Shown: piece by piece, positions 1 through 36,080 of the stretch
How the letters are laid out: each line of letters begins with the position of its first letter
Numbering within the stretch: position 1 is the stretch's first letter
Source of the DNA: a virus
Length of the DNA: 36,080 nucleotides
IMG/VR virus record: IMGVR_UViG_3300025816_000037
Span: 1 to 36,080 of that record
Strand: one strand, 5' to 3'
Made by a program: the position numbers and the translations under genes
The notes under the pieces: model-generated
Told to the model about the DNA's origin: nothing
Database searches by the model: none
Seen by the model: only the letters and a program-made list of their open reading frames with translations

Positions 1-282
1 CACACATGCCTTAATGATGTCGTAAGATATTGGGTTAGGGCCACTCATGCCGTAAGTTCTACCATCGTGTAGTTCTATAAAGGTAGACCATAAGTGGGAA
101 GCTGCGTCAGGGAAGATTGCATCAGCATTAGCTTGTTCAACCTCGGCTAGTTCTTTGCCTAACTGTTTGGCGACTTGGGCTAGGTGGTCGGCCTCAGTAG
201 CTTTACCTTTACTACCTGAGACCTTCCTACCCATCTTAAAGGAATACTCAGCGTACTCCTCAAGTTCAGCCCTTACTTGTCC
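1..282 (-). CDS. Tail assembly chaperone, frameshifted extension (gpGT-like), partial at left edge
   Basis: This is the C-terminal part of a frameshift fusion, open for 94 codons from the slippery site to the window edge. The reading frame is -1 relative to the upstream chaperone gene. A TGA lies in this frame only a few codons before the slip site, and there is no start codon between that TGA and the slip site. The first in-frame ATG is at 234 and lacks a well-placed ribosome binding site, so frameshifting is the likeliest way in. In long-tailed phages the longer G-T type product binds the tape-measure protein and recruits tail-tube subunits during tail assembly. The visible segment is charged, lysine- and glutamate-rich, and predicted soluble. 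The rest of the gene, and presumably the tape measure, lie outside the window. An independent gene starting at 234 is the alternative. Confidence 0.72.
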
Positions 283-674
283 AAAAAAGCCTGAGCATCA
301 CCCAAGGCAGCATCCACTTGCTCACGAACCCAAGGGAGTGCTTCAAACACTTCTCGTACCTTAGCTTCTGTGCAATCTGGTTGTTCACCACTGAGGGTAA
401 TGTTCCATCCACTCACGCACTTAACCAGAAGGTCTAATGCGGATGCTTCAATTTCCTCAGCAGTGAGGTTGAGCTTACCACCAGTCCGTTGCGCTTTCAT
501 CAAGCGGCGGTTCTGTTGAGCGTGAGAGATAGTTTTGTATTTCTTCGAGTATGGCCCATGTACTGTAATGGTCATCTCTGAACGATCCTCATTAGTTAGG
601 ATTTCAGAGTTAACGGGGTTGTACAGGGTTACATCTGTAGTTTCTTTTGTAGTACCAATGTTCATCAAGTCCAT
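273..674 (-). CDS. Tail assembly chaperone (gpG-like)
   Basis: A 133-residue protein lying directly after the major tail protein, where lambda-type phages keep gene G. I chose the ATG at 674 (MDLMNIG) because AAGGA lies about 8 nt upstream; a longer reading from 743 has no such support. The protein is acidic and probably helical in its second half (residues ~65-133, with segments such as AEEIEASALDLLV and AKVREVFEALPWV). No sequence motif fixes the function. The call rests on position, size and the T_TTT_TTG slippery heptamer 2 codons before the stop, which fuses it to the downstream -1 frame. The role would be a chaperone of the tape measure during tail-tube assembly and absent from the mature virion. 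Confidence 0.75.
   Translation of the reverse strand: MDLMNIGTTKETTDVTLYNPVNSEILTNEDRSEMTITVHGPYSKKYKTISHAQQNRRLMKAQRTGGKLNLTAEEIEASALDLLVKCVSGWNITLSGEQPDCTEAKVREVFEALPWVREQVDAALGDAQAFLDK
282..288 (-). other. Programmed -1 ribosomal frameshift site
   Basis: Read on the minus strand, the sequence is T TTT TTG in the phase required for simultaneous slippage (X XXY YYZ), 2 codons before the TAA of the chaperone gene. The -1 frame is then open to the window edge. The position at the end of a G-like gene matches the conserved tail-chaperone frameshift of long-tailed phages. Confidence 0.8.
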
Positions 675-728
675 ATCGGGATTCCTTATGATGTGTTGTC
701 GAGATTGTGTCAGGTGATTGGTAGAAGT

Positions 729-776
729 GAGCGGGAGCCTCACCCGACAGAAACCCCCGCTCTACCCTAGCTAGGG
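729..776 (-). terminator. Hairpin region between major tail protein and tail chaperone
   Basis: Directly after the stop of the major tail protein come a perfect 12-base palindrome (CCCTAGCTAGGG, 765-776) and then a 7-bp inverted repeat (GAGCGGG/CCCGCTC, 729-735 with 756-762). There is no U-run. It may act as an attenuator or an mRNA 3'-end stabiliser that lowers chaperone expression relative to the abundant tube protein. The function is inferred. Confidence 0.3.
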
Positions 777-777
777 A

Positions 778-1692
778 TTAGGATGTGCGAGTCATCTTCA
801 AGTTTGTACCTTCAACGCTGTCGTACAGTGCAACGAATGGCAGTGTAATCAGACGAGACTGAGGGTTTTGAAGTGGTACAGACGCACCATTATACTTTAC
901 ACGGGGGAACTCAAATGTATATGCGTTGGAGCCTGTAGGATCGTCAACAGACACTGTGATTGAGCTTTCGGTTTCGTTCAAGAACTTGTTGATGAGTGTT
1001 TCATCTTCATAGTAAACTGTCATTGTACCTTCAACGACAGCACTACCAAATTCAAGAGATTGTGCATTATCAGCACCAACTACGAAGGTGGGAGCCAGAG
1101 AGTTGGAGAGGCTAAAGTCAATCGAAGTCACGATGGAAATACCTGAGCCACCATCTGTGATAGTACCTGAGTAGCTATCGAAAGGTGAGTTAGTTGTCGA
1201 AGCTGTTGGTGTACCACCAGTGGAACCTGTTGTACCAGCCTGTGTCATACCTTTGCCAACCATGTCGAAAGTCGCTGTGACCATCTGGTTAGGGGCAATG
1301 GAGAAGCTGGCGGTAGATACAGCCAAACCTGTGAACAAACGGAACTGAGCGATGTCGTTAGCTGCATCTTCCATTGTGAAGTATTTGGGTGTAGTACCAA
1401 CCTTCAAAACGTCTGTAGCGTATGAGTTAAAGAAAGCTGATTCCAGAAGCTCATCATAGTCGCCTTTACGAAGATCAACTTCGATAGAGCCACCAGCTTG
1501 TTTGTTACCGTGACGGTCAACTCGTGTCATACGGTCAGCTTGGATTTCATTACCTTCAACACGGTCTTTGGTCAAGTCCAGAGAGTGTGAGTTAATCGGA
1601 AGGTTGGCGAAAGTGGGTGTAGATGGCGTAGTGCCGAAAGAAGTCTCTGCGATGTATGAGAGACTGGAACGGCTACCTTGTGCAAAAGCCAT
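778..1692 (-). CDS. Major tail (tube) protein
   Basis: A 304-residue protein that I assign to the phage tail-tube family. It opens with MAFAQGSRSSLSYIAETSFGTTP, a typical beginning (GS.S.L.Y..E..FGTTP) for siphovirus tube proteins; subunits stack as rings to form the tail tube. A low-complexity Gly/Thr/Ser stretch at residues ~150-175 (TQAGTTGSTGGTPTASTTNS) looks like a surface loop or inserted linker. Its position between the tail terminator and the tail chaperone fits. GAAGGAG lies just before the ATG and overlaps the end of the small upstream gene, so the two are probably translationally coupled. Confidence 0.85.
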   Translation of the reverse strand: MAFAQGSRSSLSYIAETSFGTTPSTPTFANLPINSHSLDLTKDRVEGNEIQADRMTRVDRHGNKQAGGSIEVDLRKGDYDELLESAFFNSYATDVLKVGTTPKYFTMEDAANDIAQFRLFTGLAVSTASFSIAPNQMVTATFDMVGKGMTQAGTTGSTGGTPTASTTNSPFDSYSGTITDGGSGISIVTSIDFSLSNSLAPTFVVGADNAQSLEFGSAVVEGTMTVYYEDETLINKFLNETESSITVSVDDPTGSNAYTFEFPRVKYNGASVPLQNPQSRLITLPFVALYDSVEGTNLKMTRTS

Positions 1693-1694
1693 GT

Positions 1695-1853
1695 TTATTC
1701 TCCTTCAAGAATAGTATTAGTATATGTTGGTTTCTTAGCTTTGGGCTTTTCCGTGCAGGAAGGGTCAACAGCCGTAGCTACATTAGCGGGAACCTCATCT
1801 CCGATGAGATATGTCTTGCCTGAGTAGACAAAATTCTTACTTGCTTTGGTCAT
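1695..1853 (-). CDS. Small hypothetical protein before the tail tube gene
   Basis: A 52-residue protein beginning MTKASKNFVYSGKTYLIGDE and ending TILEGE. The C-terminal half is lysine- and proline-rich (EKPKAKKP). It starts 13 nt after the tail terminator gene ends, and its end carries the ribosome binding site of the tube gene. Small proteins of this kind (FVYSGKTY.IG..V) occur next to phage tail genes, but I do not know a function. It fills the gap between the two tail genes and follows the operon's spacing, which is why I consider it real. Confidence 0.65.
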   Translation of the reverse strand: MTKASKNFVYSGKTYLIGDEVPANVATAVDPSCTEKPKAKKPTYTNTILEGE

Positions 1854-1866
1854 AGTGGTTCTTTCT

Positions 1867-2289
1867 TTATGAGTAGATATACCAGCCGATATTAACTACC
1901 GTGTAATACCACGGACTATCTACAAAGCCATTATCTCTCTCAGCGTAGTCAATAGAAACTATGAAAGTCTCAGCTTCACCGTTAGTAAAAGAAATGTCAG
2001 TCGTGGCTTCAAAGGCTGTCATAACCTTGTTGGCTATATCATCAGCAGTAGCGGGGCCATTACCTTCGGGTGTGTAACAGAATACACGGAAGACACCTTG
2101 ATACCGTTGTTGTGGATTTAAGCCTCGTACAGCGGGTCTACGAGACGTTGGGACAAAGGACACCTTAAGGAAGCTAGTGCCTGTCTGTGGCTCAAATGAG
2201 ACGTTCTCATAGGCTATTCCAGACGGTAGTCCAGCGGTGTTAGCTAAGTGGCTCTCAAGAGCGGCACGAATGTCGTTGTAAATACTCAT
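1867..2289 (-). CDS. Tail terminator protein (gpU/DUF4128-like)
   Basis: A 140-residue protein with the alpha/beta pattern of siphovirus tail terminators: an N-terminal helix (YNDIRAALESHLA), then SFLKVSFVPT and QRYQGVFRVFCYTPEG strands, a helix (ATADDIANKVMTAFEA) and a C-terminal strand pair. I recognise the overall form of the DUF4128 family; the assignment is by pattern and position. The role is to cap the tail tube and dock it to the head connector. It overlaps the preceding connector gene by 4 nt. Confidence 0.72.
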   Translation of the reverse strand: MSIYNDIRAALESHLANTAGLPSGIAYENVSFEPQTGTSFLKVSFVPTSRRPAVRGLNPQQRYQGVFRVFCYTPEGNGPATADDIANKVMTAFEATTDISFTNGEAETFIVSIDYAERDNGFVDSPWYYTVVNIGWYIYS

Positions 2290-2711
2290 CCGAACTGGTT
2301 CCTAATCTTTGCGAAGACATGATAGCCTGAGCGTTTCCAGTTAGCACCATCCTCGACATCTCTAGCGTGAGGCGCACGATTTCGAAGGGTAAACCTAGCA
2401 TTACCAGACTCTAGCATCGCCTCAAAATCTATCCTGTCTATGTCAGCGACAAGTTGAGAGTACGCTTGGTCTTTCATGGCTTGTGGGTTCTGGTTCTTAG
2501 GTTTGTTATTTGAGCTTCTGCTACGTCCACCACCGAAACCAGCAGGGCCAATGGAAAATGAGGTTACATAAGCGCCTGTGTCGATAGACTGGTCAGGGAC
2601 AGCAACATAAACTGCGTAGGAAGCTATCACATCGAACTGTTGTTCAACCTCTTCTGCAACTTTATCCTCTATCTTATTCTTAAAGGCGTTCATCGTGGCT
2701 TGAATACTCAT
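2286..2711 (-). CDS. Neck/tail-completion protein (HK97 gp10-like)
   Basis: A 141-residue protein. Residues 1-30 form an amphipathic helix (NAFKNKIEDKVAEEVEQQFDVIA), followed by TGAYVTSFSIGPAG and near the end RNRAPHARDVEDG. The pattern of an N-terminal helix, DTGAYVTS, then a conserved R..APHA..VE.G near the C-terminus is that of HK97 gp10-like head-tail joining or neck proteins. A Gly/Ser/Asn-rich loop (~residues 58-75) is low complexity. It overlaps both neighbours by 1-4 nt and so is translationally coupled in the connector-to-terminator run. Confidence 0.72.
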   Translation of the reverse strand: MSIQATMNAFKNKIEDKVAEEVEQQFDVIASYAVYVAVPDQSIDTGAYVTSFSIGPAGFGGGRSRSSNNKPKNQNPQAMKDQAYSQLVADIDRIDFEAMLESGNARFTLRNRAPHARDVEDGANWKRSGYHVFAKIRNQFG

Positions 2712-3067
2712 TACTCACGAACCTCGCAGACATAGCAAATGGCAACACCATCACTGTAGAAGGTTTGTACCGACACGATCTCGTATGTATTACCGAGGCC
2801 GATAACCTTGTCTTCATCGTCAGGGACGACAGCAAGACCTAGTGCTGGGATTATGCAGCGGCTAGACCCACGACGAACTTCGTCACCAATAGGAAGCCCC
2901 ACAGAGAAATTAAAGAAGTAAGAACTCACGGTATAGTCAGTGGTAGCTGCACCATCTACTGCACCAGTAGCAGGGTTATAGGTTCCAGCCGTACTGGTCT
3001 TCCTTAGTGTTACATCTGAGCCAAAGTCTCTTACGAGGTTTAGCAAGTCAAAGGAGCGGAATGACAT
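2711..3067 (-). CDS. Head closure / head-tail adaptor protein
   Basis: A 118-residue, beta-rich protein (SDVTLRKTSTAGTYNPATG, RRGSSRCIIPALGLAVVPDDEDKV, TYEIVSVQTFYSDG). The pattern of an LRK..TGTYNPATG strand plus a GDxY/NTYEIVSV strand matches small SPP1 gp16-like head-closure proteins. It sits between the first adaptor and the gp10-like protein, the standard slot for the stopper. Its stop overlaps the next start by one base (TAATG). No catalytic residues are expected. Confidence 0.65.
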   Translation of the reverse strand: MSFRSFDLLNLVRDFGSDVTLRKTSTAGTYNPATGAVDGAATTDYTVSSYFFNFSVGLPIGDEVRRGSSRCIIPALGLAVVPDDEDKVIGLGNTYEIVSVQTFYSDGVAICYVCEVRE

Positions 3068-3077
3068 ATCTTACTCC

Positions 3078-3533
3078 TTATTCGTATTCAGGTGTTTGGT
3101 AGCTTGGTGGGTTCTTAAAACGATCTCTGCGGAATGAGCCTTCGATACGGTTAGTGTTTCTCCGTACAGCTTCAACGGTACTCTTAGTGATACCCCCAGC
3201 TAGGACACCCACCGAAGCACCTGCGGTTTTACCTTGATACTCTAGGTTATCTGCAAGTGCCATGTATTGTTTGGCTAGGTCTGAGTAGTCGGCACTCAAA
3301 GCACCACTTAGTTGTGTCGTTACCTGTCGGGAGTATTTAGAGGCAATGACACGGGCAATCCAAGCACCTGAGTAGTAAACATTGTTACCATTCTCAGATA
3401 GAGCAAACGTGACCTCTTCGTTCTGTACTTGCTGATCTTCGGTATTAGTGTCACCGATTAAAAGACGCACTGTATTGAGACGACCAGAGGCCGTGGTAGT
3501 GTCCAAGTCTGTAGGATCGTAAGACCATGCCAT
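3078..3533 (-). CDS. Head-tail connector adaptor (gp6/gp15-like)
   Basis: A 151-residue, helical protein. It begins MAWSYDPTDLDTTTASGRLNTVRLLIGDTN and has QVQNEEVTFALSENG and a long helix around ARVIASKYSRQVTTQ. The combination of VRLLIGDT, a DEEI-like segment and YLAGAWIARVIAS is the signature I know from phage head-tail connector proteins that bind the portal. It is the first gene of the connector set. Its C-terminus is basic (RRNTNRIEGSFRRDRFKNP). Confidence 0.72.
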   Translation of the reverse strand: MAWSYDPTDLDTTTASGRLNTVRLLIGDTNTEDQQVQNEEVTFALSENGNNVYYSGAWIARVIASKYSRQVTTQLSGALSADYSDLAKQYMALADNLEYQGKTAGASVGVLAGGITKSTVEAVRRNTNRIEGSFRRDRFKNPPSYQTPEYE

Positions 3534-3572
3534 GTAAGTCGTCTCCTGAGTGCCAGCGAACTGGTGTTGTTA

Positions 3573-3998
3573 TTAGTCAGCGAGAACCTTGTCTCGAATG
3601 TCGTAGAAGTCTTCTGTAATCCAGCGATTAACATTAAGGAAGCGTCTGATTAGACCACGTTGCTTGTCGTCAATCTTAGACTTCTTACACTTCTTAGCTT
3701 CAAACTCTGTCTTACTGGAGGTACGTTTGTTTACCTCGACATTAAGTAAGTTCACTAAGGTCTCTAAGTCTTTACCAGCTAGTTCAGACAGTCGATCTCC
3801 AACCTTGTTCTGAACCTCTAGTTCTTTATTGTGGTGAATGTAACCAGAGGCGTATAGGGTAGCAACCTTGTCTTGGTCTATTCCTCGCTCTGCCCAGTTA
3901 AAGTGATCTCCACGTTTCCAATTCGTATTATCCGCCAGTAAAGGCATCTTGATAAACACAGGCCAATCGACCTGCCAACCCAAGTATGTGGGGTGCAT
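3573..3998 (-). CDS. Hypothetical protein between capsid and connectors
   Basis: A 141-residue protein. The N-terminus is aromatic (HPTYLGWQVDWPVFIKMP); residues ~85-125 are lysine-rich (NKRTSSKTEFEAKKCKKSKIDDK). I do not recognise a family with confidence. Its place between the major capsid and connector genes suggests a virion or assembly function. It is separated from the capsid gene by a 95-nt gap holding a stable hairpin, so its expression may differ from that of the capsid gene. Confidence 0.6.
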   Translation of the reverse strand: MHPTYLGWQVDWPVFIKMPLLADNTNWKRGDHFNWAERGIDQDKVATLYASGYIHHNKELEVQNKVGDRLSELAGKDLETLVNLLNVEVNKRTSSKTEFEAKKCKKSKIDDKQRGLIRRFLNVNRWITEDFYDIRDKVLAD

Positions 3999-4047
3999 AG
4001 GGACTCTCCATTATATGAATACTGTTATGTTCTGTTATATATTGGGT

Positions 4048-4077
4048 TGTACCCCAAGCCGTTAAGCTCAGGGTACA
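4048..4077 (-). other. mRNA hairpin after the major capsid gene
   Basis: In the minus-strand transcript a 12-bp stem (TGTACCCTGAGC with GCTTGGGGTACA) closes a 6-nt loop. Two of the pairs are G-U in the minus-strand RNA but would be A-C mismatches in a plus-strand RNA, so the hairpin is designed for the late transcript. There is no U-run after it. An mRNA-stabilising or processing element, or an attenuator, is more likely than a full terminator. Confidence 0.45.
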
Positions 4078-4093
4078 CCTTAGTCTATGTAGA

Positions 4094-5074
4094 TTAGGCT
4101 ACTACGGCTGAGAAGAAGTAACCCAAGTCAGCGCCTGTGACTTTCATGTCATAGGACATTTTAACTTGGATGTGTTCTGCAACCTGTTGACGCTTGAGAG
4201 CATCGTCAGAGAAGGACTCAACGGTAACACCGAGGTTGTTTACGCCAGGAACTGAGTTCCATGCGAATGTCAAACCAGCGGCAGGGGTCATCAGACCTGA
4301 TGCACGAGGTGTGTGTACCAACAGAGCGTTCTTACCACCGATGAAAGAGTTGCTTTCAGCAATACCTTCGGCAGAACCGTTCTTGACTGCTTCCATGACG
4401 TAGAAGTTTTCTACCTCAAAGATTTCTGCCAGTTTAGCATCTGTAATCAAAGCTGTGTTTGATACAGTTGCGCCACCGTTCAAACGGGCAAGGATGTCTG
4501 GGTGGTTAACCAAGATGTCACGAACTTCTTTACCAACAACCATTGTGTTTGGCTTGAAGCCACCTGATGCCAACTGCATGGTGCGACGACCAGTAGTTAC
4601 ATCAGTGATTGGTGTAGAGTTAGTGTAGTCAGACCACAGGTTTGCAGGAGTTACGTCTGTAGTCCAGACGCCAGCCTTAAAGAATGTGTCAGCGAAACGC
4701 TCTTCACGGTCGATCAACAAGCGAGTTGTCAATGTCTGTGCGCCAGCGGAACGGATTTCCAACATTGCATCTTCGTTAGCAATAGTCTGCTCATCGAAGT
4801 CCATGCCGAGGCCATAAACGTCAGCGTAGTAAGCGGCGTTAGAAACTGCCATACCGATACGGTTAACTTCTGTGCGTGGCGCAAGTTTCTTTACGTCACC
4901 AGAGCGGTTCATGTTCGCACGGTCATAGATGTAATACTTGTCAGACTGACGAGCAACACCTACGGTTGGGAATACTTTATCAGCGACAAAGTTAGTTTGT
5001 TCTTGTACATAGGCCAGTGTCAAGTTAGACAACGGCTGGTCGATATGTACCTGTGATGGGGTCAAAAGTGGCAT
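4094..5074 (-). CDS. Major capsid protein
   Basis: A 326-residue protein with the order of features of a HK97-fold capsid protein of the type found in marine siphoviruses: an N-terminal arm (PSQVHIDQPLSNLTLAYVQ), FVADKVFPTVGVARQSDKYYIYDRANM, a helix with RLLIDREERFADTFF, a Gly/Thr loop and a long A-domain (NTMVVGKEVRDILVNHPDILARLNGG). The D/N-rich C-terminus (MSYDMKVTGADLGYFFSAVVA) is typical. The upstream order (protease, scaffold, decoration protein, then this) supports it, and it is likely the most abundant structural protein. The start is preceded by AAGGAATAATCT. Confidence 0.9.
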   Translation of the reverse strand: MPLLTPSQVHIDQPLSNLTLAYVQEQTNFVADKVFPTVGVARQSDKYYIYDRANMNRSGDVKKLAPRTEVNRIGMAVSNAAYYADVYGLGMDFDEQTIANEDAMLEIRSAGAQTLTTRLLIDREERFADTFFKAGVWTTDVTPANLWSDYTNSTPITDVTTGRRTMQLASGGFKPNTMVVGKEVRDILVNHPDILARLNGGATVSNTALITDAKLAEIFEVENFYVMEAVKNGSAEGIAESNSFIGGKNALLVHTPRASGLMTPAAGLTFAWNSVPGVNNLGVTVESFSDDALKRQQVAEHIQVKMSYDMKVTGADLGYFFSAVVA

Positions 5075-5098
5075 TAGATTATTCCTTTAAATGCTAGA

Positions 5099-5470
5099 TT
5101 AGGCTGCTACGTTGCCGCCTTGGATCATTTCGATTTCGATGATCTGACCATCTACGCCATCTTCACGGGCATAACCAAGTACAACATCACCAGTGGCAGC
5201 CAAGAGGGCAGTACCGTCAGCGCCAGTTTGGATTTGGTCGCCAGCAGTGATAGCACCACCAGCTTCTACCATTACGGAGCCAGAGACACATACTGTTACA
5301 GCAGCACCAGCGGCAGCACCAGCGAGACATACGCCCATAGCGTTCTCACCAGCAGAATCAGCCAGATCAACTTGACCATCGGCTTCCAGAGTTACGAATT
5401 TGAATTGTGCTGTAGAAAGGTCTTCCCCAGCGATGAAAGTGCGGTTATCACGAGACTGCATAACGGCCAT
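5099..5470 (-). CDS. Head decoration / capsid cement protein (DUF2190-like)
   Basis: A 123-residue, small, Ala/Gly-rich beta protein. Motifs DLSTAQFKFVTLEADGQVDLADSAGENAMGV, VCVSGSVMVEAGGAITAGDQIQTGADG and VVLGYAREDGVDGQIIEIEM are the classic order of DUF2190-type cement proteins that stabilise the expanded capsid. It is directly before the major capsid gene, 24 nt apart, and 2 nt after the scaffold gene. It is unlikely to be an enzyme. Confidence 0.78.
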   Translation of the reverse strand: MAVMQSRDNRTFIAGEDLSTAQFKFVTLEADGQVDLADSAGENAMGVCLAGAAAGAAVTVCVSGSVMVEAGGAITAGDQIQTGADGTALLAATGDVVLGYAREDGVDGQIIEIEMIQGGNVAA

Positions 5471-5472
5471 TG

Positions 5473-6324
5473 TTATTCCCCTTTGTAGGATTTAGTGATG
5501 AGTGCTTTGCCTTCGTCGGTCTTAGCTACAGCAGCATAAGCCTTGGCGAACTCACTCTTTTTCAGTTGGTTTTCGTCCATGTAGGACTTCACGAGAGCAT
5601 CCAGTTTGTCAGCAGAGGTAGCGAACTCACCGTCTACATCGGACTTACCAAATTCTTGCATGGAGGCTTCAAAAGCTGCATCAGCGGCCTTGAGCATTAC
5701 CATAATTGCTTCATCTTCTGAGAATGATTTCAGAAGTGACTTAGCTGCACCAGTTTCAAAGTGTGGCAGAACTTCTTCCGCTTTCTTTGTCAACTCAAGG
5801 TCAGCCTTTTCGATTTCATGTTCACGCTTGGCTACAGCAGCAGCTTCGAGTGCTTTCAGGACTGGGGCTGGGATGTCGCTCTTAGCTACCATCTCACCGT
5901 CGATGTCCATCATTTCTTCTTCCGCTTTCTTTTCGATTGAGTCGGCACGGATAACGTAACCATTGTCAATCAAACCTTTGCGGAGATGTTGGTTCTCAGC
6001 AGAAAGACGATCAAAGTCAGCCTTAAGTGCTTCAACGTCAACTTCGGGAGCTTCTACAGCCTCAAGGTCAGACTTCTCAGCGACCTCTTCAACAGCTTCA
6101 TCAGCTTTTTCCATGTCGTAATCGAGAGCTTTCATAGCTTCGCCACGTCCACAACCTTTGTCATCCATGTACGCCTTTACTTTGGCTTCCATATCTTCAT
6201 TCATTTTCGTAATTTCCTCTTCGGAATTGTCACGCTTGAAGAGGGAAACCATTGCTTGTGCATTGGCTGGACGATCCACAAGGGAAAGTTCTTCAAGGTG
6301 CAAGTTTTTCAGGAGATTAGGCAA
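5473..6324 (-). CDS. Capsid scaffold protein, carries the protease-tail LVDRPAN segment
   Basis: A 283-residue, strongly acidic, helical and coiled-coil-rich protein (residues ~60-130), as expected for a scaffold that fills the procapsid and is degraded later. I place the start at a TTG at 6324. It is one base after the protease stop and 9 nt downstream of a perfect AAGGAGG inside the protease 3' end. The longer reading from a GTG at 6354 lacks such a site. The N-terminus LHLEELSLVDRPANAQA is the segment that normally ends XkdF/S78-type prohead proteases. So the scaffold either borrowed this segment or is made as a fusion by frameshifting. The C-terminal region (KSYMDENQLKKSEFAKAYAAVAKT) probably binds capsid subunits. 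Confidence 0.7.
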   Translation of the reverse strand: MPNLLKNLHLEELSLVDRPANAQAMVSLFKRDNSEEEITKMNEDMEAKVKAYMDDKGCGRGEAMKALDYDMEKADEAVEEVAEKSDLEAVEAPEVDVEALKADFDRLSAENQHLRKGLIDNGYVIRADSIEKKAEEEMMDIDGEMVAKSDIPAPVLKALEAAAVAKREHEIEKADLELTKKAEEVLPHFETGAAKSLLKSFSEDEAIMVMLKAADAAFEASMQEFGKSDVDGEFATSADKLDALVKSYMDENQLKKSEFAKAYAAVAKTDEGKALITKSYKGE

Positions 6325-6325
6325 G

Positions 6326-7267
6326 TTAGATTTCCTCCTTAATAGCACGTCCACCTATAGAGAACGCAGCGAGTTCACCAGATTTGACCATATCCCAGAC
6401 GGTATCATCGAATACTTTGTAAGCGACAACCCACCCTTCACGATCAGACTGGATACCAAGAGCATCACCAATTTCTTTAGTGATAGGAAGAGAGTGGACA
6501 ACTACGCCAACTTGATCTCCAACGTGCATAGCCTTGCCGACCCGCACATGCTCCATAAATTCATTAACGGCTTTTACCAGTGTGCCAGCTTCGATAACGT
6601 CACCCTGACGATCAATAACGGCTTCACCTTTTTCTGTAACTACAGAAGCCCATCCGTAGACCATACGCTGTTCGTCGTCAGTCTTAAGGATTTTACCTTC
6701 AATATTCTTTGTCATTTCACCCACCGATGTGTTGGATTCCCACATACGACATGACCAGTAGCCAGCCGTTGTCTTATCTTTCTTGGTATCACAGGAATGG
6801 CGGGAGCGGAAATTGGCACGAGCCTTGGGATCGTCCCTACGGATTTCCATGTTGGGATCACCGAAAGCTACCCGTTTGACCTTGCCACCGTCCTGTACGA
6901 ACACCTCAAACTTCTTGTTGCCACCTTTGATACGACGAGGCTTGTTCAGAGTGACAGTTTCACCTTGATACTCAGCCTTAGCGAAGTCTACCTTTAGTAT
7001 CTCAGCTACAACGGCCCTGAGAGCCTCTATACGGCTCACTGATGGCTCTTCTGCCTCTTCGGTAGGCTCACCCCCTTCGTAGAACGAAATGTACGCCTCG
7101 TGGCTCTCTCCTGGCATGTACACAGCCTGTCCATCGTAGTCAGAGACGTGAGTAGCTCCACCCATGCCTAAGTCCATAGAACGAGAGATAGCTTCTGGCT
7201 CAGTAGTGAAGATGTCGTTAGCGTATTGTGCTTTACGGAGGGTAGATACTTTAGAACCAACTTTCAT
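6326..7267 (-). CDS. Prohead maturation protease (XkdF-like) with extra N-terminal domain
   Basis: A 313-residue protein. The C-terminal half (residues ~200-313) is an XkdF-like serine protease: GKILKTDDEQRMVYGWASVV, DRQGDVIEAGTL, a His in KAMHVGDQVG, and the catalytic-type Ser in AAFSIGGRA. These enzymes process scaffold and capsid in the procapsid. The N-terminal half carries a separate domain with conserved Trp/Cys features (FGDPNMEIRRDDPKARANFRSRHSCD, then YWSCRMW), a module seen in many marine phage proteins; its function is unknown to me. The protein ends abruptly at AIKEEI without the usual LVDRPAN tail, which begins the next gene. It overlaps the upstream gene by one base. Confidence 0.75.
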   Translation of the reverse strand: MKVGSKVSTLRKAQYANDIFTTEPEAISRSMDLGMGGATHVSDYDGQAVYMPGESHEAYISFYEGGEPTEEAEEPSVSRIEALRAVVAEILKVDFAKAEYQGETVTLNKPRRIKGGNKKFEVFVQDGGKVKRVAFGDPNMEIRRDDPKARANFRSRHSCDTKKDKTTAGYWSCRMWESNTSVGEMTKNIEGKILKTDDEQRMVYGWASVVTEKGEAVIDRQGDVIEAGTLVKAVNEFMEHVRVGKAMHVGDQVGVVVHSLPITKEIGDALGIQSDREGWVVAYKVFDDTVWDMVKSGELAAFSIGGRAIKEEI

Positions 7268-8652
7268 TAACTTGTAACCTTCGCTAGATAACCTTTGAAT
7301 ATACCAAATACGACTGCGTTGTTGTCAGATGTCTCACAACGAACACGAACGTCTGAGTTCTTTGGTACGATAATTGCGGGATCAAGGCTTATGTCAGAGT
7401 TTCCACCAGAGGAAGATGCTGTAAAGCAAGCCTTCTGTAAGAACACTCCGTCAGGTTCTTTTACTTCAATATAGAAATCTACTGCGGCAGATTGTTTAGC
7501 ACTTACTGCACCGTAGAAACCTGTCATCACATAATAGTCTTCTTTGCTGAAAGTAGTTGCGGCCTTGAAGGACTGTTGGAAGCCCAGAGGAATGTCGATG
7601 TGTAGCTTTGTTGCATCTGTGGGTACTCCACCTGACACAGTTGTGTTTTCATATACAACCACTCTGCCACTGATCTCTGTGCTATCACTGTTGTATGCCC
7701 TAGAAACCCTAACTAGGTCTGTATCAAGGGCTACAGGGTTTTGACCCTCAAGAGTAACCGTCTGTTTTACAAAAGTGAAGTCTCCGTTTACATCTACTGT
7801 GTGACCCTCTACACCAATCTGTTGTGTATCGGATGAACTAGAAGAGGAGATAAAAGAAATGCTATTATCACTGACGTAAACTTCATTTCCACCAACTGTC
7901 CAAACTGTCTCAAGACCTGCTGCACCTAGTTCAGCGGAACGACCAAACTTAAGGAGAGACTTAGCTTTACGGTCAGTAGAAACTCTGTCACCATAGGTAG
8001 CCTCAATCTCACGTTCAGCCTGTACCAGTCGTCCATCAGGGACTTCGTATGCTCTTCTAGGCCAACCACCAAACATCTGTTCTATTTCCTTAGTTTCTTG
8101 AGCAATGATTGCGTTAGGATCAACTGGCTCACCAATATCAGGTATGAGTGCTACAATATCATCTGCTTCAATAACTATAGAGGAAGATAATGCGGCAGTG
8201 CCAAGTGCGGGTGGTTGAGTAGTTAGACTGTTGGGCGTTAATACAGACTCTTCGTTATACTCAGGTAAGCCTATTGTAGGTAAGCCAGAGGCTACATTGA
8301 GTATAGACAGGCTGTGATCTTGTGCTAAACTTGACTGAGGTACAACAGGAGACCCTGTAAGCAACCCTGATATTGTTAAGTCATGCTCTTGTGTAATACT
8401 TGGGCCACCTAAGACTGGTGTACCAAATGTAAGAACTACACTCGTTAGACTGTGGCCTTGAGTAAGACTTGGGGTCTGTAGTAACGGCGACCCAGTGGCA
8501 AAGCTAGTTACATCTAGGTCATGTGTTTGCGTCAGTGTAGGAGTATCTATCGACGGAGCTTGTGAGGCGACATTAGCTGCCGTAAGCTCTATGTTTAGTA
8601 CGCCCCCATCATCGCCCAGAGGATTAGAGGCTAATGGGGAAAAGCCTAGCAT
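7267..8652 (-). CDS. Virion surface protein with 23-residue repeats
   Basis: A 461-residue protein. Residues ~26-155 contain a tandem repeat of exactly 23 residues: conserved His at 44, 67, 90 and 113 in L.Q.H.L.V-type motifs, each followed by a TGSP/FGTP turn. The first 25 residues and the region around 160-210 form linkers. The C-terminal half (~230-461) is a beta-rich domain with Ser/Asp runs (FISSSSSSDTQQIG) and SAKQSAAVDFYIEVKEPDG, consistent with a jelly-roll-like receptor or decoration domain. It lies in the run of surface proteins between the portal and protease genes, so a head-fibre or capsid decoration protein is my inference. Confidence 0.6.
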   Translation of the reverse strand: MLGFSPLASNPLGDDGGVLNIELTAANVASQAPSIDTPTLTQTHDLDVTSFATGSPLLQTPSLTQGHSLTSVVLTFGTPVLGGPSITQEHDLTISGLLTGSPVVPQSSLAQDHSLSILNVASGLPTIGLPEYNEESVLTPNSLTTQPPALGTAALSSSIVIEADDIVALIPDIGEPVDPNAIIAQETKEIEQMFGGWPRRAYEVPDGRLVQAEREIEATYGDRVSTDRKAKSLLKFGRSAELGAAGLETVWTVGGNEVYVSDNSISFISSSSSSDTQQIGVEGHTVDVNGDFTFVKQTVTLEGQNPVALDTDLVRVSRAYNSDSTEISGRVVVYENTTVSGGVPTDATKLHIDIPLGFQQSFKAATTFSKEDYYVMTGFYGAVSAKQSAAVDFYIEVKEPDGVFLQKACFTASSSGGNSDISLDPAIIVPKNSDVRVRCETSDNNAVVFGIFKGYLAKVTS

Positions 8653-8661
8653 TTAATTACC

Positions 8662-9819
8662 TCAAGCGTTCACTAATATCTCTTTGATTGTGTAGTTAGT
8701 TGTGGTTGCAGAACTTGGGGTGGCTAACAGCCTTACGTTACCACCAGATATGTCTACATCAAATGTTGCCAATGGCTCACCAGTGTAAATTTGAGCATAC
8801 TCTGTAGCAAAAGCTGTAGTATCGTCGTGTACTATAAGGAGTTCAGATGTCTGCCTATCAGTTCCACGTTTAGCAGTGACTAGAAGTTTAGCGGAAGTGT
8901 AATCAGAGACCGCATAACTGGCTATAGCTGTCTGCGAAGTTGTAGAAGTATCAACTAATGTTTCCGCTAATCCGCCACCAGAAAAGTCTTGCGCTGTGGA
9001 CGATGAGAACACATAAGCAGAGCCACTCAAGTTAATCCTCGACCCAGAGTTACTGCTTTCGACCACTGACCGTGTAAGTGTAGCAGAACCCCCGCTTACA
9101 ACATCTACATAAACACTCAAAGTCCCAATAGTGCCACCTAAACGAGCTTCATAGAAAGTTAAGTTTTGGACACTTTGGCTCAAGGAAATCTGGGGACTTC
9201 TTAACCAGAATATGTCGTTGTTCACAACTGGAGAAGAGGATTCTGTGTAAACGTAGTAGTTTGTACCAGACGCACCAGTCGTCAAACCTGTGGATGAAGA
9301 GGGTGTACCACCCAAGTCCCTGTTCCACCTTTCTGATGTCGTGCCTGTGCCAAGACTAATAAAACTTGCGTCAGTGTAGTTAGTGTAACTGCCACTTGAG
9401 GTAGTCTGGAAGTTCTCTGTACTTGACTCAAAACTGTAAGTTGTTCCATCTACAGCAATTTGATCTAACTGAAGGTCAGCAAAGAAAGCTGTGCCACTAG
9501 CAGCAACCTGATGGCTGAAAACTAACCTTACGGTTGCTCCCGCATAAGCGGATAGGTTTACCGTTCTTTGAACCCACGAACCAGATTGACCAGAAACACT
9601 GAATAGGCTATCACTTAATCCTGTGGGCATACCTGAGATTATGCCAGTGCCTATTTCCCAATTATCTCCGTCCTCAACTACATACCTTAACTCGTCTCCA
9701 GTGACAGCACCCGCTGAGTAAAAATCTCTATAGCCTGTATCAGCAGAACCTAAAACTACTAGCTCACCAGTACCAGTCGTGCTGGTTGACACCTTGGCCC
9801 TATTTAATAACTTGACCAT
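8662..9819 (-). CDS. Virion structural protein with beta-sandwich domains
   Basis: A 385-residue, Ser/Thr/Gly-rich protein. The N-terminal 60 residues (VVLGSADTGYRDFYSAGAVTGDELRYVVEDGDNWEIGTG) form a compact domain I know from many marine phage virion proteins. The middle (residues ~75-230) looks like a MAM/concanavalin-type beta sandwich (SWVQRTVNLSAYAGATVRLVFSHQV ... DIFWLRSPQI). The C-terminus (LLVTAKRGTDRQTSELLIVHDD ... GGNVRLLATPSSATTTNYTIKEI) resembles the carboxy-terminal module of phage surface proteins. A carbohydrate- or receptor-binding role is plausible but unproven. It is 10 nt from the neighbour. Confidence 0.6.
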   Translation of the reverse strand: MVKLLNRAKVSTSTTGTGELVVLGSADTGYRDFYSAGAVTGDELRYVVEDGDNWEIGTGIISGMPTGLSDSLFSVSGQSGSWVQRTVNLSAYAGATVRLVFSHQVAASGTAFFADLQLDQIAVDGTTYSFESSTENFQTTSSGSYTNYTDASFISLGTGTTSERWNRDLGGTPSSSTGLTTGASGTNYYVYTESSSPVVNNDIFWLRSPQISLSQSVQNLTFYEARLGGTIGTLSVYVDVVSGGSATLTRSVVESSNSGSRINLSGSAYVFSSSTAQDFSGGGLAETLVDTSTTSQTAIASYAVSDYTSAKLLVTAKRGTDRQTSELLIVHDDTTAFATEYAQIYTGEPLATFDVDISGGNVRLLATPSSATTTNYTIKEILVNA

Positions 9820-9829
9820 GAGTCACCTC

Positions 9830-10201
9830 TTATGCAGGATCAGGGATACCGACAGAGAATGACCCCAGTGAAAAAGTATTACCAGATGTTACAGACTGTG
9901 AAGCTGAGAGAGTGTTAGTAGCTAACAATCGTGAGTTTGTGGTATCTACTATGGCAAAGTGTGTGGCGGAACCTGTACCTGTCACAGAACCGTCAGATAA
10001 AGCCGCTACAGTAACTTCACGACCACCGCCAGAACGATCAGCAGGTTCGCCGATAGAAAGTGTAGTAGAATTACCAAGTGTGTAGGTGGAAGTTGCCTCA
10101 GCATACGTTGTGGCTTCTTGTGAAGTAATGTGTATAGCATTTGCCTCTGTGTCTAGCACAGAAAGGCCATTGTCAAATACTCTGTCTGATAAACTTGCCA
10201 T
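9830..10201 (-). CDS. Small virion protein (beta-rich decoration type)
   Basis: A 123-residue protein: MASLSDRVFDNGLSVLDTEANAIHITSQEATTYAEATSTY, then repeated short strands with Thr/Ser (LGNSTTLSIGEPADRSGGGREVTVAALSDGSVTGTGSATHFAIVDTTNSRLLAT). This is a familiar small virion-associated family in marine siphoviruses, usually directly after the portal. It is likely a decoration protein. The gene ends 10 nt before the next one and starts 2 nt after the portal stop. No enzyme motif. Confidence 0.6.
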   Translation of the reverse strand: MASLSDRVFDNGLSVLDTEANAIHITSQEATTYAEATSTYTLGNSTTLSIGEPADRSGGGREVTVAALSDGSVTGTGSATHFAIVDTTNSRLLATNTLSASQSVTSGNTFSLGSFSVGIPDPA

Positions 10202-10203
10202 TG

Positions 10204-11541
10204 TTACTCTTCCTCTTCAACTGTAGTGGGTTGACCAACATCAGGGTCATACTCTAAGTCAGCTATGTCCATAAGGTCTTTAACAACCTCTGGGTGTGAG
10301 GATACGTCAATGTTAGCGCCATTCAAGTTACGGAGGAAAGCTGCAACCTCACGGAGATCGTGCGGAGCGACATCACCAGCTTCGATAGTTGGCATCAGGT
10401 CATAATTCAGACCGTTCAACTGCCAAAGACGCTCGACCAACTGTTTGTTGAGAACGTCAACGATTGCTTGGATGTAACTCTCAAGCGCACGGAGGAACAG
10501 GTCTGTCTTCGACTTGGAGAGAGCATAAGAACCCCCAGAGGAACCAAGCAGAAGAAACTCAGAAAGGACACTACGGGCAATGTCATGCTGGTAACGACTT
10601 ACGATTGGGTTAATGTCAATGTTGCGTTTACCATTGGATGCCATAAGCTCAATGTCAACTAATCTAGTGGAGGAAGGCGCTCCGTCTTTATCGGGGTAGG
10701 TGTCGGAAGGCAGTATAATGTAACCTTGCTCGTTGAACTTAACGTCTCGTAAGATTTGCTGCAAGTTGTGTACAAATCCTGACTGAGCAGAAGAAGCGTC
10801 CCCAGAAAGATACTCAGCGGGAATACGAGCGACAGGAATACCCGCAAGTTCTCGTTCAACCGCAATGGCCTCAATAGCCTGTAAGTTGTTAAGGTACTCG
10901 TAAGAAGTATAAGCGTTACGAAGAATACTACGTCCACTTGGATCACCATTTATTGAGGTAGTGCGGTAATACAAGGACTTATTAAGTGGGATATAGTTTC
11001 TGCTTGCCATAAGGCCAACTGACTGTTCAATACCTAGAACATCCCCAGTCTTCTGATCGACATCAAACTTGTTGATAGTCCAAGGCGCACGGGCTGCGAT
11101 CTTACGCACACCAATACGTCCATCTGTGTACTTAGAGTTTTTCTTGTCAGAACGCTCGTTAGGGCCAACACGCCGCTTGTAGATAACCTCGAACCAACCA
11201 AAGCCATACGACAGAAACGACAAGGCTTCTGCAATGTGGTCATCTAGTGTATGATCCATGTCATCAAGAACGCTCTTAACGAAGTCAGCTTCCGCTTTAG
11301 CTGCATCACTGTCGTCAACTGGAGTTACATGAAGGTCAACATCACGAAGGATTTGCTCCACAGAATACATAACAGCGCCAACGGTACTATCATTGTCACG
11401 CATCTCACGATACTTGCGTATAGCTTTCTTGCCACGCAGTTCAGGGAGAAACTCATCAGCACGGATTTGACCGTTATGTGTGTTATCGCCAGCTACGCCA
11501 AGGGTTGCCTTAGCTTTGGCCTCTGAGAGCTTCTTAACCAT
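10204..11541 (-). CDS. Portal protein
   Basis: A 445-residue protein. The N-terminal clip region has RGKKAIRKYREMRDNDSTVGAVMYSVEQILRDVDL, the wing region GFGWFEVIYKRRVGPNERS, and the stem/crown helices follow around DALESYIQAIVDVLNKQLVERLWQLN. This is the order seen in phage portal proteins (Mu gp29-like/DUF935 group). I chose the ATG at 11541 because a GTG reading (11583) would lie inside the end of the terminase gene and adds only an 14-residue tail with no homology to the family. The portal forms the dodecameric ring through which DNA enters and leaves. The C-terminus is acidic (TTVEEEE). Confidence 0.87.
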   Translation of the reverse strand: MVKKLSEAKAKATLGVAGDNTHNGQIRADEFLPELRGKKAIRKYREMRDNDSTVGAVMYSVEQILRDVDLHVTPVDDSDAAKAEADFVKSVLDDMDHTLDDHIAEALSFLSYGFGWFEVIYKRRVGPNERSDKKNSKYTDGRIGVRKIAARAPWTINKFDVDQKTGDVLGIEQSVGLMASRNYIPLNKSLYYRTTSINGDPSGRSILRNAYTSYEYLNNLQAIEAIAVERELAGIPVARIPAEYLSGDASSAQSGFVHNLQQILRDVKFNEQGYIILPSDTYPDKDGAPSSTRLVDIELMASNGKRNIDINPIVSRYQHDIARSVLSEFLLLGSSGGSYALSKSKTDLFLRALESYIQAIVDVLNKQLVERLWQLNGLNYDLMPTIEAGDVAPHDLREVAAFLRNLNGANIDVSSHPEVVKDLMDIADLEYDPDVGQPTTVEEEE

Positions 11542-11557
11542 GAGGTAGGTTCCATTA

Positions 11558-12964
11558 TTATTTCTGTGAAAGTCCCTTGGCACTTGAGTAAGCGAGGGTC
11601 AGTTTGGGTTTCGCATATCCGTTAAGTGAGAGGTCTGTAATTGCCCATACACAGGCGTCAAGTCTATCTGGGGAACCAATCGACCCTAGTGGTTCCCATG
11701 TTCTCATTTGTGTCTCTAGTTCGTTCAGCGAAGCCCCATCAGGGGGATTAGCCACATGCTTAACTAAACCACGCTCGTACAATGCCGATACAGGTTCAGC
11801 CCTAGCGAACTTACCACGGGATGCTCTAACAGCCTTATAAGGTACTGTAGGGTCTTCTCCGTGGATCGTCTGCTTAACCATGTCACCACCTTGGTTAACC
11901 TCCGCTACAATACGGTCAGCTTGGTAGTGGTGATACAGTTGAATAGCTTTAGATGCCCAACCCTGTGGTGATAACCTATCAGTATAATCACCGAGGACGT
12001 AGGCAATACCGTTAATGTCAATACCTGCGACAATAATACCCGTCATGTCACTCTCCTTATTGGCAGTGACAGCGGGATCAAGTGCAACGACAATACGGGA
12101 AAGGTCTGGGACAGCCTCATGTTTGACTGAGGCATCATCTAGCATTACGGTAGTCCACAAGGCTCCTTGAGCTTCTTCTAGGACTTCAGCGTAAAGCTCT
12201 TGTCTACCTAGTCTAGTCCCTTCGTACTGCTCTTTAACAGCAGTGAGGTATGTGTTAGCTAGGTTGGCTGAGTTATCAAAGGTACTACCCGTGGTAACGA
12301 CAGTCTTAGGGTCTTTGAGTATCTGGCGGATTAACTTAGTGGGCTTAGGGGTGGTCGTAACCATGATCCTTGGATGTTTACCCAGACGCATACAGAACTG
12401 TAGCATCTGCCAAGTGTCCATGTCCTTGTTCCAAGCAGCAGTCTCATCACACCATGCTAACTCAAACTGTGGCCCACGGAGGCGCTCAGGTTCCTCAGCG
12501 GAGAAGAACTGTACTTGCGCTCCATTCTCCCATGTTAGTGTACGCTTGGTTGGAGACCACTCAGGGAACCCCATCTTCTTACCTGCGTATGTCTTGTCAC
12601 CCTTCCAGCATACCGATAGGAAACCAGATTCACCCTTGACCATAACTCGTTCAATATCTGAGTTAGTGGAAGCTACAGCAGCTATACGCTTAACACCACG
12701 CTTAACATTATCTCGAACCCACTCAACCCCTGACCTAGTCTTACCAAATCCACGACCAGCGTTAATAAACCAAGTGTTCCAATCGTCATTCTGAGGCTCC
12801 AGTTGGTTGTCTCTAGCCCAGAACATCCAGTCATGCTTTAGCTCTTCGGTCTTGAGTGGCCCTAGTTGATCGAAGATGTCCTTAACTTTACTCTGAGGTA
12901 ATCCCCTAAGAGCATCGGCAGTTATCTTCCTCACAGGAACAGGTGGATTCTTCTTCGGGGCCAT
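11558..12964 (-). CDS. terL: Terminase large subunit (TerL)
   Basis: A 468-residue packaging motor and nuclease. Walker A is NAGRGFGKTRS (~68-78) and Walker B is FELAWCDE (~167-174), giving the ATPase. The nuclease domain starts at IVVALDPAV (Asp ~296) with further acidic residues (ESDMTGIIVAG; DACVWAI near 440). I take MAPKKNPP at 12964 as the start; an in-frame reading to 13006 lies wholly inside the small-subunit gene. It overlaps that gene by 59 nt. TerL cuts concatemeric DNA and pumps it through the portal. Confidence 0.93.
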   Translation of the reverse strand: MAPKKNPPVPVRKITADALRGLPQSKVKDIFDQLGPLKTEELKHDWMFWARDNQLEPQNDDWNTWFINAGRGFGKTRSGVEWVRDNVKRGVKRIAAVASTNSDIERVMVKGESGFLSVCWKGDKTYAGKKMGFPEWSPTKRTLTWENGAQVQFFSAEEPERLRGPQFELAWCDETAAWNKDMDTWQMLQFCMRLGKHPRIMVTTTPKPTKLIRQILKDPKTVVTTGSTFDNSANLANTYLTAVKEQYEGTRLGRQELYAEVLEEAQGALWTTVMLDDASVKHEAVPDLSRIVVALDPAVTANKESDMTGIIVAGIDINGIAYVLGDYTDRLSPQGWASKAIQLYHHYQADRIVAEVNQGGDMVKQTIHGEDPTVPYKAVRASRGKFARAEPVSALYERGLVKHVANPPDGASLNELETQMRTWEPLGSIGSPDRLDACVWAITDLSLNGYAKPKLTLAYSSAKGLSQK

Positions 12965-13334
12965 TTGTGTTATATCCAAGTAACGACATAAGTGTGTCAA
13001 CAGCACTTTCGTCTAGGTCGGGGTCAGTCTCTTGCTCAACTTCAATGTTAGTCTGAGTTGGACTCCAGCCACCCTTGGATCGTAGGAACAACTCTTGTGA
13101 TTTAAAGTCACCATCTAAGGCTTGGTCTATGACCCTCTTACCGACAGCACCATTGATCTTCGCTCGTTCCATCTCAATGAACGACCCATAGATTTTGTAC
13201 ATAGTGGATAAAGACTTTGGGGCATCCTGTAGGTGTTGCATTGAGGAAATCATCTGACGAATCCCTATGCCACCTTGGATACATTCCAAGATGTGCTTCT
13301 CTACGAGCTTACTATAAGGTAATGCTGGGATCAT
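12906..13334 (-). CDS. terS: Terminase small subunit (TerS)
   Basis: A 142-residue protein with the start at the ATG at 13334 (MIPALPYSKLVEKHILECIQGG), preceded by GGAG about 9 nt upstream. A TTG reading to 13418 adds a 28-residue hydrophobic extension that looks untranslated. The N-terminal helices (HILECIQGGIGIRQMISSM) are the helix-turn-helix DNA-binding region, the middle is the oligomerisation core, and the C-terminus is acidic and Cys-rich (ESTCSCEEDNCRCS). This Cys tail is unusual and may bind a metal. The gene immediately precedes TerL and recognises the packaging start site. It is the first gene after the late promoter motif. Confidence 0.8.
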   Translation of the reverse strand: MIPALPYSKLVEKHILECIQGGIGIRQMISSMQHLQDAPKSLSTMYKIYGSFIEMERAKINGAVGKRVIDQALDGDFKSQELFLRSKGGWSPTQTNIEVEQETDPDLDESAVDTLMSLLGYNTNGPEEESTCSCEEDNCRCS

Positions 13335-13433
13335 AACGACAGTCTCCGCCCTACGGGCTATTAACGACAAGATTAGGGGTAACTTAAGTGGGTAGTCGAT
13401 ACCACTACCTACAGTCAATCGGCAAGAACTTTG

Positions 13434-13445
13434 TAACTTAAGTTA
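13434..13445. promoter_or_regulatory. Palindrome TAACTTAAGTTA in the late leader
   Basis: A perfect 12-base palindrome lies downstream of the late promoter copy. The shorter form AACTTAAGTT recurs at 13568-13577, just beside that promoter. A candidate operator pair for a dimeric regulator. No binding protein is identified. Confidence 0.35.
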
Positions 13446-13595
13446 TACTATGATTTCATACTTCTTGGTTCAACTTGTAGGAGTGATTCTTGAGGGGAGT
13501 AACTATAGTTATGACTTACGTTATATAGCTTAGTAGTATAAATCGTAGTGATAATAATTTACGTTAAAACTTAAGTTACTCTCTCTCTCATTATA

Positions 13596-13625
13596 CTATA
13601 GGGATACAAATTCGAATCTTAGACA
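13596..13625 (-). promoter_or_regulatory. Phage promoter copy P1 (late operon)
   Basis: On the minus strand it reads TGTCTAAG, 10 nt, GTATCCCTATAG, then TATAAT-like. This is the same bipartite motif, with the same 10-nt gap, as the copies at 20885 and 25796. It points at the terminase operon. TGTCTA to CTATAG are 18 nt apart, as for a -35/-10 pair. The likely reader is the phage sigma factor encoded at 20296-20874. That link is inference. Confidence 0.72.
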
Positions 13626-13884
13626 CTTTATTTTTACTTTTTGTCAACTATTTTACAATCATTTGTTTTACAACGAAAGTATTTTCTCTTTTTTTGTCGT
13701 GTTTTCGTGAGTATTATTACCGTTTTCTAACAATTCGTGATAACGTAAGCGGATTACCGCCGATATGTACCTTGGTGGGTACTCCAGATATAACGCCCGT
13801 TTGAACGTGGTGGGTGGGCTTATGGTAGGGTCAAAAGTAATTTTTGGTTTTGGATTCAGGTGGTGTTAAGGGGGCCACAAAAAT

Positions 13885-14027
13885 GATTCGCCCATGATGT
13901 CAAGGGTCCCAAGCGAAAGTTTACCAAATGTTACAAAAACGTGCAAAACTGTAACAAAACGTGAGTAAACAAAAGAAAAACTTGACAAAGGATAAGCGAT
14001 TCGCCCACATCCCGCAAGTGATTCGCC
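13885..14027. repeat. GATTCGCC repeat cluster (operator candidates)
   Basis: GATTCGCC occurs at 13885-13892, 13998-14005 and 14020-14027, with a related GATTCAA at 14044. A fourth exact copy is on the far side of the accessory cassette at 16104. The core is a near-palindrome (GCGATTCGC). The 13998 copy would lie in the spacer of a weak minus-strand promoter (TTGCGG-17-TATCCT). Chance alone would give far less than one copy in this space. Confidence 0.45.
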
Positions 14028-14056
14028 AGTTTCAAACTAGCGTGATTCAAGTGTTA

Positions 14057-14071
14057 TGTTATAGTATAACA
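14057..14071. promoter_or_regulatory. 15-base palindrome (operator candidate)
   Basis: TGTTATA-G-TATAACA is a perfect inverted repeat around one central base, placed between the cassette terminator and the GATTCGCC cluster. A dimeric repressor site is possible. No further evidence. Confidence 0.3.
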
Positions 14072-14096
14072 GTTAATAACCGCATGACATAACGAC

Positions 14097-14122
14097 AAAA
14101 AGGCCAGCACTAAGGCCAGCCT
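14097..14122 (-). terminator. Rho-independent terminator of the accessory cassette
   Basis: In the minus-strand transcript an 8-bp stem (AGGCTGGC with GCTGGCCT, two G-U pairs) closes a 6-nt loop and is followed by a run of five T (including the T that ends the stem), then G. It lies 33 nt past the last cassette gene. The wobble pairs mean it folds well only in the minus-strand RNA. Confidence 0.6.
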
Positions 14123-14154
14123 AATTGTGTCTTAATTGTGTCCGAAATAGGGCG

Positions 14155-14307
14155 TTAGAATGTCACGGGTTCAATCTCGAATTGATAACGTGAATCGTGC
14201 CGCCGCTCTAATACCGCTAGTTTGTCGAGTGCCTCGGCCTTGCTGCGCGTAGCATGATAGCAAAAGCGCTTGCCGCCCGTTAGAATATAGACTCTCCATT
14301 CCATCAT
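14155..14307 (-). CDS. Small basic protein, last gene of the accessory cassette
   Basis: A 50-residue protein from the ATG at 14307 (MMEWRVYILTGGKRFCYHATRSKAEALDKL), overlapping the upstream stop as ATGA. A longer reading to 14367 lies inside the upstream gene and is unlikely. It has a strand-strand-helix look (WRVYILTGGKRFCYHATRSKAEALDKLAVLERRH) that could be a small nucleic-acid- or protein-binding module. Unknown family. Confidence 0.55.
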   Translation of the reverse strand: MMEWRVYILTGGKRFCYHATRSKAEALDKLAVLERRHDSRYQFEIEPVTF

Positions 14308-14534
14308 ATAAATCCCGCCAATACGAAGGCGCTTTTCATCGACCGCGTATTGCAGCACTCGCACCAACCGTTGGTTATATCCGGCTCATAATCGGTTGTA
14401 TAATCGCAACCGGGATTCATACATATCGCCGGGACGCTATCCACTAGCCCTATAGATTCAAACATATCCATTGGACTAGCATGGCCCTCATATTCTGCTA
14501 ACAGATTCAATTTGTCGCTACTCATGTTATTCAT
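14304..14534 (-). CDS. Small zinc-ribbon-like protein
   Basis: A 76-residue protein. DKLNLLAEYEGHASPMDMFESIG is followed by AICMNPGCDYTTDYEPD and NGWCECCNTRSMKSAFVLAGF. The four or five Cys in CMNPGC and WCECC suggest a zinc-ribbon. I know similar short proteins from bacteriophages and proteobacterial prophages, usually as anonymous accessory genes. It overlaps the genes on both sides by 4-8 nt, so it is translated as part of the cassette operon. Confidence 0.6.
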   Translation of the reverse strand: MNNMSSDKLNLLAEYEGHASPMDMFESIGLVDSVPAICMNPGCDYTTDYEPDITNGWCECCNTRSMKSAFVLAGFI

Positions 14535-14745
14535 CTCCCCAATACTTAAAATTACCCTCTGACTCGTTATCGTGAAAGCCCGTGTAATACTCTCTTACTT
14601 GTGCCGTTGTCATGTCAGCATATAAGACGGGAAAGCCCTTGTAAGTACCTTCGGGCCAGTAATGCGGCGCATATGGGCGGCCATAGTATGAATCCGCCGC
14701 GCCTCTATCATATGGGCTACCATGTTTTCTTGTGTCGCTATTCAT
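14527..14745 (-). CDS. Small SPYDRGxADxYYGR-family protein
   Basis: A 72-residue protein with the recognisable signature HGSPYDRGAADSYYGRPYAPHYWPEGTYKG at the N-terminus, then MTTAQVREYYTGFHDNESEGNFKYWG. This family is widespread in phages and in proteobacterial accessory DNA, but I know no experimental function. It starts as ATGA on the stop of the upstream gene. Confidence 0.65.
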   Translation of the reverse strand: MNSDTRKHGSPYDRGAADSYYGRPYAPHYWPEGTYKGFPVLYADMTTAQVREYYTGFHDNESEGNFKYWGDE

Positions 14746-15545
14746 TGCACCAGCTCCCGTACCACAAAACCGCTGGAATCCGCCTTGGCTTCACCTTTGG
14801 CCTTAAGCCCTACAACAACGCCCGGTCTATCCATAAACCTAACGTCAGATTCATCGCCGTTTATCACCGGGATTCCCTTATATGTCGCGGGTAATACCTT
14901 CTCAAAAACCACGGCAACATTGCCGCCCGACTCTAGTACCTTATCGACGCAAGAGTCGTTAATTTCCGATTTACTAAAAGTAATATGATAATTACTAGGC
15001 AATGCGCCCTTTACCCATTGTAAGGCCTTTTTAGTGACCTTTGTGTAATCGTAGGCCTCTATCCCGTCAAAGTAATGAATCAAGCTCGCATAGGGCTTGC
15101 CGTTAACCGTTAGCGCAACCGATTGGAAAGGATAATCGCTTGTTGTATTAGGCCGCCATGCGGGAACCATGTTAAGCGCCTTAGCCTTTCTTTCATGCGA
15201 TTCAAGCTCAAACGCCATTAAAGCGATATACGCCTTGCGCATTGTCATGAAAGCGTGAGTCCGTTGAATTCTTGCCGATAATTTGGCGCGTAAATATATC
15301 GGATTCCCGGCGGTATTTAGGCAAGCGATAAGGCAACCGGGACTCGCGCTTGAGCATAGATTCCATTTACCCGACTCCTTACCCGGTGCGAGATTATGCG
15401 GTTTTGATAAGACTCCGAGTTTAGCGCCTTTGGCTAGTTTGGGATTGGATTCCGTTGCGCCTAAGGCGGTTGAAAAGGTAAAGCCCTTAGCGCGTAGTGC
15501 GCGGATTACTTGGGCGCGGGATGTATAGCCATTGTAATTTGTCAT
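14742..15545 (-). CDS. Cysteine-motif accessory protein (gp88/DUF7227-like)
   Basis: A 267-residue protein. The feature that identifies it is KWNLCSSASPGCLIACLNTAGNP (~residues 61-83), like the CPGAS..GC...C motif of phage gp88/DUF7227-type proteins, followed by RAKLSARIQRTHAFM. The C-terminal half is alpha/beta (SLIHYFDGIEAYDY..., VAVVFEKVLPATYKGIPVINGDESDVRFMD). Function unknown; a metal-bound or redox-active cysteine site is plausible. It is the largest gene of the cassette. The family is found in mobile accessory modules, as I recall. Confidence 0.6.
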   Translation of the reverse strand: MTNYNGYTSRAQVIRALRAKGFTFSTALGATESNPKLAKGAKLGVLSKPHNLAPGKESGKWNLCSSASPGCLIACLNTAGNPIYLRAKLSARIQRTHAFMTMRKAYIALMAFELESHERKAKALNMVPAWRPNTTSDYPFQSVALTVNGKPYASLIHYFDGIEAYDYTKVTKKALQWVKGALPSNYHITFSKSEINDSCVDKVLESGGNVAVVFEKVLPATYKGIPVINGDESDVRFMDRPGVVVGLKAKGEAKADSSGFVVRELVQ

Positions 15546-15808
15546 TATTGAGTCCTCCCAAAATCAATCCAATATGACACAAGGCCGGGAATCTCAAATA
15601 AGAGACCGTCAAAATATAGCGTTGAAAAGTAACCTACGCAAAAGCACAAGAATCCGAAATATAAAAGGCCAGTTAGCTTGGCAAGAATAACGGCGAGTCT
15701 TTCCATGAATGTCGCGGTTTTATTAACGCCCTTGCGTTTACGGGTATAGACTCGCGCGATTACTTGATCCTCAAGCCCTTTGATTATGTTTTGATCTAAT
15801 TGTGTCAT
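15545..15808 (-). CDS. Small membrane protein
   Basis: An 87-residue protein. Basic N-terminal half (RVYTRKRKGVNKTATFMERLAVILAKL), then one strongly hydrophobic segment (residues ~50-65, LLYFGFLCFCVGYFSTLYF), then a short polar tail. A single-pass inner-membrane protein by composition. It shares TAATGA with both neighbours and so is coupled in the cassette operon. No family recognised. Confidence 0.55.
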   Translation of the reverse strand: MTQLDQNIIKGLEDQVIARVYTRKRKGVNKTATFMERLAVILAKLTGLLYFGFLCFCVGYFSTLYFDGLLFEIPGLVSYWIDFGRTQ

Positions 15809-16047
15809 TATGAACGTCCCCCAAATATTTTGGCAGATTTACATTTACCCATGGATTTTGCGATTGATTCCATAGGAAAATGACCTTGCATATCCATTGC
15901 CGCCGCAAATGTTTTATAATCTGCACGGTTTACTTTAACCGTAATTCTTGAGCCAGTCGCGGGAAAAATAAAATCAACAAAATATTTGCCGCTTTCCGTT
16001 TCACTAACGGAGTCAATGTGAAACTGGTTTTTATATTCATGTAACAT
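15808..16047 (-). CDS. First gene of the accessory cassette, hypothetical
   Basis: A 79-residue protein (MLHEYKNQFHIDSVSETESGKYFVDFIFPATGSRITVKVNRADYKTFAAAMDMQGHFPMESIAKSM). Strand-strand-helix pattern; unknown family. The start is preceded by GGAAC. It is the first gene after the sigma70-like promoter at 16128-16156, so it probably has the longest leader in the cassette. Confidence 0.6.
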   Translation of the reverse strand: MLHEYKNQFHIDSVSETESGKYFVDFIFPATGSRITVKVNRADYKTFAAAMDMQGHFPMESIAKSMGKCKSAKIFGGRS

Positions 16048-16103
16048 TGTGTTGGTTCCTTTTATCGGAATTGAAGCGTCATTGCTTAGGAACCATTAAA
16101 GGC

Positions 16104-16111
16104 GATTCGCC
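16104..16111. promoter_or_regulatory. GATTCGCC operator candidate at the cassette promoter
   Basis: Fourth exact copy of the octamer found three times on the other side of the cassette. Its near-palindromic context (GGCGATTCGCC) sits about 15-20 nt after the -10 box, a position where a bound repressor would block transcription. Confidence 0.45.
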
Positions 16112-16127
16112 GGGTATTGCAAGCCCT

Positions 16128-16156
16128 ATTATATAGAGAAGGCATTTTTATGTCGC
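16128..16156 (-). promoter_or_regulatory. Sigma70-like promoter of the accessory cassette
   Basis: GCGACA, 17 nt, TATAAT on the minus strand: a perfect -10 with a -35 matching 4 of 6 positions. It lies ~80 nt upstream of the first cassette gene. The GGCGATTCGCC near-palindrome (16101-16111) overlaps the expected transcription start, which suggests repressor control. Confidence 0.6.
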
Positions 16157-16225
16157 ATTTAAGGGATTGACTCGCATAGAGCGCGGGGAATCAATTTTAT
16201 GGGTTGGAGTGACCGGGAATCCTTT

Positions 16226-16258
16226 CGGGCTTAAAACGGGCTTAAATCGGGTTTCAGG
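16226..16258. repeat. Three 11-base tandem repeats in the cassette leader
   Basis: CGGGCTTAAAA, CGGGCTTAAAT and CGGGTTTCAGG in direct tandem at 16226, 16237 and 16248. Between the two promoter candidates. Period 11 is close to one helical turn; a protein-binding site is possible. Confidence 0.4.
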
Positions 16259-16317
16259 CCCTATGGACTCCCATAACGAATCGCGCTAAATAATGGGGGA
16301 TGCCGAATCAAAACTTA

Positions 16318-16346
16318 GTTATGCGTTTTGTGCATACCTATGTCAA
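16318..16346 (-). promoter_or_regulatory. Possible second sigma70-like promoter
   Basis: TTGACA, 17 nt, CATAAC on the minus strand. Perfect -35, -10 matches 4 of 6. It would give a ~270-nt leader before the first cassette gene. Weaker case than the 16128-16156 promoter. Confidence 0.35.
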
Positions 16347-16440
16347 TTTTTGCATAGCTTATTGGCCGAGAACGAATCATAAACAAAAAACTTAGGTAAA
16401 TATGAAAGAGTCAATAGTATATTTCAGCTTGACAGATTCG

Positions 16441-16488
16441 TTGTAAAAATGCCACGTTGCAAGAATGTCACGTTGTAAAAATACCACA
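16441..16488 (+). repeat. Three 16-base direct repeats
   Basis: Units start at 16441, 16457 and 16473: TTGTAAAAATGCCACG, TTGCAAGAATGTCACG, TTGTAAAAATACCACA. Exactly contiguous. This is the first of four tandem arrays placed end to end before the early operon; together they are the best origin candidate of the window. Confidence 0.65.
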
Positions 16489-16495
16489 CCCGATT

Positions 16496-16598
16496 GTATA
16501 CCAAAGTATACGCAAGTATACCATCGTATACCATCGTATACGTTAATCGCATACTGTCGCATACCATCGTATACCATCGCATACTATCGTATACGGTC
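16496..16598. repeat. Ten GTATAC/GCATAC units with 10-base period (iteron-like)
   Basis: Hexamers begin at 16496, 16506, 16516, 16526 and 16536, then after a 13-base step at 16549, 16559, 16569, 16579 and 16589. GTATAC is itself a palindrome. Two blocks of five at one helical turn each would put all sites on one face of the DNA. Typical of iteron or operator arrays. Confidence 0.75.
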
Positions 16599-16600
16599 TT

Positions 16601-16680
16601 ATATAAGTATATCCATATATAAGCATATAAACATATACAAATATTCGAATATAAGCATGTGTTTATATAAGCGATCACTC
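16601..16680 (+). repeat. Five 16-base AT-rich repeats (ATATAAGC type)
   Basis: Units begin at 16601, 16617, 16633 (degenerate), 16649 and 16665, each opening with ATATAAG(C/T) or ATATACAA. Strongly AT-rich. Directly beside the iteron-like array, which is the arrangement of a DNA unwinding element at a replication origin. Confidence 0.65.
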
Positions 16681-16684
16681 ATGT

Positions 16685-16810
16685 ACCCCCTCCAGTGGAA
16701 AATGACCCCCACAGTGGAAAATGAGAGTCACCCCATCAGTGGAAATAATTCTGTTGACCCCACCAGTGGAAAATGCGAGAGTGATTCTATAAGTTGACCC
16801 CCACCGTGGG
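16685..16810 (+). repeat. Five CCCC-nn-CAGTGGAAAATG repeats before the early operon
   Basis: Copies of CAGTGGA are at 16693, 16712, 16737 and 16764 with a degenerate one near 16804 (CCGTGGGAA), each preceded by CCCC. The spacing is irregular (19, 25, 27, ~41). The fourth copy sits where a -35 box would be for a TATAAG hexamer at 16788-16793. The first early gene starts at 16828, so an activator or operator array of the early promoter is likely. Confidence 0.55.
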
Positions 16811-16827
16811 AATTAAGGAGAAATACA

Positions 16828-17118
16828 ATGGAAAATATCTTAGCAGAACTTAAGGCAATCATGCAGGACGCACAGGAAGCGTCAGCCCGTGCAGGGGAAT
16901 ATAAGAACGACATTGATCGTGGTATCAACGTCAACCACACGCCAGAATATGATACGTCTGTCACCAAGCAGGACAAGATCAACAGCCTATTCGAGTATCT
17001 AATAGATGCTAAGGATGACATGGATCGTGTGAAAGATAGCCTGAAAGACATCCACGATAAACTTGACGACCTCCTTGAGTTAGTAGAGTATGAGAATATA
17101 GCAAAGGGGATTCGCTGA
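16828..17118 (+). CDS. First early protein, helical, unknown
   Basis: A 96-residue, strongly helical and acidic protein. Residues ~50-90 (NSLFEYLIDAKDDMDRVKDSLKDIHDKLDDLLELVEYE) look like a coiled coil. AAGGAG precedes the ATG. First gene downstream of the composite repeat region, thus probably the first phage protein made. Early small proteins often take over host functions; nothing here shows which. Its stop shares a base with the next start (TGATG). Confidence 0.7.
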   Translation: MENILAELKAIMQDAQEASARAGEYKNDIDRGINVNHTPEYDTSVTKQDKINSLFEYLIDAKDDMDRVKDSLKDIHDKLDDLLELVEYENIAKGIR

Positions 17119-17276
17119 TGGAAATTCGTGAGACATACTATGAACTATACCTTGATGGAACTTTATACCACGAGGGAACATTAAAAGATTGTACAGAATA
17201 TGCACAACGCGCTCTTGACGATGATTGTGCTGAGGTGTACAAGGTAACTGTAACAGAAGAAAAGGTAGTAATCTAA
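17118..17276 (+). CDS. Small acidic protein
   Basis: A 52-residue protein (MEIRETYYELYLDGTLYHEG...). Strands near residues 1-17 and 40-50, acidic in between (DDDCAEVYKV). It overlaps the preceding and following genes by one base each, so it belongs to one translated unit. No family recognised. Confidence 0.62.
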   Translation: MEIRETYYELYLDGTLYHEGTLKDCTEYAQRALDDDCAEVYKVTVTEEKVVI

Positions 17277-17566
17277 TGGGAAAAGTAAACGCACTATTTC
17301 AAGACGCAGAAGAGCAAGCGTTTGATCGTTACACTAACATCTTGGTCGATGCTGATGTTGAGATGATGTTTCACTGTGGTGAGATTGAGAAGTTCCGCAT
17401 CTGTAATATCCCTTGTGTTTGGGTCTGGGACGAAAGCTCAAGGGAAGCAGCAGAATACTGGGCTGCATTGGATCACATCAGTGAGAACTATACCTTCGAT
17501 TGGATGTCGGTTAAATCTTGGTCGGGTTCACCAGTTAAGGTTGACACACCTGAGCGAATCAATTAG
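17276..17566 (+). CDS. Hypothetical early protein
   Basis: A 96-residue acidic protein with several Trp (VWVWDESSREAAEYWAALDH, FDWMSVKSWSG). Start overlaps the previous stop (TAATG). No recognised family. Codon use matches its neighbours. Confidence 0.62.
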   Translation: MGKVNALFQDAEEQAFDRYTNILVDADVEMMFHCGEIEKFRICNIPCVWVWDESSREAAEYWAALDHISENYTFDWMSVKSWSGSPVKVDTPERIN

Positions 17567-17594
17567 AACCGTAAGTGGAAATAAGGAGAACCAC

Positions 17595-17750
17595 ATGAAC
17601 CAATTCGCACTAGCAACTGAGGTCAATGGTATCGTAATGCGACTTGCGTTACCCACCATGACAAAGCTACAGGCTGAACAGAAGGCCAAGGTACTACGGG
17701 AGCTATCTCCCAAGACACCAATATATGTCGTTAACAAAACAGCGGAGTAA
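17595..17750 (+). CDS. Small hypothetical protein
   Basis: A 51-residue protein from the ATG at 17595 (MNQFALATEVNGIVMRLALP), preceded by AAGGAGAACCAC. The same frame is open far upstream but the ribosome binding site fixes this start. The short form MTKLQAEQKAKVLRELSPKTPIYV is helical then extended. No family recognised. Confidence 0.62.
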   Translation: MNQFALATEVNGIVMRLALPTMTKLQAEQKAKVLRELSPKTPIYVVNKTAE

Positions 17751-17755
17751 TTGAT

Positions 17756-18064
17756 ATGACACTAGATACACGCATGGTAAGCATGGTACTGGCAGAGAAC
17801 GCTAACGAGTTCATCACCGTTAAGTTCCTGACCAAAGATAACGAGGAGCGTACATACAATGGTCGCTTGAACGTCAAGAAATACCTTGTGGGTGGTGAAC
17901 GTGGTCGTAAGGCTGCTGACGTTCTAAAGGCTCACAACCTGATCCCCATGTTCGTGGGTAAGGATGGTGAGAAGCCCAAGTACAAGAGCTTCTGTCTTGA
18001 CCGTGTGCTGGCTATGAAGGCTGGCGGTCGTCACATCTTTGCTATGGGCAGTGAGATCGAATGA
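17756..18064 (+). CDS. SH3-like beta-barrel protein
   Basis: A 102-residue protein. FITVKFLTKDNEERTYNGRLNVKKYLVGG, then HNLIPMFVGKDGEKPKYKSFCLDRVLAMKAGG. The pattern of a short strand, KDG.ER, RLNVKK, then YKSF.LDRVL.IKA is what I recognise from phage proteins with an SH3-like barrel. Role unknown; such proteins may bind a protein partner. Its stop overlaps the next start as ATGA. Confidence 0.55.
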   Translation: MTLDTRMVSMVLAENANEFITVKFLTKDNEERTYNGRLNVKKYLVGGERGRKAADVLKAHNLIPMFVGKDGEKPKYKSFCLDRVLAMKAGGRHIFAMGSEIE

Positions 18065-18456
18065 CACCCCTTTTGTGTCTTGCAGCAGCGGTCTTCTTTG
18101 AGAGCCGTAGTGAACCTCTGGAAGGACAGAGGGCCGTTGCTGAGGTCGTTATGACTAGGGTAGAATCACCCCGTTGGCCCGACGAAATCTGTGCCGTTGT
18201 CTTCCAACACAAGCAGTTCTCGTTCACCCACGATGGAAAATCTGATAACTATCACAAGTACAATGGCAATGTATTCGACAGACAAGCGATTGATATAGCT
18301 GAGACAATAGCTAAGTCAGTGCTAAAAGGTGATCGTATTGGCTTGACTTCTACCCACTATCATACTATCTCAGTATCACCATATTGGGCCAAAAGTTACC
18401 ACCGAGATGGTCGCATTGGCACACACGTTTTTTACACAGCACCCGAAGGGAAATGA
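18061..18456 (+). CDS. Cell wall hydrolase (SleB-like)
   Basis: A 131-residue protein. Residues 7-30 (LAAAVFFESRSEPLEGQRAVAEVVMTRV) hold the catalytic Glu (~14) and the conserved E.EGQ.AVA.V..NR motif of the Hydrolase_2 (SleB/CwlJ) family; the C-terminal part (SPYWAKSYHRDGRIGTHVFYT) is the typical W....GTH.FY ending. The family cleaves peptidoglycan. It sits in the early region, far from the holin, and no signal peptide is obvious. Either it is a second endolysin or it works on the wall during entry or early infection. Overlaps the previous gene as ATGA. Confidence 0.8.
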   Translation: MTPLLCLAAAVFFESRSEPLEGQRAVAEVVMTRVESPRWPDEICAVVFQHKQFSFTHDGKSDNYHKYNGNVFDRQAIDIAETIAKSVLKGDRIGLTSTHYHTISVSPYWAKSYHRDGRIGTHVFYTAPEGK

Positions 18457-18458
18457 GA

Positions 18459-18617
18459 ATGTTTAACATGACACTTGAGAAACACTTGGAAGAGATGGGT
18501 ATCCGTCCCAAGTCAATCATCCGTGAGCTAGAGGAACTCCTTGATCCACGTCTGACGTATCTGGCGAAGGGTTACTTCAATGACCCCCGCAGTAGAAATG
18601 GAGAGGTGCCGTTCTAA
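18459..18617 (+). CDS. Small acidic helical protein
   Basis: A 52-residue protein from the ATG at 18459 (MFNMTLEKHLEEMGIRPKSI). An ATG at 18453 overlaps the hydrolase stop; I prefer 18459 because AAGGG lies about 8 nt before it. Two helices, EELLDPRLTYLAKG, then a flexible tail. Unknown family. Confidence 0.6.
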   Translation: MFNMTLEKHLEEMGIRPKSIIRELEELLDPRLTYLAKGYFNDPRSRNGEVPF

Positions 18618-18796
18618 TGAATACGATCTTTATACTAATATGGTTTGTCGTTATTCCTGAGACTGGCGTAAGGTATTACCACTTGGGAACGTATGATAAT
18701 GAAACCATGTGCGGGACTGCACTGAGGGATGCTTCGGTTATGGTCAATGATAAACAAGAGACAATCGAATGTATAGGAGTACAGGTAGATGATTAA
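18617..18796 (+). CDS. Small protein with hydrophobic N-terminus
   Basis: A 59-residue protein. Residues 1-13 (NTIFILIWFVVIP) are hydrophobic, then a polar domain with two Cys (GTYDNETMCGTALRDASVMVNDKQETIECIG). Possibly a small secreted or membrane-tethered protein. Starts on the previous stop (TAATG) and overlaps the ThyX start by 8 nt. Confidence 0.58.
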   Translation: MNTIFILIWFVVIPETGVRYYHLGTYDNETMCGTALRDASVMVNDKQETIECIGVQVDD

Positions 18797-19442
18797 AGCA
18801 TTTTACGTTCAACACGCTGGCTCTGACCTTATGGTCGTAAACAGTGCTAGGGTATCATTTGGTAAGCGTAGTGAGATGGAGGATGATCTTTGGGGGCCAC
18901 CTAAGCTAAAGGAGAAGGACGCTAAGTTGATCCGATACCTTGCCAAGCATAACCACATCAGCCCCTTTAACCACACATGGGTTACGTTCCAATGTCGTGC
19001 GCCTATGTTTGTAGCACGGCAACTCCAGAAACACGAGTATATGCCTTGGAATGAAATATCTAGGCGCTACACAACTGAAAATATTCAGTTTTATGAGCCA
19101 GAGGTGTGGCGGGGTAAATCTGAGGACAAGAAGCAAGGGTCTGATGGTGTCGTTAACATTCAGTTAGACCAAGAGGTACAGTGGCACAGACAGTTCCAGA
19201 CGTATCAGACGCTAATTGACGAGGGTGTAAGCCCAGAGATGGCTCGTATGGTACTACCCCAGAGTATGTACACTGAGTGGTTCTGGAGCGGAACGGTAGG
19301 GGCCATAGCGAAGATGTGTAACCTACGCTGTAAGCCTGATACACAGGCGGAGACACGCATTGTAGCTGACCAGATCAGTGAGAAGATGAAAGAGTTGTTC
19401 CCAGTTTCTTGGGCAGCATTATTGGAGGAGAAAGACCAATGA
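18789..19442 (+). CDS. thyX: Flavin-dependent thymidylate synthase
   Basis: A 217-residue protein. The signature is RQLQKHEYMPWNEISRRY (~77-94), which is the phage form of the ThyX RHRxxS motif (R-Q..KH..x..NE.SRRY). It makes dTMP from dUMP using FAD, NADPH and methylenetetrahydrofolate. With the class II RNR and MazG further down, it forms the phage's nucleotide supply. Starts within the end of the preceding small gene. Confidence 0.92.
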   Translation: MIKAFYVQHAGSDLMVVNSARVSFGKRSEMEDDLWGPPKLKEKDAKLIRYLAKHNHISPFNHTWVTFQCRAPMFVARQLQKHEYMPWNEISRRYTTENIQFYEPEVWRGKSEDKKQGSDGVVNIQLDQEVQWHRQFQTYQTLIDEGVSPEMARMVLPQSMYTEWFWSGTVGAIAKMCNLRCKPDTQAETRIVADQISEKMKELFPVSWAALLEEKDQ

Positions 19443-19672
19443 AACCTGACGTTACGCAAAAACAACAAGTACTTAACCACTTACAAAATAACCCTGATGG
19501 GTTCACCTCTTGGGAAGCAATCAGTCAATATGGTATTACCCGTTTAGCTGCTTATATTGGTTTCTTGAGGAATGATGGATATGGTATTAACTCGGTAACA
19601 GAAACCCGTAACGGAAAGGCAATTGCCAGATACTTCTTGGTTACAGGTGAAGAGGAGAATGGTGATGGCTAA
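19439..19672 (+). CDS. Winged helix-turn-helix protein
   Basis: A 77-residue protein from the ATG at 19439 ([47 protein letters not shown]), overlapping the ThyX stop as [40 protein letters not shown] is a helix-turn-helix followed by a wing (ARYFLVT). A DNA-binding regulator or accessory protein of the early region is the natural reading; the target is unknown. Confidence 0.7.
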
Positions 19673-19877
19673 ACTGTATGACTTAGAGCCAATGATAATG
19701 GACTGTTGGCACGTCTGTGATGACCTACAGGTTGTCTTTAGGCAGATCGGTGACGGTGAACGTGAGCCTACGCACGATGAAATGATGAACACCTTGATGG
19801 GTATGCAACAGCTATACGAGTGGAAGTTTGAGCAGTTGTTCTTCAAGTATGAGGAGGTATTCCGTGATAAACAGTGA
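19665..19877 (+). CDS. Small helical protein ([11 protein letters not shown] family)
   Basis: A 70-residue protein from the ATG at 19665, with GAGGAG about 7 nt before it. [25 protein letters not shown] ... [23 protein letters not shown] is a small all-helical protein that I have seen in many phages without an assigned function. It overlaps the previous gene by 8 nt. Confidence 0.62.
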
Positions 19878-19923
19878 GTGGCGAAAGTTGATAGCAGAAC
19901 AAGAGAACTTTAAGGAGAACGTA

Positions 19924-20175
19924 ATGGCAGAGCATACAGCAGACATCGTGAATGAACCTAAGCACTACGCACGGTGGAAGATCGAACCTATCACATACAT
20001 TATGATGAATGGCTTTGAGTTCTGGCGTGGGAATATCATCAAGTATGCCAGTCGTGCAGGGTACAAGCCCTACGAGGGAATGAGTAAGGCTCAGTGCGAG
20101 ATCACAGACCTTGAGAAGGTCATCCGCTATGCACAAATGCGTATCAATCAACTGGAGGGTAAGGACAAGCTATGA
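19924..20175 (+). CDS. DUF3310-like protein
   Basis: An 83-residue protein from the ATG at 19924, which has a perfect AAGGAG at the right spacing. Core NEPKHYARWKIEPITYIMMNGFEFWRGNIIKYASRAG is the DUF3310 pattern (P.HY....EPI..I........F..GN.IKY..R.G.K). The family is common in phages and named nucleotide kinase in some annotations without proof. A GTG at 19864 in the same frame also has a GAGGAG site, giving a 20-residue longer form; see findings. Confidence 0.75.
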   Translation: MAEHTADIVNEPKHYARWKIEPITYIMMNGFEFWRGNIIKYASRAGYKPYEGMSKAQCEITDLEKVIRYAQMRINQLEGKDKL

Positions 20176-20315
20176 CTAGAGAAGAGCTAAAGAAAATCAT
20201 AAAGGCTTTGGATAAGTCTGAGGATGTCACAGTCGAGGAAGCTGTGTATCTGATCCGAAAGAGACAGCGGGAGTTAGAAAACTTGGAGGTAGAGTATGAG
20301 CTTAACTGGGCCTGA
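20172..20315 (+). CDS. Small charged helical protein
   Basis: A 47-residue protein (MTREELKKIIKALDKSEDVTVEEAVYLIRKRQRELENLE). Starts as ATGA on the DUF3310 stop and runs 20 nt into the sigma-factor gene, so it may be translationally coupled to it. No family recognised. Confidence 0.58.
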   Translation: MTREELKKIIKALDKSEDVTVEEAVYLIRKRQRELENLEVEYELNWA

Positions 20316-20874
20316 GATCGTAGGTATGTGCGAGAAGTTAGCCAACAGGTTTAACTCTCCCTCACACCGTGATGACATGGTACAAGAGGGTGTACTAAAG
20401 TGTTACGAGATATTGGCTGACGATGAGAAGGTACATCCAGCGCACCTCTACAGGGAGGCTAAGAGGCGTATGCACGATTACCTTAACCTTGATGTGCTAC
20501 CTGTTACAGTACCAGCGCACAATATTTCCCGTAGGCTCACACACGACATAGACGACAGTGAGGTGGGTAATATGTCTGAGGTTGGTCATAAGTGGCTAAA
20601 GTCTGTTTTGTCGTCTAACTCTGGTCAATACAGTGATGAACACAATGGCTCAGAGAAAGATCATACTGAAAGATATGAGAATAAGGAGTTCGTAAGATAT
20701 GTCATAAATGTGGCGATAGAAGAATTAACGGCAGAAGAATGGAGTGTTCTTAAGTTACGTTATTACAGCGACATGACACAACATGAGGTGGCGGATATGT
20801 TAGACAAACACCAGAAGTGGGTGTCACGAAGGGAGGACACTGCCTTAACTAAGTTACGAAAGTCAGTTCTGTAA
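20296..20874 (+). CDS. Phage RNA polymerase sigma factor
   Basis: A 192-residue protein with the two-domain form of small sigma factors. Region 2 is near residues 26-41 (DDMVQEGVLKCYEILA), where core RNA polymerase and the -10 box bind. Region 4 is at ~144-190 (LTAEEWSVLKLRYYSDMTQHEVADMLDKHQKWVSRREDTALTKLRKS), a helix-turn-helix that reads the -35 box. The gene ends 10 nt before a copy of the bipartite promoter motif, and is the last gene of the first early block. It is the natural factor for the three promoter copies. Confidence 0.85.
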   Translation: MSLTGPEIVGMCEKLANRFNSPSHRDDMVQEGVLKCYEILADDEKVHPAHLYREAKRRMHDYLNLDVLPVTVPAHNISRRLTHDIDDSEVGNMSEVGHKWLKSVLSSNSGQYSDEHNGSEKDHTERYENKEFVRYVINVAIEELTAEEWSVLKLRYYSDMTQHEVADMLDKHQKWVSRREDTALTKLRKSVL

Positions 20875-20884
20875 CAATTCGTGA

Positions 20885-20914
20885 TGTCTAAGAATTAAAA
20901 AAGTATCCCTATAG
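20885..20914 (+). promoter_or_regulatory. Phage promoter copy P2 (replication block)
   Basis: TGTCTAAG, 10 nt, GTATCCCTATAG, just downstream of the sigma-factor gene and 76 nt upstream of the next ATG (20991). Same spacing as the copies at 13596 (minus) and 25796 (plus). It would start transcription of the primase-helicase and polymerase block. Confidence 0.75.
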
Positions 20915-20990
20915 GTAAGTGTAGGGTTTACATAAGTTATGACTTTAGTTACTTCTACTATTAGTTATAACATAAGAAAGGAACGTAAGT

Positions 20991-21782
20991 ATGGACGATG
21001 ATGACTACTACGACATGGTGATGAGTAAATCTTCTGATGTCGTTATGCACTCTTGGGAAGATTGCATACATGGCTTCAAGCAAGCCGATGTTGACATGGG
21101 CAGTGCTTTCCACAGAAAGTTGGAATGGATGAACAAAGCGGCTGATATTTACCTATCAGATAACAGTAAGATGGCAGGGTTTGTCGGTAAGTTTTCTAAG
21201 GATTGTGGTATATCTAAGGACTACGCTTACAAAATTAATAGGGCAAGAAAATTGCAGTGGACTGCAAAAAACTTTAGTCATGATGCTGTAGAGGCACTTT
21301 TGTCAGCCCCAGAGGAATTGCGTGATGAGATTGTGTCGTTAGATAAACCCGTAACTGTTGCAGAAGTACAGCAAGCTAAGGCAGGGTACAAAGAGGTACA
21401 AGAGAACCCTGACTACGGTGACATACTTGAAGACGTTAAAGAGAAACGAAAGACCCCTGTAGAGGCTGCTAGGGAGGCTTGGGATCGTTCAGAAGAGAAA
21501 CGAAGGGAGATGGAGAATAATCCGAATGTGTTTGACTTAAATGCTCACGTCAAAAGTACAGAGCATTGCACCGTAGATGTATCAGCAACTAACCTTGTTG
21601 TAGCTATGGAACAGTTAATCAGTAAGTTTGATAGGCGTGACGTTATGATGTACCTATACTCAGCTATACATGATGATGTCGTAAATATCAAAATACCGGC
21701 ACTACATGAGATGTCCGACATCTTGATAGAGCTATGTGAACAGTTGCCACTCGAAGGCACAAACAAACAAAACTTAAGCTAG
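20991..21782 (+). CDS. Hypothetical protein, first gene after promoter P2
   Basis: A 263-residue protein. The first 20 residues are very acidic (MDDDDYYDMVM). Residues ~65-90 (KFSKDCGISKDYAYKINRARKLQW) look like a helix-turn-helix, the middle is charged and helical (YGDILEDVKEKRKTPVEAAREAWDRSEEKRREME), and a C-terminal domain (VAMEQLISKFDRRDVMMYLYSAI) follows. No family recognised. The HTH-like segment and its first position after the sigma-type promoter suggest a DNA-binding or regulatory role, perhaps at the iteron-like array. This is inference only. Confidence 0.6.
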   Translation: MDDDDYYDMVMSKSSDVVMHSWEDCIHGFKQADVDMGSAFHRKLEWMNKAADIYLSDNSKMAGFVGKFSKDCGISKDYAYKINRARKLQWTAKNFSHDAVEALLSAPEELRDEIVSLDKPVTVAEVQQAKAGYKEVQENPDYGDILEDVKEKRKTPVEAAREAWDRSEEKRREMENNPNVFDLNAHVKSTEHCTVDVSATNLVVAMEQLISKFDRRDVMMYLYSAIHDDVVNIKIPALHEMSDILIELCEQLPLEGTNKQNLS

Positions 21783-21793
21783 GAGACCCGACA

Positions 21794-22141
21794 ATGAGCT
21801 ATTACCAACAGACACTCGACTTATTTGAACTCAATGATCGTAAGCCAATGGGAGTTAACTTACTTATCCGTCAGGGTGCAAGGAACATTCGTGCGTCAGA
21901 TGCTAACGTGGTCAGAGCGCACGTTTGGAAGCACCAACGTGATGACATGGAAGCACTGCTTAACACTACGTTTCATTCTTACGAGCTTGACCGTCAGATG
22001 ACTATGCGCTGGCTTCTTGACAATGAGGCTGACGTTTTCTTTGGTCAGAGGGATGCGGAGATAGAAAAGGGCCAAGGTCGTGTAAAGATGAACCACCTGT
22101 ACAAAGAAGTAGGGTACAAGTATCTGATAGGTTCTAAGTAA
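21794..22141 (+). CDS. Hypothetical protein in replication block
   Basis: A 115-residue protein: MSYYQQTLDLFELNDRKPMGVNLLIRQGARNIRASDANVVRAHVWKHQRDDMEALLN. Mostly helical, with TMRWLLDNEADVFFGQRDAEIEKGQGRVKMN. GGAGACCCGACA precedes the ATG. No family recognised. Its place before primase-helicase suggests a replication accessory role. Confidence 0.6.
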   Translation: MSYYQQTLDLFELNDRKPMGVNLLIRQGARNIRASDANVVRAHVWKHQRDDMEALLNTTFHSYELDRQMTMRWLLDNEADVFFGQRDAEIEKGQGRVKMNHLYKEVGYKYLIGSK

Positions 22142-22159
22142 AACAAAGGAGAGTAACCA

Positions 22160-22327
22160 ATGGAAAAAGACCTAGAGAAATACTGCATGAAGATGATGGA
22201 CATATATGGCGGAACTTATACCATCGACTATGACCTAAAGGTAGTAGCTATCTACAAGGGAGACACTCAAGATTTAGATGTCCTATCCTTTGATGAAGCC
22301 CTAGAAGAACTACGAGAAGCAGCGTAA
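22160..22327 (+). CDS. Small hypothetical protein before primase-helicase
   Basis: A 55-residue protein (MEKDLEKYCMKMMDIYGGTYTIDYDLKVVAIYKGDTQDLDVLSFDEALEEL). AAGGAGAGTAACCA precedes the ATG. Strand-strand-helix pattern. No family recognised. Confidence 0.6.
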   Translation: MEKDLEKYCMKMMDIYGGTYTIDYDLKVVAIYKGDTQDLDVLSFDEALEELREAA

Positions 22328-22345
22328 ACCCAAGGAGAGAGCCAC

Positions 22346-23920
22346 ATGGCTGAACATGCACACCAACCCTGTCCATATGAAACGTGTGGCTCCTCCGATG
22401 CCTTCAGTTATAACACTGAGGGTTTCGGCAAGTGCCACGCTTGCAACCAAGGCTACCCGTCCAGTGGAAAAACATTCGGGTGGGCTAAAGAAAAGTACCC
22501 AACAAAAGGAGGGAATAATTTGTCGTTTACACCAAAAGCTGTTGTTTCGTTTACACCAGAAGATACGTCCGATGGAAAATACGCTAACATGCGTGGCATC
22601 AACAGCAAGACGATGGAGGACTTCGGTGTCCTAACCTACGAAGATCGTCAGGAGTATGTGTACCCCAGCGGGGGAATTAAAGTTCGTAAGCTAGACGAGA
22701 AAGGCTTCTACGCTAAAGCAGGTTTCAAGGGTGATGAACTCTTCGGTATGAACTTCTTTACCGCAGGTAGTTCCAAGATGGTAACTATCACTGAGGGTGA
22801 ACTAGACGCCCTCTCAGTGGCACAAATACTCAAGAGCGGGTACACCAACCCAGTTGTGTCGTTACCCTCTGCTACGCCCTCCAAGAAGCTCTGGGAGAAC
22901 TGTGCGGATTGGCTCAATAGTTTCGAGAAGATCATCCTGTCGGTTGACAATGATGACGCTGGTAACGCTCTTGCTGACCGTGTAGCAAAGCTGTTCCCCA
23001 ACAAGGTCTATCGTGTTGACCATCGACCATACAAAGATGCCAATGAGTTCCTACAGGCAGGTAAAGCCGCTGACTTCAAGAGTGCATGGTGGAACGCCCG
23101 TAAGTTCACACCTGAGAATGTGATGAACAGCACACAGGACTTCTTGTCGTTGTACAAGGATACACCTGAGTTCCAGTATGTACCAACAGGTATCCAAGCG
23201 TTAGACGATAAGATCATGGGTCTCATGCAGGGTCACTTCACGGTAATCAAAGCACCCACGGGTATCGGCAAGACGGAGATCATGCGGTTCCTTGAGTACA
23301 ATATGTTACAACGTGAGGTTCCTATTGCTGCATGGCACTTGGAGGAAACAAAGCTACGATCACTGTTAGGTCTCGTGTCATACGAATGTAATGACAATCT
23401 TACACGCAGGGATTTGATTGATGAGAAAGGCGCAGAGGATCAGGTGATTGATGCTATCGGTAAACTGACGAAGGACGAGAACTTTTACCAGTTTTACCTT
23501 AGTGATGGTCAAGGTGCTGACGATCTGATCGACCAGATACGTTACTTCGCTGTAGCTTGTGGTGTTAAGTTTGTATTCTTTGAGCCTATCCAAGATGTGC
23601 TTGTGGGTTCATCTGACGAGAGCAAAGAGCAAATGTTGGCTGATCTATCGGTGCGACTATCGAAGCTATCGGCTGAGTTAAACGTAGGTATCGTAACTAT
23701 CGCTCACACTAACGATGATGGTCAGATGAAATACTGTCGTATGATCGGTCAACGTGCTTCGGTTATCATCGACTTGAAACGCGACAAAGAGGCTGATGAT
23801 ATACAGGAGCGTAACACAACGTACCTGTCTATTGAAAAGAACCGACCCTGTTCAGAAGAAGGTAACGCAGGGATGATGCGGTTTAACACTGACACCTTCA
23901 CACTTACAGAGGTAATGTAA
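22346..23920 (+). CDS. DNA primase-helicase (T7 gp4-like)
   Basis: A 524-residue fusion of primase and helicase. The N-terminus has a zinc motif (CPYETCGSSD ... CHACNQG, ~residues 9-35). TOPRIM elements are EGELDALS (~150) and SVDNDDAG (~198). The RecA-like helicase has Walker A APTGIGKTEIM (~302) and the FVFFEPIQ Walker B segment (~408), with the Gln-type motif near TIAHTND. It would unwind DNA at the fork and make the primers used by the family A polymerase next door. Confidence 0.9.
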   Translation: MAEHAHQPCPYETCGSSDAFSYNTEGFGKCHACNQGYPSSGKTFGWAKEKYPTKGGNNLSFTPKAVVSFTPEDTSDGKYANMRGINSKTMEDFGVLTYEDRQEYVYPSGGIKVRKLDEKGFYAKAGFKGDELFGMNFFTAGSSKMVTITEGELDALSVAQILKSGYTNPVVSLPSATPSKKLWENCADWLNSFEKIILSVDNDDAGNALADRVAKLFPNKVYRVDHRPYKDANEFLQAGKAADFKSAWWNARKFTPENVMNSTQDFLSLYKDTPEFQYVPTGIQALDDKIMGLMQGHFTVIKAPTGIGKTEIMRFLEYNMLQREVPIAAWHLEETKLRSLLGLVSYECNDNLTRRDLIDEKGAEDQVIDAIGKLTKDENFYQFYLSDGQGADDLIDQIRYFAVACGVKFVFFEPIQDVLVGSSDESKEQMLADLSVRLSKLSAELNVGIVTIAHTNDDGQMKYCRMIGQRASVIIDLKRDKEADDIQERNTTYLSIEKNRPCSEEGNAGMMRFNTDTFTLTEVM

Positions 23921-23923
23921 AAT

Positions 23924-25771
23924 ATGACAGCAGTATATGACATTGAAACAGACGGTCTATTAGATGAGTTGACCAAGATTCATGTCTTGTCTTATTCAGA
24001 TGATGGTAAGACGGTACATCACACGCACGACTACGATGAAATGCGTGAGTTCTTTGCCACACGCAAAGTTCTAGTTGGTCACAATCATGTGCGCTTTGAC
24101 ATCCCAGCGGTGGAAAAGGTTTTAGGCATCAAGGTAAAGGCTCGTTTGATCGACACTCTAGCTTTATCTTGGTATCTACACCATGACCGTATGAAGCATG
24201 GCCTTGAGGGCTACGGAGAGGACTATGGAGTACCCAAACCAGTTATCAAGGACTGGAACACCCTGACACCACAAGAGTACGCTCACAGGTGCGATGAGGA
24301 CGTTAAGATCAACAATCGTCTTTGGCGTGACTTAGAGCTTAAGCTCAACAAGCTGTACAAAGATGCAGAGGCAGATAAGGATCGTCTGATCGACTACCTT
24401 ACATTCAAGCTAGACTGTGCTAAAGAGCAAGAGACCCTGCGGTGGAAATTGGACGTAGACAAAGCTCAAGCAGCCTACGACGAGATCATGGCACTTAAGG
24501 TAGAGAAGGTTGAGCAACTGGCTGATGCTATGCCTAAGCGTACACTCACTCGTGTAGCAGCACGACCAAAGGTTATGCACAAGAAAGACGGTGAGTTATC
24601 CTCTCACGGTCAACGATGGGTGGAACTATGTAAGGAGTGCAAGCAACCTGAGACAACCATGCAGTTTGTCGTTAAGACAGGCGAAGAGCGTGGGAACCCT
24701 AACTCTAACGATCAGGTCAAAGACTGGCTCTATTCGTTAGGTTGGAAACCACGGACATATAAGTTTACTAGAGATAAGGCGACAGGCGATGAACGACAGA
24801 TTGAACAAGTTAGAAAGAATGGGGAGTTATGCTCAAGTGTCAAAGAGCTTGCAGAGGTTGACCCTGCTGTTGACCTTCTTGATGGCCTTACAGTTCTTAC
24901 TCACCGTGCTGGTATTCTTAAGAGTTTCTTAGAGTGCCACAAGGATGGTTGGCTAGAGGCTAGTATCGCAGGGCTAACGAACACCTTTCGGTTCAAGCAC
25001 TATCGACCCTTGGTTAACCTTCCAGGAGTAGATAAGCCATACGGTGATGTTATCCGTGGGTGTCTAACGTGTCCTGATGGCTACCTGTTAGCTGGTGCTG
25101 ACATGACATCATTGGAGGACACAACTAAGCGTCACTATATGAAACCACTAGACCCTGACTATGTGGAGGCCATGAGTAAAGAGGGCTTTGACCCACACTT
25201 AGACTTGGCTCTACACGCTGGTGTTATCACTCAAGATGACATCGACAAACATAATTCTGGGGAGCGTTCACTCAAAGCCCTCCGTAAGAATTACAAGGTG
25301 GTTAACTATAGTGCTACATACGGTGTAGGAGCGCCTAAGCTGGCCCGTGAGACAGGTATGAGTAAGTCTGAGGCTAAGAAGCTACTGGAAGCCTTCTGGT
25401 CTCGTAACTGGGCTATTGAGAAGGTAGCAAGCTCGTTGCGTGTCCGTGAGTTGTTCAACGGTATGTGGCTTAAGAACCCCGTTTCAGGCTTCTGGTATAG
25501 CTTACGCAGCGACAAGGATCGTTTCAGTACGCTCAACCAAGGTACTGGTGTCTACTGCTTTGACACTTGGGTTAAGGAATGTCGTGGTATGGGACTAGAG
25601 ACTATCGGTCAGTTCCACGATGAGATCATCGTTATAACAAAAGAAGGGGACGAAGATAAGACAGAAAACATCATGCAGATGAGCATGAACAATGTAAACC
25701 ACGAGATAAATCTAAACGTACCGCTAGGGACAGACGTACAATTTGGGAAGACTTACGCTGACATTCACTAA
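23924..25771 (+). CDS. DNA polymerase, family A (T7-like)
   Basis: A 615-residue protein. The N-terminal domain is a 3'-5' exonuclease (VYDIETDGL at residues 4-12, then VRFDIPAVEKVLG and HRCDEDVKI). The polymerase has motif A LLAGADMTSLED (~388-398), motif B RKNYKVVNYSATYGVGA (~450-466) and motif C QFHDEIIV (~563-570). The motif A with SLED instead of the usual SxIELR is common in marine phage polymerases. It lacks the 5' nuclease of bacterial PolA, which is supplied by the separate gene at 26620. Confidence 0.92.
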   Translation: MTAVYDIETDGLLDELTKIHVLSYSDDGKTVHHTHDYDEMREFFATRKVLVGHNHVRFDIPAVEKVLGIKVKARLIDTLALSWYLHHDRMKHGLEGYGEDYGVPKPVIKDWNTLTPQEYAHRCDEDVKINNRLWRDLELKLNKLYKDAEADKDRLIDYLTFKLDCAKEQETLRWKLDVDKAQAAYDEIMALKVEKVEQLADAMPKRTLTRVAARPKVMHKKDGELSSHGQRWVELCKECKQPETTMQFVVKTGEERGNPNSNDQVKDWLYSLGWKPRTYKFTRDKATGDERQIEQVRKNGELCSSVKELAEVDPAVDLLDGLTVLTHRAGILKSFLECHKDGWLEASIAGLTNTFRFKHYRPLVNLPGVDKPYGDVIRGCLTCPDGYLLAGADMTSLEDTTKRHYMKPLDPDYVEAMSKEGFDPHLDLALHAGVITQDDIDKHNSGERSLKALRKNYKVVNYSATYGVGAPKLARETGMSKSEAKKLLEAFWSRNWAIEKVASSLRVRELFNGMWLKNPVSGFWYSLRSDKDRFSTLNQGTGVYCFDTWVKECRGMGLETIGQFHDEIIVITKEGDEDKTENIMQMSMNNVNHEINLNVPLGTDVQFGKTYADIH

Positions 25772-25795
25772 TGTGAAAATAAATATCAAAAGTAG

Positions 25796-25825
25796 TGTCT
25801 AAAATCCCGAAATGTATCCCTATAG
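25796..25825 (+). promoter_or_regulatory. Phage promoter copy P3 (ssDNA-binding protein block)
   Basis: TGTCTAAA, 10 nt, GTATCCCTATAG, then TATA. 48 nt upstream of the ssDNA-binding protein start. The 17-mer TGTATCCCTATAGTATA is identical to that in the late-operon copy at 13596. It lies in a ~100-nt intergenic gap after the polymerase gene. Confidence 0.75.
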
Positions 25826-25873
25826 TATATTACCAGTGCTGCAAACCAGCAGCTTAAACAGAGGAAGAGTAAG

Positions 25874-26416
25874 ATGGCTAAACACACAATGGACATGGTT
25901 CTTGAGTACCCGAGAGTGTTTGAAGAAAACCGAGATATGGGCGGGGATAAAAATAGCGCCGCAAAGAAAGCTGCAAGGCATAACGGGCAGTACGTTGTTA
26001 ACGCATACTTCACCAGCGAAGAGCAGATAGAGGAACTGCTTCAAGCTGGGATGGAACCTAAGCCCCTTGGCAACGACCGAGTAAAGGAGGGCAATAGTTT
26101 TGGGATTGGTAAGTTCGTTAAGTTAGCACGGATGCACGATCACAAGATGACATTCAGTGATAAGAACGGGAAGGAGACTGAGGTAGACTTCGGTGGTGCG
26201 CCAAAGGTAGTCAACCTAACTAACGGGGCCGAGAACAAGACTTGGTGGTCGTTAGAAGAAGATGGGGAGCTAGGTAACGGCACACGAGCTAAGGTGCAGT
26301 TTGAGACCTACTCAAACGGTGCGGGTTTACGGCTACTTGCTGTTGGTGTAACAGACCATGTGTCTTACGAGGGTGCAAGCCCTAGTGAAGACGACGAACT
26401 ATTTATGGTGGATTAA
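25874..26416 (+). CDS. ssDNA-binding protein (T7 gp2.5-like)
   Basis: A 180-residue protein. A likely OB-fold core ends with GNGTRAKVQFETYSNGAGLRLLAVGVTDHVSYEG, and the acidic C-terminal tail (SPSEDDELFMVD) is typical of phage and bacterial SSBs that contact polymerase and helicase. It coats single-stranded DNA at the fork. It is the first gene after promoter P3, so it can be strongly expressed. Confidence 0.85.
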   Translation: MAKHTMDMVLEYPRVFEENRDMGGDKNSAAKKAARHNGQYVVNAYFTSEEQIEELLQAGMEPKPLGNDRVKEGNSFGIGKFVKLARMHDHKMTFSDKNGKETEVDFGGAPKVVNLTNGAENKTWWSLEEDGELGNGTRAKVQFETYSNGAGLRLLAVGVTDHVSYEGASPSEDDELFMVD

Positions 26417-26418
26417 AT

Positions 26419-26619
26419 ATGAGAGTAGACATAAACTTTTACTACGACAAGGAAGAGGATGGCATCGAAGGTTCTTCCAGCGCATCACGAGATGGTGTCT
26501 TCGATCTCTACACAATGTCTCAGTTCCTAGCTGATGCTATGCGAGGTGCAGGTTACAGTTATGTAACTGACGTAGGGTTCGAGAAGGACGATGGTACAGT
26601 CACCTTCGGGGAGATGTAA
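26419..26619 (+). CDS. Small hypothetical protein
   Basis: A 66-residue, acidic protein (MRVDINFYYDKEEDGIEGSSSASRDGVFDLYTMSQFLADAMRGAGYSYVTDVGFEKDD). Starts 2 nt after the SSB stop and ends one base before the GTG start of the exonuclease gene. No family recognised; the short strand at 1-9 followed by a Ser-rich loop and a helix is all that can be said. Confidence 0.6.
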   Translation: MRVDINFYYDKEEDGIEGSSSASRDGVFDLYTMSQFLADAMRGAGYSYVTDVGFEKDDGTVTFGEM

Positions 26620-27327
26620 GTGAGCAAAGGCAAAGTTCTAATCGACGGTGACATCATAGCCTATCGTGCAGCCTTTGCCACTCAAGACCTTACTGAAAGA
26701 GATGCGGAAGAGAAGGTTGATGATCTCATTGAGTACATCTTAGATCAGACCATTGATCTTCCCTTCCCATCTCCAGAGGACTACGAAACGTACCTAACTG
26801 GTAAGACAAATTTTCGACATGACATTGCTAAATCCCACCCGTACAAGGGAAATAGGAACGCATCAGAAAAGCCAAAGTATTTAGGTACGACACGAGAGCA
26901 TATGGTTAATAACTGGGATGCTATCGTTAGTGTCAACGAAGAGGCTGATGATCTAATATCAAAGGGGGCGGCAGAGACAGGGTATAACTGTGTTGTTGCA
27001 TCTGTTGATAAAGATATGCTACAGCTTCCTTGTTGGCACTTTAACTTCGTAAAAGGTGAGTGGACTAAGGTTGACGAGTGGTCAGGTATCAAGTTCTTCT
27101 ATACGCAAATCCTAACTGGTGACGCTGCTGATAACATAAAGGGTCTACATCGTGTAGGGCCAAAGACATCAGAGAAGATGCTGGCACATTGTGAAACAGA
27201 AGAAGACCTCTGGGAAACGTGTGTTAAGGCTTACGATGGCGACACAGAGAGGGTGATAGAAAATGCGAGGTTACTATGGCTAAGGCGGTACGAGGATCAG
27301 CTATGGGAGCCACCTCAAGGGGCATAA
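26620..27327 (+). CDS. 5'-3' exonuclease (FEN-type)
   Basis: A 235-residue protein with a GTG start immediately after the preceding stop. Features are VLIDGDIIAYRAAF (residues ~6-19), EEADDLISKGA (~108) and SVDKDMLQ (~127), then GDAADNIKGLHRVGPKTSEK (~167-186), the helix-hairpin-helix that binds DNA behind the metal site. This is the free-standing flap/5' nuclease that phages use to remove RNA primers. It overlaps the endonuclease gene. Confidence 0.9.
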   Translation: MSKGKVLIDGDIIAYRAAFATQDLTERDAEEKVDDLIEYILDQTIDLPFPSPEDYETYLTGKTNFRHDIAKSHPYKGNRNASEKPKYLGTTREHMVNNWDAIVSVNEEADDLISKGAAETGYNCVVASVDKDMLQLPCWHFNFVKGEWTKVDEWSGIKFFYTQILTGDAADNIKGLHRVGPKTSEKMLAHCETEEDLWETCVKAYDGDTERVIENARLLWLRRYEDQLWEPPQGA

Positions 27328-27692
27328 AGCATGGCTATCGGTCTGGGCTAGAGGATCGTATATCGGAGCAACTAAAGAGCCTTAAAGTACCGTTCAAGTA
27401 TGAGGAGTTCAAGATCAAGTATGAGGTTAACGAGGTTAGAACCTACACACCTGACTTTGAACTCCCCAACGGTATCATTATAGAATCCAAGGGACGGTTC
27501 GTTGCAGCAGACAGAAAGAAACATCTGTTAGTCCAGAAGCAACACCCCGATCTTGACATTCGGTTTGTCTTCTCTAACTCTAAGGCGAAGATAAGCAAAG
27601 GCTCAAAGACTACGTTAGGCATGTGGTGCGATAAGCATGGCTATCTGTACTCAGACAAGTTAATCCCAGAGGAATGGATAAAGGAAACATAA
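27303..27692 (+). CDS. Endonuclease I / Holliday junction resolvase (T7 gp3-like)
   Basis: A 129-residue protein. RSGLEDRI (Glu ~17), YTPDF (Asp ~51) and IIESKG (Glu ~61, Lys ~63) match the four catalytic residues of T7 endonuclease I, and KHLLVQKQHPDLDIRFVFS and YSDKLIPEEWIKE match the end of that family. I prefer the ATG at 27303 (GAGG 7 nt before it; same length as T7 at its N-terminus). An ATG at 27276 also has GAGG and would give a 138-residue form. It resolves branched DNA before packaging. Confidence 0.87.
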   Translation: MGATSRGIKHGYRSGLEDRISEQLKSLKVPFKYEEFKIKYEVNEVRTYTPDFELPNGIIIESKGRFVAADRKKHLLVQKQHPDLDIRFVFSNSKAKISKGSKTTLGMWCDKHGYLYSDKLIPEEWIKET

Positions 27693-28474
27693 TGGCAGGA
27701 AAGACAGTAGTAGTCTTCTCGTGCGCTCACGTTGATCCCAGTGTGAGTAACGAGAGGTTCAACTGGTTAGGGGAGTTCTTGTATGACCTCAAGCCTGATT
27801 ATGTCGTTGACTTGGGTGATGGCGCTGACATGCGGTCATTAAATACATTTGACACTCGTTACCCAGAGGCAATCGTCAGTCAGAGCTACGAGGCAGACAT
27901 TGAACACTACAACGATGCACAAGAGCGTATTCGATGGAAGTTCAGACATCACCGACGAAAACGACCAGCTTACATAGGGTTTGAGGGGAACCATGAGAAC
28001 AGGATTAAGAAAGCTATCAAACACGATCCTCGACTTGAAGGCTCGAAGTATGGCATATCTTTTGACCACCTACAGACGAACAGATGGTTCGATGAGTACC
28101 ACGAGTATGAAAACTCCGCTCCAGCGATTGCTGATTACGATGGGGTCTCATACGCTCACTTCTTTAGTAGTGGCAACTTTGGGTCTGCTATGTCTGGTAT
28201 GCACCATGCTAATGCACTACTGGCTCACAGGCATCATAGTTCTACTTGTGGTCATAGCCATAAACGTGATCTTAAGTTTAAAGACGCTTCGCATCCTAAT
28301 GGAGTTATCGGTTTGGTTGCAGGGTGCTACAAGGGAGCAGCAGAGGGCTGGGCAGGTCAAGCTAACAAAGAGTGGTGGTCAGGCATTGTAGTTAAACGGG
28401 AGGTAGAGGACGGTATGTACGATCCAGAGTTTGTTTCCCAGTCACGACTAAAGGCTATGTATGGGCAAACGTAG
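27692..28474 (+). CDS. Calcineurin-like metallophosphoesterase
   Basis: A 260-residue protein from the ATG at 27692. Motifs are SCAHVD (~residue 10), DLGDGADM (~40), GNHEN (~98) and GHSHK (~189). These are the metal-binding motifs of metallophosphoesterases, but the first shows Cys-Ala-His where Asp-x-His is usual. This Cys variant is a possible real variation of phage members. Its substrate is unknown: DNA ends, RNA or a nucleotide are all possible. Starts at the stop of endonuclease I (TAATG). Confidence 0.78.
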   Translation: MAGKTVVVFSCAHVDPSVSNERFNWLGEFLYDLKPDYVVDLGDGADMRSLNTFDTRYPEAIVSQSYEADIEHYNDAQERIRWKFRHHRRKRPAYIGFEGNHENRIKKAIKHDPRLEGSKYGISFDHLQTNRWFDEYHEYENSAPAIADYDGVSYAHFFSSGNFGSAMSGMHHANALLAHRHHSSTCGHSHKRDLKFKDASHPNGVIGLVAGCYKGAAEGWAGQANKEWWSGIVVKREVEDGMYDPEFVSQSRLKAMYGQT

Positions 28475-29027
28475 TGACTTCGACAGAGTACCGAGGGACT
28501 ACTACCCAACACCAAGGGCAGCAGTTGAACCCCTGATCCCGCACTTGCCTTACTCGTTTGATTACTACGAGCCTTGTGCGGGTGATGGGCGTTTGATAGA
28601 CCATATAGATAGTCTGACGGATGGTCACAGTGAGTGTATCTTTGCTTGTGACATTGAGCCTAGAGACCCAAGGGTTTGCTTACATGATTCCATTAACATG
28701 GGTGAGCAAGACTTCTTGAACTTGTATATGGCTTTCGGTGGTGCTGACTTGTGTATCACCAACCCACCTTGGGATAGAAAACTACTGCACCCATTCATCG
28801 AAGGGTGGATGCAGATGTGTCCAACATGGCTACTCTTTGATGCCGATTGGATGCACACGAAACAGTCAGCTATCTTGATGACCTACTGTGTCAAGGTAGT
28901 GAGCGTAGGCAGGGTCAAATGGATTGAGGATAGTAAGAGCGTAGGTAAAGACAACTGCGCTTGGTATCTGTTCGATATAGCCAGAAACCCCGCTAAACAG
29001 ACAGAGTTCTATGGGAGAACGATATGA
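28461..29027 (+). CDS. DNA N6-adenine methyltransferase-like protein
   Basis: A 188-residue protein. DYYPTPRAAVEPLI (~13), YYEPCAGDGRLID (~35-47, SAM-binding FxGxG-like) and LCITNPPWDRK (~96-106, catalytic NPPW) are the order of gamma-type N6-adenine methyltransferases. It is shorter than typical restriction-modification enzymes and lacks a clear target recognition domain, so it could be an orphan methyltransferase. Specificity cannot be read from the sequence. It overlaps the preceding gene by 14 nt. Confidence 0.82.
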   Translation: MGKRSDFDRVPRDYYPTPRAAVEPLIPHLPYSFDYYEPCAGDGRLIDHIDSLTDGHSECIFACDIEPRDPRVCLHDSINMGEQDFLNLYMAFGGADLCITNPPWDRKLLHPFIEGWMQMCPTWLLFDADWMHTKQSAILMTYCVKVVSVGRVKWIEDSKSVGKDNCAWYLFDIARNPAKQTEFYGRTI

Positions 29028-29380
29028 TTACTCAAGAAGACATTGATGCTTTCAGCATTGTGAATGTGACACCGATGGAATATTCCTATTGGGTTGAAGG
29101 TAAGATCACGACAAAAGGTGAGACCCGTCTAGTGGAAAATGCGCTAGGTCTCGTAGGTGAAGCTGGAGAGGTAGCTGAGAAGGTAAAGAAATACCTCCGT
29201 GACAATACCAAGGTTAATCAGAAAGAGATCGTCAAGGAGTTAGGTGACGTTTTGTTCTACACGACAGCCTTGGCTAACTACTTCTACAGTAACCTGCCAG
29301 AGGTCATGGAAGTAAATATGGATAAGTTAAACGACAGAGCAAGACGTGGTGTGATTAAGGGGTCAGGGGATAACCGATGA
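29024..29380 (+). CDS. MazG-like nucleotide pyrophosphohydrolase
   Basis: A 118-residue protein. The core is LGLVGEAGEVAEKVKKYLRDN (~43-63) and IVKELGDVLFYTTALANYF (~71-90), which is the EExxE...ExxD metal-binding arrangement of MazG. Such phage enzymes hydrolyse dNTP or alarmone pools. It works alongside ThyX and the reductase. Overlaps its neighbours by 4 nt on both sides. Confidence 0.85.
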   Translation: MITQEDIDAFSIVNVTPMEYSYWVEGKITTKGETRLVENALGLVGEAGEVAEKVKKYLRDNTKVNQKEIVKELGDVLFYTTALANYFYSNLPEVMEVNMDKLNDRARRGVIKGSGDNR

Positions 29381-29574
29381 AGAAGAGATGGGTAAACAAT
29401 ATATTCGTAAGGTTCATGCGATACTGTGTGATGTGGTCAGAGCATCGACAGGCAATCAAGATACTGAACCAACTGTCCGATAGGGAACTAAAGGACATTG
29501 GAATTAGCCGAGAAGACATTGACCGTATGGTATGGTTAGAAGAAGATAAAACAATGCGAGGACGTGGCGAATGA
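29377..29574 (+). CDS. DUF1127-like small protein
   Basis: A 65-residue protein. RQAIKILNQLSDRELKDIGISREDIDRMVW is the DUF1127 (YjiS) pattern, typical of small alphaproteobacterial proteins. It is preceded by a basic segment (KKRWVNNIFVRFMRYCVMWSEH). In host bacteria, such proteins are linked to phosphate or nutrient responses and RNA turnover. It overlaps MazG by 4 nt and the reductase by 4 nt, so it is fully integrated into the phage operon. Host-derived origin is an inference. Confidence 0.75.
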   Translation: MKKRWVNNIFVRFMRYCVMWSEHRQAIKILNQLSDRELKDIGISREDIDRMVWLEEDKTMRGRGE

Positions 29575-31475
29575 GCAATACACTACCAACAGACTACCAG
29601 TCTTTCATCCACAAGTCACGTTATGCACGATGGCTAGACAAAGAAGGACGCCGTGAGACCTGGGAAGAGACTGTATCCCGTTACATGGAGAACATCGTAA
29701 AACCTGTGGCAGGGGACGACAGTTACATCCGTCAGATTGAGCAAGCTATCCTATCGCTTGACGTTATGCCATCCATGCGCTCTCTTATGACCGCTGGCCC
29801 AGCAGCCCTCCGTGACAATACTGCTATGTATAACTGTAGCTACGGTGCAGTTAAGAACATCAAGAGCTTCGACCAAGCTATGTTTATCCTTTTGTGTGGT
29901 ACAGGCGTAGGGTTCTCAGTTGAGCGACAGTACATCAACAAGCTGCCAGAGGTTCCAGATGCCTTGTTTAACAGTGACACCACCATTGTTGTCAAGGATA
30001 GCAAAGAGGGCTGGGCTAAGGCTCTACGTCAGTTAATTGCACTACTGTACAGCGGTGAGGTTCCTAAGTGGGATGTATCTAAGGTACGTCCAGCGGGTAC
30101 TAGACTAAAGACCTTTGGCGGTCGCGCATCAGGTCCAGCACCTCTGATCGACTTGTTCAACTTTGTCGTCCACACATTCAAGGGTGCTACAGGCCGTAAG
30201 CTATCCTCTATCGAATGTCACGACATCATGTGTAAGATCGGTGAGGTGGTCGTCGTAGGCGGCGTTCGTCGTTCAGCTATGATTTCATTGAGCAATCTTT
30301 CGGATGACCGTATGCGTCACGCTAAGTCAGGTGCATGGTGGGAGAACAATCCACAACGAGCTTTGGCTAACAACTCTGTGAGCTATACTGAGAAGCCAGA
30401 CAGCATCTCTTTCATGCGTGAGTGGCAAGCCCTAGTGGAAAGTGGCAGTGGTGAGCGTGGTATCTTCAACCGTGAGGCAGCTAAGGTACAAGCAGCTAAG
30501 AACGGACGCCGTAAATCAGACCTTGACTTTGGTACGAATCCGTGCAGCGAAATCATCTTGCGTGATTCGCAGTTTTGCAACCTAACGGAGTGCGTCATTC
30601 GTGCTACCGATACAGTAGAAGACTTAGAGCGTAAGGTAAAACTTGCTACCATCTTGGGTACAATTCAAAGTACCTACACTCACTTCCCTTACCTGTCGAA
30701 GGAATGGAAGGACAACACAGAAGAAGAACGCCTGTTGGGGGTTAGCCTCACAGGTATTATGGACAATCCGTTAACGACATCAAAGAATGATGGGTTAGCT
30801 AAAACACTGGAGCATCTTAAGAATGTCGCTATCAATACTAATGCTGAATGGGCCGAGCGCCTTGGTATCCCTGTTGCTACTGCTATCACTTGTGTCAAAC
30901 CTAGTGGCACTGTCTCCCAACTCGTTGATTCTGCTAGTGGGATACACGCTCGTCACAGCCCTTATTACATCCGCACGGTGCGTGGAGACATTAAAGACCC
31001 GCTAACTAACTTCCTAAAGGATCGTGGCATACCAAATGAACCTTGTGTTATGAAGCCTGATACCACTGTGGTGTTTAGCTTTCCTATGAAGTCTCCTGAC
31101 AACGCTGTGACAACATCTGACATGACTGCTATCGAACAGTTAGAGATGTGGTTAGCCTACCAGCGTTCATGGTGTGAGCATAAGCCCTCCGTGACAATTA
31201 ACGTGAGGTCTGATGAGTGGTTTGAGGTTGGGGCTTTCGTCTACAAGCACTTCGATGAGATGTCAGGTGTGTCGTTCCTACCTTATAACGAACACACATA
31301 CCAACAAGCACCGTATCAAGAGTGTGGTAAATCTGACTACGAACAGTTGAAGTCTCTCATGCCATCTGAGCTTAACTGGGATGAACTTGCAGAATACGAG
31401 CAAGAGGATAACACGGCAGGTAGCCAGACATTAGCTTGCTCTGGAGATAGTTGTGAAATCGTAGACCTAGTGTAA
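29571..31475 (+). CDS. Class II (B12-dependent) ribonucleotide reductase
   Basis: A 634-residue monomeric reductase. MYNCSYGAVKNIKSFDQAMFILLCGTGVGFSVER is the N-terminal active-site segment, FGTNPCSEIIL (~321-331) contains the central Cys, and GSQTLACSGDSCEIVDLV at the C-terminus holds the redox cysteine pair. Converts ribonucleotides to deoxyribonucleotides with adenosylcobalamin, so it needs a host that makes or takes up B12. The glutaredoxin just downstream probably supplies reducing power. Confidence 0.92.
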   Translation: MSNTLPTDYQSFIHKSRYARWLDKEGRRETWEETVSRYMENIVKPVAGDDSYIRQIEQAILSLDVMPSMRSLMTAGPAALRDNTAMYNCSYGAVKNIKSFDQAMFILLCGTGVGFSVERQYINKLPEVPDALFNSDTTIVVKDSKEGWAKALRQLIALLYSGEVPKWDVSKVRPAGTRLKTFGGRASGPAPLIDLFNFVVHTFKGATGRKLSSIECHDIMCKIGEVVVVGGVRRSAMISLSNLSDDRMRHAKSGAWWENNPQRALANNSVSYTEKPDSISFMREWQALVESGSGERGIFNREAAKVQAAKNGRRKSDLDFGTNPCSEIILRDSQFCNLTECVIRATDTVEDLERKVKLATILGTIQSTYTHFPYLSKEWKDNTEEERLLGVSLTGIMDNPLTTSKNDGLAKTLEHLKNVAINTNAEWAERLGIPVATAITCVKPSGTVSQLVDSASGIHARHSPYYIRTVRGDIKDPLTNFLKDRGIPNEPCVMKPDTTVVFSFPMKSPDNAVTTSDMTAIEQLEMWLAYQRSWCEHKPSVTINVRSDEWFEVGAFVYKHFDEMSGVSFLPYNEHTYQQAPYQECGKSDYEQLKSLMPSELNWDELAEYEQEDNTAGSQTLACSGDSCEIVDLV

Positions 31476-31520
31476 CCAAAGCACCTAAGCAAGTGTATAA
31501 ACTGCTTACTAGGAGAACCC

Positions 31521-31757
31521 ATGTACACCATCATAACCCGTGAACAATGTAACTTCTGTGATGCAGCTAAGGCTATGCTAAAGGGCAGTGGCTACCCTTA
31601 CACAGAGTACAACGTACATTCCCAAAGCTCAAGATGGGTCTTAACCCTGATTAAGAAAGCTAACATGACCACAGTACCCCAGATATTCACCCCTAATGGA
31701 AATTATGTTGGTGGCTACACAGAACTAAAGGAACTACTGGAAAAGGAAAAACGCTAA
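31521..31757 (+). CDS. Glutaredoxin
   Basis: A 78-residue protein. CNFC at residues ~10-13 is the redox site; TTVPQIF (~50-56) and GGYTELKELL are the GSH-binding and C-terminal elements. Supplies electrons to the reductase next to it. The gene is 45 nt after it, with AGGAGAACCC before the ATG. Confidence 0.88.
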   Translation: MYTIITREQCNFCDAAKAMLKGSGYPYTEYNVHSQSSRWVLTLIKKANMTTVPQIFTPNGNYVGGYTELKELLEKEKR

Positions 31758-32461
31758 TGGACGACTTCCCTGAGAAGCCCACTAGATCAAGACGAAAGAC
31801 CAACTACAAGGGGGCCGACAAAAAGTCTACCTCTGGTCTTGTCGCTAAGACTACAAAGCAGAAGGCTCTAATAGAAGCCCTACAGGGGAATAAGCAGGTA
31901 TTTATCCTTGGCCCTGCTGGTACTGGTAAGACGTATGTTACAGCAACGTATGCCTCTGATCTGTACACCACAAAGCAGATAGACAAGATCGTTATCACAC
32001 GTCCCCATGTAGCTGTAGGTAAGGAGCTTGGGTTCTTGAAGGGAGACCTAAATGAGAAGACTATGCCTTGGGCTTTGCCTGTCTTGGATGTTCTGGAGAA
32101 GCACCTTGGTAAGGGTACAGTGGAAACAGGGATCAAGAATGGCAACATTGAGATGGCTCCTCTTGCACTCATGCGTGGGCGTAGCTTCGATAATGCCTTC
32201 ATAATTGTCGATGAAACACAGAACATCACACTACATGAACTTAAGATGGTTCTAACCCGTGTGGGAGAGGGTACGACAATCGTTCTCAATGGTGACGTTA
32301 TGCAGAGTGATCTCAAGGAAGCTGACGGGTTATCAAAGGTGATCCACTTAGCGAAGAAGCATATGTTACCTGTGCCAGTTATTGAGTTTGGCGTAGACGA
32401 TATTGTACGATCAGGTATCACAGCAATGTGGGTTAAGACGTTCATGGAGGAGGGTATCTAG
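31757..32461 (+). CDS. phoH: PhoH-like ATPase
   Basis: A 234-residue protein. Walker A LGPAGTGKTYVT (~51-62), Walker B FIIVDETQN (~147-155), then MVLTRVGEGTTIVLNGDVMQSDL (~163-185). Typical PhoH, an ATPase often carried by marine phages and possibly linked to phosphate stress or RNA metabolism. It follows the glutaredoxin at TAATG and precedes a tiny GTG-started gene. Confidence 0.9.
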   Translation: MDDFPEKPTRSRRKTNYKGADKKSTSGLVAKTTKQKALIEALQGNKQVFILGPAGTGKTYVTATYASDLYTTKQIDKIVITRPHVAVGKELGFLKGDLNEKTMPWALPVLDVLEKHLGKGTVETGIKNGNIEMAPLALMRGRSFDNAFIIVDETQNITLHELKMVLTRVGEGTTIVLNGDVMQSDLKEADGLSKVIHLAKKHMLPVPVIEFGVDDIVRSGITAMWVKTFMEEGI

Positions 32462-32595
32462 TGACGCTATTCGAGGGTTTGATGCTGTTAAACAGCCTAG
32501 TTCTACTGTGGGTGACTTATGCTATAGGGAAACTAAAGATTGACGTAGAGACGTTATACCAAGGTCTAGCCGCTGTTATGGGAGACCTAGACTAG
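32461..32595 (+). CDS. Tiny membrane protein, last gene of the plus-strand block
   Basis: A 44-residue protein with GTG start on the PhoH stop (TAGTG). Residues 7-23 (LMLLNSLVLLWVTYAIG) form one hydrophobic helix, followed by an acidic tail (KIDVETLYQGLAAVMGDLD). The terminator follows 6 nt after its stop. A small phage membrane protein of unknown function. Confidence 0.55.
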   Translation: MTLFEGLMLLNSLVLLWVTYAIGKLKIDVETLYQGLAAVMGDLD

Positions 32596-32601
32596 AATCA
32601 G

Positions 32602-32643
32602 AAAAGCCGTAGGCGTCCTTGAGTGGATACCTACGGCTTTTTT
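32602..32643. terminator. Strong bidirectional Rho-independent terminator
   Basis: A perfect 12-bp stem (AAAAGCCGTAGG at 32602-32613 with CCTACGGCTTTT at 32630-32641) closes a 16-nt loop and is followed by T on the plus strand and preceded by A on it, so U-runs exist in both directions. It lies exactly between the plus-strand early/middle block and the convergent minus-strand block. Confidence 0.88.
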
Positions 32644-32660
32644 GTGTCTTGTATTTAGGT

Positions 32661-33011
32661 TTACTTACCGAAGAACTTCGATACCGACCTCATTCCTATG
32701 CTGGCACTCACGATACCTCCGAGGGAATATTGATACCACTTTGGCATCCCCTCAAGTGCAGCAAACCCAGCTTGTACTATCGCATTACCCCAGTCACCAC
32801 AGAAGGCTAGTATCAAGGGGATAGAGAACAGGAGTGTGATCCACTCGTCTTTCCATGAGTTTTGTGTCGCACGGATAGCTTCTATGTCCCAGTCGATCTC
32901 ACCAGTTAACTGCTTCTTCTTAATCTCAGCTTCTGTAAGTTTAAGCTGTGTCTTACTGTCGATGATACTAGCAGCTAATCCACCAATGGAACTTATGATT
33001 TGACCTATCAT
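32661..33011 (-). CDS. Holin, GTA-release type (3 TM)
   Basis: A 116-residue protein. It begins MIGQIISSIGGLAASIID and has the charged helix KLTEAEIKKKQLTGEIDWDIEAIRATQNSWKDEW, then hydrophobic segments near residues 57-75 (ITLLFSIPLILAFCGDWG) and 90-110 (YQYSLGGIVSASIGMRS). The pattern WKDEW...P...F plus C-terminal GMR matches the holin family known from gene-transfer agents. It would form the lesion through which the endolysin reaches the cell wall. Last gene of the block before the terminator; overlaps the upstream gene by 4 nt. Confidence 0.8.
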   Translation of the reverse strand: MIGQIISSIGGLAASIIDSKTQLKLTEAEIKKKQLTGEIDWDIEAIRATQNSWKDEWITLLFSIPLILAFCGDWGNAIVQAGFAALEGMPKWYQYSLGGIVSASIGMRSVSKFFGK

Positions 33012-33247
33012 TTGCTATACTTCTCCTCATGTACAACCTTAGTGGGTGTAACTGTAGTCTTAGACTCTTTACCCATCCATATACCAAAGCACCCCGTAAG
33101 AGCGCCCATACAGACCGATACAAGCCCTGACTGAGATACACTGGGGTCAGGTAACGACATAAACCAATGTACAGCTTGATACGTCAGTACAGTGACTGCC
33201 AGCATCATAAGCCTTGGTAGAACCTTCCAATCATCAAGTATTGTCAT
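33008..33247 (-). CDS. Small membrane protein of the lysis cassette
   Basis: A 79-residue protein from the ATG at 33247 (MTILDDWKVLPRLMMLAVTVLTYQAVHWFMS), with AGGGGA about 7-8 nt before it; the reading from 33253 adds only two residues and is poorly spaced. Two hydrophobic helices (~13-30 and ~42-58) and a basic C-terminal tail. Known to me as a small, anonymous lysis-cassette membrane protein of marine phages, possibly an accessory holin or antiholin. Confidence 0.65.
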   Translation of the reverse strand: MTILDDWKVLPRLMMLAVTVLTYQAVHWFMSLPDPSVSQSGLVSVCMGALTGCFGIWMGKESKTTVTPTKVVHEEKYSK

Positions 33248-33720
33248 CACCATTTCCCCTGTTTTACACCTAAAAAGTACATAGCGACTATTAAAGCCCC
33301 TACACCTGCTAGTGCTACTGTAATACCTACAGCCCAGTTAATGCAGTTGTCTATGAACTCTTGCTTCTTGTAGACTAGCTCACGTTGTTCTTTACGTTGC
33401 TGTGCCTCTATGCGTACTATCTCTTCCCATGCACTAGGGCCATACGTCCAAGAGATGTGTGCCTTAAGTTCTTCTCTCATCTCCTTGAGCTTCTGTTTCT
33501 GTGACCATATCTCCAGTGCATTAGATTGATTGTCACTAAACATTTTATACATGGGAGGGTTCTTAGCTTTATCCTCCAAGAAGTCTAGGTCACTTACAGC
33601 CTTAGACCATTGAGAGACTGCACCTGTCATGGCACTAATCTCACGCCCTACGGATACAGCTTTCTTGATACCATTGTAAGCAGTAGTAGCCGCTGCCATA
33701 GCTGTAAATGGATCAATCAT
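33247..33720 (-). CDS. Membrane-anchored coiled-coil protein (lysis cassette)
   Basis: A 157-residue protein. Helical: IDPFTAMAAATTAYNGIKKAVSVGREI, then a long charged coiled-coil (residues ~75-128, KLKEMREELKAHISWTYGPSAWEEIVRIEAQQRKEQRELV), and one C-terminal membrane helix (~132-152, INWAVGITVALAGVGALIVAMYFLG). Similar proteins occur in cyanophages and pelagiphages with no assigned function. The position suggests a spanin-like or holin-related role, but this is inference. Confidence 0.6.
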   Translation of the reverse strand: MIDPFTAMAAATTAYNGIKKAVSVGREISAMTGAVSQWSKAVSDLDFLEDKAKNPPMYKMFSDNQSNALEIWSQKQKLKEMREELKAHISWTYGPSAWEEIVRIEAQQRKEQRELVYKKQEFIDNCINWAVGITVALAGVGALIVAMYFLGVKQGKW

Positions 33721-33724
33721 TGAG

Positions 33725-33991
33725 CTACTGTCCAGTTTTACGGCTAGTTTCCATCATCATGCGAATGGATTTTATGTTCTCATCAATGCGACCCATAGTT
33801 ACGGCCTGTTGCTGCACTACTTTCTCTAGGGCATTTATCCTAGCTTCGTGGCGCATGAGGTCTCTTGTGTTACTCTCAATAGAACTGTTGAGTGACGACA
33901 CAAACCATACTAATGCTACAGTCTGTGCAAGTATAGCTAGTACAAAAGTTAAAGGGATGGATTTAGATAGATGCCACTCCTGAGTCTTCAT
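33725..33991 (-). CDS. Small membrane protein with coiled coil (lysis cassette)
   Basis: An 88-residue protein. One membrane helix near the N-terminus (residues ~13-31, PLTFVLAILAQTVALVWFV), then a coiled coil (SIESNTRDLMRHEARINALEKVVQQQAVTMGRIDENIKSI). It has the general form of phage spanin-like or holin-accessory proteins. Overlaps the endolysin gene by 4 nt. Confidence 0.6.
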   Translation of the reverse strand: MKTQEWHLSKSIPLTFVLAILAQTVALVWFVSSLNSSIESNTRDLMRHEARINALEKVVQQQAVTMGRIDENIKSIRMMMETSRKTGQ

Positions 33992-34362
33992 GGGTACTTT
34001 CTCCAGCTAAGTTGCCAGTGAGGAGCATCAGGGAACGTCTTCCAGTCCCCACCCCATTCAAAGTCTACGTCAAGCTCTTCAGCAGCTTCCTTGATTACCT
34101 TAGCAATAGGATAGTAGTCATCCCAATCCCAAGAGATAGGCCAAGGCGCAATGTCTACAGCATGACCATTGAGGTGTCGTGAGTTCATGGTAGTAGACTT
34201 ACCTGTGTCCACTAACTCTTTCTGCCGTTCTACACTGCGTAGTCCCTCAAGTATTGTGAAGTCATACTCAGATTTACTAATGGCAAGCTCAACTACAGCG
34301 ACAATATCTTCATGCACACCCTCTAGCTTTTGCTTGCTCTTCTTACCTAAACTATAGCTCAT
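33988..34362 (-). CDS. M15-family endolysin (L-alanyl-D-glutamate peptidase type)
   Basis: A 124-residue protein. SRHLNGHAVDIAPW (~residues 62-75, with the catalytic HxxxxxxD) and DAPHWQLSW near the C-terminus are the zinc site of M15 peptidases such as T5 endolysin. FTILEGLRSVERQKELVDTGKS is the typical lead-in. No signal peptide, so release depends on the holin. AAGGATACTC precedes the ATG. It is the main late lysis enzyme; the SleB-like hydrolase is separate. Confidence 0.87.
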   Translation of the reverse strand: MSYSLGKKSKQKLEGVHEDIVAVVELAISKSEYDFTILEGLRSVERQKELVDTGKSTTMNSRHLNGHAVDIAPWPISWDWDDYYPIAKVIKEAAEELDVDFEWGGDWKTFPDAPHWQLSWRKYP

Positions 34363-34377
34363 GTCTGAGTATCCTTC

Positions 34378-34935
34378 TTATGGTTTTACAGGCCAGTCAT
34401 CATCAGCCAAGTTAGGCCATGCGTCCAAGTCACTAATGCCCCGTAGCTCCTGACGATAGGTAGCCCAAGCTGTCTTAACTTCATTGCTCAAGGGACTGTC
34501 GTTCATCTGTGTCCAGTCACTGTCATCCAGTAGCTTGTTACGAGTTATACGGTTAGCTTCTGCTGTGTTTACATCGTTAGCTGCAATCTCATCAGCAGTT
34601 AGCTCAACCACAGTGCGTGTTAGCACCCAGTCGTTACCGTAGATAGGCGTACCAATGAGGTCTGTGTTTACCTCTTCAGTAATAGGATCAGTCGCATCAG
34701 CTTCAGTCATCAGACGCACAACACCCCGTGTCGGTGTCGTGGCTGTTGTGACCTTATGTGTCAGAGGGTCATAGTCAGGCATTGCCTCTGCTGTGACAGG
34801 GCGCATACCGTACCTACGCATGATCTCCAGTGGGATATTGCGTGGGAATGATACGTTGGGGTTGTCACGGCGTAACTGGCCCACTGAGTAGGGGTAACGA
34901 GCTACTGCCCCGTTTGTTATCTTAACGTAAGACAT
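34378..34935 (-). CDS. Tail fibre assembly chaperone-like protein
   Basis: A 185-residue protein. The N-terminal half looks like a small structural domain (YVKITNGAVARYPYSVGQLRRDNPNVSFPRNI). The C-terminal half (RNKLLDDSDWTQMNDSPLSNEVKTAWATYRQELRGISDLDAWPN) is the pattern I recognise from tail fibre assembly chaperones (R..LL..SDWTQ..D.PL....K..WA.YRQ.LR). It directly follows the fibre-like gene, AGGAGAAAACTAA before the ATG. The identity of the fibre partner is inferred from adjacency. Confidence 0.68.
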   Translation of the reverse strand: MSYVKITNGAVARYPYSVGQLRRDNPNVSFPRNIPLEIMRRYGMRPVTAEAMPDYDPLTHKVTTATTPTRGVVRLMTEADATDPITEEVNTDLIGTPIYGNDWVLTRTVVELTADEIAANDVNTAEANRITRNKLLDDSDWTQMNDSPLSNEVKTAWATYRQELRGISDLDAWPNLADDDWPVKP

Positions 34936-34948
34936 TTAGTTTTCTCCT

Positions 34949-35932
34949 TTAGTCTTCTGCTTTAATTGCCATGTAGATGTAGTTGTCTCCGTTTCTATTC
35001 ACGCCAGTTAATCCAGCAGAATTTAATTGAAAACCTGTCGCCGTTAGTTTTAAGATATTTGTGCTTGACTCTCCAGTAGTTAAGTTTGTTCTTAAATACG
35101 GATCATCTATAGCATCTCCATTTAGCCCTCTTTCAGCATCAAGAACGTACCAATCAGCAGAGGTTGATGTGTTTTTAATCATAACCCACTGTGGTTGCCA
35201 TCCAAGGTCAATCTCAGGGCCAGTAGTAGAGCCATTACCAGTATAACTGCCGCACTGTATTAGGCTTTCGTTGTGTGCGAAAACGTAGGCAATATAGGTG
35301 CTTCCGCTTCCGTTAAAGTCACCTAAGTAGCCAACAGTAAACTCTGTGCTTGTGGCATCAGTGTCGTTAAAGTAACCAATGTTTGTAGTTTCCGCTCTGG
35401 TATCGTCCAATCGTAGGTTTTTAGTACCGCCTAAACTCCTATGATATACAGACCAATCAGTAAGACCATTGGATGTCTGCTTAATAAATAGCATGCCTAC
35501 TTCACTACCTAGGCTATGGCTAATAGTTTGCGCCGCTCCCGTTCCCGTATATTCAACGATGTCGAACCACTTAGAAGCCTGACGCCAAGACCACGAAACC
35601 ATAGTGTCGCCACTGCCGTTGACATTGTTCCAGCCACCTAGACTAAAACCATCCGTGTTATACGCAGTAATACCTGTAGTTATGTCTTCTTGAGCCGCAG
35701 TAGTAGTGGTTCTATGGTATTTGTTTGGAGCGTATGTATTAAAAATATTCTTTTCTTCAGCGCCATTACGCCTAGCAAACCAAACCATTCCACCCTCAGT
35801 GGATAAATCAAGTCCATTTACAATATCTTGAGTGGAGGCATTGCCCGTGTACAAATCAGTGCTGAACACGTCAGCTACATCAACACCCCCAGCACTACTA
35901 CTCAAGCCCATCATCATTGCTAGATTACTCAT
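34949..35932 (-). CDS. Tail fibre / host-recognition protein (DUF7483-like)
   Basis: A 327-residue, beta-rich protein. GGMVWFARRNGAEEKNIFNTYAP and repeated strands (WFDIVEYTGTGAAQTISHSLG ... MLFIKQTSNGLTDWSVYHRSLG ... GPEIDLGWQPQWVMIKNTS) are a pattern that I associate with a group of marine phage tail proteins sometimes labelled DUF7483; not verified here. It probably forms a tail-tip or fibre domain that touches the cell surface. It starts with ATGA on the end of the upstream fibre gene. Confidence 0.65.
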   Translation of the reverse strand: MSNLAMMMGLSSSAGGVDVADVFSTDLYTGNASTQDIVNGLDLSTEGGMVWFARRNGAEEKNIFNTYAPNKYHRTTTTAAQEDITTGITAYNTDGFSLGGWNNVNGSGDTMVSWSWRQASKWFDIVEYTGTGAAQTISHSLGSEVGMLFIKQTSNGLTDWSVYHRSLGGTKNLRLDDTRAETTNIGYFNDTDATSTEFTVGYLGDFNGSGSTYIAYVFAHNESLIQCGSYTGNGSTTGPEIDLGWQPQWVMIKNTSTSADWYVLDAERGLNGDAIDDPYLRTNLTTGESSTNILKLTATGFQLNSAGLTGVNRNGDNYIYMAIKAED

Positions 35933-36080
35933 GCTACTGCATCTCCTGCTTGCTTGCCGTAATACGTTGTACCACCATCAGTTGTTACGAATGTGTAGAC
36001 ATCCTTTTCGCCAGCCGCAGGTGCATCTGGGGTTGTAGCCCCTGACCACTTAACTGAGGAAGGGTAGGTTATTGTGGCTG
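35929..36080 (-). CDS. C-terminal end of a tail fibre-like protein, partial
   Basis: The last 49 residues of a gene that enters from beyond the right edge. TYPSSVKWSGATTPDAPAAGEKDVYTFVTTDGGTTYYGKQAGDAVA is a short beta-rich ending with the W-S-G...P...G..DVYTF.T.DGG..YYG pattern seen at the ends of phage tail fibres. Its stop overlaps the next start as ATGA. The rest is outside the window. Confidence 0.6.
   Translation of the reverse strand, partial: ATITYPSSVKWSGATTPDAPAAGEKDVYTFVTTDGGTTYYGKQAGDAVA

Follow-up and report, generated by a model that had tools for sequence, protein, structure and literature searches.

The window, a stretch of marine phage DNA of 36,080 nt analysed here in full, encodes a phage sigma factor and carries three dispersed bipartite sites. 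Across dozens of relatives the DNA-reading parts of the sigma factor and the sites change together, which, as far as sequence comparison can tell, suggests that these phages keep changing their transcription specificity. It is very likely that this two-domain sigma directs the host core RNA polymerase to the three sites as its promoters, with region 4.2 reading the -35 box and residues ~75-107 the element upstream of the -10 box.

Three bipartite sites and the gene blocks behind them

The motif TGTCTAAR-N10-GTATCCCTATAG occurs three times in the window with 0 mismatches, at exactly the coordinates and on the strands given in the first-pass annotation, and 100 dinucleotide shuffles gave 0 copies. 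The window is the whole virus record, so that the genome-wide scan proposed in that annotation ends at these three, with no further exact copy. The distance from TGTCTA to CTATAG is 18 nt in all three copies, and the late and ssb copies share the 17-mer TGTATCCCTATAGTATA, an identity already claimed for two of the copies. One site (20885..20914, plus strand; TGTCTAA at 20885-20891, TATCCCTATAG at 20904-20914) is a predicted sigma-dependent promoter of the replication block (20991..25771, +), which encodes a primase-helicase and a family A DNA polymerase. A second predicted promoter (25796..25825, +; TGTCTAA at 25796-25802, TATCCCTATAG at 25815-25825) precedes a block of ORFs (25874..32461, +) that starts with an ssDNA-binding-like protein and includes, by profile matches, an exonuclease and a ribonucleotide reductase. 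The third, a predicted late promoter (13596..13625, minus strand; TGTCTAA at 13625-13619, TATCCCTATAG at 13606-13596), faces the structural block (273..13418, -) with terminase, portal and major head protein assigned by phrogs; the first gene after it is a 170-aa ORF (13418-12906) lacking a family match, followed by the terminase (13006-11558; phrog_979). Leftward blocks stand at both ends of the window, an arrangement suggesting that the record may lack the remainder of the late arm. A 3-mismatch match at 32522-32551 (-) lies inside a plus-strand block; it was left out of the count because it opposes that block and faces no minus-strand gene, and it is probably not functional.

The first rightward block (16828..20874, +), whose ORFs have no motif copy upstream and which we presume to be early, ends in the sigma gene. 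As the first-pass annotation had it, this gene ends 10 nt before one of the sites (ORF end 20874, site start 20885), which places the specificity end of the sigma factor and one of its targets in one exchangeable stretch. Ahead of the first rightward genes AGTGGAAA is repeated on one strand (16694, 16713, 16738, 16765 and 17574); the window holds 9 copies on that strand and 0 on the other, and the isolate CRP-6, described below, 10 forward and 2 reverse. A leftward gene group at 14155-16047 (-) likewise has no motif upstream and is possibly a second early block; one of its genes matches phrog_1617, a family of unknown function.

The sigma factor

The 192-aa protein encoded at 20296..20874 (+) is a sigma factor with regions 2 and 4, as indicated by both Pfam and Foldseek. 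Region 4 (Sigma70_r4, PF04545) is matched by the window protein at 3.5e-14 and in 19 of 19 family members; region 2 (PF04542) is matched in 14 of the 19, the best relative scoring 8e-5 and the window protein 0.0033, a value that falls below the cut-off when taken alone. ECF sigmas comprise regions 2 and 4 and lack region 3; an ECF model was matched by only 2 members, and residues 72-83 recall region 3.0 and are tied to the extended -10 type. The AlphaFold model has a pLDDT of 74 and a low pTM of 0.36, and places the recognition helix at 173-191. Among the 50 best PDB matches listed by Foldseek, all except 3 are sigma factors or initiation complexes of RNA polymerase that include a sigma factor, the exceptions being crosslinking-based models with unclear labels; the sigma matches align over most of the window protein.

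Two segments carry the predicted DNA specificity. The first begins at codons 70-86 (VTVPAHNISRRLTHDID; 20503..20553, +), resembles sigma70 region 3.0 and is assigned to the -10 side by its association with the extended -10 type; the segment around residue 75 presumably corresponds to the part of region 3.0 containing H455/E458. The second is the start of the region 4.2 recognition helix, codons 172-179 (HQKWVSRR; 20809..20832, +), assigned to the -35 box by residue association, by the model and by the correlation given below; we take the counterparts of its residues 173, 174 and 177 in region 4.2 of E. coli sigma70 to be R584, E585 and R588. Relative to contig L060, the first 60 codons of the gene (20296-20475) are 98-100% identical and the remainder only 35-73%, and this sharp mosaic boundary falls just before the specificity segments.

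An isolate with different sites in the same gaps

Among isolates, Roseobacter phage CRP-6 (MK613348) is closest to the window; it infects a Rhodobacteraceae strain, and its DNA polymerase is 67% identical to that of the window. Its genome is annotated as complete at 44.9 kb, against 36.1 kb for the window, and shares with it a rightward early/replication arm, encoding ThyX, a sigma-like gene, primase, polymerase and an ssb-like protein, and a leftward structural arm. The CRP-6 protein gp14, annotated as hypothetical, is a sigma 32% identical to the window protein over 63%. The window motif was sought in CRP-6 and not found. Instead, the genome has a bipartite site of its own, GTTGACT-N9-ATCRGACGTCATA, present exactly 3 times in 44.9 kb and 0 times in shuffles, in the same three gaps as in the window, with TTGACT and GACGTCATA as boxes where the window has the TGTCTAA type. 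Predicted starts at these sites would lie just downstream of 4121 (+), 8060 (+) and 42183 (-). Relatives lacking both motif halves in equivalent gaps had been expected to speak against a sigma factor as reader; to the letter CRP-6 is such a relative, but its gaps hold a different bipartite site three times, and because its sigma has diverged too, these different sites favour the sigma hypothesis. In the CRP-6 sequence L066 (4088-4121) the -35 box TTGACTAA reaches back into the sigma gene, over its stop and last codons, and the C-terminus of the sigma and its own target thereby share sequence. The published CRP-6 description that we examined makes no mention of promoters.

Diversity of site types among relatives

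The related phages were scanned as the first-pass annotation had advised, and the window motif was recovered in 40 viral contigs, always in the corresponding gaps. More generally, over 100 related contigs as well as CRP-6 have a bipartite site of the same geometry and different sequence in the equivalent gaps. Relatives with sigmas at 58-76% identity show a near-identical gap after the sigma gene with other boxes in it. We found at least 11 site types, each of the eleven with a fixed geometry; scanned on representative genomes they gave a strictly diagonal pattern, each genome using only its own type. Counted from the first -35 base up to and including CTA (or GTA), the site spans 27 nt in the types of the window, L104, L105, L112 and L115.

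In 70 relatives collected via the conserved sigma N-terminus, the boxes pair with particular sigma sequences. A -35 box TGTCTAA goes with the helix HQKWVSR, NQKWVSR or NQRLISR, TGTTACA (TGTTACT in L102) with NKMWVSR or SKMWVSR, TGAATAA with NQTWVFR and TGTATAA with NQVWVYR. For the element upstream of the -10 box, TATCCC is paired with VPAHNI..RL and GGGTCA with MPKSRTIRDIV. In relatives further removed, the -35 boxes are GGAACAA, GTTTAC, GTCACAT or GTACCAA, together with -10 boxes of the GGTG/AGTG type. At both of the sites seen in L112-L121, the GTTTAC -35 box is preceded, at a distance of 9 nt, by an extra GGCACTTA element, perhaps an activator site.

Co-variation of the sigma factor and its sites

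The first-pass annotation had proposed the phage sigma as the reader of the motif, and the way in which sigma and sites co-vary, module by module, among the relatives bears this out. In the 31 distinct combinations of sigma and site, no column is more strongly associated with -35 type than residue 174 (NMI 0.90), followed by 185, 177 and 173. The association with the extended -10 type is complete for residues 75, 80, 81, 85 and 91-107, but the classes behind it are few and many of the columns are linked. In pairwise comparison, identity of the -35 box correlates at r = 0.71 with identity over residues 172-179 and at 0.14 with that over residues 1-150; the partial correlations are 0.73 and -0.23, with a permutation p of 0.0003 that is optimistic because the contigs are related.

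The strongest evidence for co-variation is provided by single contrasts between contigs. Over the stretch compared, identity between L068 and L070 is 92-100%, dropping to 77-82% where the helix and the -35 box lie, and L088 and L089 share 93% over residues 1-150 and differ in helix and -35 box. Conversely, L060 and L053, as also L101 and L132, have a similar helix and the same -35 box at only 41-61% identity over residues 1-150. The site next to the sigma gene is in physical linkage with the gene end, so that only the distal sites exclude simple hitch-hiking; the distal late and ssb sites, 5-7 kb away, change along with the sigma and in 18 of 24 cases agree with the adjacent site, as against 7.4 by chance.

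Four contigs (L015, L029, L100 and L140) have a distal site of another type, and L017 has mixed -35 boxes. The odd sites in the four lie less than 500 nt from a contig end, nearer than concordant ones (Mann-Whitney p = 0.0016), making assembly switches between co-existing strains likely; these contigs are likely to be chimeric assemblies, with real mosaics as the alternative. Such mismatched contigs, and the frequent proximity of contig ends to the sites, might be taken to mean that the promoters are real and the apparent swaps largely chimeras of metagenome assembly. We consider this very improbable, because chimeras would produce mismatches and not matches, because in genomes of several types (the window, L091 and L097) all three sites are of one type, and because CRP-6 is an isolate.

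Still less probable is the explanation that the sites are bound by some other regulator of host or phage, such as host sigma70, the co-variation reflecting linkage or shared descent. The linkage of the sigma-adjacent site to the gene end and the resemblance of the CRP-6 -35 box TTGACT to the host consensus are in keeping with it, but the change of the distal sites argues against mere linkage, the -35 association is with residues 172-179 and not with the flanking protein, and the distant sigmas of the L060/L053 and L101/L132 pairs share a -35 box along with a similar helix. That the sites serve a single-subunit RNA polymerase of the phage, encoded outside the window, as its promoters is most improbable and largely refuted. 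The T7-like look of CTATAG and the 8-9 kb or so that may be missing relative to CRP-6 might suggest it, but a search for PF00940 found no match in the window, as the first-pass annotation had stated, nor in CRP-6, whose genome has this layout too and is annotated as complete, whereas the phage T7 positive control matched; the boxes, moreover, co-vary with the sigma.

A probable regulatory cascade

Taken with the sigma factor as reader, these observations point to a cascade in which, most likely, the host sigma70 polymerase would transcribe the first block up to the sigma gene, after which the phage sigma would take over the host core RNA polymerase and, by binding at the three promoters, set the start points for the replication, ssb/nucleotide-metabolism and late structural blocks. 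Recognition of the -35 box TGTCTAA would fall to region 4.2, through residues of its helix at about 173, 174 and 177, and that of the element directly before the CTATAG -10 box to the region 3.0-like segment just after region 2 (residues about 75-107). The same machinery probably works in the relatives with other boxes, since their promoters and specificity segments have changed in step. Between 12.8 and 26.5 kb terminators were not above shuffles, nor were sigma70-like promoter matches enriched (23, against 26.1 in shuffles), so that we infer the host-polymerase step while leaving its early promoters unlocated.

A promoter array in a bacterial contig

A genome-wide exact scan for the window motif returned 4 contigs (L169-L172), of which L170-L172 look like chance matches and only L169 resembles the phage sites. 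This contig of a MAG (DGAQ01000064.1) carries three tandem phage-type promoters (L169:3118-3449), about 150 nt apart, whose -35 boxes TGTATAA, TGTTACA and TGTCTAA are each of another type and all accompanied by TATCCCTATAG; the DNA up- and downstream of the array is similar to phage late promoters, including an exact match of 24 bp. Its bacterial genes encode a SOUL heme-binding protein, a glutathione peroxidase and a DUF2938 protein, the peroxidase being at most 46% identical to genomes of the genus and up to 56% identical to Rhodobacteraceae plasmid genes. The contig ends at AAGGCGGAGGA, which is ribosome-binding-like, and the promoters point at a gene starting beyond this end; a search for that gene in the rest of the MAG did not find it. 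With a permissive pattern, no other genome was hit among 392 of its order and 369 of its class. No tandem arrays were found in the viral contigs, and the array had no match among plasmids and phages.

The array, seen on one contig of uncertain lineage, is possibly a promoter trap or a satellite. We suggest, tentatively and as the less probable case, that host-side elements exploit phage promoters and thereby drive the swapping, the gene of L169 (defence or satellite) being switched on by whichever phage sigma enters. If such a trap exists, phages would escape it by changing sigma specificity together with all the sites. The wider question is why close marine phages change their transcription specificity, and whether a host or satellite trap is the driver.

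Comparison with known systems

The nearest tested case is SaPh711_gp47 of phage 7-11, in which, as we suppose for the window, a region-4 phage sigma acts with the host core RNA polymerase at a bipartite late promoter (PMC8948821). In both phages single sites are dispersed before late genes, and the -10 box of the 7-11 promoters, GTAAtg-(16)-aCTA, ends in CTA as in the window; they differ in phage family, in their boxes and in promoter number, eight in 7-11 against three (PMC8948821). The window thus has the late-sigma pattern of 7-11, a phage sigma with dispersed bipartite sites before middle/late blocks. Like the window sigma, gp36 of phiEco32 is a phage sigma for middle and late genes; it is a relative with a different promoter, tAATGTAtA, and is unlike the window sigma in that its promoter has a single element, that it has no region 4 homology and that it is stimulated by phi32_gp79 (PMC8948821). 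Pseudomonas phage PA11 (Zobellviridae) encodes gp012, annotated as an RNA polymerase sigma factor and adjoining the DNA polymerase; it matches phrog_1740, as do the window sigma and CRP-6 gp14, and differs from the window sigma in that Pfam finds no region 4 in it. The 31 kb of PA11 scanned contain no site of the eleven types.

Given the precedent of 7-11 gp47, the kind of system is already known. The paper on gp47 reports no specificity swapping (PMC8948821), and we found no report of natural sigma-specificity swapping together with sites in the open-access literature. What appears to be new is the sigma family of the window, its promoter code and the natural, localised swapping of specificity together with distant sites. 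Phage sigmas with their own promoters are known, but here the promoter code is readable from sequence alone. The many natural pairs of matched sigma and promoter, of which some are distinguished by nothing but the recognition helix and the -35 box, offer a ready set from which to learn DNA choice by sigma regions 4.2 and 3.0 and might also be of use for orthogonal expression tools.

Follow-up and report, generated by a model that had tools for sequence, protein, structure and literature searches.

An island of GANTC sites under selection beside the packaging genes of CRP-6-type phages, where host CcrM and GcrA may act

The marine phage DNA studied here concentrates the word GANTC in one island and has been purged of it elsewhere. 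The window, i.e., the whole stretch of 36,080 nucleotides that was analyzed (IMG/VR record IMGVR_UViG_3300025816_000037), is of the CRP-6 type, with structural, packaging and replication genes and a gene order in common with Roseobacter phage CRP-6, which infects a strain of the Rhodobacteraceae that belongs to the RCA lineage (PMC6918029). The island has long occupied one fixed place, flanked by rightward early genes and packaging genes, and GANTC is under selection in it. We consider it rather likely that this conserved island constitutes a control and accessory-gene region of 2.5–3 kb on which the host proteins CcrM and GcrA act.

An exact count gave 77 GANTC in the window. The region 13861-16440 contained 42 of them vs 6.9 expected from the dinucleotides, and the other 33.5 kb contained 35 vs 133 expected on the same basis. 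The original prediction, made by eye, had given 42 sites for this region and roughly 30–35 for the remainder; both figures were borne out, as was the purging of the core (pooled O/E 0.27). The run of dense GANTC extends over 13853-16439, with 14.8 sites per kb in coding and 21.6 per kb in non-coding DNA. The sites occupy all three codon phases and use all four central bases. A word survey of the window also showed that the k-mer make-up of the cassette differs from that of the core. The core is poor in CCGG (1), CGCG (3) and CCNGG (4), for which the cassette counts are 11, 15 and 10, a scarcity that the reading by eye had missed.

The description of the cassette as a self-contained unit stood for the most part. 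The six minus-strand ORFs are present (Table 1), and the terminator proposed at 14097-14122 corresponds to a terminator-like hairpin at 14122-14101. Repeats lie on both sides of the unit, namely the CAGTGGAAA iterons, a TATGC..GCATA dyad near 16320-16338 and a GGGACCC block near 13904-13910. The putative sigma-70 promoter (16156-16128) fared less well: it does match at 10 of 12 positions, but promoter-like sites are found in the region at chance level (10 found vs 10.4 expected), and it is kept only in close relatives. The gene that bounds the island on the packaging side lies directly upstream of terL and overlaps it; its ORF was listed as 12906-13418, the conserved start MIP being at 13334, and a Pfam search of this gene gave no match.

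Table 1. Features of the GANTC island and its surroundings in the window (positions are those of the window).
Feature	Position	Strand	Remarks
terL, terminase large subunit	11558..13006	-	
Putative small terminase, by position only	12906..13334	-	Left anchor of the island
GANTC island	13853..16440	none	43 sites; spans coding and non-coding DNA
Packaging-side element	13880..13925	-	GGGACCC (13910-13904), then CGAATCA (13890-13884)
Terminator-like hairpin	14101..14122	-	3' of the cassette genes
Cassette ORF, 70 aa	14155..14367	-	Kept in close relatives
Cassette ORF, 76 aa	14304..14534	-	Zinc-ribbon-like cysteine pattern by eye; kept in many relatives
Cassette ORF, 72 aa	14527..14745	-	Without family
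GP88-family protein (PF17338), 267 aa	14742..15545	-	Homologue of CRP-6 gp68
Cassette ORF, 87 aa	15545..15808	-	Without family; possible membrane protein, hydrophobic stretch by eye
First cassette ORF, 79 aa	15808..16047	-	Without family
Left promoter/leader element	16304..16346	-	Multiple alignment of 15 loci; putative promoter
Four direct repeats (iterons) CAGTGGAAA	16693..16772	+	Between island and early genes
EG1, first conserved rightward early gene	16828..17118	+	Right anchor of the island

In CRP-6, the cassette is found at the corresponding position; its last 2.5 kb contain 38 GANTC, and the remaining 42 kb contain 31. IMG/VR relatives, including some whose GP88 has just 53–57% identity, show a peak of GANTC that reaches as much as 28 per kb. 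The conserved leader 17-mer retrieved more contigs, many of them without close GP88, and a GANTC peak is present there too. Wherever the contig was long enough, the order was early genes, island, gene before terL, and terL. Most relatives, which include metagenomic ones, are fragments, as is the window record itself; three near-complete contigs of 40–45 kb (G007–G009) show a single main GANTC peak each, which coincides with the promoter block. Repeats resembling the window iterons occur in several relatives.

For a set of 27 dissimilar islands, the 3 kb that precede the terminase genes were taken as the island, with the position of the terminase as sole criterion. These islands contain 909 GANTC vs 205 expected, i.e., 4.4 times expectation (O/E 1.9–6.5 each), and the rest of the contigs that carry them contains 161 vs 588 expected. 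Among 58 dereplicated loci, every island has at least 5.6 GANTC per kb (5.6–24, median 12.6), with a downstream median of 0.95 per kb. The block is carried by 54 of the 58, a number that includes loci found with patterns containing TGATTCG and is thus ascertained for this word; the GP88-bearing loci among the 58 were nearly all found by the protein alone, and all carry the block. As the loci are related, the Fisher, z and p values given below overstate independence.

The main gene slot of the islands is occupied by GP88, divergent GP88, DUF7178 or unrelated proteins, and GANTC richness is unchanged. Since the island genes are exchangeable, this richness belongs to the place and not to the genes. 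The island as a property of GP88 is ruled out, as relatives without close GP88 retain the richness.

Selection for GANTC in the island was shown at the level of the word itself. In a survey of all two-plus-two-base words with a gap of 0–6 bases over the 27 islands, GANTC was the most enriched word, with a z of 49 (18.7 for the next word; z ignores the kinship of the loci), and it was enriched in 27/27 islands. Synonymous codon shuffling of GP88 from the window lowered the number of GANTC from 14 to 6.2, and none of 500 shuffles reached 14. Such an excess was found in most relatives; it was weak in L009 and L022, and L011 and L023 had none. Also, related island pairs mostly share more sites than a random-substitution null predicts (39 vs 29 for L019/L021, 27 vs 20 for the window and L005). 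Only a few individual sites are kept across the whole group, therefore the density is maintained while most positions turn over. No helical phasing of the sites was found; a period-8 value of z -2.6 was observed in their spacing.

The flanks of GANTC sites are weakly conserved overall, with one strong extension, TGATTCG. This word occurs 118 times vs 33 expected among 908 sites and is the strongest of all 7-mers. This form accounts for 24% of sites in one edge zone, 27% in the other and 2% in the middle (with related loci treated as independent, Fisher p 1e-19 to 1e-21), and codon constraints may contribute to its scarcity in the middle. At the edges, TGATTCG belongs to two promoter-like elements. 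The left element of the window consists of TTGACA (16346-16341), 17 bp, CATAAC (16323-16318), 7 bp and TGATTCG (16310-16304), followed by GCATCCCCC. It overlaps the TATGC..GCATA dyad, and its consensus over 15 aligned loci is TATGC-N-GCATA-N-GTTTTGATTCGGCATCCCCCATT. On the packaging side, relatives have a full TTGACA-N17-TATTAT-N7-TGATTCG promoter, the -35 and -10 hexamers being weak in the clade of the window. The pattern TTGACA...GGGACCC...TATTATACG...TGATTCG is present in nearly all islands, and a search with it returned 54 IMG/VR contigs, 53 of which have genes of the CRP-6-type group. For the generic pattern TTGACA-N16-18-TATNAT-N6-8-TGATTCG, there were at least 120 matches vs 32 for a scrambled word, and many of these matches sit in other phages of ordinary GANTC density. 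GANTC begins 8–9 bases past the -10 hexamer in both elements; for the packaging side, this holds for relatives whose hexamers are good.

Alphaproteobacterial hosts methylate GANTC, and this methylation times the cell cycle. CcrM is present in nearly all alphaproteobacteria, with GANTC as its word (PMC11514494). GcrA binds methylated GANTC and region 2 of sigma-70, and at methylated promoters it enhances the formation of open complexes (PMC7403470, PMC3667746). TGATTCG/YGAKTCK was proposed as the GcrA-activating form in Caulobacter, and no extended GcrA motif was found in Brevundimonas (PMC7987155). A search of 8 phage records for GcrA or for an N6-adenine methylase (N6_N4_Mtase) gave no such gene, so that CcrM and GcrA of the host are probably the readers of the island.

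Based on these sequence patterns, we propose the following scheme. The phage concentrates the CcrM target word in the island and removes it elsewhere, and the host CcrM would methylate the island. GcrA, as reader of methylated GANTC and sigma-70 cofactor, would then act at the two TGATTCG-bearing promoters, one directed leftward into the cassette and one ahead of the terminase genes. The many sites between them would attract CcrM and GcrA to the island, and the purging of the core would keep them off it. The methylation state, which may reflect incoming methylated vs newly copied unmethylated genomes or the stage of the host cell cycle, would time the transcription of the cassette and of packaging genes. 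The suggestion in the original prediction that GANTC methylation marks the cassette is consistent with these data, and the TGATTCG promoter sites strengthen it. More tentatively, and with somewhat less than even confidence, we suggest that a methylation-blind core combined with one methylation-addressable island may form a viral epigenetic switch that sets when, or from which genome copies, cassette and packaging genes are expressed, operated through CcrM and GcrA of the host.

Compared with promoters controlled by GcrA and CcrM in Caulobacter and other alphaproteobacteria, the island edges likewise combine a promoter of sigma-70 type (with strong -35 and -10 hexamers in a subset of relatives) and the TGATTCG form. 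Host promoters of this kind have one or few GANTC sites, whereas the phage element is embedded in 2.5–3 kb of DNA saturated with them. GANTC is under-represented in host genomes as a whole, with an enrichment of just about 1.5-fold in intergenic DNA (PMC3973325). Some observations count against our reading. Caulobacter promoters activated at 40–60 min of the cycle have GANTC between -35 and -10 (PMC4287350), unlike the phage elements, where it follows -10. The packaging-side hexamers of the window clade are weak, as mentioned above, and promoter action alone does not need GANTC throughout the coding part.

The main rival to the promoter reading is that the island mainly serves replication or packaging: it would hold the origin or the pac site of the phage, and its methylated or hemimethylated state, set by CcrM, would gate firing or cutting by terminase. 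The island borders both on the terminase genes, just before which it ends, and on the point where the two gene arms diverge, and iterons adjoin it. GANTC increases near the origin of alphaproteobacterial chromosomes (PMC9836097). RepABC loci also are control regions of mobile replicons with an excess of CcrM sites; their function is methylation-dependent, and the activity of ori2 needs methylatable sites (PMC11514494). However, nine sites are described for repABC-Ch2/ori2 (PMC11514494), compared with about 40 beside terminase genes and without repABC genes in the island. Clusters of the Dam word GATC at oriC of E. coli and at pac of phage P1, where methylation gates firing or cutting, are similar in that methylase words are grouped in a control region beside replication or packaging genes. 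The island differs from them in its methylase word and its much greater length, and in that the word has been purged elsewhere in the genome. Most of the island codes for protein and it greatly exceeds P1 pac in size, neither an origin nor a pac site was identified, the sites lack helical phasing, and the strongest site-specific conservation is at the promoter-like elements. We regard such a main role as a serious candidate, though an unlikely one.

The even density over coding and non-coding DNA and the turnover of most positions would also suit a sponge, i.e., cheap multicopy sites that titrate CcrM or GcrA and disturb the cell cycle of the host, core sites being avoided as they would disturb phage transcription. 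This appears distinctly unlikely: a sponge needs neither a fixed genomic place nor TGATTCG at promoter edges, and one island adds merely about 40 sites per genome. We give slightly less credit still to a methylation-independent reading of GANTC by another DNA-binding protein of phage or host, such as a structural or terminase protein. Both elements do have further conserved bases (GGGACCC, GGCATCCCCC), but the use of all four central bases with weak flanks overall fits a word of CcrM type, and the one strong extension is the published GcrA form.

Relaxed restriction avoidance alone would mean that the island was spared from purging and retains an ordinary GANTC frequency. CCGG, CCNGG and CGCG are indeed less depleted in islands (0.44–0.69) than in cores (0.05–0.21), and are never enriched in the island pool. 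This contrast is absent or patchy in G007–G009, and the one seen in the window is not conserved in relatives, unlike the enrichment of GANTC. Since these words are merely less depleted in islands while GANTC is enriched, far above all other words tested, two layers can be distinguished, the usual avoidance of sites in the core and, in the island, a positive enrichment of GANTC. As the whole story, relaxed avoidance is rejected for GANTC by an enrichment above 1 that codon shuffles and the substitution null show to be maintained by selection, and we hold it very improbable. A recent horizontal arrival of the cassette from a different source, one of the two readings offered in the original prediction and in line with its k-mer make-up, has next to no chance of being correct, as CRP-6 and every adequate relative, down to the most divergent GP88 and with unrelated genes, have the same richness at the same site, none of them lacking the island or having it elsewhere. 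This is an outcome that the original prediction had itself named as refuting.

Many alphaproteobacterial phages avoid GANTC. The reason for this avoidance is puzzling, because to our knowledge CcrM has no partner nuclease. An island of GANTC is hard to explain by restriction alone. Avoidance everywhere except in one region enriched about four-fold implies that the virus has a positive use for GANTC, bound to one place, and suggests that the phage may use the island to read DNA-methylation signals of the host. Depletion of GANTC (O/E 0.04 to 0.73) was likewise found in eight unrelated alphaproteobacterial phages, as in the cores of the CRP-6 group, and none of the eight has an island. Pelagiphages, Lo5R7ANS, TRX32-1 and cobaviruses thus resemble the core of island phages but not the island; the depletion was published for about half of pelagiphages (PMC9516812). 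In the literature searched, which consisted mostly of freely available papers, we found no report of a GANTC island or cluster in a phage. The new feature is a cluster of CcrM words in a control region, much larger than Dam clusters, together with purging elsewhere in the genome. With CRP-6, which infects FZCC0042 cells, as cultured representative, the island is a compact and testable system in which to ask whether phages use DNA methylation to sense the cell cycle of the host.

Some minor observations concern the cassette itself. A tRNA search of the intergenic region found none, and the sole Rfam match (Thr_leader) was sub-threshold and discarded. The five ORFs other than GP88 gave no clear family. 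One weak PADLOC match (E 0.009) was ignored as evidence of a defence family, and a plasmid source was discarded, with just one weak plasmid match to GP88; in bacterial genomes, GP88 was found on one distant MAG contig. The protein encoded at 14742-15545 matches the Pfam model of GP88 with 138 bits (gathering cut-off 24.4) and has three invariant cysteines (C64, C71, C75). In structural comparison, the best VIA Z was 5.8, nearly all of the top 24 rows were radical SAM enzymes, and no Foldseek match had E <0.001.

Not all phages have the same gene in the island's main accessory slot. From the island genes of six of the compared loci (L114, L128, L113, L119, L115 and L116), it was possible to note an exchange of occupants, which belong to GP88 (PF17338), DUF7178 or two families without Pfam match. 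The predicted structure of the window GP88 protein (pLDDT 88) gave weak but consistent matches (Z 4.3-5.8) to radical SAM enzymes, among them spore photoproduct lyase, viperin and RlmN. These matches, together with the invariant cysteines C64, C71 and C75, raise the possibility that GP88 is a radical-SAM-like Fe-S protein.

The direct repeats between the island and the early genes have similar counterparts in several relatives, and are possibly operators or origin iterons. Homologues of the sigma-70 region 4 gene were also present in other island phages.

Features in and around the island of the window
Feature	Position	Remark
GP88 gene	14742-15545	minus strand
Short repeats of TATACCATCG type, in a run	16495-16600	adjoining island
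Direct repeats CAGTGGAAA, n = 4	16693-16772	between island and early genes
Phage gene with sigma-70 region 4 domain	20296-20874	

The pattern TTGACA-N17-TATNAT-N6-8-TGATTCG was also found in phages beyond the island group (L222, L277, L180, L232 and others), several of these copies being identical from contig to contig. Judging from this motif, GcrA-type promoters may be more widespread in phages.

The window core (1-13860 and 16441-36080, 33.5 kb) contained CCGG once, CGCG three times and CCNGG four times, with similar counts in the core of the cultured Roseobacter phage CRP-6. As the near-complete related contigs G007-G009 lack such scarcity, these word counts suggest a restriction-site avoidance particular to the clade. 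In the 45.7 kb Mesorhizobium phage Lo5R7ANS (L040), only 9 GANTC were observed for 249 expected. Four of these 9 lie within a single kilobase, which overlaps genes annotated as restriction endonuclease and DNA methyltransferase.

Follow-up and report, generated by a model that had tools for sequence, protein, structure and literature searches.

An asymmetric repeat array at the early promoter of a CRP-6-type roseophage and its single sites in early genes: a possible operator/stoperator-like system

Why should a virus line up four different tandem-repeat arrays in the gap between its divergent genes: as an origin of replication, as a control region for the early genes, or for some other purpose? 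The sequence that raises this question (the window, by which we mean the whole stretch of DNA analysed) is a virus record, linear and 36,080 bases long. It belongs to the CRP-6-type roseophage group, with which it shares primase, polymerase and structural genes; of the named relatives found, Roseobacter phage CRP-6 (MK613348) is the closest, with identities of 74% for the primase, 67% for the polymerase, 91% for the ribonucleotide reductase (RNR) and 82% for the gene at 4094-5074. Rightward early genes occupy 16828-32461, flanked on either side by leftward late genes. CRP-6 has the same divergent gap with arrays I and IV and the promoter, but it lacks arrays II and III and carries array I in nine copies; over 78 bases around array I the two genomes are 92.3% identical. 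Searches of the open-access literature listed no paper that we recognised as describing the arrays of the window, and a term search of the CRP-6 paper (PMC6918029) found neither 'repeat' nor 'promoter'. On the opposite strand, upstream of the array, the window encodes a GP88-family gene (PF17338, 14742-15545), which was also noted for locus L339; a homologue lies near the array in the phage of locus L268.

All four arrays listed by the first-pass annotation are present (Table 1), and their repeats exceed what shuffling produces: the count observed for each motif within 16048-16827 (three for I, eleven for II including a stray copy at 16332, four for III and, with a strict pattern, four for IV) was matched in none of 2000 dinucleotide shuffles of that region, and TRF coverage amounts to 233 bases compared with at most 36 in 100 shuffles. 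Array I consists of three 16-mers as described, although the coordinates originally given to it (16441-16488) are one base too high. The ten units of array II were correctly placed in two blocks of five, with G[T/C]ATAC starts at 16496, 16506, 16516, 16526 and 16536 and, after the 13-base step, at 16549, 16559, 16569, 16579 and 16589. The five repeats claimed for array III resolve into exact ATATAAG copies at 16601, 16617, 16649 and 16665 and a degenerate copy at 16633, and the last array indeed has five units, which start at 16688, 16707, 16732, 16759 and 16799.

Table 1. Coordinates of the control region, its arrays and promoter, the single class-IV sites and a candidate regulator in the window
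Feature	Start	End	Strand	Remark
Divergent intergenic control region	16048	16827	.	houses arrays I-IV and 12 GANTC sites
Array I, three contiguous 16-mers GTTG(C/T)AA(A/G)AAT(A/G)(C/T)CAC	16440	16487	+	
Array II, ten GTATAC/GCATAC units	16496	16594	+	period 10, one 13-base step
Array III, AT-rich ATATAAG(C/T)	16601	16671	+	16-base period, five copies of which one is degenerate
Array IV, five asymmetric 17-base units CCCnnCAGTGGAAA(A/T)(A/T)(G/A)	16688	16815	+	
Early promoter, TTGACC-17-GAGAGT then GATTC (GANTC site)	16754	16787	+	TTGACC at 16754-16759
Single class-IV site in early gene 18061-18456	18226	18242	+	14.2 bits
Single class-IV site between early genes	18585	18601	+	14.0 bits
192-residue sigma-70/ECF-like protein	20296	20874	+	candidate regulator only
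Single class-IV site, 111 nt into primase-helicase gene	22457	22473	+	16.1 bits
Single class-IV site in primase-helicase gene	22565	22581	+	12.1 bits
Single class-IV site in DNA polymerase gene	24103	24119	+	17.9 bits
Single class-IV site in DNA polymerase gene	24435	24451	+	22.4 bits
Single class-IV site in early gene 29024-29380	29125	29141	+	13.6 bits
Single class-IV site in early gene 31521-31757	31689	31705	+	13.9 bits

Arrays I-III are swapped or lost between relatives whose primases are 99% identical. The conserved promoter pattern identified 110 viral stretches, and 126 upstream regions, reduced to 95 once identical copies had been removed, were scanned for tandem repeats. Pattern matching in the 86 regions with enough sequence found array I alone in 27, a GGAACGAATCA family alone in 18, I, II and III together in five, no array family in 12 and eleven other combinations in the remainder; besides array IV, ten families occur across the relatives. 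The loci L048, L049, L051 and L122, with primases 99.0-99.8% identical, carry arrays II, I+II+III, II and II+III, respectively, which is hard to reconcile with iterons read by a dedicated initiator.

This exchange bears directly on the proposal that the gap contains a classical origin, in which one or more arrays would serve as iterons for an initiator, array III as the unwinding element and same-strand sites as marks of fork polarity or of lagging-strand priming. The layout does resemble an iteron origin in its head-to-tail direct repeats adjoining an AT-rich array, and the GC skew reaches its minimum at about 16 kb, which could mark an origin of some other kind close by; however, the skew tracks the gene strand and the minimum coincides with the switch in gene strand. 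The comparison with related genomes that the first-pass annotation had suggested as a check went against it, as arrays I-III come and go at 99% primase identity and are exchanged among phages whose replication proteins are the same, and a stretch of 60 bases reaching 75% AT lies upstream in only 22 of 82 relatives. Neither an unwinding element nor an initiator is conserved: the 263-residue protein (20991-21782) put forward as an array binder has no homologue among the other five genomes of the CRP-6 type that were tested, and the only homologue of the 77-residue HTH protein (19439-19672), likewise proposed, is in cobavirus ICBM2. Cobaviruses share the primase-helicase and have none of the arrays in the intergenic stretches examined. 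The origin was consequently rejected as the main reading, and we consider it unlikely; of the annotation's alternative 'origin or early control', it is early control that finds support, and for array IV.

Arrays I-III might rather be exchangeable upstream platforms for other, putative DNA-binding proteins. Among 580 Fisher tests for co-variation between array families and genes, the top associations listed concern family V, mainly within one clade, and the associated frames are short or derived from the array; no cognate gene emerged from these associations. Neither the single sites of class I (47 to 21 between the strands at 14 bits) nor those of class II (2 to 3) have a strand bias comparable with that of the class-IV sites described below; those of class V do, at 33 to 3. 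Other upstream elements were seen in individual relatives. In locus L159 a 26-base TTTTACTGATAATATTTACCTGTAAC unit is repeated about 13 times upstream of 4240, ahead of the same promoter, and L046 (970-1100) and L129 hold arrays of palindromes such as ATGTTTACGCTAACAT, which we take to resemble LacI-family operators.

Array IV, unlike arrays I-III, is the constant part of the control region. A class-IV cluster is present in 11 of the 12 loci that were selected by primase and have at least 6 kb of upstream sequence (the exception being L068). Over 94 regions chosen by the promoter pattern, the class-IV profile finds 470 units, with four to six per region in 84 of them. In every one of the 94 a unit begins at +4/+5 counted from the T of TTGACC, a position that the search pattern partly presets for the spacer unit, and further units lie at -19 to -22 in 71 cases and at +42 to +47 in 52. 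In 80 loci selected for tandem class-IV units alone, TTGACC is joined directly to a unit in 44. The window follows the same arrangement, since its unit at 16759 falls in the promoter spacer, between the -35 and -10 elements. The profile has 17 columns with information from -2 to +16 and no dyad; a palindromic operator was considered and rejected, as the list of variants is without paired changes across two arms. Palindromes similar to GTTATAnTATAAC were observed near early promoters in the intergenic regions of L035, L077, L096, L146, ICBM2 and CRP-4. Around 3498-3535 in L318 the class-IV unit reads TTTCCACCGGAGGGGCCATG on the opposite strand and overlaps a likely ribosome-binding site. In L303, a phage with a terminase gene whose host is probably a member of the Bacteroidota, as guessed from gene context, seven tandem class-IV units are followed by one single site downstream, and a long array of CTGTT(A/C)TGG-type 9- to 10-mers (6630-7160) directly precedes the seven.

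Class-IV units are not confined to the array. At 12 bits the window contains eight single class-IV sites, all on the early strand and spread from 18226 to 31689, and none in its late genes; the first-pass annotation had not noticed these sites, which lie outside its 370 bases. Across 61 loci (155 dereplicated at 95% primase identity) the single sites number 214 on the early strand to 1 on the other, with 0, 1 and 0 in the three cobaviruses, which have the primase and replication genes in common. When reading frame and position were analysed, leaving out five of the 61 loci (the three cobaviruses, L340 and L321), 156 of 213 single sites were found inside ORFs of at least 80 amino acids. These intragenic sites occupy all three frames (65/62/29) at a median of 191 nt from the ORF start, or 21% of ORF length, and neither a conserved -10 element downstream nor any flank conservation beyond -2 to +16 accompanies the single sites.

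In two genomes, the window and CRP-6, the single sites are under selection inside coding sequence. The early genes of the window contain seven coding-strand sites of at least 12 bits compared with 0.12 expected from synonymous-codon shuffling, and those of CRP-6 three compared with 0.30, values that none of 400 shuffles reached in either case; the template strand of the same genes has none, nor do the late genes tested (28 in the window, 23 in CRP-6). Together with the use of three frames, the synonymous shuffles rule out a protein motif, and the offset of the site within the primase gene, which differs from phage to phage, also favours selection on the DNA over selection on the protein. Promoters for a phage sigma factor were ruled out as well, because the -10 is not conserved.

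What rule governs the orientation of the sites? Six CRP-6-type genomes (four contigs besides the window and CRP-6) contain 31 single sites; 28 are sense and three antisense, yet all 31 are on the strand of the array, which a rule based on transcription does not predict. The phage of L268, which has a different primase and replication module and shared tail genes, carries its array and all four of its single sites on one strand, antisense to the genes, and L318, L324, L311, L286 and L294 likewise have class-IV sites opposite to the main coding strand. Over these seven genomes, 35 of 35 single sites therefore lie on the array's strand whatever the direction of the genes, and in 80 loci all but eight of the 536 class-IV sites share the majority strand of their locus, the exceptions being in L257, L262, L265, L278, L283, L289, L296 and L331. 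That antisense sites are kept on the array's strand argues for the stronger rule of one strand per genome; transcription accounts for it within the CRP-6 group only, and the polarity of class-IV sites may not be about transcription. The rule speaks for an origin, where fork movement would impose it, although the near absence of single sites from the late half of near-complete genomes does not.

The observations to be explained are an array placed at the promoter, single sites with a strand bias, and the selection acting on those sites within the genes of two genomes; we hold with about even confidence that array and sites form an operator array and a set of oriented sites controlling the early genes in an operator/stoperator-like manner. 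Array IV would then act as the operator at the early promoter and as the dense cluster that heads a set of asymmetric sites extending genome-wide. A putative protein, probably encoded by the phage, is proposed to bind class-IV units; bound between the -35 and -10 elements it would block initiation, and on the same-strand single sites it may stop or tune the elongating polymerase, so that the two effects combined could shut off early transcription.

The closest parallel is provided by the repressors of cluster A mycobacteriophages, which, in passages of PMC9283540 and PMC6550527, are described as binding, as monomers, more than 20 asymmetric 13-mers that are located at promoters and in short intergenic spaces and oriented with transcription; reversed sites give no repression. 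The likeness to L5 and its relatives lies in a short asymmetric site that is repeated (five array units and eight single sites in the window), in its presence at the early promoter, where the window has a unit in the spacer, and in the strand bias that it has in CRP-6-type loci. There are also differences. The class-IV promoter has an array of four to six copies; most class-IV single sites are intragenic, whereas the L5 stoperators are described as lying in short intergenic spaces; and in other phages class-IV sites are antisense (none of the four in the L268 phage is sense).

A further difference concerns the regulator itself, for no repressor homologue or lysogeny gene was seen for class IV among the proteins scanned. 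No cognate repressor was named among them by PHROGs, Pfam or NCBIfam, and the lack of an integrase or lysogeny gene in the same set puts the purpose of a repressor in doubt. A candidate regulator is the 192-residue protein of Table 1, which passes the NCBIfam sigma70-ECF cut-off (70.5 compared with 42.9 bits), has sigma factors as its best solved relatives and, alone among the early-strand proteins tested, is found in each of the other five CRP-6-type genomes while being absent from the three cobaviruses. The recognition helix of the protein is not the same in the window and in CRP-6, and we therefore do not name it as the binder.

The control region is also rich in GANTC, and the upstream arrays together with these sites might bring in factors of the host (GcrA bound to CcrM-methylated DNA, for instance) to activate the early promoter, with array IV as a part of that activation. 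The 12 sites in the 780 bases of the control region (16048-16827) compare with 1.66 expected at the density of the window, which has only 77 GANTC (CcrM) sites in all; relatives average 7.2 per 400 bases compared with 2.15, and 76 of 82 exceed their own density. The GGAACGAATCA family found alone in 18 of the 86 regions is itself an array of GANTC sites, one every 11 bases, and GANTC follows immediately after 32 of the 44 promoters joined to a unit. Nevertheless, several array families are without GANTC, and recruitment of host factors leaves the single class-IV sites inside genes unexplained. As an account of the arrays it is improbable; the enrichment points to a possible further layer of host methylation-dependent control.

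Protection against mobile DNA offers a different way to explain sites that keep to one strand independently of genes. Many unrelated phages might carry interchangeable one-strand cassettes of tandem sites for mobile or defensive DNA-binding machines (e.g. AAA+-type transposases) as protection or decoys that form no inverted, cuttable pair, and the window would then contain four such cassettes, of which array IV has also been incorporated in the early promoter and dispersed across the early genes; we regard this as quite unlikely. The narrower version, in which the units mimic the multiple terminal repeats of IS21- or Tn7-like elements and shield phage DNA through target immunity or titration of the transposase, seems a shade more doubtful still. 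It supposes a single orientation because inverted ends would form a mobile unit. Passages of PMC10122671 describe IS21 ends as multiple direct terminal repeats in which GC-rich contacts flank an AT-rich core, and PMC11208146 cites early work on IS21 immunity. Class-IV units contain a similar AAAATGACCC motif and resemble the end repeats of IS21 seen in Rhodobacterales plasmids (TTCCAAAAATGACCCC and similar); the array families are many and exchangeable, and phages that resemble the window little or not at all also have class I and IV motifs. The resemblance to IS21 ends is suggestive by eye, but at 35 IS21 loci the class-IV profile gives no significant match (lowest p 0.043 in 35 tests, with the longest ORF taken as IstA, wrongly for some loci), and no element with class-IV repeats was found. 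Tandem class IV occurs at only three places in genome contigs, two of which are coding repeats; the 17-mer with one mismatch gives five single hits in 385 alphaproteobacteria (reversed control 0), none scoring 12 bits; tandem class I is absent from all 398 genomes searched; and a search of PLSDB plasmids with the arrays of the window and of CRP-6 matched nothing at E up to 1. The 18 array-bearing records contain no rve transposase, 528 of the 536 class-IV sites of the 80 loci share a majority strand, unlike an inverted pair of ends around istA/istB, and mimicry of transposon ends explains neither the unit in the promoter spacer nor the bias towards gene starts. Least probable, and in our view very unlikely, is that the arrays are packaging or genome-end signals marking a terminus: cobavirus ICBM2 has a terminal repeat annotated at the same genomic place, in its homologous intergenic region, and in L318/L324, L311 and L268 the units adjoin the tail gene family phrog_1924 (in L324 near the terminase), but such signals account for neither the promoter-spacer unit nor the single sites in early genes.

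Control of the early genes through operator- and stoperator-like sites is thus the reading that we prefer, and a promoter array combined with one-way sites inside genes would constitute a stoperator-like system outside the actinobacteriophages. Its carriers are marine phages of an abundant and apparently lytic group, and the class-IV site is defined well enough for its protein to be fished out. The upstream region, for its part, amounts to a natural collection of ten or more swappable arrays, which could reveal the factors of the host or of rival elements that these phages must handle.
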